Assembly: GCF_024346355.1 (NCBI RefSeq)
Contig: NZ_JAGQCU010000001.1
Coordinates: forward strand, 62,001-126,000
Origin: Cyanobium sp. ATX 6A2
GTDB lineage: Bacteria; Cyanobacteriota; Cyanobacteriia; PCC-6307; Cyanobiaceae
Length of the DNA stretch: 64,000 nucleotides
Direction: 5' to 3'
Under the pieces are notes generated by a model. It was not told the origin of the DNA. It was given only the letters and a program-made list of their open reading frames with translations, and did no database searches. Shown one piece after another: positions 1 through 64,000 of the stretch (position 1 is the stretch's first letter; each line of letters opens with the position of its first letter). A program made the translations under genes and the position numbers.

Positions 1-1281
1 ATCACCTGCCACCCAGCAGCCACCAACCCCAGCCAAGACACGCTGATTCTGGCCATTGTCGCCGCCTATGCGGCAACATTCATCGTCTTCGGTTTGGCCG
101 TTGATGGGCCAGGCAAGGTGGTTCGCGGTATCGCCGCGATCCTCGCCTCTCGCGACACCCTGCTCACCGATTATTTCGGCATCGCCGGTATCGGTGGAAG
201 TCTGGTGCATACCGGGATCCTCACGCTGCTGGCCTGTGCCCTCTATCACCAGGTGCGGGCGCCCATCGGTGGGGCGTCGTTGGCCTGCCTGTTTCTAGTG
301 CTGGGCTTCGGCCTGTTTGGCAAAAACCTGCTGAACGTGTGGTTCATTGTTGCCGGTGTGTGGATGTATGCCCGTTATCGTGGCGAACCCTTTGCGAAGC
401 ATATCAACACGGCGTTCTTCGGAGCCGCGCTGGCACCTGTCGTCACCGAGATTCTATTCAGCACGATCCTACCTACCGCCATCAGTCTGCCCTTGGCCGT
501 GGTCACCGGCCTGCTGATCAGCTTCATTCTCCCTCCGGCAGCAGCTCAGCTCTCCAAGGCACACATGGGCTTTGCGCTTTATAACGTCGGCTTCACTGCT
601 GGCCTCATTGGTGTGTTGGTCGTCGCGCTGTTAACGTCCTATGACCTTGTACCGGAGCCGGTATTCATCTGGACAACAGGTCACAACCTTCAGCTCGGGA
701 TCTTCATGGGTGTGATCTTCTTGTCCTTGATGATGCTCGGCCTGGCGATCGACAAGCGTGCACCAGCCAGGCTCAAAGATGTGCTGCGCTCATCCGGGCA
801 GGCACCCAGCGACTTCATTGACCTGGCTGGACTGGGTGCGACACTGCTCAACATCGGCCTCACTGGATTGCTGGCGATGGCCTACATCCTGGCCATCGGT
901 GGCGATATCAATGGTCCGGTGATTGCTGGCTTGCTGTCCGTTGCAGGCTTCGGCGCCTTCGGCAAGCATCCGTTCAACATCACGCCGGTCATGGTGGGAG
1001 TGGTGCTCGGCTCTCTGGCGAAACCATGGGGGATTGCCGATCCAGCCATCCAGCTCGCTGCTCTCTTTTCCACCAACCTGGCGCCGGTTTCAGGACACTT
1101 CGGTTGGCGCTGGGGAACCGTGGCCGGTTACATTCACTCCTCTGCGGCGCTCAGTGTTGGCTCTGTGCACGGTGGGCTCAATCTCTACAACAATGGTTTT
1201 GCTTCGGGCATCGTCGCATCCGTGCTGGTGCCCGTGATCATCTCCATCAATGAGGTTCAGAAACGCCGTAGACAACCGTGA
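1..1281 (+). CDS. DUF1576-type integral membrane protein (5' partial)
   Basis: The reading frame is open from base 1, so the start lies outside the window; the first candidate start inside is a TTG at 94. About 420 residues are visible, almost all hydrophobic, with many predicted membrane helices separated by short loops. Glycine-rich conserved-looking patches such as GFGLFGKN, GFALYNVGF, GFGAFGKHP and SVHGGLNLYNNGF give it a repeated two-half look and fit the DUF1576 family of membrane proteins as I remember it. No function is established for that family; a transport role is only inference. Its base composition is lower in GC than the genes that follow, which may indicate transfer. It is followed by a 104-base gap containing short GATC-rich repeats and then by genes on the opposite strand. 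Confidence 0.75.
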   Translation: MTCHPAATNPSQDTLILAIVAAYAATFIVFGLAVDGPGKVVRGIAAILASRDTLLTDYFGIAGIGGSLVHTGILTLLACALYHQVRAPIGGASLACLFLVLGFGLFGKNLLNVWFIVAGVWMYARYRGEPFAKHINTAFFGAALAPVVTEILFSTILPTAISLPLAVVTGLLISFILPPAAAQLSKAHMGFALYNVGFTAGLIGVLVVALLTSYDLVPEPVFIWTTGHNLQLGIFMGVIFLSLMMLGLAIDKRAPARLKDVLRSSGQAPSDFIDLAGLGATLLNIGLTGLLAMAYILAIGGDINGPVIAGLLSVAGFGAFGKHPFNITPVMVGVVLGSLAKPWGIADPAIQLAALFSTNLAPVSGHFGWRWGTVAGYIHSSAALSVGSVHGGLNLYNNGFASGIVASVLVPVIISINEVQKRRRQP

Positions 1282-1327
1282 ACAGAGCATCCCAGGATCT
1301 GCTGGAGCAAGCACATACTCAACGCAG

Positions 1328-1372
1328 GATCAATCAGCGTAAGATCGATCAGCACAGGATCAAAGGGATCGA
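1328..1372. repeat. Three imperfect 15-bp tandem units beginning GATC
   Basis: Units start at 1328, 1343 and 1358 (GATCAATCAGCGTAA, GATCGATCAGCACAG, GATCAAAGGGATCGA). They lie just downstream of the DUF1576-type gene, between convergent genes, and are probably not coding. I see no hairpin with a T-tract here. Confidence 0.5.
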
Positions 1373-1385
1373 CTCCTGAATCCCA

Positions 1386-1610
1386 TCAGGCGGCTTGCGG
1401 TTGATCACATGCCCTCATCCCCACTGCCGCAGAGGGCGAACGCCCGCTGCGGCGACGGGGCTGAGCCGCCAGCAGCCGCCGTTCGGAATACGGGTCGAGC
1501 ACAACATGCACCGGCCGCTTCCGGCGATCCTGGTAGGTCCCGAACTCCACTCCCTCGGGAACAACGGTGAGCTGACGGATCGAACCGTCACGGAACAGGA
1601 ACAGGGGCAT
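1386..1610 (-). CDS. small hypothetical protein
   Basis: A 74-residue frame starting with ATG at 1610 (a longer version could start with TTG at 1694). The N-terminal half reads like a folded basic/hydrophobic domain (starts MPLFLFRDGS, followed by a VPEGVEFGTYQDRR stretch), whereas the last 25 residues are Arg/Ala-rich and low in complexity. I do not recognise the family. It sits downstream of the transketolase-like gene on the same strand with a gap of about 100 bases, so it could be the last gene of that operon. The alternative is a chance ORF in high-GC DNA. Confidence 0.4.
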   Translation of the reverse strand: MPLFLFRDGSIRQLTVVPEGVEFGTYQDRRKRPVHVVLDPYSERRLLAAQPRRRSGRSPSAAVGMRACDQPQAA

Positions 1611-1713
1611 GGAACGGCAGAGATCTATGGCTGCATTCCGCCATACCGAGGGGTGCTTGTCGAGGTCAGGGGCGTCTGCAATAAGACTTCGCAATCTGTG
1701 TCACAGACAACCC

Positions 1714-3633
1714 TCAGTCCCGCAGCCCGCGCACGTGGCTGACGATCCCGGCAGCATCGATGCCCTGGTGGGGGAACTGCTCCCAGAGGCCACCACAGCC
1801 CTCCCGCCAGGTGCCCAGGTGGCCGTAGCGGGGGGTGAAGCCGCGCTCCAGCAGCCAGGTGCCGAAACGGCTGCCCAGGCCGGTGCGGCGGTTGAAGCTC
1901 TCCACCACCAGCACGAAGGGCTGACGGCCCAGCTCCGCCAGCATCGCCTCATCCACCACGTTGAGCGTGGCCTTGTTCACCAGGCCCACCTCCAGACCCT
2001 CCTCGCGCAGCTGCTCCACGGCATCGAGGCAGCGGTAGAGCGACTCGCCGAAGCTCACGATCACCCCATCGCCCCCCCGACGAACCCATTCATCCCGACC
2101 CGGATGGAACACGTAGTCCTCGCCGTAGAGGTCGTGGCCCTGGTGGTCGAGCAGGTTGGGCACCTTGGAGCGGGTGGAAAACACGAAGCGCAGCCCTGGA
2201 TCCTTGAACACCGCCTGCACGCAGGCCCCCATCTGGCCGGCGTCGGCGGGGAAGTAGAGCCGGGTGCTGTTCCCCTCCTCCAGCCCATTGTCGGCGAACA
2301 GGTTGTTGAGGCCGAAATGGCAGGTGTTGTCGGCCATGTCGTCGATGCCGGCATGGGAGAAGTGGGCCAGCACGTTGGCACCATTGAGCCGCGCCATGGT
2401 GATCTCGGAGATGCACATCTCCAGGAAGGCGCTGAAGGTGGCGAAGATCCCCTGGCGGCCAGCCTCCATGCCGAAACCAGCCGCGGCGGAGAAATTGGCA
2501 CGCTCCATGATGCCGCCGCGCACGAAGATCTCCGGGTAGGCCTTGCGGATCTGGGCCAGGCCGCAGGAGCCCTCCAGATCGCTGTCCACACACAGCACCC
2601 GTTGTTTGCGTTGCTCCGGCGACAGCCCAGCCAGGATCTCCACCAGGGTGTCGCCGAACACGTTGCGGTTGGCCTCCATGCGCTCGCCGCTGCCGCGGCG
2701 GCCGGTGGGGTTCTCCGGTTTGGTGATCGCGCGCAGGTGGTCGGCCGCCTCCTGGCGGCCACGGGCCTCGAGATAGGTGATCGCCCGGTCCACCGGAATC
2801 ACGTCGTGGCCGTGGGTGGAGCCTTCGATGCCGGCGATGCCCACCGCCATCGGCCGGCGGTTGATCAGGGCCACCGGGCCGTCGCTGAGCACCGCCTGGC
2901 GCAGTCGCCGGTGGAGGTCGTCAAGGTCCTCTCCGTCCCCGGACAGGGTCGCCAGACCATGACCCGCCAGGGTGCTCTCCAGGTCGTAGCCCGGCATGTA
3001 GTCGGAGGGGTGGCCGGCGATCGTCACGTCGTTGTCGTCGATCAGCAGCTTCACGTTGAGCCCGTGGGCCACCGCAAAGCGGGCCGCCTCGGCGTCATCC
3101 CCCTCCTGCTGGGCGCCATCGGAGCCCAGGCACACCAGCACCCGATCGGGATTCGCCAGGGCCACACCGTTCACGAACGGCCAGAGGTGACCGAGGCGAC
3201 CGGAACTGAAGGCCACCCCGGGGGTGAGGCCCAGCTCCGGGTGGCCGGGCAGGCGCGCATGGGCCTCGCGATAGCGCAGCAGCGCATCGGCCGGCAGATG
3301 GCCCTGCAGCACCGCCATCAGGTACTGGATCGCCACCCGGTGGCCGGCCTCATCAAAGAAGATCGGCACAAACCGGTCCGGGTTGCCGCGGAAGAGCGCG
3401 TCCAGCAGCACCACCTCCGGCACCACGTCGTAGGGCCCGCCGGTGTGCCCGCCCACCCCCCGGGCGGCGCCGGTGGCGGTGAAGAACACGATGGCGTCGC
3501 GGCAGAGCTGGATGTTGGCCTGCAGGTCTGCCCGCTGGCTGTCGCTGAGGCCGGGCTGGGCGAGATCGAGCGACAGCGGCCGGTAGGCGCCGAGATCGAT
3601 CGGGAAGGTGGCGGGGGCGCTGGTGAGGGTCAT
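1714..3633 (-). CDS. transketolase-family enzyme (divergent)
   Basis: A 639-residue thiamine-diphosphate enzyme of the transketolase fold, probably moving two-carbon ketol units between sugar phosphates. Visible features are an N-terminal [11 protein letters not shown] segment (residues ~62-72, the counterpart of the GHxGxP loop), a ThDP/Mg motif [11 protein letters not shown] followed by DDNDVTI (~170-205), and a central pyrimidine-binding part with [27 protein letters not shown] and FATFSAFLE. The length is close to normal transketolase, but the motifs (GSDG for GDG, DDND for NN) differ from the Calvin-cycle enzyme as I know it, so this is probably a second, specialised copy. Its ATG overlaps the pgi stop codon (ATGA), meaning translational coupling to glucose-6-phosphate isomerase. 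The substrate is inferred only from the family and context. Confidence 0.8.
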
Positions 3634-5246
3634 GAACGCAGGGCAGGCTGACGGTGGCGGAAGCGCAGGGAATCGGGGCTGGCGGGATCGCCGCTGAGCT
3701 CGATCCCGGGGTCATTGGCAGCTCGGTGGCGCAGCACCTGATACACAGTCTCAACCCGATCGGCGGCATTGGCATCCGCTGCCAGCTCCTGCAGGGAGCG
3801 GGGCGACTCAGCGGCCTTCAGGGCCTCCAGCACCCGGGCCTGAAGCGCCAGGATCGCCGCAGCTGCCGTCTTGCCCGCCTCCACGCCTGGCTGGTGATAG
3901 GCGTTGATGTTTACCAGCGAGGCGTAGAGGCCCACCGCCCGCTCATAGAGGGCGATCAGGGCCCCCACCCGCAGGCCATCAACCCGGGGGATGGTGATGG
4001 TGATCGACTGGCGGCCGTTCTCATGCAGGGCCTGGCGGGTGCCCAGCAGAAAACCGCAGAGGAAATCCCCGCTGGTCACGCCAGGCTCCACCTCAATCGA
4101 GTCCCCCGAGCGGTCGTCCAGCACCTCGATGAAGGTGGCGAAGAAGTTGGGGATCCCCTCCCGCAGATGCTGCACGTAGGCGTGCTGATCGGTGGAGCCC
4201 TTGTTGCCGTACACGGCGATGCCCTGATGCACCACCTGGCCATCCAGGTCGCGCTCCTTGCCGAGCGACTCCATCACCAGCTGCTGGAGGTAGCGGCTGA
4301 ACAGCAGCAGGCTGTCCTTGTAGGGCAGCACCACCATGTCCTTGCTGCCTCGCCCCTCACCGGCGCAGTGCCAGCAGAGGGCGAGCAGGGCCGCCGGATT
4401 GCGGCGGATGTCACGCAGGCGGGTGCTGGCATCCATCCGTCGAGCCCCCTCCAGCAGGCCACGGATGTCGATGCCCTGCAGCGCCGCCGGCAGCAACCCC
4501 ACCGCCGAGAGCTCCGAGCTGCGTCCGCCCACCCAGTCGTGCATGGCAAACCTGGCCAGCCAGTGCTGCTGCTCCGCCAGTTGGTCCATGCGGCTGCCGG
4601 GCATGGTGATCGCCACGGCCTGGGGCGGGAAATCGAGCCCCTGCCGCTCGAAGGCCTCTCGCACCTCGAGCATGCCGTTGCGGGGTTCCGGTGTGCCACC
4701 GGACTTGCTGGTGACCAGCACCAGGGTGGTGGGAAGACGCTCCTGCAGAGCGGCCAGCACCCGGTCGATGCCAGCCGGGTCGGTGTTGTCGATGAAGTGC
4801 ATCGCCAGAGAGGGCTGATCCGGTGCCAGGGCCGCCGCCACGAATTGGGGCCCAAGGGCGGAACCGCCAATGCCGATCGCCAGCAGATGGGTGAACCGCT
4901 CGGCCTCGGGGGGCCTGATCCGCCCGAGGTGGATGTCGGCGGCGAAGCGCTCGATCGCCTGCAGGCCGCCGCTGATCGCCTCTCGGATGTCCGGGCTGGG
5001 GGCGCGCTGCGGGTCCCGCAGCCAGTAGTGCCCCACCATGCGCTGCTCATCCGGATTGGCGATGGCCCCGGCTTCCAGGGCCTCCATGGCCGCAAAGGCG
5101 CGATCGAACGGCTCGGCCAACCGATGCACGTCCGCCTCATCCACCGCCATGCGGCTGGCATCCAGGTAGAGATCGAGATCGGGGAGATGCACCAGCCACT
5201 GCTGGTAGCGCTGCCAGGCATCGGTCATGGGCTGAGCCGCCGGCAT
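3630..5246 (-). CDS. pgi: glucose-6-phosphate isomerase
   Basis: Interconverts glucose-6-phosphate and fructose-6-phosphate in the cytoplasm. The 538-residue product carries the phosphosugar-binding loops [11 protein letters not shown] and [12 protein letters not shown], the catalytic-region segment [14 protein letters not shown], and the C-terminal signature [10 protein letters not shown]. The frame stays open well upstream; I chose the ATG at 5246 (MPAAQPM...), with a second ATG at 5228 also possible, because the longer upstream translation is low-complexity Pro/Arg and lies opposite the phosphatase gene. It follows the phosphatase gene by about 50 bases and overlaps the transketolase-like start by 4 bases, making it the third gene of a glycogen-breakdown operon. 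Confidence 0.95.
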
Positions 5247-5299
5247 CGGCGGACGAGGGAATGGGTGGAAGGGGATGGCTGGAAGGGGATGGGGGCGGC

Positions 5300-5904
5300 T
5301 CAAAGCGGGGCGTTCCAGCAGCGGATCGCCGGCACCCCCCGATACCAGGAGAGGACGGTGAGGGTGGAGGTGTCGAGCAGAAAGTGGGCCCCAGCGGCGG
5401 GCGGCAGACCGATCCAGCGGGCGCCCAGCACCCGCAGCACATGGCCGTGGGCAAACAGGGCCAGCGGGCCATCCAGCGCCCGCACGCGCTCGATCACCCG
5501 ATCCACCCGCGCGCCGATGGCCTGGGGCAACTCCCCTCCCGGACAGCCATCGCGGAACACCAGCCAGTCGGGCACTTCGGCCCGGATCTGGGCCGGGGTG
5601 CGGCCCTCGTAGGCGCCGTAGTCCCACTCCAACAGATCCGGCTCGATCTCAGCCTCGGCGCCCAGACCGGCCAGCTCGCAGGTGCGGCGTGCCCGTCGCA
5701 GCGGACTGCACAGCACCCGCTGGACGTGGCGGCCCGCCAGTGCCGGGGCCAGCCTCAGCGCCTGCTGTTCGCCGTGGGCGGTGAGGGGGATGTCGGTGCG
5801 GCCGGTGTGCTGGCCGGAGAGGCTCCATTCGGTTTCGCCATGACGGATGAGCACCACCTCACCGTGGCCGGCAGGGGGGGGGGATGCAGGCGCCGTGGAG
5901 GCCA

Positions 5905-5905
<1 letters not shown>
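5300..5905 (-). CDS. histidine phosphatase (phosphoglycerate mutase-like) family protein
   Basis: A 201-residue enzyme with the RHG catalytic motif [17 protein letters not shown] near residue 20 and the second catalytic histidine in [10 protein letters not shown]. It also has [10 protein letters not shown] and a WDYGAYEGR segment typical of cofactor-independent sugar or nucleotide phosphatases in this superfamily. I chose the ATG at 5905 because it overlaps the phosphorylase stop codon as TGATG. A longer frame upstream would run into the phosphorylase gene. The first residues are encoded by a run of ten C bases (5874-5883), a possible slippage site. Substrate is not readable from sequence; its place between glgP and pgi suggests a sugar phosphate or 3-phosphoglycerate. 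Confidence 0.85.
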
Positions 5906-8421
<2,516 letters not shown>

Positions 8422-8579
8422 GGCCGCAAGGGATCGCATTTCCCACACCCTGAGCCCCCAGGGTTAACGGCACATCAACACCGGCAAGGTAGGGACGTAG
8501 TCCACACAACCTCACCGGCCTGAACGCCGGGAAGCGTGGCTGGGGGGCCATAACCTGACTGCGTTGCCCTGCAGGTGTG

Positions 8580-10475
8580 ATGGCGACGCCACCGGTGCTG
8601 GTGTGCGGCCTCGGTGCCATGGGCCAGGCCTGCCTGCAGCGCCTCAGCCGTTTTGATGTGGCCCTGCGCGGCCTCGATCTGCAGCGTCCCAGCTGGCGCG
8701 ATCCCGAACTGGAGCGACGGCTGGATCCCGACCTGGTGCTCGGTGACATGCGCCTCCCCCATGTGCTGCGGGCGGCAGGGGCGGAGCAGGCCCGCAGCGT
8801 GCTGTTGCTCAGCTCCCTGAGCACGGTGAATTTCGAGGCCGCCCTGCAGGTGCGGCTGCTCAATCCCCGGGCCCAGATCGTGGTGCGCTCCTCCAGTCAG
8901 CAGGCCGACTTCGCCGCGCTGCTGGAGGAGAAACTGCCCGGCATCGCCGTGGTGGATCCGGTGCTGCTCACGGCCGAGGCCATCACCGCCGCCCTGCGGC
9001 CCAGCCGCGAGGCGGCCCTGTTTCGGGTGGAGGGCCAGGCCTACGGCCTCACCGAAGGACGCCTGGAGGACCGCCGCTACCAGCGGGTACTCCATCTCGG
9101 CACCACGGAGGGTCCACCGCTGCTGGTGACACCGCTGGCTCTGGTGGGCCTGCCGCTGCCCAGCGCGACCCTGACTGCAGGGGGGGCTGAAGGCCAGCAG
9201 CAGAGGCCCTGGACGGGCTGGTGGCGCTGGCGAGAGCGGCTTCAGGGCTGGCTGCAGCGACGCACATCTCTGCAGTGGATCCTGGTTGGAGCCGTGCTGG
9301 CCCTGCTGCTGGCCGGGCTGCAGCTGTTCGCCGGCCCCCACGGCTGGCGGCAGGGGGTGTTTGTGACCCTGGCCCTGCTCAAGGGCGAGTACGTGGACGC
9401 GGTGGCCGTGTTCCTCACCGACGAGCGCTCCATCGGCGAGGCCAGCGGCTGGCTGATCGGAGGAAGTTTGCTCTATGCCCTGGTGGGCACGATGCTCACC
9501 TCCGCCCTGGTGGCGGTGATCCTGGAGTGGCTGCTGCGCGATCGCCTGGGGTTGCGGCGACCGCGGGCGCCGCGCCGGGACCGCCCGCTGGTGCTGCTGA
9601 TCGAGGGCGGGGCCCTCGCCGATCGGGTTCAGCAGGATCTGGAGCGTGAGCGCTGCAGTGTGCTGCGGGTGAGCGAGCAGGAGGGCAGCGGCGCGGCACC
9701 ACCTCTGCGGCTGGAGGAGGCCCTGGCCTTGCTACCCCGCCAACCGGCCGCAGGGGTGGGGGTGTTGTCAGCAGATCTGCTGGGCAACCTGCATACCGCC
9801 CTGGCCCTGCAGCAGCGCTGGCCGCAGGCACGGCTGGCCCTGCTCGCCGCCGCGATGGGGGCCTCCGAGCAGCTGGGGGATCTGCTCGGGGGAATGACCG
9901 TGATCTCCACCACCGACCTGGTGGCGGACGCGATCGTGGCCACGGCCTTCGGCGAAGTGGTGCTGGGGGTGTGCCGCATCCGCGGTGTGACCCTGATGCT
10001 GGTGCGCTACGGCATCAGCGCCGATGACAGCCTCTGCGGCCGCAGCGTCACCCGGCTGGACAACGGCTACGGGCTCACCTGCATCGCCCTGCGCCGTGCC
10101 CGCAGCGCCAGCTCCCTGGCGCTGCCCCGGGCCGAAACGATTGTGGCGGCCGGCGACCAGCTCACCGTGCTGGCCGACCTGAGCGCTCTGCGGCGGGTGG
10201 AGCTGGGCCGCAGCAGCCCGCCCGCCTGGTGCCTGCGGCTGCAGGTGATCGGGCCCCTCGATGGCGACCGCCGCTTCGAGCTGCAGCAGTGCCTGGCCCG
10301 CTGGCTGGGACGCCAGCCCGGCGAGATGCTCGGCCTGCTCGATGGCGCCGAGCACCACACGCCCCGCCTGGATCGGGACATCAGCGAGCTGCTGGCCCAG
10401 GACCTGCACCACCTCGGTGTGCGCTGCCAGGTGGAGCCTGTGTCCGGGGATGCGGCCCCCCAGGCAGAGGCGTGA
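8580..10475 (+). CDS. TrkA-N/RCK-type membrane protein with a central two-helix region
   Basis: A 631-residue protein with an unusual order. Residues ~5-150 form a Rossmann/RCK domain (VLVCGLGAMGQACLQRL, a GxGxxG NAD-binding loop). Residues ~232-252 and ~289-317 are two strong transmembrane helices separated by a short re-entrant-looking stretch (TLALLKGEYVDAV). A second RCK-like half follows from ~337 (PLVLLIEGG, a degenerate nucleotide loop), ending in an RCK-C-like region. The topology resembles two-helix ion channels gated by RCK domains, but the K+ filter TVGYG is absent and an RCK domain precedes the membrane part. I therefore call it a putative ion conductance regulator rather than a potassium channel. 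It starts at ATG 8580 (GTG at 8577 also possible), divergently from glgP, and is followed 41 bases later by lactate dehydrogenase. Confidence 0.75.
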   Translation: MATPPVLVCGLGAMGQACLQRLSRFDVALRGLDLQRPSWRDPELERRLDPDLVLGDMRLPHVLRAAGAEQARSVLLLSSLSTVNFEAALQVRLLNPRAQIVVRSSSQQADFAALLEEKLPGIAVVDPVLLTAEAITAALRPSREAALFRVEGQAYGLTEGRLEDRRYQRVLHLGTTEGPPLLVTPLALVGLPLPSATLTAGGAEGQQQRPWTGWWRWRERLQGWLQRRTSLQWILVGAVLALLLAGLQLFAGPHGWRQGVFVTLALLKGEYVDAVAVFLTDERSIGEASGWLIGGSLLYALVGTMLTSALVAVILEWLLRDRLGLRRPRAPRRDRPLVLLIEGGALADRVQQDLERERCSVLRVSEQEGSGAAPPLRLEEALALLPRQPAAGVGVLSADLLGNLHTALALQQRWPQARLALLAAAMGASEQLGDLLGGMTVISTTDLVADAIVATAFGEVVLGVCRIRGVTLMLVRYGISADDSLCGRSVTRLDNGYGLTCIALRRARSASSLALPRAETIVAAGDQLTVLADLSALRRVELGRSSPPAWCLRLQVIGPLDGDRRFELQQCLARWLGRQPGEMLGLLDGAEHHTPRLDRDISELLAQDLHHLGVRCQVEPVSGDAAPQAEA

Positions 10476-10516
10476 GAGCTTGAGCGGCTGCGGGCCCCGA
10501 GGCATCTCCCCTCGCC

Positions 10517-11578
10517 ATGACCGACCTCGCGCCGATCGCCAGCTTCCCAGGTCCCCACGATCCAGTGGGCGAAGGCCTGGGGCTGCTGCGCCAGCGCTTC
10601 AGCGCTCTGGGCCCTGCCCGGGGGAGACCCACCCTCTCCCACCGCAAGGTGGCGATCGTGGGCTGCGGTGCCGTGGGCATGGCCTGCGCCCTGTCGATGC
10701 TGCATCGCGGCTGCCTGGAGGAGCTGGTGCTCGTGGACGTGGCCACCGAACGTCTGGAGGGGGAGGTGATGGACCTCTGCCACGGCATGCCCTTCCTGCC
10801 GCGCGCCGACGTACGGGCCGGCCGCATCGAGCGGGAGGGCCAGGGCGCCGATCTGGTGGTGATCACCGCCGGCGTCGCCCAGAAATCAGGCCAGTCGCGG
10901 CTGGAGCTGATCGAGGCCAACGCGGAGCTGTTCCGCCACATCATCCCTGCGATCGCGGAGCATTGCCCCCGGGCGGTGCTTCTGGTGGTCAGCAACCCGG
11001 TGGATCCGCTCACCCACATCGCCGGGGAACTGAGCGGCTTCCCCCATCACCGTGTTCTGGGTTCGGGCACTGTGCTGGATTCAGCGCGGTTCCGCATGGC
11101 GATCAGCCGCCGGGTGGGTCTCGACCCCCACGATGTGCAGGCCTGGGTGATCGGCGAGCACGGCGACAGCGAGGTGCCGGTATGGAGCCGCGTGGCGGTG
11201 GGAGGTCTGGGGCTGTTCGACGACAGCGGCCATCCCCCGGTCGTGGAGGATCCCGAACTGTGGGCGCTGTTCAACCGGGAGGTGCGCCAGGCGGCCGGTG
11301 AGATCATCCGGCGCAAGGGCAGCACCTCCTGGGCCATCGGCCTGGCCACGGCTGAGATCGTGGAGGCGGTGCTGCGCAGCCGCGAACAGGTGCTGACGGT
11401 CAGCACCCGGGTGGGAGCAGACGACGGTCTCCCGGATGTGTGCCTGAGCCTGCCCACCGTGGTGAACCACACCGGCGCTGTGGCCAGGCTGCGCCTGGCC
11501 CTCTCGGCCCACGAGCGCCGCGACCTCGAGCGCAGCGCCGGTTTGCTGCGCCAGACTCTCGACGCAGTGGGCTTCTGA
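10517..11578 (+). CDS. ldh: L-lactate dehydrogenase
   Basis: NAD-dependent interconversion of pyruvate and L-lactate. The 353-residue product shows the Rossmann loop VAIVGCGAVGMA (~45), the coenzyme aspartate in LVLVDVATERLEGE, the SNPVDPLTH segment, the substrate arginine in GTVLDSARFRM, and the catalytic histidine in GEHGDSEVPVW. The substrate-specificity loop reads GVAQKSGQSRL. Glutamine at the discriminating position is characteristic of lactate rather than malate dehydrogenase, where an arginine is expected. An N-terminal extension of about 40 residues precedes the fold. It lies 41 bases behind the RCK-type gene and converges on the phosphoribosyltransferase. It could serve as a fermentative outlet for glycogen catabolism in the dark. 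Confidence 0.93.
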   Translation: MTDLAPIASFPGPHDPVGEGLGLLRQRFSALGPARGRPTLSHRKVAIVGCGAVGMACALSMLHRGCLEELVLVDVATERLEGEVMDLCHGMPFLPRADVRAGRIEREGQGADLVVITAGVAQKSGQSRLELIEANAELFRHIIPAIAEHCPRAVLLVVSNPVDPLTHIAGELSGFPHHRVLGSGTVLDSARFRMAISRRVGLDPHDVQAWVIGEHGDSEVPVWSRVAVGGLGLFDDSGHPPVVEDPELWALFNREVRQAAGEIIRRKGSTSWAIGLATAEIVEAVLRSREQVLTVSTRVGADDGLPDVCLSLPTVVNHTGAVARLRLALSAHERRDLERSAGLLRQTLDAVGF

Positions 11579-11615
11579 GCACGCTGCTGGTTGCCGAGGC
11601 CGGCCCGCAGCCCCG

Positions 11616-12302
11616 CTATTTTGTCCGAATCCGGGCCAGCAGCTCCAGCACCTGGGCGTCGCTGAGCTGCTCAAACTGGGAGTACCAGAGGCCCACGGAC
11701 GTGAGGTCATCCACGGGAGCCAGCACCGTGAGGCGATCCACCAGAGCCGAAAGCCAGTCCGCCACGCGGCGATCCACCACCGGCACCGCCAGCTCCAGCC
11801 GAGCCGGCTCCAGGCGGCGCAGCGACCGCAGGGCCGCCTCCACCGTCATGCCGGTGGCAATGCCGTCATCCACCACCACCAGATGGCGGCCGCACAACTG
11901 CTCGGGCGGCGGATCACCGAACAGCCGCTGCCGGCGCTCCAGCTCCGCCTCCTGCTCCGCCAGCCAGCCCCGGCGACGGGCGGCGCTCTCGTGGCTGCGG
12001 GCGCCGCCGCCATTACGCCACACAGCCACCCCGCCGGGGGCCACGGCCCCGATCGCCACCTCGGGGATGGCGGGATCGGCCACCTTGCGCACCGACCAGG
12101 TGGCCAGGGAGCAGCCCAGTTCGCTGGCCATGGCCGCCGCCACAGGCACCCCGCCCCGGGGCAATGCCACCAGGGTCACGGGCAGCACTGGGTTGCGCAG
12201 ACGGCCGCAGGCCCGGGCCAGCTCAAGCCCGGCCTGGTGCCGGTTGGCCCAGAGGGGAGGCTCCAGCCGCCGCTCAGGCCTGAAGGAAGACCAGCTGTTC
12301 AT
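11616..12302 (-). CDS. phosphoribosyltransferase-domain protein
   Basis: A 228-residue type I phosphoribosyltransferase-fold protein. The PRPP-binding loop is clear at residues ~137-150 (LVVVDDGIATGMT: two acidic residues followed by a small-residue loop), and an upstream ALPRGGVPVA segment forms the pyrophosphate-side loop. The overall pattern (RGGVPVA, then KVADPAIPEVAIGAV, then VVDDGIATG) matches the family of predicted phosphoribosyltransferases often found fused or adjacent to hydrolases, with no assigned base substrate. ATG at 12302 is preferred over GTG at 12308. It is transcribed from the same strand as the downstream-lying ldh terminus (convergent, 37-base gap) and about 140 bases downstream of the second phosphorylase. 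Confidence 0.85.
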   Translation of the reverse strand: MNSWSSFRPERRLEPPLWANRHQAGLELARACGRLRNPVLPVTLVALPRGGVPVAAAMASELGCSLATWSVRKVADPAIPEVAIGAVAPGGVAVWRNGGGARSHESAARRRGWLAEQEAELERRQRLFGDPPPEQLCGRHLVVVDDGIATGMTVEAALRSLRRLEPARLELAVPVVDRRVADWLSALVDRLTVLAPVDDLTSVGLWYSQFEQLSDAQVLELLARIRTK

Positions 12303-12440
12303 GGCCACCGGCTCGTCTCAGCGGTCGCAGGATCAAGCCGGACCCGGTCGCCAGGGGAAGCACCAGATCCGCGTCCATCAGTCAACTCCCTGCTTCCCCC
12401 ATCCTGCAGCCGGAGGGCGGGATGCGTCCCCCCTGAATCC

Positions 12441-14882
12441 TCAGGCCTGCCCCGGCACCGTCACGGGCTGAACGTTCCAGATGCGCTCGGCATAGTCGTG
12501 GATCGAGCGATCACTGGAGAAGAAGCCACAGGCGGCGGTGTTGGCCAGCGACCGGCGCGCCCAGCCCTGCCGATCGAGCCAGGCCTGATCCACCGCCTCC
12601 TGGGCGCGGCGGTAATCACCGAGGTCGGCCATCACCTTGAAGGGATCGGAGCTGGTGAGACTGGCCAGCAGGGGATGGAACAGTTCCCGGTCGCCTTCGC
12701 TGAACTGGCCTGATCCGATCAGGGCAAGCACCTCACGCACCATCGGATCCTGATCAATCCAGGACATCGGGTGGTAGCCGAGTCGATCGAGCTCTGCCAC
12801 CTGCTCGGTGGTGTGGCCGAACAGGAAGAAGTTCTCATCCCCCACCCGTTCGCGGATCTCCACATTGGCGCCATCGAGGGTGCCGATCGTCACCGCGCCG
12901 TTGAGTGCCATCTTCATGTTGCCGGTGCCGGAGGCCTCCTTGCCGGCGGTAGAGATCTGCTCGGAGAGGTCTACCGCCGGATACACCAGCTGACCCAGTT
13001 TCACGCTGAAGTTGGGCAGGAACACCACCCGCAGGCGGCCCTCCATGGCCGGATCCATGTTCACGATCCCGGCGATGCCCACGATCAGACGGATGATCAG
13101 CTTGGCCATGGCATAGCCCGGAGCCGCCTTGCCGCCGAACAGGAAGGTGCGCGGCGGCAGATCCTCGCCGTTGCGCAGGCGCAGATAGCGCTCCACGATC
13201 AGCAGGGCGGCCAGATGCTGGCGCTTGTATTCATGGATTCGCTTCACCTGCACATCGAACAGCGACGTGTGATCCAGCAGCACTCCGAGCTGCTCCTGCA
13301 CGTGTTGGATCAGGCGCCGTTTGCCGCGGTCCTTCACCTCCTGCCAGCGCTTCAGAAAGGCAGGGTCGCCGGCGTGGGCGCTGAGGCCCTGCAGCGCCTC
13401 AAGGTCGTGGCGCCAGCGCTCCCCCAGCACCCCATCGAGCAGCTCGGCCAAGGGGGGGTTGGCCACTGCCATCCAGCGGCGGGGGGTGACGCCGTTGGTG
13501 ACGTTGGTGAAGCGCTCAGGCCAGAGCTCGGCGAAATCAGCCAGCACATGCTCGCGCAGCAGCCGGCTGTGCAGTTCGGCCACACCGTTGGTGTGATGGC
13601 AGCCCACCAAGGCCAGATGGGCCATGCGCACCCGCCGCCCATTCCCTTCCTCGATCAGAGACATGCGACCCAGCTTCTCGGGGTTGCCCGGATAGCGGAT
13701 GCGCACCATGCGCAGGAAGCGGACATTGATCTCGTAGATGATCTCGAGCTGGCGGGGCAGCAGCTGCTCGAACAGCTCCACTCCCCAGGTTTCCAGCGCC
13801 TCGGGCAGCAGCGTGTGGTTGGTGTAGCTGAGGCTGGCGGTGGTGATGGTCCAGGCGGTGTCCCAGTCGAGATGGTGCACATCGAGCAGCAGCCGCATCA
13901 GCTCGGCCACGGCGATCGCCGGATGGGTGTCGTTGAGCTGAACGGCAAACTTGGTGTGGAACTGCTCGGGTTTCAGCCCCTGGCCCTTGAGGATCCGGAA
14001 CATGTCCTGCAGGGAGCAGCTCACGAAGAAGATCTGCTGGGAGAGCCGCAGGCGCTTGCCCTGATCAAACTCGTCGTTGGGATAGAGAACTTTGGAGAGG
14101 GTCTCCGACTGCATCTTGCGCAGCACCGCCCTGGCGTAGTCGCCGGAGTTGAAGGAGGCGAAGTCGAAGGCGTCCGCTGCGGTGGCCGACCACAGCCTCA
14201 GGGTGTTGGCGGTGTTCACCCCGAAGCCCAGGATCGGGGTGTCGTAGGCCACGCCGATCACGGTCTGGCCGCCGATCTGCACCGGGTAGCTCCACTCCGG
14301 ACGGATCACCTCCCAGGGGTTGCCCTGGGCCAGCCAGGGATCGGTGCCCTCCTGCTGGCCTGCCGATGTGATCTGCTGGCGGAAGATGCCGAATTCGTAG
14401 CGGATGCCGTAGCCGATCGCCGGCAGCTCCAGGGTGGCCATCGACTCCTGGAAGCAGGCGGCCAGACGGCCGAGACCGCCATTGCCCAGGCCGGGCTCCG
14501 GTTCCTCAGCCAGCAGCACCTCCAGATCAAGCCCCAGCTCGGCACAGGCGGCGCACGCCTCCGCGCGGATGCCGAGATTCACCAGATTGTTGTCCAGGTG
14601 GGGGCCGAGCAGGAATTCGGCGGAGAGGTACACAGCCGTGCGCACATGGCTCTGGGTGTAGGTCTCGGCCGTGTCCACCCACTTCTGCAGCAGGCGATCC
14701 CGCACCGCCAGGGCCAGGGCCCGGTAGTGATCGTGCCGGGTGGCCAGGGAGGGGGATTTGGCCTGGCTGAAGAAGAGGTGGCGGCGGATCGCCTCGGCCA
14801 GGGGGCTCGAGAGGGCAGATCCGGACAGGGGCACAGGCTGCGCCGCGGCAGCGGGCTGGATGGGGGAGTTCTCCAGGGCCAT
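12441..14882 (-). CDS. glgP: glycogen phosphorylase, copy 2
   Basis: A second GT35 alpha-glucan phosphorylase, 813 residues from the ATG at 14882 (MALENSP). It has LSAEFLLGPHLDNNLVNLG, EEPEPGLGNGGLGRLAAC, QLNDTHPAIAVAELMRLL, FTNVTNGVTPRRWMAVAN, KRIHEYKRQHLAAL and the PLP-lysine signature EASGTGNMKMALNG near residue 650. It differs from copy 1 at many positions (for example GHTTEQVAELDRLGYHP), so this is an old paralogue rather than a recent duplication. The genome region thus encodes two isoenzymes that may differ in chain-length preference or expression timing. It stands alone: the gap of about 260 bases upstream leads to divergent glnN and holds the promoters of both. Confidence 0.95.
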   Translation of the reverse strand: MALENSPIQPAAAAQPVPLSGSALSSPLAEAIRRHLFFSQAKSPSLATRHDHYRALALAVRDRLLQKWVDTAETYTQSHVRTAVYLSAEFLLGPHLDNNLVNLGIRAEACAACAELGLDLEVLLAEEPEPGLGNGGLGRLAACFQESMATLELPAIGYGIRYEFGIFRQQITSAGQQEGTDPWLAQGNPWEVIRPEWSYPVQIGGQTVIGVAYDTPILGFGVNTANTLRLWSATAADAFDFASFNSGDYARAVLRKMQSETLSKVLYPNDEFDQGKRLRLSQQIFFVSCSLQDMFRILKGQGLKPEQFHTKFAVQLNDTHPAIAVAELMRLLLDVHHLDWDTAWTITTASLSYTNHTLLPEALETWGVELFEQLLPRQLEIIYEINVRFLRMVRIRYPGNPEKLGRMSLIEEGNGRRVRMAHLALVGCHHTNGVAELHSRLLREHVLADFAELWPERFTNVTNGVTPRRWMAVANPPLAELLDGVLGERWRHDLEALQGLSAHAGDPAFLKRWQEVKDRGKRRLIQHVQEQLGVLLDHTSLFDVQVKRIHEYKRQHLAALLIVERYLRLRNGEDLPPRTFLFGGKAAPGYAMAKLIIRLIVGIAGIVNMDPAMEGRLRVVFLPNFSVKLGQLVYPAVDLSEQISTAGKEASGTGNMKMALNGAVTIGTLDGANVEIRERVGDENFFLFGHTTEQVAELDRLGYHPMSWIDQDPMVREVLALIGSGQFSEGDRELFHPLLASLTSSDPFKVMADLGDYRRAQEAVDQAWLDRQGWARRSLANTAACGFFSSDRSIHDYAERIWNVQPVTVPGQA

Positions 14883-15140
14883 GGCGTGCGTGGCTGACGG
14901 CGGACAATCCCCCACTTTTGCCCCCACCAGGGGGCAACGCGCTGCCTGAACCACTACCGAAACCCGCACTCAGGACGGTCAGCCCCGCCCGCCAACATGG
15001 CGAAATCAGCACAACCCTGCCAGAGCCAGCGGGCAGCTGCAGCCTCGCCTGGTTCGGCTCCGCAGCAATCCGGTATCAACGGCAGCAACAGGAAGGGGGG
15101 TGCGGGGAGTTTGGTATAGGTTCCGCATCAATCGCTACTC

Positions 15141-17309
<2,169 letters not shown>

Positions 17310-17324
17310 GGCGGCATCAGTTTC

Positions 17325-17364
17325 AGGCGGTGGCTTGGTCGGAGGACCTCGCCACCGCCTTTTT
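17325..17364 (+). terminator. rho-independent terminator of glnN
   Basis: A perfect 10-bp stem (AGGCGGTGGC at 17325-17334 with GCCACCGCCT at 17351-17360), a 16-base loop, then a run of T. It begins 16 bases after the glnN stop codon. Confidence 0.85.
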
Positions 17365-17375
17365 CATGGCCGGTT

Positions 17376-17837
17376 TCATGGCCGGGGCCGGGAGGGTCCG
17401 GGGGCTGACGGATCCACGGGCAGGCCCTTGAGCCCCAGGGCCAGCCGCCGCGCCAACAGGAGCAGGGGATAGACAGCGCGGGAGCGCGGCTGGGCCGCCA
17501 GCAGTGGGGCCATCAGGCCCAACAACTGATCGCTGGGCTGCATCCGCGCACAGATCCACTGGATGGCCTCGGCGCCGTGGAGCACCTGATCCCCGAGCAG
17601 CACCATGGCGCCATTGGCCAGCCGGTAGCCGCGCCGCTCGAGCGCTGCGCGCAGGGCATGGTCGGCCCGGCCGTCACGGATCTGCAGATCGGGGATGCCG
17701 CCGCGCAGTTCACTGAGCTCAGCGAAGTGACGGCAGAAGGGACAGCCGCCGTCAAAGACCAGCACGGGCGCCGGAACGGGATCCCGAGGCGCGCCGCTGG
17801 CTCTCTCTGCCCCGGGATCGCTTCTAAGGTGATCCAT
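17376..17837 (-). CDS. DCC-family thiol-disulfide oxidoreductase (DUF393)
   Basis: A 153-residue protein from ATG 17837. Residues 26-37 read LVFDGGCPFCRH, the defining DxxCxxC motif of the DCC/DUF393 family, with the redox cysteine pair at residues 32 and 35. A long helical middle section follows, then a Pro-rich tail. The family is predicted to act as thioredoxin-like oxidoreductases; the substrate is unknown. The frame extends further upstream, but that part is low-complexity and opposes the desaturase gene. It is divergent from the desaturase and convergent with glnN, whose terminator ends 12 bases from its stop. Confidence 0.8.
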   Translation of the reverse strand: MDHLRSDPGAERASGAPRDPVPAPVLVFDGGCPFCRHFAELSELRGGIPDLQIRDGRADHALRAALERRGYRLANGAMVLLGDQVLHGAEAIQWICARMQPSDQLLGLMAPLLAAQPRSRAVYPLLLLARRLALGLKGLPVDPSAPGPSRPRP

Positions 17838-17905
17838 TCTCAGGTCGTCCTCTGCAGATCTCAACTCAGCCCTCCCGGCCCCTGCCCCAGCAGCGGCGGT
17901 TCCGG

Positions 17906-18745
17906 TTGCGCCGCTTTCTGCATGGCCTCGGCCCGGTGTGCATGATCCTGACCCATCTGGGCTGTGCACTGCTGGTGTTCACCGGCCTCGGACCCGCCGC
18001 GGCCCTCTGGGCCCTGGGCCTCTATCTGCTGCGCATGCTGGCCACCACGGCCATCTACCACCGACTGGTGACCCATGGCAGCTACCGGGCGCCAAGGCTT
18101 GTGTGGTGGCTGGGCTGCCTGATCGCCACGGCCTCCGGCCAGATGGGCCCGAGCTGGTGGAAGGCTCACCATCTGCAGCACCACCGCCATGTGGACACCG
18201 ACCTGGACAGCCATTCGCCCCTGGCACCGGTCACGGGCTGGCGCGGGGCCTGGCATTCCCAGGCGGGTTGGCTGTTCAGCAAGGATTTCCACCCGCGCCA
18301 GCTACCCGCCGACGTGGAGGCCGACCCGGTGCTGCGCTTGATGGACCGACTGCAGGTGCTGCCCCCCCTGGCACTGGCCTGGCTGTCGTGGCAGCTGGGA
18401 GGGCTGGAATGGCTGGGTGCCTACTGCCTGAGCACCACGCTCCTCTATCACGGCGTGGCCTCGGTGAATTCCGTGGCCCATCTGGTCGGTGACCAGCCGT
18501 TCGTCACCGGGGACGCCAGCCGCAACAACCGCTGGGTGGCCCTGATCACACTTGGGGAAGGCTGGCACAACCTGCATCACGCCTTCCAGGCGTCGGTGCG
18601 CCAGGGTTTCACTGTGCACGACGGGCAGGTCAGGACACTGCCCGACCCCACCTATCGCTTCATTCGTGGACTGGAGCGTCTGGGCTGGGCGCATGGTCTG
18701 CGCATCCCCAGTGATCGGGCCCTGCTGGCCAGGGCCAGGCCGTAG
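17906..18745 (+). CDS. membrane fatty acid desaturase (acyl-lipid delta-9 type)
   Basis: A 279-residue membrane di-iron enzyme introducing a double bond into acyl chains. All three histidine boxes are present: HRLVTH (~52-57), HHLQHH with HVDTDLDSH just after (~89-103), and GEGWHNLHHAF (~217-227). Hydrophobic stretches flank them. The start is uncertain: there is no ATG before 17942, the frame opens at 17828, and I use the TTG at 17906, since starting at 17942 would remove part of the first conserved helix. It is the likely partner of thylakoid lipid unsaturation. It diverges from the DCC gene and converges on the RRM protein gene. Confidence 0.88.
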   Translation: MRRFLHGLGPVCMILTHLGCALLVFTGLGPAAALWALGLYLLRMLATTAIYHRLVTHGSYRAPRLVWWLGCLIATASGQMGPSWWKAHHLQHHRHVDTDLDSHSPLAPVTGWRGAWHSQAGWLFSKDFHPRQLPADVEADPVLRLMDRLQVLPPLALAWLSWQLGGLEWLGAYCLSTTLLYHGVASVNSVAHLVGDQPFVTGDASRNNRWVALITLGEGWHNLHHAFQASVRQGFTVHDGQVRTLPDPTYRFIRGLERLGWAHGLRIPSDRALLARARP

Positions 18746-18773
18746 GGCCTGGACCCCGGCGCAGAAGCTGGGC

Positions 18774-19064
18774 TCACCAGCTCTTGCGAACGCCGCCGCC
18801 ACCACCGCCGCCGCCACCGCCGCCACGGGGCTCGGCCTTGTTGACACGGATCATGCGACCCATCCACTCCACATCCTGGAGGTCGTCGATGGCTTTCTGT
18901 TCGTCGGATTCCTCGGCGAACTCCACAAAGGCGAAACCACGCTTGCGGCCGGTGTCGCGATCAAGGGGCAGGCTGCACTTGCGCACCGAACCGTATTCAC
19001 CGAACAGGTGCTGAAGGTCCTCCACCTCGGCGTCGAAGGAGAGGTTGCCCACGTAAATGGTCAT
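18774..19064 (-). CDS. RRM-domain RNA-binding protein with Gly tail, copy 1
   Basis: A 96-residue cyanobacterial Rbp-type protein. One RRM covers residues 1-80 with RNP2 (IYVGNL, residues 3-8) and RNP1 (RGFAFVEF, ~44-51), and DEQKAIDDLQDVEWMGR near the end of the domain. A pure Gly run (~11 residues) and VRKSW tail follow. Such proteins bind single-stranded RNA, are commonly cold-induced, and in cyanobacteria have been linked to mRNA positioning. A paralogue with a much longer Gly-rich tail is at 59554-59919. The ATG at 19064 is fixed by homology to that paralogue (both begin MTIYVGNLSF). The leader upstream is long and gene-free. Confidence 0.93.
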   Translation of the reverse strand: MTIYVGNLSFDAEVEDLQHLFGEYGSVRKCSLPLDRDTGRKRGFAFVEFAEESDEQKAIDDLQDVEWMGRMIRVNKAEPRGGGGGGGGGGGVRKSW

Positions 19065-19450
19065 GAAATGAACTGGAATGAGATTGGGTATTGATTCGTC
19101 GAACGCCCTGGAGAAAGTCGCTGGCCTGGAGGAGAAACCGATCTGTGGGCCGATGGGGCCCGTGAGATGACCCGGAGAGGCTCGCAACGCGAGCGGCTGG
19201 ACCGGGTCGGGGAAAGCGCCGCTGGAAAGAAACCTGCTGAAGAGTGATCCTGAATCGTTCTCACCCTACAGGCCGACGGGGCAGCGCGCTGCAGCCGTGT
19301 CACACCAGCTGCTTTTTTTGAGCTTTGCTGCACAAGGTTGCGGACTGTGGCAGAAGCAGAGCCGTAATTGTGCAAATTGTGCCGAATCCGCAGCCCATCG
19401 ATCCACAGGCAGTCGAGGTCCCTAAGACAGGTCGGAAGCGAACTGACGCG
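19065..19450. other. divergent intergenic region between the RRM gene and the AraC-like gene
   Basis: About 390 bases with no convincing gene. It should hold the RRM-gene promoter and leader (minus) and the AraC-like promoter (plus). It contains a 12-base perfect palindrome GCAGCGCGCTGC (19281-19292) and a T7 run at 19313-19319, not arranged as a normal terminator. An in-frame extension of the AraC-like gene could begin as early as 19325. Confidence 0.5.
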
Positions 19451-19882
19451 ATGCGTGCCGTACCCGAGGGTTGCCGAATAGCTGGCCAGTCTGGCCAGAT
19501 GGTGGTGGGGCGCACGCTCCATTACTTCGCCCGCCACTTTCACGAGCCGATCACGATCAGCCAGGTGGCAGGGCATCTGGGCATCAGTGAAGACTGCCTC
19601 GACTTCTGGTTCGACCAGACCCGCGGCATGACGCCCGCCGAGGCCCTGCTCCACCACCGTCTCAATCGCCTCTTCCACACCATCACCGAACAGCCCCGTC
19701 AAGGGCTTCGCAAGGCCATCGTGAGCTGCGGACTGGGGGAAGGCCGGCGCACGATTGCCTTGTTCGAAAACACCTTCGGCATCGAAATGCCCCTGTTCCT
19801 GCTCACCAGCCGACGGGCGGCGGAGGATCGGGCCTTCCGGCGTCTGCACCCTTCTGCCGATCAGCTGGTGCTGCCCTCCTGA
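19451..19882 (+). CDS. AraC-type helix-turn-helix protein
   Basis: A 143-residue protein. Residues ~25-125 look like an AraC-family two-HTH DNA-binding domain: first HTH around ITISQVAGHLGISEDCLDFWF, then TRGMTPAEALLHHRLNRLF, and a second HTH around IVSCGLGEGRRTIALFENTFG followed by hydrophobic residues in place of the usual FSRxFKxxFGxSP. No effector-binding domain is attached, so this is a stand-alone DNA-binding unit. I chose ATG 19451; ATG is also not excluded further up the open frame from 19325. It converges on a small hypothetical gene. The target genes are unknown. Confidence 0.7.
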   Translation: MRAVPEGCRIAGQSGQMVVGRTLHYFARHFHEPITISQVAGHLGISEDCLDFWFDQTRGMTPAEALLHHRLNRLFHTITEQPRQGLRKAIVSCGLGEGRRTIALFENTFGIEMPLFLLTSRRAAEDRAFRRLHPSADQLVLPS

Positions 19883-19892
19883 GGGGGCGTGG

Positions 19893-20141
19893 TCAGATCA
19901 CGCGGTGCCAACGGACCTGCACCTTGTTGTCCACGGTGATCGTCTGGTTGTGCAGATCCATGCCCTGGACGGAGGCCACTTCACCCTGCAACCCTTGGGC
20001 ACCGAGCTGTTCAACGAGTTGCTTGATCAGCTCTTCCTCCACCTTGCCCTGATCAAAGCCGCTGGGCGTGAGATCGGCCAGAAAGCGACCGATCTTGCTG
20101 GCCACCACATCGGAGGCATTGGTCACCTTGATCACGATCAT
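19893..20141 (-). CDS. conserved-looking small hypothetical protein
   Basis: An 82-residue protein from ATG 20141 (MIVIKVTN). It is regular alternating alpha/beta in character: beta strand, then a helix (ASDVVASKIGRFLADL), a second amphipathic helix with EEELIKQLVEQLG, and two strands at the end (TITVDNKVQVRWHRV). There is no signal peptide or membrane helix. I do not recognise the family. Composition and codon use look genuine for this genome. Confidence 0.6.
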   Translation of the reverse strand: MIVIKVTNASDVVASKIGRFLADLTPSGFDQGKVEEELIKQLVEQLGAQGLQGEVASVQGMDLHNQTITVDNKVQVRWHRVI

Positions 20142-20178
20142 GGGGGAAGAAGCCGGGCCCGGTGGTGGAGACCTGATC

Positions 20179-20421
20179 CTACTGAGATCGAACCCTGCGG
20201 ACGAGCGACTGGGTTGGCCGGGGCCGCTCAACCGGGAGCTGCAGCACCCGGGCAGCCCACTCGGCCGTGAGGGCGGCCAGCAGGCTGCGACGATCACCAA
20301 GAATGCGAAGCATGGGGTAAGGGGAAATCACATCCACCAGGCTCCCCCATTCCGCCAAGCCACGATGTACCTCGGTCACTACGGCGGGAAGCGAAAAGCA
20401 CCAACCAGTGGCACCTGCCAT
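20179..20421 (-). CDS. possible small hypothetical protein
   Basis: An 80-residue frame from ATG 20421 with well-spaced hydrophobic residues (LPAVVTEVHRGLAEWG, then YPMLRILGDRRSLLAALTAEWAARVLQL) and an Arg-rich tail. It could encode a small soluble helical protein, but no motif is recognisable. It lies between two same-strand genes and is 31 bases downstream of a 12-base G tract. A chance ORF is a real alternative. Confidence 0.4.
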   Translation of the reverse strand: MAGATGWCFSLPAVVTEVHRGLAEWGSLVDVISPYPMLRILGDRRSLLAALTAEWAARVLQLPVERPRPTQSLVRRVRSQ

Positions 20422-20452
20422 TCGCCAGTGAACCTGGGTGACGGCCCGAACG

Positions 20453-20464
20453 GGGGGGGGGGGG
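20453..20464. repeat. homopolymeric G12 tract
   Basis: Twelve consecutive G on the plus strand (C on the coding strand), nine bases after the doxX stop codon and upstream of the small ORF ending at 20179. It is a likely slippage site, and possibly a sequencing length uncertainty. Confidence 0.8.
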
Positions 20465-20473
20465 TGCGGTGCC

Positions 20474-21040
20474 TCAGCGCAGCTTCTGGTCGGCGCTGAA
20501 GGCTTCGATGGCGACAGGGCGGAGAGCGCCAGGGCCTTGCCTTACAGCCGAATGCACAGGGGCGGAAGCCGACTGAGGGGCCAGCAGAGAGCTAATGATG
20601 CCAGCGTCAAAGGAGAAGCGACCGGGACCCACCAGCAGGATGGCGGCGCTGCCGCCGAGATAGAGCACAACCAACTCCAGCACGTAGATGTTGAAGCCGC
20701 TGGTAAGGATGTGGTGATAGGCCGCCACCGTCATCGTGCCGGCCAACGCCAGGGCGCCGAAAGGAGAGAAGACGCCCAGAATGACACACCAGGAACCGAA
20801 GATCTCAGCAAATCCGGCCAGGTGGGCCATCAGCAGCGGGAACGGCAGGTGCAGGGGTACCACATAGTTTGTGGCGAAGAACTCCGGGTTCGCAAGCTTT
20901 TCCTGGCCGTGATGAATCATCATCGTGCCGATGGCCAGCCGCAGGAGCAGCAATCCGACATTGGCCAGAACGCCCTGACGCAGAAAATATCGGGACACAA
21001 ACGATGGAGACAAAAACGATCGAGTCAGAAAAGAATTCAT
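20474..21040 (-). CDS. DoxX-family membrane protein
   Basis: A 188-residue membrane protein with four hydrophobic helices. It shows the DoxX pattern RLAIGTMMIHHGQEKL (first helix ending in a conserved HGxxKL), then LMAHLAGFAEIFGSWCVILG, LALAGTMTVAAYHHI and the last helix LELVVLYLGGSAAILLVGPGRFSFD. DoxX-like proteins are poorly defined; some interact with redox or superoxide-handling partners. The C-terminal ~35 residues after the last helix are low-complexity. It starts at ATG 21040 (MNSFLTRSF). A 33-codon membrane peptide lies upstream on the same strand. Confidence 0.85.
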   Translation of the reverse strand: MNSFLTRSFLSPSFVSRYFLRQGVLANVGLLLLRLAIGTMMIHHGQEKLANPEFFATNYVVPLHLPFPLLMAHLAGFAEIFGSWCVILGVFSPFGALALAGTMTVAAYHHILTSGFNIYVLELVVLYLGGSAAILLVGPGRFSFDAGIISSLLAPQSASAPVHSAVRQGPGALRPVAIEAFSADQKLR

Positions 21041-21106
21041 GGCAGCGAGGGGTTACCCAGCGTGGCTTGGTTGAGGGTCGGGAAGGGCTCGGTACGCGGC
21101 CGCGGT

Positions 21107-21208
21107 TCAGCGCACGGGACGTGCGGGACCGGACAGCCGAAGCAGCCAGAGGGCCACGGAGGCGGTGATGAAGGCCAGGAACGCTTCCAACAGCACGGTG
21201 GTGGTCAT
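21107..21208 (-). CDS. possible 33-residue single-helix membrane peptide
   Basis: ATG at 21208 opens a 33-codon frame: MTTTVLLEAFLAFITA, then VALWLLRLSGPARP and stop. A hydrophobic helix spans residues ~5-26 and the end is basic, the usual shape of small photosynthetic or stress membrane peptides. It does not match PsbM, PsbX, PetL, PetM, PetN, PsaI or PsaM as I remember them. It is 66 bases upstream of doxX on the same strand, so co-transcription is plausible. Confidence 0.4.
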   Translation of the reverse strand: MTTTVLLEAFLAFITASVALWLLRLSGPARPVR

Positions 21209-21377
21209 GGGGAAGGGGAGGAGGGCAGTGGGGCTGAACCCGATGCAATCCACATTGGCGCGCCATGTAACGAAGTGTGAGGAGCCTCTCAGGTGGCCGG
21301 GGCGGCTGGGAGAGGCAGCTGGGACAGACTTCTGCCCTAGAACGGGCGCCTGCTCTTCCGGCGCCAGCCGCCGGCCC

Positions 21378-21989
21378 TTGGCGATTTCCGGTTCCACCAC
21401 AGGCCCGCCCCTGGTGCTGGTGCACGGGCTGCTCGACACCCCCGCCGTCTTCAACGCGCTCAAGCGGGAACTGGGAAACCGCCGGCAGCCCCTGTTGATC
21501 CCGGCCCTGCCCCTGCGCCTGGGGGCCACTCCGGTGCTGGAGGCGGCCGCCCTGCTCGGCAGCCACATCGAAGCCGCCTTCGGCATCGAGCAGCCCGTGG
21601 ATCTGCTGGGGTTCTCCATGGGCGGGGTGATCGCCAGGGCCTGGATTCAGTTGCGCGGTGGCCAGCGGCGCACCCGCCGCTTCATCAGCGTGGGCAGCCC
21701 CCAGCAGGGCACCCTCACCGCCCAACCCTGGCCGAGCCGGCTGCTGGCCGGCATCGCCGACCTGAAATGGGGCAGCCCACTGCTGCAGCAGCTGAACGCC
21801 AATTGCGACAGCCTCTGCCGGATCGAATGCCACAGCTTCTATTCCGGCCTCGATCTGGTGGTGCTCCCCGGCTGGCGGGCCGTGCTGCCGGTGGGAGCCC
21901 GCACGATGCTGCCGGTGCTCACCCACCCCCAGCTGCTGCGCGATCCGGCCGCCATCGGGCCGCTGGCCAGAGAGCTGCTGCGGCCATAG
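21378..21989 (+). CDS. alpha/beta hydrolase (lipase/esterase type)
   Basis: About 203 residues of an alpha/beta-hydrolase. The oxyanion segment PLVLVHGLLDTPAVF opens the fold, the nucleophile elbow is GFSMGGV (~85), followed by RRFISVGSPQQGT, a pattern seen in triacylglycerol lipase-like proteins. The catalytic histidine is probably in the VLTHPQLLRD segment near the end. The start is uncertain: I used the TTG at 21378 just before LAISGS, because no ATG is well placed and the open frame runs back to 21165 through unlikely sequence. It is 35 bases upstream of the glycosyltransferase gene and in the same direction, so the three genes 21378-23651 may form one operon acting on lipids or esters. 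Confidence 0.75.
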   Translation: MAISGSTTGPPLVLVHGLLDTPAVFNALKRELGNRRQPLLIPALPLRLGATPVLEAAALLGSHIEAAFGIEQPVDLLGFSMGGVIARAWIQLRGGQRRTRRFISVGSPQQGTLTAQPWPSRLLAGIADLKWGSPLLQQLNANCDSLCRIECHSFYSGLDLVVLPGWRAVLPVGARTMLPVLTHPQLLRDPAAIGPLARELLRP

Positions 21990-22023
21990 CTTTGAAGGGT
22001 TGCATCCCCATCATCAGCCGTGC

Positions 22024-23118
22024 ATGGAGTTGATCACCGTCTCCCTGCTGGTGCGCTGGCTGCTGGGCTGGCTGCTGGCGGCACGGATGCCGGTGCTGCC
22101 GCTGGCCACCCCCAGCGGAACACCCCGGTTTTCGGTGCTCATCCCGGCCCGCAATGAGGCCGACACCCTGCCCCATCTGCTCACGAACCTGGCGCAACAG
22201 ACCTTGCAGCCCCTGGAGGTGATCGTGATCGACGACCACTCCAGCGACGCCACCGCCACCATCGCCCGCCGCGGGGCGCCGGGACTGCCGGTGCGGGTGA
22301 TCCAGCCGCCGCCGCTGCCGGCCGGCTGGTGCGGCAAGACCTGGGCCCTGCACCACGGCGTGGAGGCCAGCCGCGGCGAGCTGCTGATGTTTCTCGATGC
22401 CGACACCGAACCTGCCGCGGACTTTCTGCAACGGCTGGTGGTGGCCTGGCAGTGCCTGGGCGGCCTGGTGTCGGTGCAGCCCTACCACCGCACGGAACAG
22501 CCCTACGAGCAGCTCTCGGTGCTGTTCAACCTGGTGGGCCTGCTGGCCGTGCCGCTGGGGCCGGGCTGCGGCGTGGCCTTCGGTCCGGCCATGGTCACCA
22601 GCCGGGCCGACTACCTGCGCAGTGGCGGCCATGCAGCGGTGGCCAACAAGGTGGTGGAGGACTGGTTCCTGGGCCATTGCTACGAGGCGGCGGCCCTGCC
22701 GGTGAGCGCCTTCATCGGTCACGGCGTGATCGCCTACCGCATGTATCCAGGCGGCCTGGAGGATCTGGTGGCGGGCTTCAACAAGAACTTCGCCGCCGCC
22801 GCCGGCGAGGTGCGCTGGCCCTGGATGCTGGCTGTGCTGCTGTGGCTCTCGGGACTGTTCTGGGCGGCCTGGTGTCTGCCGGCCTCCCTGCTGGGATGGC
22901 CGCTGATGGGGGATCTCCGTCCCCTGTTCAACGCGCTGATCTACGCGGCGTTCGCCCTGCAGCTGCTGGTGATCACCCATCGGGTGGGCCGCTTCCGCTG
23001 GATCAATCTGGTCTTTCCAGTGCCCGTGCTGTTTTTCCTGGCGGTGTTCGTGCAGGCGATCCTCAACCTCAAGCGCGGCCAGGTGCGCTGGAAGGGCCGC
23101 ACCTTCAGCACCCGCTGA
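22024..23118 (+). CDS. GT2-family glycosyltransferase, CrtQ/CruG-like
   Basis: A 364-residue membrane-associated family 2 glycosyltransferase. An N-terminal helix precedes the GT-A domain: FSVLIPARNEADTLP, VIVIDDHSSDAT (nucleotide-binding aspartate), PAGWCGKTWALHHGV, and the DxD motif in FLDADTEP (~124-131), then VVEDWFLGHCYE (catalytic base region). Two or three C-terminal hydrophobic helices follow. The PAGWCGKTWAL element is characteristic of the branch containing CrtQ (glycosylation of diaponeurosporenoate) and HpnB-like enzymes. The stop overlaps the start of the next gene (TGATG), whose product resembles CrtO acyltransferase, so a carotenoid or isoprenoid-glycoside acceptor is a reasonable but unproven inference. 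Confidence 0.82.
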   Translation: MELITVSLLVRWLLGWLLAARMPVLPLATPSGTPRFSVLIPARNEADTLPHLLTNLAQQTLQPLEVIVIDDHSSDATATIARRGAPGLPVRVIQPPPLPAGWCGKTWALHHGVEASRGELLMFLDADTEPAADFLQRLVVAWQCLGGLVSVQPYHRTEQPYEQLSVLFNLVGLLAVPLGPGCGVAFGPAMVTSRADYLRSGGHAAVANKVVEDWFLGHCYEAAALPVSAFIGHGVIAYRMYPGGLEDLVAGFNKNFAAAAGEVRWPWMLAVLLWLSGLFWAAWCLPASLLGWPLMGDLRPLFNALIYAAFALQLLVITHRVGRFRWINLVFPVPVLFFLAVFVQAILNLKRGQVRWKGRTFSTR

Positions 23119-23651
23119 TGGCCCTTTCCGGCTGGTTCGGGAGCGGGCTGCCGAGTGGGCTGCCCGCGGTGCTGGGCTGCGCCGGGCTCTGGCTGCTCTG
23201 GTCGTTGCTGGTGGGCTCCATCGCCAACCACCTGCCCGAAAGGCTGCTGGAGCCGCGGCGGGATGGGGACGCCGCCCTCGCGTCCGGCACGTCACCCACC
23301 CGCACGACGCAGCAGGCGCTGCGTCGCATGAACAGGCGCCTGGCGATCCGGCGCTGGAAGCCCTGGATCCCCGACGCCGGCAACGTCCTACCCGGCGGGG
23401 TGAGCAAGGCCAGCCTGGTGCGGCGGAGCCCTGTGGCCCTGCGGCGGCTGCAGCTGGAGACCCGGCGGGCCGAACTGGTGCACTGGGCCCTGTGGCCCGC
23501 CTGGCTGCTCACGGCCCTGTGGCTGCCGCCCGCAGGCGTGCTGCTCAATCTGGCCTTCGCCACCCTGTTCAACCTGCCCTGTCTGTTGCTGCAGCGCTAC
23601 AACCGCCTGCGGCTGCAGCTGGTGCTGCAGCGGATGCCCACCAGCGGCTGA
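23118..23651 (+). CDS. CrtO-like (glycosyl-4,4'-diaponeurosporenoate acyltransferase family) membrane protein
   Basis: A 177-residue protein with membrane helices near the N-terminus (~15-38) and in the C-terminal half (~130-165). Three segments resemble the CrtO acyltransferase family of the staphyloxanthin pathway: RRLAIRRWKPWIPDAGNVLP, TRRAELVHWALWP and FNLPCLLLQRYNRLRL. In that family the enzyme acylates the sugar of a carotenoid glycoside. Here the TGATG overlap with a CrtQ-like glycosyltransferase repeats the functional pairing known from Staphylococcus. This organism lacks evidence in the window for C30 carotenoids, so the real acceptor may be another lipid-linked sugar. Confidence 0.75.
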   Translation: MALSGWFGSGLPSGLPAVLGCAGLWLLWSLLVGSIANHLPERLLEPRRDGDAALASGTSPTRTTQQALRRMNRRLAIRRWKPWIPDAGNVLPGGVSKASLVRRSPVALRRLQLETRRAELVHWALWPAWLLTALWLPPAGVLLNLAFATLFNLPCLLLQRYNRLRLQLVLQRMPTSG

Positions 23652-23664
23652 TCTCAGGCCCTGC

Positions 23665-25881
23665 TCAGGCCCCCAGCCAGCGCTCCTGCAGCGTCAGCGT
23701 CAGCACCAGGCCCGGATCCTCCACGTGGCGGGCCAGCACCAGGCGATGCTCACCGGGTTCGAGCGCGAAGCCGTCGCGGGCCTCATCAAAGAAAGCCAGA
23801 CGGCGCAGCGGGATCGTCAACTGCAGACGGCGGTGTTCCCCGGCGTCCAGCTCCAGCCGCGCAAACGCCACCAGGGTGCGCGGCGGACGCGGAACCCGCT
23901 GGCCAGGAGGCTCCAGGTACACCTGCACCACCTCGGCGGCCGCCATGGGTCCCCGGTTGTGCAGCGTCAGCGACAGCTCCACACCCGTGCCCCCGTGGGG
24001 GTCTCCGGGCAGCGGCTCGGGCGGGGCGAGGCTGGGATCGCTGAGCTCGAAACGGCTGTAGGAGAGCCCGAAGCCAAAGGGATAGGCGGCTCGCTGAGCG
24101 GCGCGGCCCAGGCGGCGGTACCCATGCCAGAGGTCGTAGCTGACCTCCAGGGCCCGGGGTTCGAAGGGCGGCAGCTGGGCGGTGCTGCTGGGCAAGCTGA
24201 AGGGAAGGCGCCCCGAGGGCGACACCCGGCCCAGCAGCACGTCGGCCAGGGCGTGACCGCCCTGCTCCCCCGGATACCAGAGCAGCAGGATGGCGGGCAC
24301 CGCCTGGCGCCACTCCTCCATGAGCACGGCCCCGCCGCCCATCAGCACCACCACCGTGCTCGGGTTGGCGGCCACCACCGCCCGGATCAGGGCCACCTGG
24401 GAGGGGGGCAGGCGCAGGTCGGTGCGGTCGCCGGAGGCGAAGTCGCCGCCCTGGCGGGGCGTGGCGTGGCCGGTGAGCCAGGCGATCAGCTCAGCCGCCG
24501 GCTGCCACAGCCGGCGCAACCGGCGGCGCCCCAGCCGGCGCTGGAGCCACGGGGGCTGCAGCACCCCTGGAGGGGGAATCTGGCGCAGGATCGAGGCGAT
24601 GTCGCCGGGATGGATGTGCTCCCCCTCCAGGCGCCAGTCGAGCCCCACCACCACCACCGCCGCCTCACAGCCGGCGGCCACAGAGGCAGCCGCTACCGGG
24701 TCATCGCTGTCCCCATGGCTGATCGCCAGCTGGGGTGCGGCGGCCCGCAGACCCTCGAGGGGGGTCACCACCGCCCCCGGCGGCGGGCGGGTGTCGGAGG
24801 AGCCCCGGTCGCCCAGGTTGGGTTGCGCCGCCAGCCGGCCCACCACCGCCAGGGAGTTCAGGCCGCTGAAGGGCAGCACCGGGCCCTCGTTGCGCAGCAG
24901 CACGATCGAGCTGGTGGCCGCTTCCCGCGCCAGGCGCCGGTGGGCGCTGCAGCGGCGCAGGGCGGGCGGGTAGGTGCCCGCAGGCAGGGCCAGCTGCGCC
25001 CGCAGCAACCGCAGCGCGGCATCGTTGACGCGGGCCAGGGGCAGCCGGCCATCGGCCAGCGCCTCTTCGAGCACGCCCTCGAACACCATCCGGAAGGGCA
25101 TCTCCAGGTCCTGGCCCGCCAGCTGGGCGGCCACCCCATCGCGCACACCGAAGATGAAATCGGTGACCACGAAGCCCTCAAAGCCCCAGCGGCCCTTGAG
25201 GATCCCCTCCAGCAACTGGGGGTGTTCGCCGCACCAGATGCCGTTGACCCGGTTGTAGGCACTCATCACCGAGGCGGCGCCGGCCTCCACGCAGTCGCGG
25301 AACTGGGGCAAATAGAGCTCATGCAGCACCCGCGGGCTGGCGCACACATCCACCAGAAAGCGGGAGCTGTCGATCGAGTTGAGGGCGAAGTGCTTGACAC
25401 AGGCGAGCGTGTGGCGCTGCAGGCCACGGGTGATCGCCGCGCCCAGCACCCCCACATGCACGGGATCCTCCCCGTAGGTCTCCTGCGCACGGCCCCAGCC
25501 TGGATGACGCAGCAGGTTCACGCACACCGCCGCCACCCAGTTGGCCCCGAAGGAGCGGGCCTCCAGGGCGATGGCTTCCCCGATGCGCTCCTCCAACTGA
25601 GGATCCCAGCAGGCTCCCCGGGCAATCGGCACCGGGAAGGTGGTGGCACCTCCCTCCAGGCACACCCCGCGGGGACCATCCACGAACTGCAGACCACTCA
25701 GCCCCAGCCGGGGAACCTGGGCGGCCGGCCAGGGATGGCGGTGGGAGGCGTCGCGGGTGGCGATGTCGAACAGGCCCGCCCAGAAGGGAGTGTCGCCATC
25801 GAGCAGGGCGAGCTTCTCGGCCGTGCTCAGCTGTGCCAGCAGGGCCGCAGCCCGGCATTGGATCGATTCGGTATCACTCAA
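23665..25881 (-). CDS. glycoside hydrolase family 3 protein (beta-glucosidase-like)
   Basis: A 738-residue GH3 enzyme hydrolysing terminal beta-linked sugars. The N-terminal barrel has GLQFVDGPRGVCLEGG, NLLRHPGWGRAQETYGEDP, VKHFALNSID (substrate-binding KH), SAYNRVNGIWCGE and the nucleophile region GFVVTDFIFGVRDG (Asp ~residue 237). A GH3 C-terminal alpha/beta domain follows (LLRNEGPVLPF, VVLMGGGAVLMEEW, LLWYPGEQGGHALADVL), then a fibronectin-III-like end (ALTLHNRGPMAAAEVVQVYL). No signal peptide is visible, so it probably acts inside the cell. The start is a TTG at 25881; no ATG is nearby in this frame. It shares a strand with phoX upstream (69-base gap). Confidence 0.9.
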   Translation of the reverse strand: MSDTESIQCRAAALLAQLSTAEKLALLDGDTPFWAGLFDIATRDASHRHPWPAAQVPRLGLSGLQFVDGPRGVCLEGGATTFPVPIARGACWDPQLEERIGEAIALEARSFGANWVAAVCVNLLRHPGWGRAQETYGEDPVHVGVLGAAITRGLQRHTLACVKHFALNSIDSSRFLVDVCASPRVLHELYLPQFRDCVEAGAASVMSAYNRVNGIWCGEHPQLLEGILKGRWGFEGFVVTDFIFGVRDGVAAQLAGQDLEMPFRMVFEGVLEEALADGRLPLARVNDAALRLLRAQLALPAGTYPPALRRCSAHRRLAREAATSSIVLLRNEGPVLPFSGLNSLAVVGRLAAQPNLGDRGSSDTRPPPGAVVTPLEGLRAAAPQLAISHGDSDDPVAAASVAAGCEAAVVVVGLDWRLEGEHIHPGDIASILRQIPPPGVLQPPWLQRRLGRRRLRRLWQPAAELIAWLTGHATPRQGGDFASGDRTDLRLPPSQVALIRAVVAANPSTVVVLMGGGAVLMEEWRQAVPAILLLWYPGEQGGHALADVLLGRVSPSGRLPFSLPSSTAQLPPFEPRALEVSYDLWHGYRRLGRAAQRAAYPFGFGLSYSRFELSDPSLAPPEPLPGDPHGGTGVELSLTLHNRGPMAAAEVVQVYLEPPGQRVPRPPRTLVAFARLELDAGEHRRLQLTIPLRRLAFFDEARDGFALEPGEHRLVLARHVEDPGLVLTLTLQERWLGA

Positions 25882-25950
25882 CGCAATGGAAGCGGCTGGG
25901 CTCGCACCCTCAACCTATGGGCAGCGGGGGATGGGTTCAGGCGGTTGGGT

Positions 25951-28086
25951 TCAGGCGATCAGAGCGCCACCGGTGCGGCGCCGGATCGCCACCACCGCGG
26001 GCCGCGGCGGCCGGCCGGGCACGCCCGAGGGCCAATTGGAGCCGAGGGGCACGGTGCGCAGCTGGCTGAACGGCTTGCCCTGGCGATCCACCAGCTCGTG
26101 GGCCTGGACCTCAAACTGCCCGTCGCGCGTGCCGTGGTTCTCGCCGGGGTGCTGCACAGCCAGGAAGAGGGTGGATTCGCTGCTGTCAAAACAGGGACCG
26201 CACAATTCACACTCCATCGGCCCCGTGGCGAACAGAAGGGCCTTGCCGGAATCAGGTCCGCTGCTGGGCAGCAGCCAGCAGCTGTTGTTGCCGAACAGAT
26301 CGAGCTGACCGGAGCGCATTGAGCGGTCGGTCACCATCCACACGTTGCCGGCGGAATCCACGCTGAGGTTGTCGGGATTGGTGAATCCCAGACCACCATC
26401 CCAGGGGGCTCCCCCGACCGCCACCATGCGCCAGCGGAAGTTGCCACCGGCCCGCCCGGCGGCCGGCGCGTTGCGCTCCGACAGACGCATCACCCAGCCA
26501 TGGGGCCAGCTGGATTCCCCGGACGGGCCGCGGAAGATGGCCGGGTCGGAGCGCCCCTCGAGATCGGCCCCAGCGGCGGTGAAGGCGATCAGCAGGTCGC
26601 CGCTCGTGGGGTCCAGCACCGTGTCTTCTGGCCGGGCAGCAGCCGTGGCCCCCGCGGCATTGGCAGCCAGGTGGGCATCGATGAGGATCGCCCCCATCTG
26701 CTCCTCGCCCTGGCCTGGATAGAGGCTGGCGAGGGTGCGGTAGCGGCTGCGGTAGGCCCGCACCTCCTCGTCGCTGGCCAGGTTCTCCCCACCGGCCTGG
26801 AGCCGGTCGCGATGGGGCAGCCGGGTGGGCTGCTGCAGATCGAACGCCTCGAAGTGGCTGGGCAGCTGGGGATCGACAGGCGTCTCGGGAGAGAGCACGA
26901 TCCAGCGGCCGCCACCCCCCGGCTCGAAGCGCGCCACCTCCAGCCGACCGTGATCAAACAGCCTGGAGTTGGCTGGGTCGCTCGGGTCACGCACCAGGTC
27001 GCGACTCACAAAGCGATAGAGATGGCCTCCGTGGCGGTCGCAGCCGGAATACACCTCCAGTGGTTCACCACTCCGGGCCCGCACTGCTACGGCCTCATGG
27101 CGGAAACGGCCCAGCCAGCTGTGTTTCACGGCCGGCTGATCCGGCCGGCGGGGATCCAGTTCCACCATCCAGCCGTATTTGTTGCCCGCCAGGCCGAAGG
27201 GGTTGCCCAGGCCACTGAGCCGTTCGCCATCGAAGCGGAAAGGATGCAGTGAGAGGTCTGCGGAGCTGCCGTCGGCATACACCGGCTCCACCACCTGGCC
27301 CTGAAAGTTCTCCTCGGCCGAGAGCACGGTGCCCCAGGGCGTCTGACCGCCGGCGCAGTTGGCGAAAGTTCCCACCACCGTGTCGCCCAGACCGTCGTCG
27401 AAGCCGAGCCGCTGACTGCGGCGGAACACGGCTGCCGCGGGCCCACTCACCTGCAGCCGGCTGGCCGGATCCTCGAGACCGCTGAGGCCCGTGATCCGCC
27501 GCTCCAGATCCCCCCTCTGCCGACGCCAGCTGCCATCGGCCTGGCGGCGCATCGCAACGACACCGATGCCCAGATCGTCCATGGCGGCCCGGGCCAGCAG
27601 ATCGATTTGCTCTCGCAGGGGATCGTCGGCCGCCAGTGTGGCCACATCCACGGTTCCGCCCCGCCCTGCCAGGGCCTCACGCACCTGGGTGAGCGGCAGG
27701 TCGCCGCCCACCGCCTCGCGGAAGCCCTCGCTCCAGGGGCGGAAGCTGATGTACTCGAAGTTGACGGTCAGCAGGGCGCTGTCGCCGCCCAGGTCGGTGA
27801 AGGCGGTGTAGTCGTTGTTGTATCCGAAGCGGCTGTCACCAAGGGGGTCCCCCCAGGTCACCAGCACATCGGCATGGAAGCCGTCGGGAACCTGCAGGCG
27901 ATCCTCGATCGTGAGGCGGGCAAGGCGGTTGCGCTGCTCGGCGGCGCTGAGCCCATCGCTCGCCAGGGGGATGGGGCCCTGCAGCAGGGCAAGGGGTGGG
28001 CCGCCGGGGGATCGCGAGCAGGACGTGGCCCCTGCCATGCCCAGGCCCGCCAGGCCCATCAGTTGGAACAGGGTGCGGCGTTTCAT
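25951..28086 (-). CDS. phoX: PhoX-type (DUF839) phosphatase
   Basis: A 711-residue exported phosphatase of the PhoX/DUF839 family (Ca/Fe-dependent alkaline phosphatase). The N-terminus MKRRTLFQLMGLAGLGMAG is a twin-arginine-like signal with hydrophobic core, followed by a cysteine at ~24 that could be lipidated. Family features are FGYNNDYTAFTDLG, LTVNFEYISFRPW, GTFANCAGGQTPWGTVLSAEEN (~235), GRFRHEAVAV, YSGCDRHGGHLYRFVS, FTNPDNLSVDSAGNVWMVTD and LAVQHPGENHG. The start is ATG 28086; the frame is open 47 codons further. A possible single Pho-box half site lies about 70 bases upstream. Typical role: releasing phosphate from organic phosphoesters outside the cytoplasm under phosphate limitation. 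Confidence 0.9.
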   Translation of the reverse strand: MKRRTLFQLMGLAGLGMAGATSCSRSPGGPPLALLQGPIPLASDGLSAAEQRNRLARLTIEDRLQVPDGFHADVLVTWGDPLGDSRFGYNNDYTAFTDLGGDSALLTVNFEYISFRPWSEGFREAVGGDLPLTQVREALAGRGGTVDVATLAADDPLREQIDLLARAAMDDLGIGVVAMRRQADGSWRRQRGDLERRITGLSGLEDPASRLQVSGPAAAVFRRSQRLGFDDGLGDTVVGTFANCAGGQTPWGTVLSAEENFQGQVVEPVYADGSSADLSLHPFRFDGERLSGLGNPFGLAGNKYGWMVELDPRRPDQPAVKHSWLGRFRHEAVAVRARSGEPLEVYSGCDRHGGHLYRFVSRDLVRDPSDPANSRLFDHGRLEVARFEPGGGGRWIVLSPETPVDPQLPSHFEAFDLQQPTRLPHRDRLQAGGENLASDEEVRAYRSRYRTLASLYPGQGEEQMGAILIDAHLAANAAGATAAARPEDTVLDPTSGDLLIAFTAAGADLEGRSDPAIFRGPSGESSWPHGWVMRLSERNAPAAGRAGGNFRWRMVAVGGAPWDGGLGFTNPDNLSVDSAGNVWMVTDRSMRSGQLDLFGNNSCWLLPSSGPDSGKALLFATGPMECELCGPCFDSSESTLFLAVQHPGENHGTRDGQFEVQAHELVDRQGKPFSQLRTVPLGSNWPSGVPGRPPRPAVVAIRRRTGGALIA

Positions 28087-28156
28087 GGCGGTGGGCGCAG
28101 CGGAGGGGCGCGGAGTGATCGCAGAGCGGCAGCTCGCGACTTCGGATGATGACGGC

Positions 28157-28169
28157 TCAGGTTTAAGAA
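28157..28169 (-). promoter_or_regulatory. possible Pho-box half element upstream of phoX
   Basis: On the minus strand the sequence reads TTCTTAAACCTGA, containing CTTAAACC, close to the cyanobacterial Pho-box unit CTTAACCT. The neighbouring 11-bp-spaced positions do not repeat the motif well, so only one half site can be supported. It points toward phoX, whose ATG is at 28086. Confidence 0.25.
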
Positions 28170-28291
28170 CTCGTGGGGTGCCGGGCAGCGCGCAGGGCCA
28201 CAGGGAAGGGTCGGACCTCCGCACCACCGCGGCCGCCCCACACCCTGAAAGACCTTGTTACATTTCTATACAACAAACGCATCCGTCACCC

Positions 28292-28480
28292 GTGTCCAAC
28301 TCCTCCCTCTCCCTCAGCCGCGAGTTCACCGTGGCCATGCACTCCCGGGCCATCGACGCCTGCGACAACATCGAGGAGCTGCGCAGCGTGGCCAAATCTC
28401 TGCTCTCCGCCTGGCAGACCCAGGCCATGTTCAGTGAGCAATACGGGGCCGAGCTGCTGGGCCTGAAGCCCCGCGGCTGA
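28292..28480 (+). CDS. small NblA-like hypothetical protein
   Basis: A 62-residue protein from GTG 28292 (VSNSSLSLSREF). It is predicted to form two helices: SLSREFTVAMHSRAIDAC, then EELRSVAKSLLSAWQTQAM and a short end. The spacing of LSxEF followed by a helix with EEL...LL...W..Q is reminiscent of NblA phycobilisome-degradation proteins, but the similarity is weak and judged by eye. It diverges from phoX across a 205-base region containing an AT-rich promoter-like stretch (28256-28275), unusual in this GC-rich DNA. If NblA-like, joint control with phosphate starvation would make sense. Confidence 0.6.
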   Translation: MSNSSLSLSREFTVAMHSRAIDACDNIEELRSVAKSLLSAWQTQAMFSEQYGAELLGLKPRG

Positions 28481-28597
28481 TCCACCGCTTCGTACCGGGA
28501 TCAGCTTTCCCCAACCGTCGGCGTCCTGGTTCAACCCCTGTGCGGTTCAACCCCAGACTGACGCTGAGAACCAACGGGTCCCTGCCCCGAGGCCCAG

Positions 28598-29767
28598 ATG
28601 CGCAGCCAACCGGCCAAAAGATCCCTCCAGGCGGACAAGACCCGCCTGGTTGCCCTGCGCGATGAGTTCGGCAGCGACGCCCGCTTCGGGCAGGTGTTTG
28701 CCATGCTCACCCTGGGATCCACCGTGATTGCCACCCTCGGGCTGCTGGCCAACAGCCCGGCGGTGGTGATTGGCGCCATGGTGGTTGCCCCCTGGATCAT
28801 GCCCCTGCAGGCCATGGCCTTCCAGGTGCTGCGGGGGCAGTTCCCCGACTTTCTCAGGGCCCTGAGCACCCTGGCCTTGGGCGTGCTGCTCGGCCTGTTC
28901 GTGTCGGTGGGGGTGGGTCTGCTGGTGCCACTGCCCAACCACGGCAGTGAAGTGATGGCGCGCACGGTCCCGAACCTGCTCGACCTGGGCATCGCCCTGA
29001 TGGCAGGGGTGGTGGCGATGTACGCCAAGCTGCGCAAGGAGGCCATCAACGCCGTGGCCGGCCTGGCCATCGCCGTGGCCCTGGTGCCACCGGTGTGTGT
29101 CACCGGCCTGCTGCTGGCGGCAGGCCGGTGGCAGGACGCCTATGGCGCCGCCCTGCTGTTCCTCACCAACCTGCTGGGCATCCTCACCGGAGCGATGGTG
29201 ACCCTGAACGTGCTGGAGCGGCCGTTCCGGGGACGGTTGCTGCGCAGCCGGCTGGGGATCACCAGCATGGCCCTCACAGCGCTGCTGGTGATCCCTCTGG
29301 GGGGCAGCCTGCTGAATCTGATGGGACTCTCGCGCCGTCAGATGCGCGAGCAGCGCGTCGAGGAGCTGATTCTCAGCAGCCTGCGCAACGAAACCTTCAC
29401 CCTCGGGAGGGATTCGGAACTGGAGAGCGTGCGCATCGACTGGGACGAGGATCCTCCGGTGATCACCGCTCGGGTGAGCGTCAGTGATCCACGCCTGCCC
29501 ACCTTCACCCAGGTGAGCGCGGTGCAGTCGTTCATCAACACCAAGCTGGCCCCCCGCCAGTTCCGCCTGGTGGTGAAGCGCACCTCGATCGACGTGGTGG
29601 GGCCGGAGCCTGAACCCGTGCCGGACGGCTACGCGAATCCAGCCTGGCCCTGGCTGACTCCGGCGATCGTGCCCCAGGGTGGGCTTTTCGGTGAGGCCGG
29701 AGAGAACCCTGATGACGACCCCGCTGCGCCGAACGCAGCCGATGCCCCCAGCGGCGATGGGCCCTGA
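28598..29767 (+). CDS. DUF389 (TIGR00341-type) membrane protein
   Basis: A 389-residue integral membrane protein. Residues ~30-240 contain about six helices with the family pattern TLGSTVIATLGLLANSPAVVIGAMVVAPWIMPLQ, LMAGVVAMYAKLRKEAINAVAGLAIAVALVPPVCVTG and LFLTNLLGILTGAMVTL. The conserved PAVVIGAM and ALVPPVCVTG repeats are hallmarks of DUF389. A soluble C-terminal domain of alpha/beta character follows (~245-350), then a low-complexity acidic/Pro-rich tail. The function of the family is unknown. It starts at ATG 28598. Confidence 0.88.
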   Translation: MRSQPAKRSLQADKTRLVALRDEFGSDARFGQVFAMLTLGSTVIATLGLLANSPAVVIGAMVVAPWIMPLQAMAFQVLRGQFPDFLRALSTLALGVLLGLFVSVGVGLLVPLPNHGSEVMARTVPNLLDLGIALMAGVVAMYAKLRKEAINAVAGLAIAVALVPPVCVTGLLLAAGRWQDAYGAALLFLTNLLGILTGAMVTLNVLERPFRGRLLRSRLGITSMALTALLVIPLGGSLLNLMGLSRRQMREQRVEELILSSLRNETFTLGRDSELESVRIDWDEDPPVITARVSVSDPRLPTFTQVSAVQSFINTKLAPRQFRLVVKRTSIDVVGPEPEPVPDGYANPAWPWLTPAIVPQGGLFGEAGENPDDDPAAPNAADAPSGDGP

Positions 29768-29888
29768 ACCCGAAGCACCGCTGGCCAGCCGTTGCATCGG
29801 CATCCGCTCACGGCAGCGGGGCTTTGGTGGCCATGGCCACAGCTGTCGCCCCGGGCGCCGCTATCAAGGTTGCAGCGGCGCCAGTGTC

Positions 29889-30191
29889 ATGTTGTCCACC
29901 AGCACACGCCTGCGCCTGCAGGCCATCCTCGAGCGCATCGCCCTCGGCCAGCCGGTGAGCCTCAGCGAGCGGGTGTATGTGCAGAAATTCGCCGACCGCG
30001 ACCCCACCGTGGCCTCCTGGCTGCGGCGGGCCCGACGCCGGCAGCAGACGGCAGGGCCGGGCGATGGCATCGAACGACTGCTGGCCGATCTCGATCTGGG
30101 TTCTCCCGAACCCGACGACCGCTTCCGGCCTGGCGAGGACGACCTGGGCGATTGGTTCAGCGGGGCTCCGCCCTGGCTGCGGCGCAGCTGA
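29889..30191 (+). CDS. conserved-looking hypothetical protein
   Basis: A 100-residue protein from ATG 29889. The N-terminal half is helical and basic (LRLQAILERIALGQPVSLSERVYVQKF, then VASWLRRARRRQQ) and the C-terminal half is acidic (GIERLLADLDLGSPEPDDRF...DDLGDWF). The LxERIxxGxPVSLxERVYVQKFAD pattern looks conserved rather than random, but I cannot name a family. It lies 121 bases behind the DUF389 gene and converges on the CDF gene. Confidence 0.6.
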   Translation: MLSTSTRLRLQAILERIALGQPVSLSERVYVQKFADRDPTVASWLRRARRRQQTAGPGDGIERLLADLDLGSPEPDDRFRPGEDDLGDWFSGAPPWLRRS

Positions 30192-30213
30192 GGGCGCCTC
30201 CTTCAGGCCGGGC

Positions 30214-31128
30214 TCAGGGGTCATCCCAGCTGAAGCCGCCGTCCTGCCAGGAGCGGGGGTCATCGATCGGCTCGAGGTGGGTGATCACGTCGGTGCGCGG
30301 CAGGGCTGCGGTGATCTCCCGCTCGAGGAGCTCGCAGAGGTCGTGGCCTCTCTGCACGCTCCAGTGGCCTGGCACCAGCAGGTGAAAGGCCACAAACCGC
30401 CGCGATCCGGCCACTCGGGTGCGCATGGCGTGCACGGCCAGGCCCTCGCCGATGTGGGGGGCCAGCAGGGCCTCCAGCTGGCGCTGCTCCGCGTCCGGCC
30501 AGGCCTGATCGAGCAGGCCGGAGGCGGTTTCGCGCAGCAGCTTCCAGCCCATCACCACAATGTTCAGAGCCACGGCGATGGCGATCAGCGGATCGAGGAT
30601 GGTCTGGCCGGTGAGCTGCACCAGGGCCACGGCCGCCACCACCCCCAGGGAGGTCCACACATCCGTGAGCAGGTGCTGGGCATCGGCCCGGAGGGTGATC
30701 GAGTGGAAGCGGCGGCTGGCCCCCAGCAACAGCCAGGCCACCAGAGCATTGAGACCACTGGCCACCAGCGACAGGGCCAGGCCGACACCCACCTGCTCCA
30801 GGGGCTCTGGCGCCAGCATCCTTCCCAGCGCTGTGACGGCGATGGCGGCGGCAGCCACCAGGATCAGGGCGCTCTCCAGACCGCTGGCGAAATACTCGGC
30901 CTTGAAGTGGCCGTAGGGGTGCTCGCGATCGGGGGGCTTGGCGGCCAGGGTGAGGGCCCAGAAGCCCGCCAGAGCAGCCACCAGGTTGACGCCGGATTCC
31001 AGGGCGTCAGAGAAGAGGCCCACCGACCCGGTGATTCGCCAGGCAGCCAGCTTGAGCACGATCGTGGCCGCAGCGGCCCCGATCGAGAGGGTGATGTAGG
31101 AGCGGGCGGACCTGAACATCGGGCTCAT
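30214..31128 (-). CDS. cation diffusion facilitator family transporter
   Basis: A 304-residue CDF metal/proton antiporter. Six hydrophobic helices cover residues ~12-205, including LFSDALESGVNLVAALAG (second helix, metal-binding Asp) and HLLTDVWTSLGVVAAV (fifth helix, His-xxx-Asp pair). The PPDREHPYGHFKAEYF loop between helices 2 and 3 is typical of the family. A cytoplasmic C-terminal ferredoxin-like domain follows (VHAMRTRVAGSRRFVAFHLLVPG ... DVITHLEP). The start is ATG 31128, with an internal ATG at 31119 also possible. The frame is open further upstream but unconvincing. Metal specificity (Zn, Fe, Co or Mn) cannot be read. A second, more divergent CDF-like protein is at 36106-37053. Confidence 0.9.
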   Translation of the reverse strand: MSPMFRSARSYITLSIGAAAATIVLKLAAWRITGSVGLFSDALESGVNLVAALAGFWALTLAAKPPDREHPYGHFKAEYFASGLESALILVAAAAIAVTALGRMLAPEPLEQVGVGLALSLVASGLNALVAWLLLGASRRFHSITLRADAQHLLTDVWTSLGVVAAVALVQLTGQTILDPLIAIAVALNIVVMGWKLLRETASGLLDQAWPDAEQRQLEALLAPHIGEGLAVHAMRTRVAGSRRFVAFHLLVPGHWSVQRGHDLCELLEREITAALPRTDVITHLEPIDDPRSWQDGGFSWDDP

Positions 31129-31571
31129 CGTGCAGGCCGCTCCAGAAAGATGATGAAGGAGGGTCTCGGAACGTGACGAGCCGTGTCGTGTGCGCTGGAT
31201 CACCTTGTGGTGGAGCGGCCAGCTGCCGATAGTGCAGTTACAGGCACCCCGAAGCGACTGCCTATGGATGAAACCCAGACAACCAGATCTGCGGAGTGAG
31301 CTGAGGTTCAGACCCTGCTCCAACAGTCTCCATCGATCTCCGGTTTCCCCGGCGTGTGACGTCGTCGCCGTCCATTGCACCGTCCCCAGAGCGGCATTTC
31401 TGCCGCAGTTCAAGGTGCCCCGGACCAACCGGGAAGCCCCGCTTGAGCCATGGCCCCAGGGCCAGTCTCAGCCCGCTCCGCCCACAACCGAAAACCTCGT
31501 ATCGATCCGGCGATCCCAATCGATCGCTCACTCACCCCGTGGGCTCTCCCCACCGTGACCCAAGCGACACA
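31129..31571. other. gene-free stretch upstream of the terminator and riboswitch
   Basis: About 440 bases. Short ORFs exist on both strands but none has believable protein composition. It must contain the promoter of the CDF gene (minus) and possibly the start of a transcript that ends at the hairpin at 31572-31600, which would then be a small RNA. Confidence 0.5.
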
Positions 31572-31600
31572 AGCCCGGAGCCCAGGCTCCGGGCTTTGTT
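31572..31600 (+). terminator. orphan rho-independent terminator
   Basis: A 10-bp perfect stem (AGCCCGGAGC, 31572-31581; GCTCCGGGCT, 31586-31595) with a CCAG loop and a TTGTT tail. No protein gene on the plus strand ends before it for more than 1.3 kb, so it either ends an unannotated RNA or insulates the riboswitch transcript. Confidence 0.75.
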
Positions 31601-31639
31601 GTGGTTACCACCCCTGGGCCAACCTCGGTCACGGGCACA

Positions 31640-31792
31640 ATGGGCCCGATCGGTTTCCGCGGGTCACTCCCGGAAGGCAACGAGGAAAGTCCGGTGTGGG
31701 ACGGGTCCGTCCCGTGCCGAATCCGGCGCTGTCCCGCAGCTGTGATGGAGCCGGCCCCACCCGGCTTCTCAGTCAGAACGCTCGCCGGTTGC
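31640..31792 (+). promoter_or_regulatory. cobalamin riboswitch controlling cbiX
   Basis: The core matches the adenosylcobalamin riboswitch consensus. AGGAAAGTCCGGTG (31683-31696) is followed by a variable hairpin, then CCGAATCCGGCGCTG, and the B12-box region TCCCGCAGCTGTGATGG (31732-31748). The 3' conserved element GTCAGAACGCTCGCCGG lies at 31773-31789. It ends about 40 bases before the cbiX start, so it probably hides the ribosome binding site or shapes an anti-RBS helix when cobalamin is bound. The boundaries are approximate. Confidence 0.88.
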
Positions 31793-31829
31793 AAATCCCT
31801 CAGACCCGGCGCGGACCCTGGCAGAGCCC

Positions 31830-32891
31830 ATGAACAGCACCACGGCCACCCAGCCGCCGCTCGACTTCAGCAGCCTCGATGGCGTGGGGGTGATGATCTG
31901 CGGCCACGGCAGCCGCAACCGCCTGGCCTGTGATGAGTTCGCCCAGCTGGCCCACGGCCTGCGCCGGCGCCTGCCGGAGGTGCCGGTGGAGCACGGCTTC
32001 CTGGAATTCGCGCGGCCGATCCTGCGCGATGGCCTCGATCGCCTGCGGCAGCGTGGTGTGAGCAGGGTGCTGGCGGTGCCGGCCATGTTGTTCGCGGCCG
32101 GCCATGCCAAGAACGACATCCCTTCCGTGCTGAACACCTACGCCGCCGAAACCGGCCTGCAGATTCAGTACGGCCGCGAGCTGGGGGTCGACCGCAAGAT
32201 GATCCAGGCCGCCGGGGCCCGCGTGCGCGAGGCCCTCGACGCCGCCGATGCTGCCGGCGAGCCTGTGCCCCTCAGCGACACCCTGCTGGTGGTGGTGGGC
32301 CGGGGCTCCTCCGATCCCGACGCCAACTCCAACGTCACCAAGGTGATGCGCATGCTGGTGGAGGGCTTCGGCTTCGGCTGGGGGGAAACGGTGTACTCGG
32401 GCGTCACCTTCCCGCTCGTGGAGCCCGGCCTGCGCCACGTCGTGCGGCTCGGGTTCCGCCGGATCGTGGTGTTCCCCTATTTTCTGTTTTCCGGCGTACT
32501 GGTGAGCCGCATCTACCAGCACACCGACCTGGTGGCCGGAGACCACCCCGAGGTGCAGTTCCTCAAGGCCGGCTACCTCAACGACCATCCACTGGTGATC
32601 GACACCTTCCGCGAGCGCCTGGAAGAGGCGATCCGCGGCGATACCGCCATGAACTGCTCCCTGTGCAAATACCGGGCCCAGGTGCTGGGCTTCGAGCCGG
32701 AGGTGGGTGCCCCTCAGCACAGCCATCACCACCACGTGGAGGGCCTCGGCGAGCCCTGCACCCTGTGCGAGCAGGAGTGCACCGGCGCCTGCCAGCCCGA
32801 CGGGGTACCCCTGCCGGCCGGCCATCACCACAGCCCCTATCCCCACGCCGAGCATCCGCTGGGCCCGCTCACCCTGCGGCGCGCGGGCTGA
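31830..32891 (+). CDS. cbiX: CbiX-type sirohydrochlorin cobaltochelatase
   Basis: Inserts cobalt into sirohydrochlorin in the anaerobic-type cobalamin pathway. The 353-residue product contains two CbiX/SirB half-domains: the first with VGVMICGHGSRNRL (His ~26) and LFAAGHAKNDIPSVL (~90-104), the second with LLVVVGRGSSDPDANSNV (~152) and FPYFLFSGVLVSRIYQ. The C-terminal tail (~270-353) is unusual: NCSLCKY and CTLCEQECTGAC cysteine motifs plus HSHHHH and GHHH histidine clusters, which could bind metal or an Fe-S cluster. The cobalamin riboswitch just upstream supports the role. The last 23 bases overlap the converging transglutaminase-like gene. Confidence 0.93.
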   Translation: MNSTTATQPPLDFSSLDGVGVMICGHGSRNRLACDEFAQLAHGLRRRLPEVPVEHGFLEFARPILRDGLDRLRQRGVSRVLAVPAMLFAAGHAKNDIPSVLNTYAAETGLQIQYGRELGVDRKMIQAAGARVREALDAADAAGEPVPLSDTLLVVVGRGSSDPDANSNVTKVMRMLVEGFGFGWGETVYSGVTFPLVEPGLRHVVRLGFRRIVVFPYFLFSGVLVSRIYQHTDLVAGDHPEVQFLKAGYLNDHPLVIDTFRERLEEAIRGDTAMNCSLCKYRAQVLGFEPEVGAPQHSHHHHVEGLGEPCTLCEQECTGACQPDGVPLPAGHHHSPYPHAEHPLGPLTLRRAG

Positions 32892-33744
32892 CTTCCTCAG
32901 CGTCATCAGCCTGGATCGTGACCGCGTAGCTGAGCCTGGAGCTTGCACTGCCCCAGTAGCTGCCCGCCACGGGCATGGCTCCGGTGGGCTCATGGGAGGC
33001 GGCCACCGCCACATGGCCGGCACCGGTGGGAATCCCGCGGGTGGGGTCGAAGCCCTGCCAGCCAAGCCCCGGCAGATACACCTCCGGCCAGGCGTGCAGG
33101 TGCCGTTCCGGGGTGTTCAGAGCCGAGCGGTCCTGATAACCGCTCACGAAGCGGCCGGCCAGGCCCTGACTGCGGGCCACGGCAAGAAACAGCAGGGCCT
33201 GATCGCGGCAGGCGCCCCGGCCCGATTGCAGGGTGTGCACCGGGCTGTGGGCCTCGCCCAGCTCCCGGATCTCGCGGCTGATCTGGGTATGGATATGGGT
33301 ATTGAGGGCAGCGAGGAAGGTGAGGGGTTCGGCGCCGGCCTGGTTCAGCAACTGTTGAGCCAGGTGCTCCACCACTTCCGGGGCCCCGCCGGCCCGGCGG
33401 TAGGGAGCCAGCAACGGCGCCTCCTCACACGGGTACTCGAGCGGAAGGGCCGCAGGCCGGCAGAGGCCGACGGGCAGGGGCGCGGCCAGGCCGTCGCGCT
33501 GGATCGTGAAGCACGAGACGATGTCCAGCCGATCCGTGGGACCGTCGAACCAGAGGCGGGTGACCCGGTTGCCCTCGGCATCGAGGGCCTCCAGTTGCAG
33601 GCTGGGCGCAGGTTCGATGCGCAGGCGGAAGTGCAGTTCCCGCTGTCCGCTCTGGGCACGGGGGCGCAGCCGCAGGATGTGGGGTCCGAGCTGCACCGGC
33701 TCGCTGTAGCGATAGCTGGTGCGGTGTTCAACCTCGATGCGCAT
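32869..33744 (-). CDS. transglutaminase-like domain protein
   Basis: A 291-residue protein. It has an N-terminal beta-rich domain (MRIEVEHRTSYRYSEPVQLGP..., the bacterial transglutaminase-N pattern) and a C-terminal papain-like domain. The likely catalytic triad is Cys ~178 in GRGACRDQALLFL, His ~217 in RHLHAWPEVYLP, and Asp ~231 in GFDPTRGIP. The family includes predicted cysteine proteases and protein-modifying enzymes; the substrate is unknown. There is no signal peptide. Its 3' end overlaps cbiX tail-to-tail by 23 bases. Confidence 0.9.
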   Translation of the reverse strand: MRIEVEHRTSYRYSEPVQLGPHILRLRPRAQSGQRELHFRLRIEPAPSLQLEALDAEGNRVTRLWFDGPTDRLDIVSCFTIQRDGLAAPLPVGLCRPAALPLEYPCEEAPLLAPYRRAGGAPEVVEHLAQQLLNQAGAEPLTFLAALNTHIHTQISREIRELGEAHSPVHTLQSGRGACRDQALLFLAVARSQGLAGRFVSGYQDRSALNTPERHLHAWPEVYLPGLGWQGFDPTRGIPTGAGHVAVAASHEPTGAMPVAGSYWGSASSRLSYAVTIQADDAEEVSPRAAG

Positions 33745-33813
33745 GGCCCTGGCTGCAGCGACAGCTCCTCCCTGGGAGGCCAGCTGACCAGGCTCAGACT
33801 AAGGCGACAGGAA

Positions 33814-33885
33814 TGGGTCGCCTGAGATTCGAACTCAGGACCAATCGGTTAAAAGCCGAGTGCTCTACCGCTGAGCTAGCGACCC
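33814..33885 (-). tRNA. trnK: tRNA-Lys (UUU)
   Basis: A 72-base cloverleaf on the minus strand. The acceptor stem GGGTCGC pairs with GCGACCC at the 3' side with discriminator A. The D-arm is AGCTCAGCGGTAGAGC, the anticodon loop CTTTTAA (anticodon TTT) sits in a CTCGG/CCGAT stem (last pair weak), and the T-arm is CTGAGTTCGAATCTCAG. No CCA is encoded. Confidence 0.97.
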
Positions 33886-33980
33886 GCGCCCTTCGGGCAC
33901 CGTGAGACCGTATCACCCGAAGGCCACCGCCTCCAACTGGCCACCAGAGCCAGAATGGTGGGCTGCCAGCCCCCTTCGCC

Positions 33981-34550
33981 ATGTGCCCCGCAGCGTCCGC
34001 CGGGAAGCCTGCCGCCCCCTGGCCCGCGCCCCAGGCCCCCTGGCCCGCGCCCCACGTGGATACCGACGCCTGGGTGGCGGACTCAGCTGTGCTGATCGGC
34101 GATGTGCGCCTCGAAGCCGGCGCCAGCCTGTGGCCCACCGCCGTGGCCCGCGGGGACGTGTGCCCGATCGTGATTGGTGAGGGCAGCAACGTGCAGGACG
34201 GGGCGGTGCTGCACGGCGACCCAGGCCAGCCGGTGCTGATCGGCGCCGATGTGACCGTGGGCCATCGCGCCGTGGTGCATGGCGCCACCCTGCAGGACGG
34301 CTGCCTGATCGGCATCGGCGCCGTGGTGCTCAATGGGGTGACCGTGGGGGCGGGGGCTCTGGTGGCGGCCGGTGCGGTGGTGACCCGCGACGTGCCGCCC
34401 GGGGCCCTGGTGATGGGGGCGCCGGCCCAGGTGAAGCGGGAGCTCAGCCCCGAGGCCGTGGCCGACCAGCGCGAGCACGCCCGCCGCTACCGGCAGCTGG
34501 CCATGGCCCATGCCGGCCGCAGCAGCGACCCGGGCTTCGCACCGGTGTGA
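33981..34550 (+). CDS. gamma-carbonic-anhydrase-like hexapeptide-repeat protein
   Basis: A 189-residue left-handed beta-helix protein. After a Pro/Ala-rich N-terminus, hexapeptide repeats run from ~30 to 150 ([74 protein letters not shown]). The three zinc-binding histidines of gamma-carbonic anhydrases appear conserved (LHGD, GHRA, VHGA). A C-terminal helix ([17 protein letters not shown]) packs the trimer. Members range from active carbonic anhydrases to acyltransferase-like proteins such as YrdA/PaaY, so activity is not certain. The start is ATG 33981; the low-complexity first ~25 residues leave a later start possible. Confidence 0.88.
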
Positions 34551-34626
34551 TTGCCAATCACTGCGGGCAACACCGCAACGGAGGGTGCTGTCCGTAGGAT
34601 CACGCCACCGTTTCCCCGCCCCCACC

Positions 34627-34749
34627 ATGGACCTTCGGCTGGTGCTGGTTGCCGCTCCGATCCTTCTGGCCGCCGCCTGGGCCGTGTTCCACATCGGTCG
34701 CGCGGCCGTGGGCCAGGTGCAGCTCATGATCAAGCGCGCCCGCGCCTGA
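34627..34749 (+). CDS. psbY: photosystem II protein PsbY
   Basis: A 40-residue single-helix thylakoid protein. The sequence [19 protein letters not shown] followed by [13 protein letters not shown] and a basic end matches the PsbY pattern (MDxRxxxVxxPxxxAxxWAxFNIGxAA). It sits at the edge of photosystem II. It stops 7 bases before the trmFO start, so both are probably on one transcript. Confidence 0.92.
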
Positions 34750-34756
34750 GTTTCCT

Positions 34757-36109
34757 TTGACCCTGCTGGTGATCGGTGCCGGCCTCGCCGGCACCGAAGC
34801 GGCCTGGCAGATCGCCCGGGCTGGCATCCAAGTGCGGCTGGTGGAGATGCGACCGCTGCACCGCTCCCCAGCCCACCACAGCGGTGAATTTGCCGAGCTG
34901 GTGTGCAGCAACAGCTTTGGCGCCCAGAGCAGCGATCGGGCTGCGGGCCTGCTGCAGGAGGAACTGCGCCGACTGGGGTCTCTGGTGATTCGCACCGCCG
35001 ATGCCCACGCCGTGCCCGCCGGTGGGGCCCTGGCGGTGGATCGGGGCCGCTACAGCGCCGCCCTCACCGCCGCCCTGGAGCAGCACCCGCTGGTGACGGT
35101 GGAGCGCCGCGAGCACACCGAACTTCCGGCACCAGGCGAGATCGCCGTGCTGGCCACCGGACCGCTCACCTCCGAGCCCCTGGCCGAGGCGCTGCGCGCC
35201 TTCACCGGCCGGGCCGACTGCCACTTCTTCGATGCCGCCAGCCCGATCGTGGCGGGCGAGAGCATCGATCTGGAGGTGGCCTTCCGCGCGTCGCGCTACG
35301 ACAAGGGCGATGCCGACTACATCAACTGCCCCATGGATCGGGAGCAATTTCTGGCTTTTCGCCAGGAGCTCCTGAACGCCGAGCAGGCCGAGCTCAAGGA
35401 CTTCGAGCAGGAGAGCGCAACCTTTTTCGAGGGCTGCCTGCCGATCGAGGAGCTGGCCCGCCGCGGCGAGGACACCATGCGCTACGGCCCGCTCAAACCA
35501 ATCGGCCTCTGGGATCCGCGCTGGGGCGATGTCAACGACCGCGACGTGCGCCGCGCCAGGCGCGCCTACGCCGTGGTGCAGCTGCGTCAGGAGGACAGGG
35601 ACGGCCGCCTCTGGAACCTGGTGGGCTTCCAGACCAACCTCAGGTGGGGCGAGCAGAAGCGGGTGCTGCGCCTGATCCCGGGGCTGGAGAACGCCGAATT
35701 CGTGCGCTTCGGCGTGATGCACCGCAACACCTTCCTGGAATCGCCCCAGCTGCTCGATCCCAGCCTGCAGTTCCGCCAGCGGCCCAGCCTGCTGGCGGCC
35801 GGGCAGATCACCGGCACCGAGGGCTACGCGGCGGCGGTGGCCGGGGGCTGGCTTGCCGGCACCAACGCCGCCCGGCTGGCCCAGGGCCTCGAGCCCATCA
35901 CGCTGCCGCCCACCACCATGATCGGCGCCCTCACCCACTTCATCGCCGAGGCCCCCTGCGGCGGCGCAGGCAAGCGGGGTGGCTTCCAGCCGATGCCGCC
36001 CAACTTCGGCCTGCTGCCGGAGCTGCCGGTGCCGATCAAGGGCAAGCGCGAGCGCTACGGCGCCTACCGTGATCGGGCGCTGGCGGATCTGGAGCCCCAT
36101 CGGCCATGA
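34757..36109 (+). CDS. trmFO: methylenetetrahydrofolate-tRNA-(uracil-5-)-methyltransferase TrmFO
   Basis: A 450-residue FAD- and folate-dependent enzyme forming ribothymidine at position 54 of tRNAs. The N-terminal dinucleotide-binding loop is [19 protein letters not shown] (~5-23). The segments VEMRP...[15 protein letters not shown] (Cys ~50) and [12 protein letters not shown] (Cys ~191) hold the catalytic cysteines of the family. [32 protein letters not shown] and [20 protein letters not shown] are standard TrmFO landmarks. It starts with TTG at 34757. The stop codon overlaps the next gene's ATG (ATGA). Confidence 0.96.
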
Positions 36110-37053
36110 GCAGATCGGCGCGCCAGATCGAGCGGGCCTCTCTCAGTGTGGGGGTGATCGGCAATGTGCTCGGCGCCGTCGCCGGCATCGCCGTGTTCCA
36201 GATGTCGCGTTCCGAGGCCCTGCTGCTCGATGGGCTCTTTTCGGCGGTGATGTGCGGCACCGGGCTGGTGGCGATGCAGGTGAGCGCCAATGCGGTGCGG
36301 CCACCCACCCGCGCCTACCCCTACGGCTACGCGGGCCAGGAAACCCTCTACGTGCTCTTCCGCTCCCTGGTGTTGATCGGGGTGATCGGCGTTGCCGCGA
36401 TCCAGGCCGGTTTAGCGATCCTCTCCTACAGCCGCGGGGCGCCAGCGGAACCCCTGGTGCTGACACCGGTGGGCTGGTACGTGCTGTGGATGTCGGCCCT
36501 GTGCCTCGGCCTGGCCTGGCGCCATCGGCGCGACTGGATCCTCACCAAGCGCCGCAGTGAAGTGCTGCGCAGTGAGTACCAGGAGGCGGTGCTGGATCTG
36601 AAGCTCACTCTGGCGGCTGGTCTGGCCCTGCTCGGTGCTCCCCTGCTGGAAACCACACCGCTGGCGGCGATCGTGCCGATCATCGATCCGCTGCTGGTGC
36701 TGGTGCTCTGTGTGGGGGTGATCCGCGACCCCCTGCGCACCTTCCTGGCGGCCATCAGCGAGGCGGCCGGTGCCGCCTGTGGCTCCGAGCTCGTCGCCCG
36801 GGTGCGAGCCGGCATCGAGGAGCTGCTGAGTTCGCTGTCCGTCCGGCTGCTCGACCTCACCGTGATGAAGACGGGCCGCACCTACCTGGTGGTGGTGTAC
36901 GTCGATACCGGGCAACCCATGGACGCCGCCGGGTTCGACCAGTTGCGCGAACGCGTGCAGGAACGCTGTCAGTCGCTGTTGAGCGCCCTGCTGTTCTGCG
37001 AGGTGATCCCCACCGCCCACGCTCCCTTCGAGCCGGGCGAGGACGGCAGCTGA
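36106..37053 (+). CDS. cation efflux (CDF-like) membrane protein
   Basis: A 315-residue membrane protein with five to six helices in residues 10-210 and a soluble C-terminal domain (~220-310). The layout and helix 2 ([17 protein letters not shown]) plus loop [20 protein letters not shown] match divergent cation efflux proteins. The usual His-xxx-Asp metal site on helix 5 is not obvious ([16 protein letters not shown]). The C-terminal domain resembles the CDF dimerisation domain ([24 protein letters not shown]). It overlaps trmFO by 4 bases, so it is translationally coupled. A transported metal cannot be named. Confidence 0.8.
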
Positions 37054-37075
37054 GCCCATTCACAACGTGTTCGTG

Positions 37076-38952
37076 ATGGCTCCAGAGGTGCGGGCCGCCT
37101 TTGAAAACGTGCGCAAGGTTGAGAGCTACAGGCTCGAAGGATGGATGAATCCACGGGATGTGGATGTGTTCTGGCTGCGCTTCGAGCGCTATTTCGATGA
37201 CCTCCACTACGCCCTGCACACGCTCTACGGCGATCGGGCCGATGCCCTGGAGCAGTTCGGCCGGCTGTTCGGCCGGATGGTGGCGGCCTATGCCGAGCGA
37301 CCTGATCCCCTGAAGGTGCTCGACCTGGAACGTCAGCTCACGGCGCGCTGGTTCCAGCGCACCAACATGGTGGGCTACACCTGTTACACCGATCACTTCG
37401 CCGGCGATCTCAGCGGTGTACGCGGCCGCATCGCCTACCTGCAGGAGCTCGGCATCACCTATCTCCACCTGATGCCGCTCATGCAGCCGCGGCCAGGGCC
37501 CGACGACGGCGGCTACGCCATGGCCGATTGCCGCGCGGTGCGGAGCGATCTGGGCACGATCGAGGACTTGAGGAAGCTGGCCGTGGATCTGCGCGAACGG
37601 GGTATCAGTCTCTGCCTCGACCTTGTTCTGAACCATGTGGCCCGCGAGCACGAATGGGCCCAGCGGGCGCTGGCGGGGGAGGAGCGCTACCTCGCCTATT
37701 TCCACACCTTTGCGGATCGCACCCTGCTGGACGCCCACGAGCGCACCCTGCCGGAGGTCTTCCCGGATGAGGCTCCGGGCAATTTCACCTGGGTCCCGCA
37801 GATGGCCGGAGCGGGGAGATGGGTATGGACCACCTTTCATGACTACCAGTGGGATCTCAACTACAGCAATCCCGAGGTGGTGCACGAGATCGTGGAGCTG
37901 ATGTTCTTCCTCGCCAACCTCGGCGCCGGTGTGCTGCGACTGGATGCCGCACCGTTCCTGTGGAAACGGATGGGCACGAACTGCTAGAACCAGCCGGAGG
38001 TGTTCCTGCTGATCCAGGCATTCCGAGCAATCCTGCGTGTGGTGGCTCCCGGGGTGATCCTCAAGGCCGAGGCCATCGTTCCTCCCAATGCCCTGATCCG
38101 CTACCTGGGGGTGAAGAGCACTGTCGAGAAACATTGCGAGCTGGCCTACGACAACCAGCGGATGGCGCTGCTCTGGAGCTCCCTGGCCACCCGCAAGGCG
38201 ACGCTCATCACCCATGTGCTCCACCAGGCACCCCAGCTCCTGGTTGGCTGCGCGCCGGTGAACTATCTGCGCAACCACGATGACATCGGCTGGGCGATGG
38301 CCGACGAGGATCTTGCCGCGGTGGGCGAGACCCCTGTTCTGCACCGGAGTTTTCTCAACAACTTCTACACCGGCCGGTTTCCCGGATCCTTCGCTCGCGG
38401 CGCCCTCTTTCAGGTGAATCCCGCCACAGGGGATGCGCGCGTCACCGGCGCCACCGCCTCCCCTGTGGCGGCATTCCCATGATTCACATGGGTGACGAAT
38501 TGGGTCTTACCAATGACGACTCCTACCGGCGCGACCCCCTGCGGGCCGGAGACAACCGCTGGCTGAACCGACCCCGGATGGACTGGGAGCTGGCGCGCGA
38601 ACGCCACGACGAACGCTCCGTAGCCGGTCGGATCTTCCTTGGTCTGCAGCGGCTGATCGAGGCACGCCGCGGCACCTCCCTCTTTCACGGCTTCGGCCTG
38701 TTTCAACCCCTCTGGAGCCACAACGAGCACGTGCTCGGATACGCGCGCAAGCGACCGGAGGGCACGGTTCTGGTGCTGGCCAACTTCGAGGAGTCCGCCC
38801 AGTCGATCGAGGCGGCCATGACCCGCCACGCCGGCCTGCCGGGGGAGACCCACGATCTGCTGGCCGGAGGAGCCCCGCCGCCGGTGAGGGACGGTCGCCT
38901 GCAGCTCGAGCCCCTCAGCTGTCGTTGGCTGGTAGGCAGCTCCGAACCCTGA
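37076..38952 (+). pseudogene. amylosucrase (GH13), disrupted
   Basis: Amylosucrase makes alpha-1,4 glucan from sucrose. The N-terminal helical domain and barrel are easy to read: GYTCYTDHFAGDL, GITYLHLMPLMQP, DGGYAMADCR, FHDYQWDLNYSNPEV and the nucleophile in LRLDAAPFLWK. Then an in-frame TAG at 37985-37987 breaks a conserved stretch (TNC-stop-NQPEV), after which the same frame continues with the acid/base KAEAIV and [14 protein letters not shown] second lesion near 38470 combines a deletion with a frameshift: VTGATAS ends in a stop at 38480-38482, while the -1/+2 frame resumes with [12 protein letters not shown] and runs to 38952. Catalytic residues survive, so decay is probably recent. It follows the CDF-like gene by 22 bases. 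Confidence 0.88.
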
Positions 38953-39111
38953 ATGTCGCGCCAGCCTGCACCGTTGCCTGGGCCTCCGGCTCCGCCATCT
39001 GGGGGGTGGCGGCGGCAGGCCACAACAGCAGGCCACAACGAGTGCTGCATCGCCGAGCTCAAGGCCCTGTTTCACCCTGGGGCCAGGGATCCCCGCCTTC
39101 CTTGAACGGCG

Positions 39112-39681
39112 TCAGAACAGGCCGAACAGGCCTCCCTTGAGACGAATCTGCACCGGGCTGTCATCGCTGTCGATTCTCACGTGCGAGTCCACATCGATCG
39201 GTTTGGGCGTGGCCACCTCCACTGAGCCCAGCACCGGCAGGGGCTGGTCGGCGCGTACATCCACCCTCCCCTGCACCGGCAGGGGCGCGGCCGCCATCAC
39301 ATCCACCGCGCCCCGTACCGGCAGGGGCGCGGTGGCCTTCACCTCCACGGGGCTGGACACCACCACCCGCGGCTCACCGCTGATCGGGACTGGATTCGGG
39401 GTCTCAATCGCCACGGTGCCGCGCACGGTGACCATCTCATCGAGATCAATTCCGATCTTCGAGTCGAGCTGATCCACCTTGATCGGCTTGGCCAGTTCCT
39501 CCACCTGGGCCTTCACGGCCAGGGGCTGATCCAGGGGCATGGCAAGCCGGATCGGGATCGGACGGCTGACCACCTGGAGGAGGACGCCGCCGAGTATGGC
39601 CGTCGACGCCACCACGGCAGTGGGCCAGCGCACGGCCAGGAGAACCTTGAACCAGGTGGCGTCTTCGATGGCAGCAGACAT
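39112..39681 (-). CDS. membrane-anchored protein with 14-residue beta repeats
   Basis: A 189-residue protein. A single transmembrane helix lies at ~22-38 (AVVASTAILGGVLLQVV), leaving a long extracytoplasmic or lumenal part. From ~100 onward a 14-residue unit is repeated: PLPVRGAVDVMAAA, PLPVQGRVDVRADQ, PLPVLGSVEVATPK, PIDVDSHVRIDSDD, with weaker units before (PVPISGEPRVVVSS). In DNA the word ACCGGCAGGGGC recurs exactly every 42 bases at 39233, 39275 and 39317. The repeats suggest a beta-solenoid or stacked-strand stalk. No family is recognised. It diverges from crtH. Confidence 0.75.
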   Translation of the reverse strand: MSAAIEDATWFKVLLAVRWPTAVVASTAILGGVLLQVVSRPIPIRLAMPLDQPLAVKAQVEELAKPIKVDQLDSKIGIDLDEMVTVRGTVAIETPNPVPISGEPRVVVSSPVEVKATAPLPVRGAVDVMAAAPLPVQGRVDVRADQPLPVLGSVEVATPKPIDVDSHVRIDSDDSPVQIRLKGGLFGLF

Positions 39682-39805
39682 GGGATCAGCGGGTTACGAG
39701 AACCCCCGGGTGAGGCCCTTCATGGCCTCCGGTTGGGGGCACTCATTCAACCTGCAGCGCTCGCTGGCTGCTGAGAGGCTCCGATCCCTAGGGTCGCTCC
39801 ACAGC

Positions 39806-41446
39806 ATGTCCTCCACACCGGTGCCCCCAGTCCCAACGGCCACCAGCGTCAGCGTGAGCCCGAGCTCCGCCGGGGAACCCGGGACTGGACAGAGCTGGGA
39901 TGTGGTGGTGATCGGCAGCGGCATCGGCGGACTGGTGACCGCCAGCCAGCTGGCCGCCAAGGGCGCCACGGTGCTGGTGCTGGAGCGCTACCTGATCCCG
40001 GGTGGCAGCGGCGGCAGCTTCCGGCGCGAGGGCTACACCTTTGATGTGGGCGCCTCGATGATCTTCGGCTTCGGAGAGACGGGCCACACCAACCTGCTCA
40101 CCCGCGCCCTGGCCGACGTGGGCCAGCACTGCGACACGGTGCCCGATCCGGCCCAGCTCGCCTACCACCTGCCCGGAGGGCTGAGCGTGGCCGTGGATCG
40201 GGATTACGAGCGCTTCATCGCCGATCTCACCGCCCTGTTCCCCCACGAGGCCAGAGGGATCCGCGCCTTCTACGACACCTGCTGGCAGGTGTTCCGCTGC
40301 CTCGATGCGATGCCGCTGCTGTCGCTCGAAGATCCGGCTTACCTGGCCAAGGTGTTTTTCAGAGCGCCCCTGGCCTGCCTGGGCCTGGCGCGCTGGCTGC
40401 CGGTGAACGTGGGCGACGTGGCACGCCGGCACATCCGCGATGAACAGCTGCTGAAGTTCATCGACATGGAGTGCTTCTGCTGGTCGGTGATGCCGGCCGA
40501 TCTCACCCCGATGATCAACGCCGGCATGGTGTTCTCCGACCGCCACGCCGGCGGCATCAACTACCCCAAAGGCGGTGTGGGGGTGATCGCCGAGAAGCTG
40601 GTGGCCGGCCTGGAGGCCCACAGCGGCGCCATCCGCTACGGAGCCCGGGTGGTGGAGGTGCTGTTCGAGGGCGAAGGGGGCGACGCCCGGGCGGTGGGAG
40701 TGAAGCTGGCCGGTGGCGAGACGATCCATGCCCGCCGGGTGGTGAGCAACGCCACCCGCTGGGACACCTTCGCCGGCTCTTCCGGCAGTGCCGATGCCGT
40801 GACCCGGCCGCTCGTGGACGCCAGCCACACCCCCAAGGCCGAAACCACCTGGCGGCGCCGCTACCGGCCCTCGCCCTCGTTCCTCTCCCTGCACCTGGGC
40901 ATCGACGCCGCCGTGGTGCCGGAGGGCTTCCACTGCCACCACCTGCTGCTGGAGCACTGGCATGAGATGGAGGCTGAGCAGGGGGTGGTGTTCGTGTCGA
41001 TGCCCACCCTGCTGGATCCCTCCCTGGCGCCAGCCGGCCAGCACATCCTGCACACCTTCACGCCCAGCGCGATGGAGCACTGGCAAGGGCTCAGCCCCAG
41101 CGCCTACGCCGCCAAGAAGGACGCCGATGCCGAGCGCCTGGTGGCGCGGCTGGAGGCGATCCTGCCGGGGCTGAAGGGCGCCATCCGCCACCGGGAGGTG
41201 GGCACGCCACGCAGTCACCGCCGCTTTCTCGGCCGCGCGGGCGGCAGCTACGGGCCGATCCCGGCGCTGCGCCTGCCCGGCCTGCTGCCCATGCCCTTCA
41301 ACCGCACCGGGGTGAACGGCCTCTACTGCGTGGGTGATTCCTGCTTCCCCGGCCAGGGACTCAATGCCGTTGCTTTCAGCGGTTTCGCCTGCGCCCACCG
41401 CATCGGCGCCGACCTGGGCCTCAACCCCTGGTCGCTGCCCGACTGA
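39806..41446 (+). CDS. crtH: carotenoid (prolycopene) isomerase
   Basis: A 546-residue FAD-dependent cis-to-trans carotene isomerase (CRTISO/CrtH), acting on the lycopene branch before beta-carotene synthesis. The Rossmann motif VVVIGSGIGGLVTASQLAAKG (~33-53) is followed by ERYLIPGGSGGSFRREGYTFDVGAS, CFCWSVMPADLTPMINAG, INYPKGGVGVIAEKL and the C-terminal GLYCVGDSCFPGQGLNAVAFSG. All are characteristic of the isomerase rather than CrtI desaturase. I chose ATG 39806; the frame opens earlier but that part is opposite the repeat-protein gene. It is followed after 21 bases by a small conserved gene. Confidence 0.93.
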   Translation: MSSTPVPPVPTATSVSVSPSSAGEPGTGQSWDVVVIGSGIGGLVTASQLAAKGATVLVLERYLIPGGSGGSFRREGYTFDVGASMIFGFGETGHTNLLTRALADVGQHCDTVPDPAQLAYHLPGGLSVAVDRDYERFIADLTALFPHEARGIRAFYDTCWQVFRCLDAMPLLSLEDPAYLAKVFFRAPLACLGLARWLPVNVGDVARRHIRDEQLLKFIDMECFCWSVMPADLTPMINAGMVFSDRHAGGINYPKGGVGVIAEKLVAGLEAHSGAIRYGARVVEVLFEGEGGDARAVGVKLAGGETIHARRVVSNATRWDTFAGSSGSADAVTRPLVDASHTPKAETTWRRRYRPSPSFLSLHLGIDAAVVPEGFHCHHLLLEHWHEMEAEQGVVFVSMPTLLDPSLAPAGQHILHTFTPSAMEHWQGLSPSAYAAKKDADAERLVARLEAILPGLKGAIRHREVGTPRSHRRFLGRAGGSYGPIPALRLPGLLPMPFNRTGVNGLYCVGDSCFPGQGLNAVAFSGFACAHRIGADLGLNPWSLPD

Positions 41447-41467
41447 AGCCATCGATAGGCTGACCCC

Positions 41468-41776
41468 ATGACCACCCGTCCCGATTCTGCAACCGGGGAC
41501 TCCCCCCAGCCCAGCGCCGAGCAACTGGCCCGCTACCTCGAGCAGCGGGGCGAGCTCAGCAAGCCCTGGATGTTGCAGCTGCTGCGCCTCACCAAGCTCA
41601 AGGAGGCCAAGGCCTCGATGGATCCGCACGACTACATCAAGCGGCTGCAGGAGGCCCAGGCCGACCTGATGCGTCTTGGGGAGTTCTGGAAAGGCCGTGA
41701 GCAGAAGGTGTTCAACGGCCGCTATCGCCCCTCCGAGCTGATCGAACCGCTGCCGGGATCCCCTGAGGATCGCTGA
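41468..41776 (+). CDS. conserved-looking hypothetical protein
   Basis: A 102-residue soluble protein with a disordered N-terminus (~1-20), then mostly helical sequence rich in charged residues (QLARYLEQRGELSKPWMLQLLRLTKLKEAKASM, HDYIKRLQEAQADLMRLGEFW) and ending GRYRPSELIEPLPGS. No motif of known function is present. It is 21 bases after crtH and 8 bases before the next gene, so the three probably form one operon. Confidence 0.7.
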   Translation: MTTRPDSATGDSPQPSAEQLARYLEQRGELSKPWMLQLLRLTKLKEAKASMDPHDYIKRLQEAQADLMRLGEFWKGREQKVFNGRYRPSELIEPLPGSPEDR

Positions 41777-41784
41777 GCGGCACG

Positions 41785-42333
41785 ATGCACCACGCGAGCC
41801 CCAGCGCCGAGCCGTCCAGCAGCCACCATCCGATGGCGCCGCTGATCCGCTTCACCCTGATCAGCCTCTACCTGGCCCTGGTGCTTCCCCTGCCCTGGCA
41901 GGCCCCCGGCGGACTGCGGGGTCCCCTGTGGCTTGCCGTGGCCCTGGGCCTGGTGCTGGTGCTGGCCATCACCAGTGAGCGGGTGGAGATCGACGCCGAG
42001 GGCATCCGCGTCGGCCATCCGGCCTGGTGCGGCTGGTGGCTGCGGCGCGGCTGGCAGCTCTCCTGGTCGTCGATCACCGCCATCACCCCCGTCACCACGA
42101 GCCAGGGCGGCCGTGTGTACTACTTACGCAGCGGCGATGGCAGCTTCCTCCTGCCCCAGCGCGTGGCGCGGTTCGAGGCGTTCCTGAAGCAGTTCAGCGA
42201 GCGCACCGGTGTGGACACCGGATCGATCGGCAGGATCAGCCCGCCCTGGACCTACCAGCTGCTGGCTCTGCTCAGCGGCCTGATGCTGGTGGCTGAACTG
42301 GGCTGGGCAGCCGCTCTGCTGCTCAGGCCCTGA
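41785..42333 (+). CDS. hypothetical membrane protein with PH-like central domain
   Basis: A 182-residue protein: two N-terminal hydrophobic helices (~20-62), a central strand-rich soluble part (ERVEIDAEGIRVGHPAWCGWWLRRGWQLSWSSITAITPV...GGRVYYLRSGDGSFLLPQ) resembling bacterial PH-like domains, and a C-terminal helix (~155-180). Such proteins are common in cyanobacteria without a defined role. The 3' end overlaps the converging response-regulator gene by 11 bases. Confidence 0.65.
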   Translation: MHHASPSAEPSSSHHPMAPLIRFTLISLYLALVLPLPWQAPGGLRGPLWLAVALGLVLVLAITSERVEIDAEGIRVGHPAWCGWWLRRGWQLSWSSITAITPVTTSQGGRVYYLRSGDGSFLLPQRVARFEAFLKQFSERTGVDTGSIGRISPPWTYQLLALLSGLMLVAELGWAAALLLRP

Positions 42334-43138
42334 GGCTGCCCAGCGACGGGGTGCGATCAGACACCCCGATCTCGCCCTCGGAGAGGGTTTCCAGGCTGAA
42401 GCGGTAGCCCTGCTGGCGCATGGTCTCGATACCGCCACCCTCCCCCAGACCCGCCTGCTCGAGCTTGCGCCGCAGAGTGAGCACCTGGGTGTCCACCGAG
42501 CGGGGCCCCCCGCTGAAGGGGGGCCAGGCCATGCGCAGCAGCTCCTGACGGGTACGCACCACCCCAGGGGGCATCAGCAGGGCGCAGAGCAGGGCGAATT
42601 CCCGCGGGCTCAGTTCCACAGGCTGATCGCGCAAGGTCACCTGGCGCAGCAACAGGTGCACCTCCAGGGGACCGACGCAGACGCGCTCCTGCAGGCCGGT
42701 GCCGCTGCGGCGCAGCAGGGTGCGGCAGCGGGCAGCCAGTTCCTCGAGGCCGAAGGGTTTGCGCAGCACGTCGTCGGCACCGGCATCGAGCAGGGTCACC
42801 ATGGGCTCGGAACCGGTGCGGGCCGTGAGCACCATCACCGGACAGTGCAGTTGATTGGCCAGGCGCAGGGCACTGCTCTCATCCAGCAGCTCAGCGCTCA
42901 CCAGCAGATCGGGGGCATGGTCGCGGCAGAGCTGCAGGGCCTCCCGGGCCGAGGACACCGCCGCCGCGAGATGGCCATCCTGGCGCAGCCGTTGGGCCAG
43001 AACCGTGCGCAGGGTGGCGTGGGGGTCGACCACCAACACCCGCTTGGCGCCACCGGCGGACAGGCCCTGCTCAGGAGCGGACGACGTCTGCGGCGGTGTG
43101 GAGGACGGGCGTGGTGGCGTGGAGTCGCTGGCTGTCAT
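42323..43138 (-). CDS. OmpR-type response regulator lacking the phosphoacceptor Asp
   Basis: A 271-residue regulator: disordered N-terminus (~1-30), receiver domain (~32-145) and winged-helix DNA-binding domain (~155-255; VELSPREFALLCALLM, SVDTQVLTLRRKLEQAG, IETMRQQGYRFSL). The receiver keeps the acidic pocket only in part (VLVVDP, one Asp at 38), the switch Thr (VLTAR, ~105) and Lys (LRKPF, 127). The phosphorylation-site segment reads PDLLVSAELLD, with Ala at residue 82 where Asp is expected. It should therefore act without phosphorylation, as known for atypical NblR- or HP1043-like regulators. No histidine kinase is nearby. The start is ATG 43138. Confidence 0.88.
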   Translation of the reverse strand: MTASDSTPPRPSSTPPQTSSAPEQGLSAGGAKRVLVVDPHATLRTVLAQRLRQDGHLAAAVSSAREALQLCRDHAPDLLVSAELLDESSALRLANQLHCPVMVLTARTGSEPMVTLLDAGADDVLRKPFGLEELAARCRTLLRRSGTGLQERVCVGPLEVHLLLRQVTLRDQPVELSPREFALLCALLMPPGVVRTRQELLRMAWPPFSGGPRSVDTQVLTLRRKLEQAGLGEGGGIETMRQQGYRFSLETLSEGEIGVSDRTPSLGSLRA

Positions 43139-43309
43139 GGTTGCTGGGTGGCCAGTCGCTGGTTGGCCAGTCGCTGAGTGCCACGAGTTTGGTATCCCCA
43201 GGCAATTCAGCCTATCGGAGTTAGCCGAGGGGTACGGGTATCAGCCGCTGGCTTGGCAACTGACCACCCTGGCTGCGTTGCCAGAATGTGGCCAGGTTCA
43301 CCGTCCACG

Positions 43310-43579
43310 ATGACTGCGCTGCAGCACCCCGACGCCATCCGCCACTTCCAGTCGCTGTGTGACGCCTGTCAGGAACTGGCCCACCGCCACCACGGGCCGG
43401 CGGAGCTGAGGCTCTACGCCGATGGCTACCTGCACGCCCTGAGGCGCACCGCCATCCTCGACCCGATCGCCCAGCGCCGGCTGGAGGAGCTGGTGGATCG
43501 CTGGATCCTCGACCCATCCAGCTTCATCGGTGCCGATGGCGACCCCCGCAGCCTCTACGAATCCGGCCGCAACCTCTGA
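43310..43579 (+). CDS. small conserved cyanobacterial protein (DUF6761-like)
   Basis: An 89-residue protein from ATG 43310. It is all-helical: HPDAIRHFQSLCDACQELAHRHH, AELRLYADGYLHALRRTAIL, RRLEELVDRWILDPSSFI. The DxIRHxQxxCDA...LRLxxDGYLxALR pattern resembles a small cyanobacteria-specific family (DUF6761 as I recall it). The function is unknown. It converges on grxD with a 4-base gap. Confidence 0.7.
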   Translation: MTALQHPDAIRHFQSLCDACQELAHRHHGPAELRLYADGYLHALRRTAILDPIAQRRLEELVDRWILDPSSFIGADGDPRSLYESGRNL

Positions 43580-43583
43580 GCGG

Positions 43584-43907
43584 TCAGCTGGCCAGGGCCA
43601 CAGCGAGCTGCTCCCGCAGTTCACCGGAGTTGTACATCTCGATGAGGATGTCCGATCCGCCCATGAATTCGCCGTTCAGGTACACCTGCGGGACGGTGGG
43701 CCAGTCGGAGTACTCCTTGATGCCCTGACGGATCTCCATGTCGGAGAGCACATCGAAGGTTTCGAAGGACACACCCATCGCGTGCAGGATCTGCACCACG
43801 TTGTTGGAGAAGCCGCACTGGGGCATCAGCTTGGTGCCCTTCATGAACACGAACACCGGGCTGGTGGCGATCAGGGCCTCGATCCGTTGCTTGACGCTGG
43901 CATCCAT
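43584..43907 (-). CDS. grxD: monothiol glutaredoxin (Grx4/GrxD type)
   Basis: A 107-residue CGFS-type glutaredoxin (Cys 31 in QCGFSNNVV). Standard features are FVFMKGTKLMPQCGFS, the TVPQVYLNGEF cis-proline loop and the GGSDILIEM glutathione-binding loop. It carries [2Fe-2S] clusters together with BolA and serves Fe-S trafficking and iron sensing. It begins 4 bases after the bolA stop (same strand), so the two are co-expressed, a classic physical and functional pair. Confidence 0.96.
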   Translation of the reverse strand: MDASVKQRIEALIATSPVFVFMKGTKLMPQCGFSNNVVQILHAMGVSFETFDVLSDMEIRQGIKEYSDWPTVPQVYLNGEFMGGSDILIEMYNSGELREQLAVALAS

Positions 43908-43910
43908 GAA

Positions 43911-44144
43911 TCAGCTGGGGGTTGAGGTTTGCAGGGCCAGGGCATGGATCGCCTCACTGGCCAGTTCCTGGCGCAGGGCGCCATACACCAGTTGGTGCTG
44001 TTTGATGCGGGTGAGGCCGGCGAAGGCGCTGGACACGACCTTCACCTGCAGGTGATCACCCCCGCCGGTGAGGTCTTCCACCTCCACGTCGGCATCGGGC
44101 ATGGCGTGATGGATGGCCGCCTTGACCTGGTCGGGTTGGACCAT
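43911..44144 (-). CDS. bolA: BolA-family protein
   Basis: A 77-residue BolA-fold protein from ATG 44144. The pattern [51 protein letters not shown] shows the family core, with His in [11 protein letters not shown] and RIKQHQLVY available as cluster ligands alongside a CGFS glutaredoxin. It is directly upstream of grxD, as expected. The frame is open 16 codons further upstream but that part is unconvincing. Confidence 0.93.
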
Positions 44145-44195
44145 CGGACAATGGGGGGGACGGGCGGAATCTAGGCACCGGTCCCCCCACACTGG

Positions 44196-44771
44196 CTAGT
44201 TCCCGCCAGAGGCTGCCTGGCCGGCGGTGTAGGGGGTACTGGCGAAGCCGATCTCCACCAGGCTCTGATAGGCCTGGCGGCCCTCCTCGCTCACCGGCGT
44301 CATCACCTTCAGCACCTCCACCAGCAGCGGCACGGCCACCTCGGGTTGATTCTGACGGCGGAACAGGGCGGCCAGGCGCAGATTGGTTTGGGCCAGCACC
44401 TGCAGGGTTTCGCGGCCCTTCTGATCCATTTCCCTGGGAATGCGGGCATCGAGGCCACGGAAGGCACCGCTGATGTCGCGGTAGAAGCCGAGCAGCCGTC
44501 GCGACAGATCGCGGGCCTGGTCGTAGAGACGTCGCGCTTCGGTGAGATCTCCGCGGGCGGCGGCGGCATCGCCGCGCGCCAGCAGGCCCCGCACCGTCTC
44601 GAGGCTGATGGGATTGGTGACGGTGCCCTCAGCGCGCCCCGCCTCCTGGGCCCGCAGGGGCGGCGCGGCCAGGGGTCCGGCCAGGGCCACGGTGGCCAGG
44701 GCGATCAGGGGCAGCGACCAGCTGCGGCGCAGAAGCCGAGCCGGGAGCGGGCTGTGGGGAGAGCGGCGCAC
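44196..44771 (-). CDS. exported hypothetical protein, helical
   Basis: A 191-residue protein with a signal peptide (Arg-rich start, hydrophobic core SLPLIALATVALAGPLAAPP, then RAQ-E cleavage-like site ~40). The mature part is helical (VRGLLARGDAAAARGDLTEARRLYDQARDLSRRLLGFY ... ETLQVLAQTNLRLAALFRRQNQPEVAVPLLVEVLKVMTP), resembling TPR-like helix pairs. I use GTG 44771; a longer form would overlap the acyltransferase gene. Function unknown; it may sit in the periplasm or lumen. Confidence 0.65.
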   Translation of the reverse strand: MRRSPHSPLPARLLRRSWSLPLIALATVALAGPLAAPPLRAQEAGRAEGTVTNPISLETVRGLLARGDAAAARGDLTEARRLYDQARDLSRRLLGFYRDISGAFRGLDARIPREMDQKGRETLQVLAQTNLRLAALFRRQNQPEVAVPLLVEVLKVMTPVSEEGRQAYQSLVEIGFASTPYTAGQAASGGN

Positions 44772-44802
44772 GGCGCGGGGAAATCTGGAGAGCGGGCGAA
44801 CT

Positions 44803-45543
44803 CTAAGGGGACTGTTCTCCAGCTTCCCTGGACTGAAGCAACAGGGCGCCGGGGGCACTCAACTGCGTGGCCCGCTGCTCCTGCTGGTGCAGCGCCGCAG
44901 CCAGTTGGCGGGTGAGGGTGCGGGCGGCATCACGGCCCTCGGCCTCGATCTGCATCGGCTCCCCGAAGCACACCGCCGCCCGGTCGCAGGGCCGGGGCCA
45001 GGGGTGGCCGTAGGCGAGGCCCACCGGCACCACCGGCACGGACACGCCACGGCTGAGGGCCAGGGCCGCCAGACGGGCCAATCCCTGTTGCAGGCGCATC
45101 GGCTCATCGCAGTGGCGACGGATGCGCCCCTCGGGGAACACCACCAGCTGCTCGCCCGCCTCGAGCAGCTCGAAGGCATGGCGCAGGCTGGAGAGCGACG
45201 GGCGCAGCTGGTTCACGGCAAAGCAGCCCAGGCGCTGCAGAAACCAGCCCTGCAACCCCTCCATCTCATCGATGGTGACCATGAAACGGCAGTCGCGGCC
45301 GGTGGTGCGGCGCCCGGCGGCATGGGGGAGCAGCAGGGCGTCCCAGCGGGACTTGTGGGTGGGCGCCAGCAGCAGCGGACCCTGGCGCGGCAGCCGCTCG
45401 AAGCCTTCGACGCGGATGCCACGGAACCACAGCGGCAGGGTGATGTCCTGGGTGAGCGCCATGGCCACAGGGGCCAGCCATGGGCTGATGCGGCTGGTCT
45501 CCGGCTGGTCCCCAGCGGATGCCATCACTGCGCTGCGGGGCAT
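44803..45543 (-). CDS. plsC: 1-acyl-sn-glycerol-3-phosphate acyltransferase-like protein
   Basis: A 246-residue PlsC-family acyltransferase, making phosphatidic acid for membrane lipids. The catalytic HX4D motif is APTHKSRWDALLL (~60), with the downstream motif FPEGRIRRH (~125) for glycerol-phosphate binding and VPVVPVGLAYG after it. A hydrophobic N-terminal segment anchors it to the membrane. ATG 45543 (or 45525) is the likely start; the frame is open much further but lies opposite pdxJ. The exact acyl acceptor cannot be read from sequence. Confidence 0.85.
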   Translation of the reverse strand: MPRSAVMASAGDQPETSRISPWLAPVAMALTQDITLPLWFRGIRVEGFERLPRQGPLLLAPTHKSRWDALLLPHAAGRRTTGRDCRFMVTIDEMEGLQGWFLQRLGCFAVNQLRPSLSSLRHAFELLEAGEQLVVFPEGRIRRHCDEPMRLQQGLARLAALALSRGVSVPVVPVGLAYGHPWPRPCDRAAVCFGEPMQIEAEGRDAARTLTRQLAAALHQQEQRATQLSAPGALLLQSREAGEQSP

Positions 45544-45687
45544 GGTGAGCGAAGGGGCCTGCACATCCCGTGAAGCACGGAGACGGCAAGCTAGGGAGCG
45601 CCAGCGCTGTTGTCGGCCCGCGGAGTGCAGTTGCCGTTCCGGCGCAGGGCCAGCAGTCCATAGGATCCGGCTTTGGCTGCGGGTGTG

Positions 45688-46437
45688 ATGGCCAGCCTCG
45701 GCGTCAACATCGACCACATCGCCGCCGTGCGCCAGGCGCGGCGCACGGTGGAGCCCGATCCGGTCACCTATGCCCTGCTGGCGGAACTGGGCGGTGCCGA
45801 CGGCATCACCGTGCATCTGCGCGAAGACCGACGCCACATTCAGGACCGCGACGTGGAGCTGCTGCGCCAGACGCTGCGCAGCCGTCTGAACCTGGAGATG
45901 GCGGCCACCGCGGAGATGGAGGCGATCGCCCTGCGCATCCAGCCGGAGATGGTGACCCTGGTGCCGGAGAAGCGCCAGGAGGTGACCACCGAGGGCGGCC
46001 TGGATGTGGCCGGCCAGCTCGGGCCCCTGCAGGCCCTTGTGGGCCGGCTGCAGGCCGCCGGTGTGGCCGTGAGCCTGTTTGTGGATGCCGACGCGCCCCA
46101 ACTGGAGGCCTGTGCCACCACCGGCGCCCGCTGGGTGGAACTGCACACCGGCGGCTACGCCGAGGCCGGCTGGAAGGAGCAACCCGCCGCCCTGGCCCGG
46201 CTGGAGGAGGGCAGCTTCATCGCCCGCAGCCTCGGTCTGCGGGTGAATGCCGGCCACGGCCTCACCTATCAGAACGTGGAGCCGGTGGCGGCGATCGAGG
46301 GCATGGAGGAGCTCAACATCGGCCACACAATCGTGGCCCGGGCCCTGGCCGTGGGGCTGGAGCAGGCCGTGCGGGAGATGAAGGCGCTGGTCCAGAATCC
46401 ACGCCGCGACCCCCTGTTCGGCAACCGCCAGCCATGA
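45688..46437 (+). CDS. pdxJ: pyridoxine 5'-phosphate synthase
   Basis: Joins 1-deoxyxylulose-5-phosphate and 3-amino-2-oxopropyl phosphate to give pyridoxine 5'-phosphate (DXP-dependent vitamin B6 route). The 249-residue TIM barrel has [16 protein letters not shown] at the start, [58 protein letters not shown] and the C-terminal [12 protein letters not shown] / [12 protein letters not shown] phosphate loops. Starts at ATG 45688, and its stop overlaps the ycf54 start (ATGA). Confidence 0.97.
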
Positions 46438-46754
46438 GCACCTACCACTACGTCGCCGCCAGCGAGCGCTTCCTCACCGACGAGGAGCCCCTCGAGGAGG
46501 TGCTGCGCGAACGGGTGCGCAACTACGGCGAGCAGGGCAAGGAGATCGACTTCTGGCTGGTGCGCCGTCCGGCGTTCCTGGACAGCAGCGACCTTGCCGC
46601 CAGCAGCCGGGCCGTGCCCCGGCCGGCGGCGGCGGTGGTGTCCACCGACGAGATGTTCATCACCTTTCTGAAGCTGCGGCTGGAGTTCGTGCTCAAGGGC
46701 CGCTTTGAGGCCCCCAGCGCCGCTATTCCCGACGCCCTGGCCAGCGCCGCCTGA
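46434..46754 (+). CDS. ycf54: Ycf54 (Mg-protoporphyrin IX monomethyl ester cyclase factor)
   Basis: A 106-residue DUF2488/Ycf54 protein needed for assembly or activity of the oxidative cyclase (AcsF/CycI) in chlorophyll synthesis. The signature runs [21 protein letters not shown], then [51 protein letters not shown] and IPDALAS. Length and order fit cyanobacterial Ycf54. It is translationally coupled to pdxJ by a 4-base overlap and converges on the Nif11-like gene. Confidence 0.95.
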
Positions 46755-46759
46755 TCCAA

Positions 46760-47080
46760 TCAGAACAGCCCCAGAAAGCGCCGCCGGGGCTGGTCGGTGT
46801 CCGCCTGGATGTTGTCCTGCTGATACCGGGGTTTGTTGTCGCCGATGGTGAGCAGCGCCTCCTTGTTCTTCCACCACACCCAGTCGCGGATCGGCGGGGT
46901 GTTGGCGAGCTGCTCGCGGGTGAGGCCAAGGCCGAGCTTGGCGGAGGCACCCAGCAGCACATCGAGCATCTGCTCGCCATCGCTGCAGCGGGCCAGCGCT
47001 TCATTGGTGCGTTGGGCACCGTTGAGGGCCTGCACCAGGGCCTTCACCCGCTGGCTCACCGACATCGAGCGCAGATCCAT
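46760..47080 (-). CDS. hypothetical protein, possibly Nif11-like
   Basis: A 106-residue protein from ATG 47080 (MDLRSMSVSQRVKAL). The helical core (VKALVQALNGAQRTNEALARCSDGEQMLDVLLGASAKLGLGLTREQLANTPPIRDW) has the length and L..A..E...G...T...L pattern of Nif11 domains, but it ends in WVWWKNKEALLTIGDN and an Arg-rich tail ending FLGLF. No Gly-Gly leader is present, so it is not an obvious RiPP precursor. The frame could extend to 47128. Family assignment is tentative. Confidence 0.65.
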   Translation of the reverse strand: MDLRSMSVSQRVKALVQALNGAQRTNEALARCSDGEQMLDVLLGASAKLGLGLTREQLANTPPIRDWVWWKNKEALLTIGDNKPRYQQDNIQADTDQPRRRFLGLF

Positions 47081-47216
47081 CCCCAGCTCCGCAGGCGCAG
47101 GGCTGACCGTACCAATGGCAGGACCCAATGGCGGCGAGGTGCCGGGTGGCAGGGCTGGGCAGAGCGGGTGACAAGGACGCCATCGAGGCGCAGACTGTGT
47201 CCAACGCCACCATCTG

Positions 47217-47918
47217 ATGCTGCCCCGCTCCCGGCCAGCCCGTCACTGGATCGTCGGAGACGTCCATGGCTGCGCCGACTCCCTGTTGCAGCTGCTGCGG
47301 CTGCTGCCCGCCGACGACAGGCTGGTGCTCTGCGGCGATGTGATCAACCGCGGCCCCCAGATTCAGCGGGCCATGGAGCTGGCCTGGAGCCTGGTGCGCA
47401 GCGGCCGGGCCGTGTGGCTGCAGGGCAACCACGAGGCCGAGCTGGTGGCGGAGCTGGAGCGGGAGGATGGCTCCGGCAGCGCTCAACTGGACGGCTGTGA
47501 CACCTATCGCCAGCTGGGGGGATCTCTCTGCCGCCTCTGGCGCCGGCGGCTCGCCACACTGCCCCTGGTGTTGCCGGGTCGCGGCTGGGTGGCCACCCAT
47601 GCCGGCTTCGATCCCCACGGCTGGCAGCCCGACCTGCACGTGCGTCATCCGTTCTGGCACGCCTACGACGGCCGCTACGGCCAGGTGGTGGTGGGTCACA
47701 CGCCCGGCAAGGGAATCCGCCACCACGGGCAGGGATCGATCGTGCTCGTGGACACGGGAGCCTGCTACGGCGGCGAGCTCAGCGCCTACTGCCCCGAAAC
47801 CGGCCAGGTGGTGCAGGTGAGCGGCCAGCGCCCGCTGCCGCCGGCCCTTCCCCCCGGCATGCGTGACCAGCTGGCCGCACTGCAGAACCGGCAGCGGTTG
47901 CAGCGCTGTCTGGGCTGA
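47217..47918 (+). CDS. calcineurin-like metallophosphatase (PrpA/ApaH type)
   Basis: A 233-residue two-metal phosphatase. The metal motifs are WIVGDVHGCADSL (GDxHG, ~12-24), LCGDVINRGPQ (GDxxxRG, ~38-48) and LQGNHEAELV (GNHE, ~70-79), then VATHAGFDP and VVGHTPGKGI. This set fits serine/threonine phosphatases and diadenosine tetraphosphatases; which one is not decidable by eye. The stop is 12 bases before the recC start, so it may be the first gene of the recCBD transcript. Confidence 0.85.
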   Translation: MLPRSRPARHWIVGDVHGCADSLLQLLRLLPADDRLVLCGDVINRGPQIQRAMELAWSLVRSGRAVWLQGNHEAELVAELEREDGSGSAQLDGCDTYRQLGGSLCRLWRRRLATLPLVLPGRGWVATHAGFDPHGWQPDLHVRHPFWHAYDGRYGQVVVGHTPGKGIRHHGQGSIVLVDTGACYGGELSAYCPETGQVVQVSGQRPLPPALPPGMRDQLAALQNRQRLQRCLG

Positions 47919-47930
47919 ACGCCGCCGGTC

Positions 47931-50900
47931 TTGCTCACCGTCTTCCGCAGCAACCGGATCGAATGGCTGGCCGACCTCCTGGCCGCCCAGCTGCGCGTGC
48001 GGCCACCGGGCCCGTTTGAGCGGGTGGAGGTGGTGGTGAACACCTGGCCCACCAGCCGCTGGCTGGGGGAGCAGCTGGCCCTGGGGCTGGGCGATCCCGA
48101 CACCCCCTTCGCCGATGGGGTGGCCGCCCATCTGCGCTTCCCCTTCCCCGGCCAGCACCTGCGGGAGCTGGTGGATCGGCTCCTGGCCGACGACCCCGCC
48201 GCCGCCGTTTCGGGCGGTGGGGATCCCTGGCGCGCCAGTGAGCTAGTGTGGCCGCTGCTGGAATTGCTGCCGGCCCTGATCGCCCGGCCGGAGGCCGCGC
48301 CGCTGCGCCGCTGGCTGGAGCGACGGGCAGCGCCCCAGGGGGCTGCAGCCGGCCAGACCAACGGCGAACCGGAACTGGATCGGGCCCTCTGGCAGCTGGG
48401 CCGGGGGATCGCCGATGCCGTTGACGATTACACCCTCTACCGCCCGGCGATGCTGACGGCCTGGCTGGCCGGCCAGGCGCTCGATGGTGGCGGTCAGCCC
48501 CTGCCGGCGGAGCAGCACTGGCAGCCGTTGCTGCTGCGGCAGCTGGCCGATCGCCTGGAGCGGCAGCCCTTCGGGCTGCGGGTGCAGGCCGCCATCACCC
48601 GTTTGCGTCGAGCCGCCGCCGGGGGCATGCCGCTGGCCTGTGCCCTGCCCGATCCTCTGCGTCTGTTCGGCCTGAGCAGCATGGCGCCGCTGCAGGTGGA
48701 GCTGCTCCAGGCCCTCTCCGGCCTGGTGGAGGTGGAGATCTACCTGCTCACCCCTTGCCGGGAGCTCTGGCGCCGCCGCGACCAGGCCACCGGTGCGCCC
48801 CTGGGGGAGGCATGGCTGCTGGAGGTGCCGCGGCTGGAGGCACGCTTCGGTCGGCTGGGGGCCGAGTTCCAGCAGCTGCTGGAGGGTACCGGCGTGGCCC
48901 AGCTCGGCCAGTGGCAGGAGCGCGATCTGTTCCTGGGCGCCGCCACGGCCGCCGAGGGCAGCGGCCGCAACCCCAGCCTGCTGGAGCAGCTGCAGGAGCA
49001 GCTGGTGGATCCGGCCCAGCGCCCCGGGCTGGAGCTGCGGCCTGGCGATCAGTCGTTGGAGTTCCTGGCCTGCCCGGGGCGCTTGCGCGAGGTGCAGATC
49101 GTGCGCGACCGGGTGCTGCAGCTGTTGGCCGACGACCCCAGCCTCGCTCCCCGCGACGTGCTGGTGATGACGCCCCAGGTGGATGCCTTCGCGCCCCTGG
49201 TGGCGGCCGTGTTCGCCGATGGTGGTGCCACCGGCGTGGCCCTGCCCTGGCGGCTCACCGACCGCAGCCAGCAGAGCGATCCCGGCATCGCCCAGGCCCT
49301 GCTGGCCCTGCTGGAGCTGGGCGGCGAGCGGCTCACCGCCTCCGCCCTGGAGGGGCTGCTGGCCTGCGGCCCACTGCTGATCCGCCATGGCATCGACCCC
49401 GACGAAGCGGGCGCGATCACGGCCCTGCTGCAGCGGGCGGGCTTCCGCTGGGGCCTCGACGCCGGCGCCCGCGAAGGCGACCGCAACCACAGCCTGAGCT
49501 GGGCGATCGACCGGCTGCTGCTGGGGCTCGTGCTGCCGGAGCAGCCCGGCCTGGCACCGGGTGCCACCGCCCCCCTGGCGATGGGATCCAGCCTGGAGCA
49601 GCAGACACGCTGGCTGGGGCTGCTGCAGGGGCTGCGGCATGCCCTCAGGCAACTGGCCCAGCCGCGCACCCCGGCCGCCTGGGGGCCAGTGCTGCGGCAG
49701 CTGCTGAGCGACCTGTTCGCAGGCGGCGGCGAGCGGGCCTGGGAGCTGCCGCCGATCCACACCGCCGTGGCCGACTGGCTCGCGGTGGCCGGCAGCAGCT
49801 CCCTGACGGTTCCGGCAGCGGTGCTGGCGGAGGTGCTGGGCGAACGGCTGGCCGCTGACAGCGGCCGCTTCGGGCACCGCTCCGGCGCCCTCACGATCAG
49901 CGGCCTGGAGCCGATGCGGGCCATCCCCCACCGGGTGATCGTGCTGATGGGGCTCGACGGCGGCGCCTTCCCGCGACAACGCGAGCGCCCCGGGTTCCAC
50001 CTGCTGGAGCACCAGCGCCAGCTGGGGGATCCCAGCCCCGCCGATCAGGACCGCTACGTGCTGCTGGAGAGCCTGCTCTCCGCCCGCCAGCACCTGCTGA
50101 TCACCTGGAGCAGCCGCGACAGCCGCAACGGTGAGCAGCTGATGCCCTGCACGCCCGTGCGCCAATGGCTGACGCTGCTGGAGCAGGAGCTGGGCCAGCC
50201 GGCCATGGCCCGGCTCCTGCGCGAGCCGGCCGCCAATCCGCTGGAGCGGCGCAACTTCCTGCCGGAGGGAGAATGGCCGCCGATCTGCAGCGACCGGCGC
50301 CTGCTGCAGGCCCGCCAGCTACTGGAGCGGAGCCGGCCCGTGCCGCCCACCCCCCTGGCGGCCACATCAGCCCCGCTCAGCGGCACACCCGAGACCGGCC
50401 ATGGCGACCTGCTGGCCTGGCTGCAGGCCCCCCAGCAGCGCTGGCTGGAGAGCCTGGGCCTGCGACCGAAGGAATGGGACCAGCAGGTGCTGGACCTCGA
50501 GCCCCTGAGCCTGACGGAGCGGGAGCGGGCCCGGCTGCTGCGGGCGTCGATGATCCCCCAGGAGCAGATCCCAGCCGGCAGCAGCCCCGACTGGCAGGCG
50601 GAGCAGCGGGGCCGCGGCACCCTGCCGGCGGGAGCTGCCGGGGTGATCGAAGCGCAGCAGCTGAGCCAGCGCTGGGACTCCCTGCAGGCGGTGCTGACCG
50701 AGCTGGGCGAGCAGCGCCAGGCCGAGGCCGCTGCGGCCGGACTGGTGGCGGGGCTCAGCTGGCGGGGGGAGCACCTGGTGCTGGCCCACACCGCCAGGGC
50801 GCAGCCGGCCCAGTGGCTGGAGCTGTGGCTGGCCCTGCTGCTGGCCTGCGCGGCGGGGCAACAGCCCGGCAGCGCCGTGCTGGTGGGCCGCGACAACCAC

Positions 50901-51263
50901 CGGTTCCGGAAGCTCGGCTGCCTCGCCCCGCTGCCGGCCAGCGCAGCCCTGGCCCAGCTGGAACAGCTGCGGGAGCTGCGGGAGCAGCACCGCGCCAGCT
51001 GCTGGCCGGTGCCGCCGCGCACGGGCTGGGCCTGGGCGGAGGCGGAGCTGGGCAGAGCCGGCAGCGGCCTGAAGGCCGCCCGCGGCGCCTGGGAGGGGGG
51101 CTTCGCCGGAGCGGGCGAGCGGGAGCAGGAGGTGATGGCCCTCTGTTTCGGCGCCGCGCTCACGGCCATCGCGCTGGTGGAGGAGCGCTTCTGCTGCGCG
51201 GCCCTGGCGCTGCTGCAGCCGCTGCTGGAGCGCCGCAGCGTGGAGAATGGCCGGGGCCGATGA
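47931..51263 (+). CDS. recC: exodeoxyribonuclease V subunit RecC
   Basis: A 1110-residue RecC subunit of the RecBCD double-strand-break repair nuclease. N-terminal features are LTVFRSNRIEWLADLLAAQL and NTWPTSRWLGEQLALGLG, DPAAAVSGGGDPWRASELVW, and LEFLACPGRLREVQIVRDRVL; the middle has LPWRLTDRSQQSDP and PHRVIVLMGLDGGAFPRQRERPGFHLLEHQRQLGDPS. These match the inactivated helicase-like subunit that scans for Chi. The C-terminal ~350 residues are Arg/Gln/Ala-rich. It starts with TTG at 47931 and overlaps recB by 4 bases (ATGA). Confidence 0.95.
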   Translation: MLTVFRSNRIEWLADLLAAQLRVRPPGPFERVEVVVNTWPTSRWLGEQLALGLGDPDTPFADGVAAHLRFPFPGQHLRELVDRLLADDPAAAVSGGGDPWRASELVWPLLELLPALIARPEAAPLRRWLERRAAPQGAAAGQTNGEPELDRALWQLGRGIADAVDDYTLYRPAMLTAWLAGQALDGGGQPLPAEQHWQPLLLRQLADRLERQPFGLRVQAAITRLRRAAAGGMPLACALPDPLRLFGLSSMAPLQVELLQALSGLVEVEIYLLTPCRELWRRRDQATGAPLGEAWLLEVPRLEARFGRLGAEFQQLLEGTGVAQLGQWQERDLFLGAATAAEGSGRNPSLLEQLQEQLVDPAQRPGLELRPGDQSLEFLACPGRLREVQIVRDRVLQLLADDPSLAPRDVLVMTPQVDAFAPLVAAVFADGGATGVALPWRLTDRSQQSDPGIAQALLALLELGGERLTASALEGLLACGPLLIRHGIDPDEAGAITALLQRAGFRWGLDAGAREGDRNHSLSWAIDRLLLGLVLPEQPGLAPGATAPLAMGSSLEQQTRWLGLLQGLRHALRQLAQPRTPAAWGPVLRQLLSDLFAGGGERAWELPPIHTAVADWLAVAGSSSLTVPAAVLAEVLGERLAADSGRFGHRSGALTISGLEPMRAIPHRVIVLMGLDGGAFPRQRERPGFHLLEHQRQLGDPSPADQDRYVLLESLLSARQHLLITWSSRDSRNGEQLMPCTPVRQWLTLLEQELGQPAMARLLREPAANPLERRNFLPEGEWPPICSDRRLLQARQLLERSRPVPPTPLAATSAPLSGTPETGHGDLLAWLQAPQQRWLESLGLRPKEWDQQVLDLEPLSLTERERARLLRASMIPQEQIPAGSSPDWQAEQRGRGTLPAGAAGVIEAQQLSQRWDSLQAVLTELGEQRQAEAAAAGLVAGLSWRGEHLVLAHTARAQPAQWLELWLALLLACAAGQQPGSAVLVGRDNHRFRKLGCLAPLPASAALAQLEQLRELREQHRASCWPVPPRTGWAWAEAELGRAGSGLKAARGAWEGGFAGAGEREQEVMALCFGAALTAIALVEERFCCAALALLQPLLERRSVENGRGR

Positions 51264-54200
51264 GCCCACCGGTGCTTGATTTCGAGGCCAACAGCTTCCC
51301 CCTCGAGCCGGGGGTGCAGCTGCTGGAGGCCAGCGCCGGCACCGGCAAGACCTTCGCCCTGGCCCATCTGGTGCTGCGGCTGGTGACCCGCCCGCTCGAC
51401 CCCCTGCCCCTGGAGCGGCTGCTGGTGGTGACCTTCACCGAGGCCGCCGCGGCCGAACTGCGCGACCGCATCGCCCTGCGGCTGCAGGCGGCCCTGGCCA
51501 CGCTGGAAACCGACGCCGTGGCAACGGATGCCGTGCTGGCCGCCTGGCGCGCAGCCCAGCCGGACGCGCCGGTGGCCCTGGAGCGGCTGCGGGGGCTGCT
51601 GCTGCTGGCCCTGGAGGCCCTCGATCGCACCGACATCACCACCATCCACGGCTTCTGCCGCCGCACCCTGCAGCGCCAGGCCCTGGAGGCCGGCCTGGGT
51701 CCGGCCCTGGAGCTGGAACACGACGAGGGCGAACGGGCTGCCCAGGTGATTCACGACTACTGGCAGCAGCACCTGCTCAGCCTGCCGCCGGATCTGCTGG
51801 CGGGCCTGCAGCAGCAGGGTCTGTCGCCGGAGCGGCTGCAGCGGCTGCTGGAGCGGCTCGATGGCGATCCGGCCCTGGAGCTCGATCCCCTGCCGGCCGA
51901 GATCCAGGCCAGCGAGCCCCTGGCGGCGCAGCTGCCGGGGCTGTGGCGGAAGCGCTGGCAGGCCTTCGCCGCCCTCTGGGCCGAGCGGGGTGAGGCCTTG
52001 GAGCGGGCCTTCTGCGCGGCCGCCACCGACCTGCGCTCCCGCGGCGCCAGCGACACCAAGCCCTACGCCCCCAGGCCCACAAGCAACCGGGTGGCGAAGC
52101 TGGACGCCTGGATCAGCGCCGTCAGCCAGGACGGTGCCATTCCCAGCTACGCCGCAGTGCTGGAGCAGGCGCTGTTGCGCGACTACTTCCACCCCGGCCC
52201 CTTCACCAAGTTGGCTGCCGGCTTTGACGGCGAGTCCATGCCGGGGTCGGAGGTGACCCTGCCGGAGCGGCCGCTGCTGGAGGCGATCGCCGCCCTGGTG
52301 GACGGCCCGCTGGAACTGGTGGTGAGCCATGCCCTGCACCACGGCCGCCGGGAACTGGCCCAGCGCCGCGCCAGCAGGGGACGGCTGGGCTTCGGCGATC
52401 TGTTGGCGGCGCTCGATCCCGGCCCCGACGGCGATCGCCACCAGTCCCTGCTGGCAGCGGTGGCCAGCCGCTACCGGGTGGCCCTGATCGATGAATTTCA
52501 GGACACCGATCCGATCCAGTGGCGGATCCTGCAACGGGCCTTCGTGGCCGCCGCGGGGGAACCGGCCCGCCATCTGCTGGTGATGGTGGGAGACCCCAAG
52601 CAGGCCATCTATCGCTTTCGCGGCGGTGAACTGGCCACCTACCGCCTGGCACGCAAGCGGGCCGATGGCATCCACGGCCTGCGCGAGAACCGCCGCTCCG
52701 CCGCCGCCCTGGTGCAGGCCCTCAATGGGCTGATGACAGCGGGGCTGGTGCGCTCCCAGCTGGATGTGCCGCCGGTGCAGGCGCGGGCGGAGAAGGGCGA
52801 GCTGCTGCTGGAGCCCGGCGAGTCGCCGCTGCAGCTGCTGCCCCTGGACGACGACGACCGCCAGCCCCAGCAAGTGGCCGGCCTCTGCCTGCAGCTGCTC
52901 AGGCGGCGGCTGCGCCTGAGCGCGCCCCGGCCCGATGGCAGCCGGCAGGAGCGGCTGCTCAGCCCCGGGGATCTCTGCGTGCTGGTGGGCACCCACCGCC
53001 AGGCCGAGCTGCTGCGCCACGCCCTCGAGCAACGGGGGTTGCCCAGCAGGCTGGTGAGCCGCGGTGATGTGTTCGCCAGCGAGGCGGCCACCGCCCTGCA
53101 ACGGCTGCTCGATGCCCTCGCCGATCCGGGCCACCCGGGCCGCCTGCGGCTGCTGGCGGCCTCGCCGCTGCTGGGCTGGAGCGCCGAGCAGCTCGGCTCG
53201 ACACCGGAGGCGGCCTGGGAGCAGCTGGCCGACCAGCTGGCCCAGCTGGCCCAGCGGCTGGAGCGCGATGGCCTGCTGGCCTGTCTGGGGGAGCTGCTCA
53301 GCACCGAGGGGCTGGCGCGGTTGTCGCTGGGGGGGCGGCTGCTGGCCGACCTGCAGCAGGCCGCCGAACTGCTGCAGGAGCGCATGCACCAGCTGGGGCT
53401 GGGGGCCGCGGCCGCGGCCGACTGGCTGCGCCGCATCCGCCTCGATCCCGATCGGCGCGTGCCCGAGGAACACCAGCTCCACAGCACCGCCGCCGATGCC
53501 GCCATCGCCGTGGTCACCGTGCACCGCAGCAAGGGTCTGGAGTATCCGGTGGTGATCTGCCCGTTTCTGTGGCGGGCCCCCGCGGCCCCCACCAGCAACG
53601 CCAGCGAACTGGGGCGGCGCTGGCTGCCGCCCGGGGCCACGGCCCCCCACCTCGACCTGCACCGCTCCCCCCACTGGGGCAGAGGCCGCCGCGCCGCCCG
53701 CGCCGACCTGGCCGCCGCCGAGCAGGAAGCGGAGCGCCTGGCCTACGTGGCCGCCACCCGGGCCCGTCACCTGCTGGTGCTGGGCTGGCGGGAGCAGGCC
53801 CGCCATGGCGCCAATCCCCTCGCTCCCTGGCTGCTGGCGGAGGATGGCCTGCGGGGCGAGCCGGAGCTGCCGCTGCACAGGCTCGAGCCGGCCGGCCTGC
53901 CCGGCGCCGGCGAACGCTGGCTGCCGCCGGCGCCGGAGGGAGAGCTGCAGGCCGGCCCCCTTCCCCGTCACCGCCTCGACAACAGCTGGGGCCGCAGCAG
54001 CTACTCGAGCTGGGCCCATGGCGGCAGCAGCCTGGCGCCGGCAGCCCGGGAGGAGGGGCGCGACACCAGCGATGGTTCCGCTGATGGCCCAGCGACTGAC
54101 CCGGCCGCGTGGGAACGCCGGGGACCGTTGGCCGATTTCCCCCGCGGCGCCGGCCCCGGTGAGGCCCTGCACAGGATTCTTGAGCAGCTCGACTACAGCC

Positions 54201-54979
54201 ACAGCCCCGCAACGCCGCAAGCTCTGGCCCTGATCCGCCAGGAGCTGGAGCGGGCCGGGCTCGCCGCAGAGCTGGCCCAACCCCTGGCGGGCGCGCTGGA
54301 GCGGCTGCGCCTCACCCCCTTCGGCGGCGCCCTGGGTGGCTTCCGGCTGGCCGGGCTGGCGCCAGCGCAACGGCTCAACGAGATGCACTTCGACCTGCCC
54401 CTGGCGGTTCCCCGCCAGCCGGGCAATCCGCCGGCGCCGGCGGCCCAACTGCGGCGGGTGCGCAGCGCCACCCTGGCTCGCTGCTTCCGCGATCATCCGG
54501 GCGGCCTCTTCGATCGGCCCTACGCCAGCCGGCTGGAGAGTCTCGAGATCGCCAGCCGCGGCTTTCTCACCGGCTCCATCGACCTGGTGTTCCGCCAGGA
54601 CGGCCGCTGGTGGGTACTCGACTGGAAGAGCAACTGGCTGGGGGAGCGCGACGCCAGCGGGGCAACCCTGGCCTGCGGCCCGGCCCACTACGGTCTGGCC
54701 GCAATGGCGGAGCTGATGGCGGTCAGCCACTACCCCCTGCAGGCCCACCTCTATCTGGTGGCCCTGCACCGCTACCTGCACTGGCGCCTGCCCGGCTATA
54801 CCCCCGAACGCCACCTGGGCGGCTACGCCTATGTGTTTCTACGCGGTGTGCCCGGCGCCACAGCCCGGGCCGAAACCCTGGCCGACGAGGGGGGGGTGGT
54901 GCCGGGGATGCTGGTGGAGCGGCCGCCGCTGGCACGGCTGCTGGCCCTCGATGGGCTGCTGCGCGAGGGCGCCCCATGA
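51260..54979 (+). CDS. recB: exodeoxyribonuclease V subunit RecB
   Basis: A 1239-residue UvrD-family helicase-nuclease. Walker A is ASAGTGKT (residues ~24-31), motif II is ALIDEFQDTDPIQW (~410), then VGDPKQAIYRFRGG (~443) and the C-terminal helicase motif VHRSKGLEYPVV (~752). The RecB nuclease domain at the end has the catalytic LDWKSNW (~1118) preceded by GSIDLVFRQDG (metal-binding Asp). All active-site residues I can check are present, so the complex should be functional. ATG 51260 overlaps the recC stop; the stop overlaps recD. Confidence 0.96.
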   Translation: MSPPVLDFEANSFPLEPGVQLLEASAGTGKTFALAHLVLRLVTRPLDPLPLERLLVVTFTEAAAAELRDRIALRLQAALATLETDAVATDAVLAAWRAAQPDAPVALERLRGLLLLALEALDRTDITTIHGFCRRTLQRQALEAGLGPALELEHDEGERAAQVIHDYWQQHLLSLPPDLLAGLQQQGLSPERLQRLLERLDGDPALELDPLPAEIQASEPLAAQLPGLWRKRWQAFAALWAERGEALERAFCAAATDLRSRGASDTKPYAPRPTSNRVAKLDAWISAVSQDGAIPSYAAVLEQALLRDYFHPGPFTKLAAGFDGESMPGSEVTLPERPLLEAIAALVDGPLELVVSHALHHGRRELAQRRASRGRLGFGDLLAALDPGPDGDRHQSLLAAVASRYRVALIDEFQDTDPIQWRILQRAFVAAAGEPARHLLVMVGDPKQAIYRFRGGELATYRLARKRADGIHGLRENRRSAAALVQALNGLMTAGLVRSQLDVPPVQARAEKGELLLEPGESPLQLLPLDDDDRQPQQVAGLCLQLLRRRLRLSAPRPDGSRQERLLSPGDLCVLVGTHRQAELLRHALEQRGLPSRLVSRGDVFASEAATALQRLLDALADPGHPGRLRLLAASPLLGWSAEQLGSTPEAAWEQLADQLAQLAQRLERDGLLACLGELLSTEGLARLSLGGRLLADLQQAAELLQERMHQLGLGAAAAADWLRRIRLDPDRRVPEEHQLHSTAADAAIAVVTVHRSKGLEYPVVICPFLWRAPAAPTSNASELGRRWLPPGATAPHLDLHRSPHWGRGRRAARADLAAAEQEAERLAYVAATRARHLLVLGWREQARHGANPLAPWLLAEDGLRGEPELPLHRLEPAGLPGAGERWLPPAPEGELQAGPLPRHRLDNSWGRSSYSSWAHGGSSLAPAAREEGRDTSDGSADGPATDPAAWERRGPLADFPRGAGPGEALHRILEQLDYSHSPATPQALALIRQELERAGLAAELAQPLAGALERLRLTPFGGALGGFRLAGLAPAQRLNEMHFDLPLAVPRQPGNPPAPAAQLRRVRSATLARCFRDHPGGLFDRPYASRLESLEIASRGFLTGSIDLVFRQDGRWWVLDWKSNWLGERDASGATLACGPAHYGLAAMAELMAVSHYPLQAHLYLVALHRYLHWRLPGYTPERHLGGYAYVFLRGVPGATARAETLADEGGVVPGMLVERPPLARLLALDGLLREGAP

Positions 54980-56634
54980 GACCGTCGATCCCGGCTGCGC
55001 CGGCCGCCGGCATCCTCGCCAGTGCCCTGGCCGAGGCCCTGCCGCGCCTCTGCGGGGCCGGCGCCCCGGTGGATCCGCTGCTCCTGGCCGTGATCGCCGC
55101 CCTCGGGGCAGCCCTGGAGGCCGGGGCCCTGGAGCTGGATCTCGCCGCTGAAGCGCCGGAGGGTCTCGATCCCAAGGGCTGGCCCGAGGCCTACCGCGAG
55201 GCCCTGGAGCACTCCCCCCTGGCGGTGCGGGCCAGCGCCCTCGAGCAGGCCCCCGAGGCGCCACTGGTGCTGGTGGGGAATCGGCTGCGCTGGCGCCGCT
55301 GGCACCTGCAGCTGGAGCACACCCTCACACAGCTGGTGCAGCGGGCCCACAACCCGCTGCCGGAGGCACCGCAACCCGCCGCGCTGGACGCGGCCCGCCA
55401 GCAGGCGGCGGCCGCTGGGCTCGACGCGCGCCAGCAACAGGCGGTGGTGGTAGCCCTCAGCCAACGGCTGCTGCTGCTCAGCGGCGGCCCTGGCACCGGC
55501 AAAACCAGCACCGTGGTGCAGCTGCTCGCCGCCCTGCTGCGGCACCGGCCAGGGCTGCGTGTGCAGCTGGCGGCTCCCACCGGCAAGGCGGCGGCACGGC
55601 TGCGGGAGGCGATCGAGCGGGATGGCCGCCGGTTCAGCGCAACGCTGGCCGAGCCGCTGCTGACGGCCCCATGCTCCACCCTGCATCGCCTGCTGGAGAG
55701 CAGCGGCGAGCGCTTCGCGCGCCATGCCCAGCGCCCCCTGGAGCTGGATCTGCTGGTGGTGGATGAGCTGTCGATGGTGGATCTTCCCCTGATGGCGGCC
55801 CTGCTCGAGGCCCTGCCACCGGCCTGCCGGCTGGTGCTGGTAGGGGATCCCGCCCAGCTGCCGCCGGTGGGGCCAGGGCCGGTGCTGCAGGAGCTGGTGC
55901 AGCCGCCTTGGTTGGAGCAGCTGGGGTCGGCCGCCGTGGAACTGGGCACCACCTACCGCAATGCCGGCGCAATCGCCGCGGTGGCCGCCGATCTGCGCCT
56001 GGCCGGCCCCCGCCCCCTGCAGCTGCTCGCGTCCCGCCTGCAGGGCCTGGACCCGGGCGACAACCTGCGCTGGAGGCAGGCACCGTCGCGCCAGCCCCCG
56101 GCGGACACCATCACCGCCCTGCGCCAGCACCAGAAGCGATTGGCCGCTCTGGCGGAGGGCGTGAGCTGGCTGGCTGGGGAGGCGCAGGCGGAGGACGCCT
56201 GGGGGCCGCTGCTCAGTGAGCTGGAAGGCTGCGTGGCGCTCACCCCGCTACGCCAGGGGCCCTGGGGCGTACAGGGCCTGCACCAGCAGCTGCTGGGGGA
56301 GGCCGCCGGCCGCCCCATCGCCCACTGGCCCCTCGGCACGCCCGTGCTGAACCAGCGCAACCTGCCCGAGCAGGGTCTGGCCAACGGCGATGTGGGCGTG
56401 CTGGTGGGCAGCGGCAGCGAGCGACGGGTGCTGTTCGCCGGTGGCCGCCTGCTGCATCCGGCCCGGCTGGGGCAGGCCGAACCGGCCCTGGCCCTCACGG
56501 TGCACAAGTCGCAGGGGAGCCAGTACGGCACGGTGTGGTTGCTGCTGCCGCCTGGCCGTGACTGGGACGCCCGCCTGCTCTACACCGGGCTCACCCGCGC
56601 CCGCGAGCAGGCGTGGCTGATCACCCCGGGCTGA
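54976..56634 (+). CDS. recD: exodeoxyribonuclease V subunit RecD
   Basis: A 552-residue 5'-3' SF1B helicase. Walker A is SGGPGTGKTSTVV (~169-181), motif II VVDELSMVDLPLM (~261), then LVGDPAQLPPVGPGPVL and the C-terminal ALTVHKSQGSQYGTVW (~505) and YTGLTRAREQAWL. The first ~150 residues are the RecB-binding domain. It starts at ATG 54976 inside the recB stop (ATGA), completing the order recC-recB-recD, and is followed after 13 bases by a cupin gene. Confidence 0.96.
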   Translation: MRPSIPAAPAAGILASALAEALPRLCGAGAPVDPLLLAVIAALGAALEAGALELDLAAEAPEGLDPKGWPEAYREALEHSPLAVRASALEQAPEAPLVLVGNRLRWRRWHLQLEHTLTQLVQRAHNPLPEAPQPAALDAARQQAAAAGLDARQQQAVVVALSQRLLLLSGGPGTGKTSTVVQLLAALLRHRPGLRVQLAAPTGKAAARLREAIERDGRRFSATLAEPLLTAPCSTLHRLLESSGERFARHAQRPLELDLLVVDELSMVDLPLMAALLEALPPACRLVLVGDPAQLPPVGPGPVLQELVQPPWLEQLGSAAVELGTTYRNAGAIAAVAADLRLAGPRPLQLLASRLQGLDPGDNLRWRQAPSRQPPADTITALRQHQKRLAALAEGVSWLAGEAQAEDAWGPLLSELEGCVALTPLRQGPWGVQGLHQQLLGEAAGRPIAHWPLGTPVLNQRNLPEQGLANGDVGVLVGSGSERRVLFAGGRLLHPARLGQAEPALALTVHKSQGSQYGTVWLLLPPGRDWDARLLYTGLTRAREQAWLITPG

Positions 56635-56647
56635 GGCTGGCCAGCGC

Positions 56648-57064
56648 ATGGATTCCCCTTCCACCCAACCTCCACGGCAGCCCCTGCCCCGGCCCAATCC
56701 GTGCGCGCCGCGGGTGCATCGCCCCTGGGGGTGGTTTGAAACTCTCGGTCGGGGCAACGGCTACCTGCTCAAGCGGCTCTGCATCGGCGCCGGCCTGCGG
56801 ATCAGCCGGCAGCGCCACCACCAGCGCTGCGAGCACTGGGTGGTGGTGGAGGGCGAGGGCTGGCTGGAGTGCAACGGGGAGCAGGTGGAGGCCAGGGCGG
56901 GCACCACGCTGTTCATCCCGGTGGGTGCGATTCACCGGGCCAGCGCCACCCGCGGCGACCTGGTGATCATCGAAGTACAGCGCGGCAACCTGCTCAGCGA
57001 GGACGACATCGAACGGCTGGCCGATGACTTCGGGCGCGGACCGGGGCAGTGCGGGAACGGCTGA
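56648..57064 (+). CDS. cupin protein similar to the type II mannose-6-phosphate isomerase domain
   Basis: A 138-residue single-domain cupin. RPWGWFETLGRGNGYLLKRL opens the barrel, then the metal-ligand segments ISRQRHHQRCEHWVVVEGEGWLEC (His, His, Glu-type pattern) and TTLFIPVGAIHRASA (His). This matches the isomerase domain of bifunctional ManC/AlgA enzymes without the guanylyltransferase half. It could make mannose-6-phosphate from fructose-6-phosphate. It is 13 bases downstream of recD, probably by co-transcription rather than shared function. Confidence 0.85.
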   Translation: MDSPSTQPPRQPLPRPNPCAPRVHRPWGWFETLGRGNGYLLKRLCIGAGLRISRQRHHQRCEHWVVVEGEGWLECNGEQVEARAGTTLFIPVGAIHRASATRGDLVIIEVQRGNLLSEDDIERLADDFGRGPGQCGNG

Positions 57065-57258
57065 TAAGATTTTCACCAGCTCTCCATTGGGCCGCCGCGA
57101 TTCACGGACGGCCAGACAACGGCAAGGCAGACAGAAGGCAGAAAGTTTCGCGGGGCTTCAACGGGCTCCTCTGGGTAGCTGCCGGATCTGCATTGAAGGA
57201 CTCACCAGCCCCCAGGCGCTGGGATCCGGGCTGCACGCATCACCCGAGGACCCCCTTT
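57065..57258 (+). promoter_or_regulatory. promoter and long leader of the DEAD-box helicase gene
   Basis: About 190 bases before the likely TTG start. It begins with a -10-like TGATAAGAT (57060-57068) right at the cupin stop, so most of the region could be an untranslated leader, as usual for cold-regulated RNA helicases. I see no recognised riboswitch. Confidence 0.35.
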
Positions 57259-59005
<1,747 letters not shown>

Positions 59006-59016
<11 letters not shown>

Positions 59017-59206
59017 GACCGGTGACATCACCGAGGGACACCGACGTGATGTCACCGGTGCTCATCGATTCCAGCGCCGCGATCAGGGAGCACTGAACGT
59101 CCAGCGCCTCCGTCTGCACCAGGCTCTGCAGCAGGTCGAAGCGATCCTGCGGAGCCAGTTCTCCATCCTCGCTCCAGGCGAGGCTCCAGGGGGCAGGGGC
59201 CGTCAT
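59006..59206 (-). CDS. possible small hypothetical protein
   Basis: A 66-residue frame from ATG 59206: WSLAWSEDGELAPQDRFDLLQSL, then VQCSLIAALESMSTGD and a Ser/Thr/Val end. It is short and acidic with plausible helices, so may be a real small protein, but its last 20 codons coincide with the perfect inverted repeat behind deaD, which argues for caution. It overlaps deaD by 11 bases tail-to-tail. Confidence 0.4.
59018..59059. repeat. perfect 14-bp inverted repeat after deaD
   Basis: ACCGGTGACATCAC at 59018-59031 and its exact complement GTGATGTCACCGGT at 59046-59059, separated by 14 bases. It starts 2 bases after the deaD stop. No T-tract follows on either strand, so it is either a stem-loop processing/stability element or an operator-like site. 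Confidence 0.8.
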
Positions 59207-59390
59207 CACAGGGTTGGCGGGTGGCGGTGACCGGGCTGGGTGGCGCGGGAGCAGTGAGATCAGCATTCGCTGACAGAGGAAGCGTAGCCGGGTTCCACCG
59301 CTTTCGTCCCGAACTGTCGTCCTGGGCACTTCATGGATCGCCACAAACCGCCCCATCCCGACGTAGGATTTGGGGCGATTCCATGGCGTT

Positions 59391-59494
59391 CAGGCTCCCT
59401 GAGGCACGCCCAGGTTCATCTGCCCATCAGGTCCAACTGGCGATCAGGTTTCCTGATCCTCAGTCCATCTGTTTCACAGGTCCATCTGGTCATC
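59391..59494 (+). repeat. 16-17 bp tandem repeat array upstream of the second RRM gene
   Basis: Five units begin at 59411, 59428, 59445, 59461 and 59477, each starting CAGGT or CAGT: CAGGTTCATCTG, CAGGTCCAACTG, CAGGTTTCCTG, CAGTCCATCTG, CAGGTCCATCTG. A weaker unit is at 59391 (CAGGCTCCCTG). The period of 16-17 bases is not a multiple of three. The rest of the 59207-59553 interval shows no gene. The array ends about 60 bases before the RRM start, in the expected promoter or leader. Confidence 0.75.
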
Positions 59495-59553
59495 CCTCAG
59501 AACCCCGGCATCAGAAGAATCCCCAACGACCAGTTCCAGGTTCTGCTTCATTA

Positions 59554-59919
<366 letters not shown>

Positions 59920-59950
59920 TCGCTGCGCAGCCCCGCTGCGTCCGCTCTCA

Positions 59951-59994
59951 ACCGAGCCCCCCGGCGGAGCCCAGCTCGGTCGGGGGGTTTCTTT
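59951..59994 (+). terminator. rho-independent terminator of the second RRM gene
   Basis: CCCCCCG (59957-59963) pairs with CGGGGGG (59981-59987), followed by TTTCTTT. An alternative helix ACCGAGC/GCTCGGT overlaps it. It lies 32 bases after the stop codon. Confidence 0.8.
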
Positions 59995-60048
59995 CGCCGC
60001 TTCAGTGGCGGTGTCGCTGCGCGAAGCTTGCCCATTGATCAACTGCCC

Positions 60049-61856
<1,808 letters not shown>

Positions 61857-61860
<4 letters not shown>

Positions 61861-62825
61861 GAACCACAAGCCGTCAAAGGCCGCGCGCAGGCAATCCAAG
61901 CTCCCCTAGCGTTGATTCCATGAGCCGTGCGCCAGGTCGACAGACGCGCCGGCGCGGGCGGCGAGGCCCGTTGCTGCTGGCCATGGCCCTGGGCCTCGGC
62001 GGTGGGCTGCTGCTGTCGATGCCCCTGGCCGAGTGGTTGAGCGACAACCCGCTGCAGGAGAGCCAGCGGATCATCAATCCCTTCGCCTCCTGGAGCCGGG
62101 TGGGGGACCAGAACATCCTGCTGCTCGGTACCGATGAGGCAGGCGGCCTCACCGACGTGATCGCCAGCGTGCGCATCGACGGGGGCACCACCAAGGTGAC
62201 CCAGGTGCCGCGTGACACCTACATCGAACTGGATGGCTACGGGCCCCAGAAGGTGAATGCCCTCTACCCGATCGGGGGGGCGAAGATGGCGAAGCGGGAG
62301 CTGTCACAGCGGCTGGGGCGGCCCATCAGCCACTACATGGTGGTGAATCTCAGGGCCATCCGACGCATGGCCGATGCCGTAGGCGGCATCGAGGTGGATG
62401 TGCCCAAGCGCATGTACTACGTGGACAACAGCCAGGGCCTCACGATTGACCTGCAGCCCGGCCTGCAGAACCTGCGGGGCCGGGATCTGGAGGGATTCCT
62501 GCGCTTCCGCCACGACGAGATGGGCGACATCGGCCGCATCGAGCGCCAGCAGCTCGCCCTCCACGCCCTGTTCCGCAAGCTCACCCGGCCCGACCAATTG
62601 GTGCGGCTGCCGATGGTGCTGGCGGCCGTGGGCAAGGACATTCAGACCGACCTGGGGCCGATGGAGCTGGGGGGACTGATCACCGCCATGGGCACCACGG
62701 ATCTGCAGGTGGAGCGGCTCGACGGATACCCCTTCTATCTCGATGGCATCAGCTACTGGGAGGCCACCTGGCCGAAAGCCTCAGGCCGGGCAGACGACCG
62801 TGACGCCGGCCGCTACACCTACTGA
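61857..62825 (+). CDS. LytR-CpsA-Psr (LCP) family protein
   Basis: A 322-residue membrane-anchored protein. An Arg-rich N-terminus and one helix (~42-58) precede the LCP domain: ILLLGTDEAGGLTDVIASVRID, VPRDTYIELDGYGPQKVNALYPIGGA, VGGIEVDVPKRMYY, FLRFRHDEMGDIGRIERQQ. The Arg/Asp set that binds the polyprenyl-pyrophosphate substrate is present. LCP enzymes transfer glycopolymers to peptidoglycan in Gram-positives; cyanobacterial members probably attach surface polysaccharide. ATG 61857 overlaps the ABC stop; ATG 61920 is the alternative. Confidence 0.9.
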
Positions 62826-62847
62826 GCCATGCCGACAGCCTGAGCCG

Positions 62848-64000
62848 TTACGACAGCTGTTCTGACGGCAGCACCCGATCCGGCAGCACCCCCAGGTGGT
62901 GGAGGCGCCGGCTGGCGTCGCTGGCGCTTGGCTGGGCGTCGCGGGTCGGCCCCCCAGAAGCAGCGATCCAGTCGGCGAGCAGGGGCGCCAGCACCGGCAC
63001 CTGGGCGAAGGCGCCACTGAAGCCGCTGAACAGCCACAGCCCTGGCGGGGCCACCGGGCCCACCAGGGGCAGACCCCCCGGGCAGAAGCTCACCGGCACC
63101 TGACGGAAGCGCCCTGGCCAGCTGGCCAGGTCGGCATCGATGGCGCTCAGCGCCTGCCGCAGGCGCCGCTCCTGGAGGTCGACGTCCGGCGGCTCGCCGG
63201 GCTCCAGGCCCGGGCGCAGCAGGCTGATCTGGCCCGCCAGCCAGCCGTCGTCCCAGCTCAGCAGGCCGGGATCCACCGTCCAGGCCTCCTGCCCCAGCTC
63301 AGCGGCGCGGGCCTCCAGGGTCAGGCGGCTGAAGCGTGCCGGCAGCCGCAGGCCTCCACCGGCGGGCCCGGGTCCGGGGCGGGGGTCGAGCTCCAGCACC
63401 CCGGCCCAGCTCACCCGCAACCGTTGCGGCAACGCCGGCCACAGGGGCCTGCAGCCGGCGCCGGCGGCCAGCACCAGCTGGGGCACCCGGCGCGACGCCC
63501 CCTGCTGCAGCCGCAGCAGCCAGCCCCCCTGACCTTCGGAATCTGGCTCCAGCGCCGTCACCCGCCCGGTGCTGAGCCGCACCCCCGCGGCCCGCAGCAC
63601 CGCGGGCCAGCGGGACACCAGCAGCCGGGCCTGAACCCGGCTGCAGGGCAGGGGCAGGAGGCCGCCCAGGGGGGCGCCCTCGCCAACGGGCCGGAACCAG
63701 GCGCGCTGCCAACCCAGGGGGCCATGGCGGCGCTGCAGCTGGCGCCAGCGGCCGGGGCCCCCGCGGATCAGCCAGCCCATGGGCGTGAACGGCGCGGCCC
63801 AGGGCGCCATGGCGCCATAGCTCAGGGCGGTGGCACAGGCCGTGGCACTGGCGAAGGCGCCGCCATCGGGGGATCCGGGATCGGGCGACCCGGCATCGAT
63901 GAGCTCGGTGGCCAGGCCCCGGCCAGCCAGTTCGAGGGCCAGCAGAGCGCCGGCGAGGCCGCCGCCCACAACCACCACATCGGCATCGCCACCCTGATCG
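62848..64000 (-). CDS. FAD-dependent oxidoreductase (5' partial)
   Basis: At least 384 residues; the frame is still open at the window edge, so the true start is outside. A Rossmann loop VVVVGGGLAGALLALELAGRG lies within 10 residues of the edge, so only a few residues are missing. Later segments LVLAAGAGCRPLW and LPLVGPVAPPGLWLFSGFSGAFAQVPVLAPLLADWI match the DadA/glycine-oxidase-like DAO family (second FAD-binding stretch). The substrate is unknown. It converges on the LCP gene with a 22-base gap. Confidence 0.85.
   Translation of the reverse strand, partial: DQGGDADVVVVGGGLAGALLALELAGRGLATELIDAGSPDPGSPDGGAFASATACATALSYGAMAPWAAPFTPMGWLIRGGPGRWRQLQRRHGPLGWQRAWFRPVGEGAPLGGLLPLPCSRVQARLLVSRWPAVLRAAGVRLSTGRVTALEPDSEGQGGWLLRLQQGASRRVPQLVLAAGAGCRPLWPALPQRLRVSWAGVLELDPRPGPGPAGGGLRLPARFSRLTLEARAAELGQEAWTVDPGLLSWDDGWLAGQISLLRPGLEPGEPPDVDLQERRLRQALSAIDADLASWPGRFRQVPVSFCPGGLPLVGPVAPPGLWLFSGFSGAFAQVPVLAPLLADWIAASGGPTRDAQPSASDASRRLHHLGVLPDRVLPSEQLS

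Follow-up and report, generated by a model that had tools for sequence, protein, structure and literature searches.

A predicted carotenoid-tailoring glycosyltransferase and CrtO-family protein pair with an upstream lipase-like hydrolase in the picocyanobacterium Cyanobium

In Cyanobium sp. ATX 6A2, the genes for a GT2 glycosyltransferase and a CrtO-family membrane protein overlap and lie directly downstream of a gene for a lipase-like hydrolase. From the evidence presented below, we lean towards the view that the first two proteins form a carotenoid-tailoring pair acting on a C40 xanthophyll, to which the hydrolase was added in the Cyanobium clade. The membrane GT2 enzyme would use a nucleotide sugar to glycosylate a C40 xanthophyll (zeaxanthin, beta-cryptoxanthin or a compound related to them) at a hydroxyl of the ring; a fatty acid would then be esterified to the carotenoid-bound sugar by the membrane protein of the CrtO family. 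The resulting acyl-glycosyl xanthophyll would span the membrane and resemble thermozeaxanthin, which is a zeaxanthin-type C40 acyl glucoside. Upstream of the pair, the Cyanobium clade would have gained a duplicate of a lipase-like hydrolase, which would most likely serve acyl supply from a membrane lipid or the trimming of esters. The acceptor, the sugar, the acyl donor, the order of the steps and the role of the hydrolase are what we infer in this scheme.

The window, i.e. the whole stretch of 64,000 nucleotides that was analysed, represents bases 62001-126000 of contig 1 of a 3.0 Mb picocyanobacterial genome and holds the following features:

21378..21989, + strand: alpha/beta-hydrolase with a small lipase (Bacillus LipA-like) fold, 203 aa, start TTG (Pfam, alignment, AlphaFold2)
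22024..23118, + strand: GT2 glycosyltransferase, 364 aa, several predicted membrane segments (Pfam, 19-sequence alignment, hydropathy)
23116..23120, + strand: TGATG stop-start overlap of the glycosyltransferase and CrtO-family genes (sequence)
23118..23651, + strand: putative CrtO-family (PF18927) membrane acyltransferase, 177 aa (Pfam, alignments, AlphaFold2)
23665..25881, - strand: GH3 beta-glucosidase-type enzyme, convergent neighbour (Pfam GH3, locus tally)
39539..41446, + strand: CrtISO/CrtH carotenoid isomerase of the C40 pathway, outside the operon (TIGR02730, 891.7 bits, cut-off 586.9)

The row of hydrolase, glycosyltransferase and CrtO-family genes with TGATG coupling, as put forward in the original prediction, is borne out by the sequence and by Pfam. 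The stop codon TGA (23116-23118) and the start codon ATG (23118-23120) share one base, the gap between the hydrolase and glycosyltransferase genes measures 34 bases, and the TTG start of the hydrolase at 21378, proposed there as well, yields a protein of 203 aa that fits the 198-204 aa of its relatives. A promoter and terminator scan of the locus gave no signal clearly above chance. Elsewhere in the window, two differing alpha-glucan phosphorylase-like genes (5905-8448 and 12441-14969, - strand) lie 4 kb apart and are separated by an LDH/MDH-like gene on the + strand, and RecC/RecB/RecD-like genes follow one another at 47931-56634 (+ strand), all as judged by eye. The window also carries a pair of glycine-rich RRM RNA-binding protein genes with closely similar sequences (18774-19187 and 59221-59919).

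The CrtO profile search that had been proposed as a check places the product of the third gene well above the cut-off of PF18927 (84.6 versus 27.3 bits, profile positions 14-123 of 123), a profile that found nothing in 14 control genomes. K81, K97, E114, R117, E119 and H122 are invariant across 65 aligned homologues, and the nearest named relative, from a Cyanobium MAG, shows 81% identity. The AlphaFold2 model is helical and confident (pLDDT 85.9); there was no meaningful PDB sequence match and no Foldseek match under E 0.001. With VIA-align, Z values of up to 7.7 were reached with unrelated helical bundles only, and no conclusion on the fold was drawn from them. The E and H residues that share one helix would be natural candidates for catalysis. 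The presumed acyltransferase activity rests on work in Staphylococcus, and its mechanism would have the support of neither a solved structure nor a fold match.

The glycosyltransferase matches Glycos_transf_2 with 83.7 bits, has several membrane segments predicted by hydropathy and is 91% identical to its nearest named relative, likewise from a Cyanobium MAG; its D125-A-D127 (DAD) and E212-D213 (ED) motifs are invariant in an alignment of 19 sequences. Among the named NCBIfam models, HpnB (TIGR03469; 97.8 bits, cut-off 379) and CruG (NF045692, 2'-O-glycosyltransferase; 69.7 bits, cut-off 600) come closest, and the Pfam and NCBIfam results contain no CrtQ-specific model. The earlier designation of this protein as CrtQ-like is the one detail that needs correction, as the nearest named models are HpnB and CruG, both below their cut-offs.

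Both genes occur together with striking regularity. In a sample of 99 related genomes, PF18927 was found by profile search in 20, namely in 13/13 of the genus, in 7 of the 48 others of the family and in 0/38 from other families. An orthologue of the glycosyltransferase (at least 66% identity, in most cases over 70%) is present in the same 20 genomes, in two of them in pieces only (contig end or broken frame), and in none of the remaining 79, where the best match reached 37%, the 99 genomes being related and hence not independent for co-occurrence. The glycosyltransferase gene lies at most 400 bases upstream of CrtO in 51 of the 59 testable named picocyanobacterial loci, and most of 66 pairs overlap by 1, 4 or 31 bases, as counted with script-chosen start codons. 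The two genes are also neighbours across phyla, mostly with an overlap: this holds for Cyanobacteria, Actinobacteria, Verrucomicrobia and Paenibacillus. The exact coincidence in 20 of the 99 genomes and this adjacency argue that the pairing is not due to chance. The gene trees of the two proteins are largely congruent, and all cyanobacterial sequences form a single clade in both (support 100 and 99), from which we conclude that both genes travelled together.

Among 386 cyanobacteria, PF18927 exceeded its cut-off in four more genomes, all from other families, and in each of them the glycosyltransferase gene adjoins (57-64% identity). One of these pairs resides on the plasmid NZ_CP016476 of Picosynechococcus PCC 7003, the only hit of a plasmid search with the CrtO-family protein. 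Among the carriers with named loci are Cyanobium, Vulcanococcus, Aphanothece, Hydrococcus and many Synechococcus that we take to be of the freshwater or brackish type. TnpB-like genes, recognized by eye from translations, adjoin the pair on the plasmid of Picosynechococcus PCC 7003 and in one further cyanobacterium (L072:7026-8264, L073:5911-7738), at L073 together with a serine-recombinase-like gene, an arrangement suggestive of horizontal transfer of the pair. In one genome (G056) the locus is split (L078:7832-8753, L079:7636-9344): a partial hydrolase, CrtO and GH3 occupy one site, and a full hydrolase and the glycosyltransferase occupy another, where their neighbours are the same desaturase and RRM genes as on the flanks of the window's locus. 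One contig assigned to a Bifidobacterium breve MAG (L142) carries a cyanobacterial pair with 72% glycosyltransferase identity, probably due to a binning error.

What substrate the pair acts on was judged from gene neighbourhoods in other organisms rather than from chemistry, and the assignment to carotenoids is to be read as a prediction on that basis. A CrtI-family desaturase gene (cut-off 238 bits) is located directly upstream of the pair in Paenibacillus (392 bits), Spartobacteria (347 bits) and Candidatus Aegiribacteria (327 bits), and since this neighbour recurs in three non-cyanobacterial loci, we read the pair as a carotenoid glycosylation-acylation module. A CruF-like PF04240 gene is found near one actinobacterial pair, and in the C30 carotenoid cluster of Paenibacillus aurantius, CrtO adjoins a GT2 gene among crtM, crtN and crtNb (PMC10673419). 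Given that the enzyme families are shared, one could also imagine that the lipid glycosylated and acylated by the pair is not a carotenoid but, for example, a diacylglycerol, a long-chain alcohol or an isoprenoid alcohol. The GT2 enzyme is indeed generic and weakly similar to HpnB, CruG and polysaccharide enzymes, no carotenoid gene adjoins the pair in the cyanobacterial loci examined, and several actinobacterial copies are without visible carotenoid neighbours. Nevertheless, the occurrence beside CrtI-family genes in three separate non-cyanobacterial phyla, the presence in a published C30 carotenoid cluster (PMC10673419) and the naming of PF18927 for a carotenoid step make this alternative unlikely in our opinion, albeit by no means negligible.

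If the substrate is a carotenoid, its backbone can be narrowed down by the phytoene/squalene synthase family PF00494, for which the genome contains a single gene of the phytoene-synthase type; nearly all other CrtO-bearing relatives also have one each, of the same type. A single gene of this family implies that there is no CrtM and hence no C30 diapophytoene, squalene or hopanoid route. A true C30 pathway resembling that of staphyloxanthin, which the CrtQ and CrtO family names and the membership of the Paenibacillus relatives in C30 clusters would suggest, was rejected on this count and appears highly improbable. The same count speaks against a hopanoid-glycoside route: among NCBIfam names, HpnB suits the glycosyltransferase best, but the score stays far under the cut-off and a squalene-forming PF00494 paralogue is missing from the genome, so that this reading was rejected too and seems hardly conceivable. 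Of what was originally postulated, a coupled CrtQ/CrtO-type pair in a picocyanobacterium with a hydrolase upstream is supported, and its making acylated carotenoid glycosides is plausible; the direct repetition of staphyloxanthin (C30) synthesis is not supported, given the single PF00494 gene. With a second synthase for C30 missing, a C40 acceptor is the likely reading that is left.

The genome further encodes a CrtL lycopene cyclase (603.5 bits, cut-off 500), a CrtR beta-carotene hydroxylase (510.9 bits, cut-off 475) and a CrtW-like ketolase (201.5 bits, under the cut-off of 350). Together with CrtISO, these enzymes predict carotenoids of the beta-carotene, zeaxanthin and echinenone types, with the predicted hydroxyl acceptors located only on beta rings. 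The acceptor is thus likely a beta-ring-hydroxylated C40 xanthophyll, e.g. zeaxanthin, which would give a thermozeaxanthin-like acyl glycoside. Myxol was rejected as acceptor for the family of Cyanobium, since none of the 61 members of this family that were searched has CruF (PF04240), whereas most other cyanobacteria possess it, including each of the three pair-bearing cyanobacteria from other families that were tested. Published profiles of Cyanobium agree with this prediction: they show zeaxanthin and beta-carotene, a little echinenone and several carotenoids without identification, and myxoxanthophyll is absent (PMC9785593, PMC7551005); for Cyanobium LEGE 07175, again without myxoxanthophyll, the unidentified carotenoids have spectra of known carotenoids (PMC9785593). 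These peaks are compatible with glycosides and equally with caloxanthin, nostoxanthin or isomers. Myxoxanthophyll was reported for Synechococcus strains from Lake Constance in an older spectral-fitting study (PMC3097228).

The hydrolase scores above the cut-offs of both Palm_thioest (32.5 bits) and Abhydrolase_1 (28.7 bits) and contains a complete Ser-Asp-His set, with Ser80 (in GFSMGG), Asp159 and His183 invariant in 26 homologues. The best PDB matches of its AlphaFold2 model (pLDDT 87.5) in Foldseek are the Streptomyces lipase 5h6b (E 1.3e-9) and a B. subtilis lipase, and a GxSxG nucleophile, conserved Asp and His and the lipase fold of alpha/beta-hydrolases are all present. A second paralogue with 57% identity is encoded elsewhere in the genome, homologues occur in most picocyanobacteria, and the copies linked to the pair cluster together with few exceptions. 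The linked hydrolase gene duplicates a core gene of picocyanobacteria, and its tie to the pair is confined to this clade. A synteny survey for the triplet had been proposed as a check, and upon running it the triplet proved conserved, with the linked paralogue upstream of the pair in 42 of the 56 named loci. At loci where the glycosyltransferase is missing from the site, the hydrolase is still found directly 5' of CrtO in 7/8 cases, which suggests that it is tied to the acylation step. Outside the family of Cyanobium it was not found next to the pair, and the hydrolase would therefore be accessory at most. It could also be an unrelated neighbour, a passenger of the operon with some general function as a lipase, an explanation that is compatible with the one preferred for the pair and that has, by our estimate, a chance somewhat short of even: its kinship with a hydrolase common to most picocyanobacteria and its absence next to the pair in cyanobacteria and phyla other than these are in favour, while the upstream position in most named loci and the presence beside CrtO where the glycosyltransferase is missing are not. 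The GH3 gene is kept beside the locus in 38 of the 58 named picocyanobacterial loci; any role of the enzyme in the system would be putative, and it is possibly no more than a stable neighbour.

Taken to its full extent, our proposal would be that freshwater and brackish picocyanobacteria produce an acylated glycoside of a zeaxanthin-type (bicyclic) xanthophyll, a pigment class unreported for cyanobacteria, by a dedicated hydrolase-glycosyltransferase-acyltransferase operon in which the hydrolase serves acyl supply or turnover. We offer this only tentatively and consider it slightly more likely to be wrong than right. In the open-licence papers searched, no report of an acylated carotenoid glycoside in picocyanobacteria or other cyanobacteria was found. 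Picocyanobacteria are major primary producers, and their main protective carotenoid is zeaxanthin. If the proposal is true, a rigid, membrane-anchored zeaxanthin acyl glycoside would account for part of the carotenoid peaks left unassigned in Cyanobium and would be a marker dividing the freshwater and brackish lineages from those without the genes, and the pair could be used to make acylated zeaxanthin glycosides.

The attachment of a sugar and a fatty acid to a carotenoid is chemistry known in other bacteria. With CrtQ-CrtO of staphyloxanthin synthesis and the C30 clusters of Paenibacillus, the Cyanobium locus shares a GT2 enzyme and a PF18927 protein encoded by adjacent genes, with the sugar, as predicted here, added before the fatty acid; it differs from CrtQ-CrtO in the lack of C30 backbone genes, the predicted C40 acceptor, the location outside a carotenoid cluster and the attached hydrolase. 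The CruF-CruG pathway to myxol glycosides also employs a carotenoid glycosyltransferase of the GT2 family in cyanobacteria but has no acylation step, and Cyanobium lacks CruF and stays far below the CruG cut-off (69.7 versus 600 bits). In green sulfur bacteria and in Rhodothermus/Salinibacter, CruC-CruD glycosylate and then acylate a C40 carotenoid, giving chlorobactene glucoside laurate and salinixanthin (PMC5822342). The gene content of Cyanobium fits a C40 acceptor as in this type of module; the comparison is one of function, and the acceptor of CruC-CruD, a hydroxylated monocyclic carotenoid, is unlike the one predicted here. The predicted product would come closest to the C40 acyl glucosides of another phylum, namely the thermozeaxanthins of Thermus and the carotenoid glycoside esters of Meiothermus.
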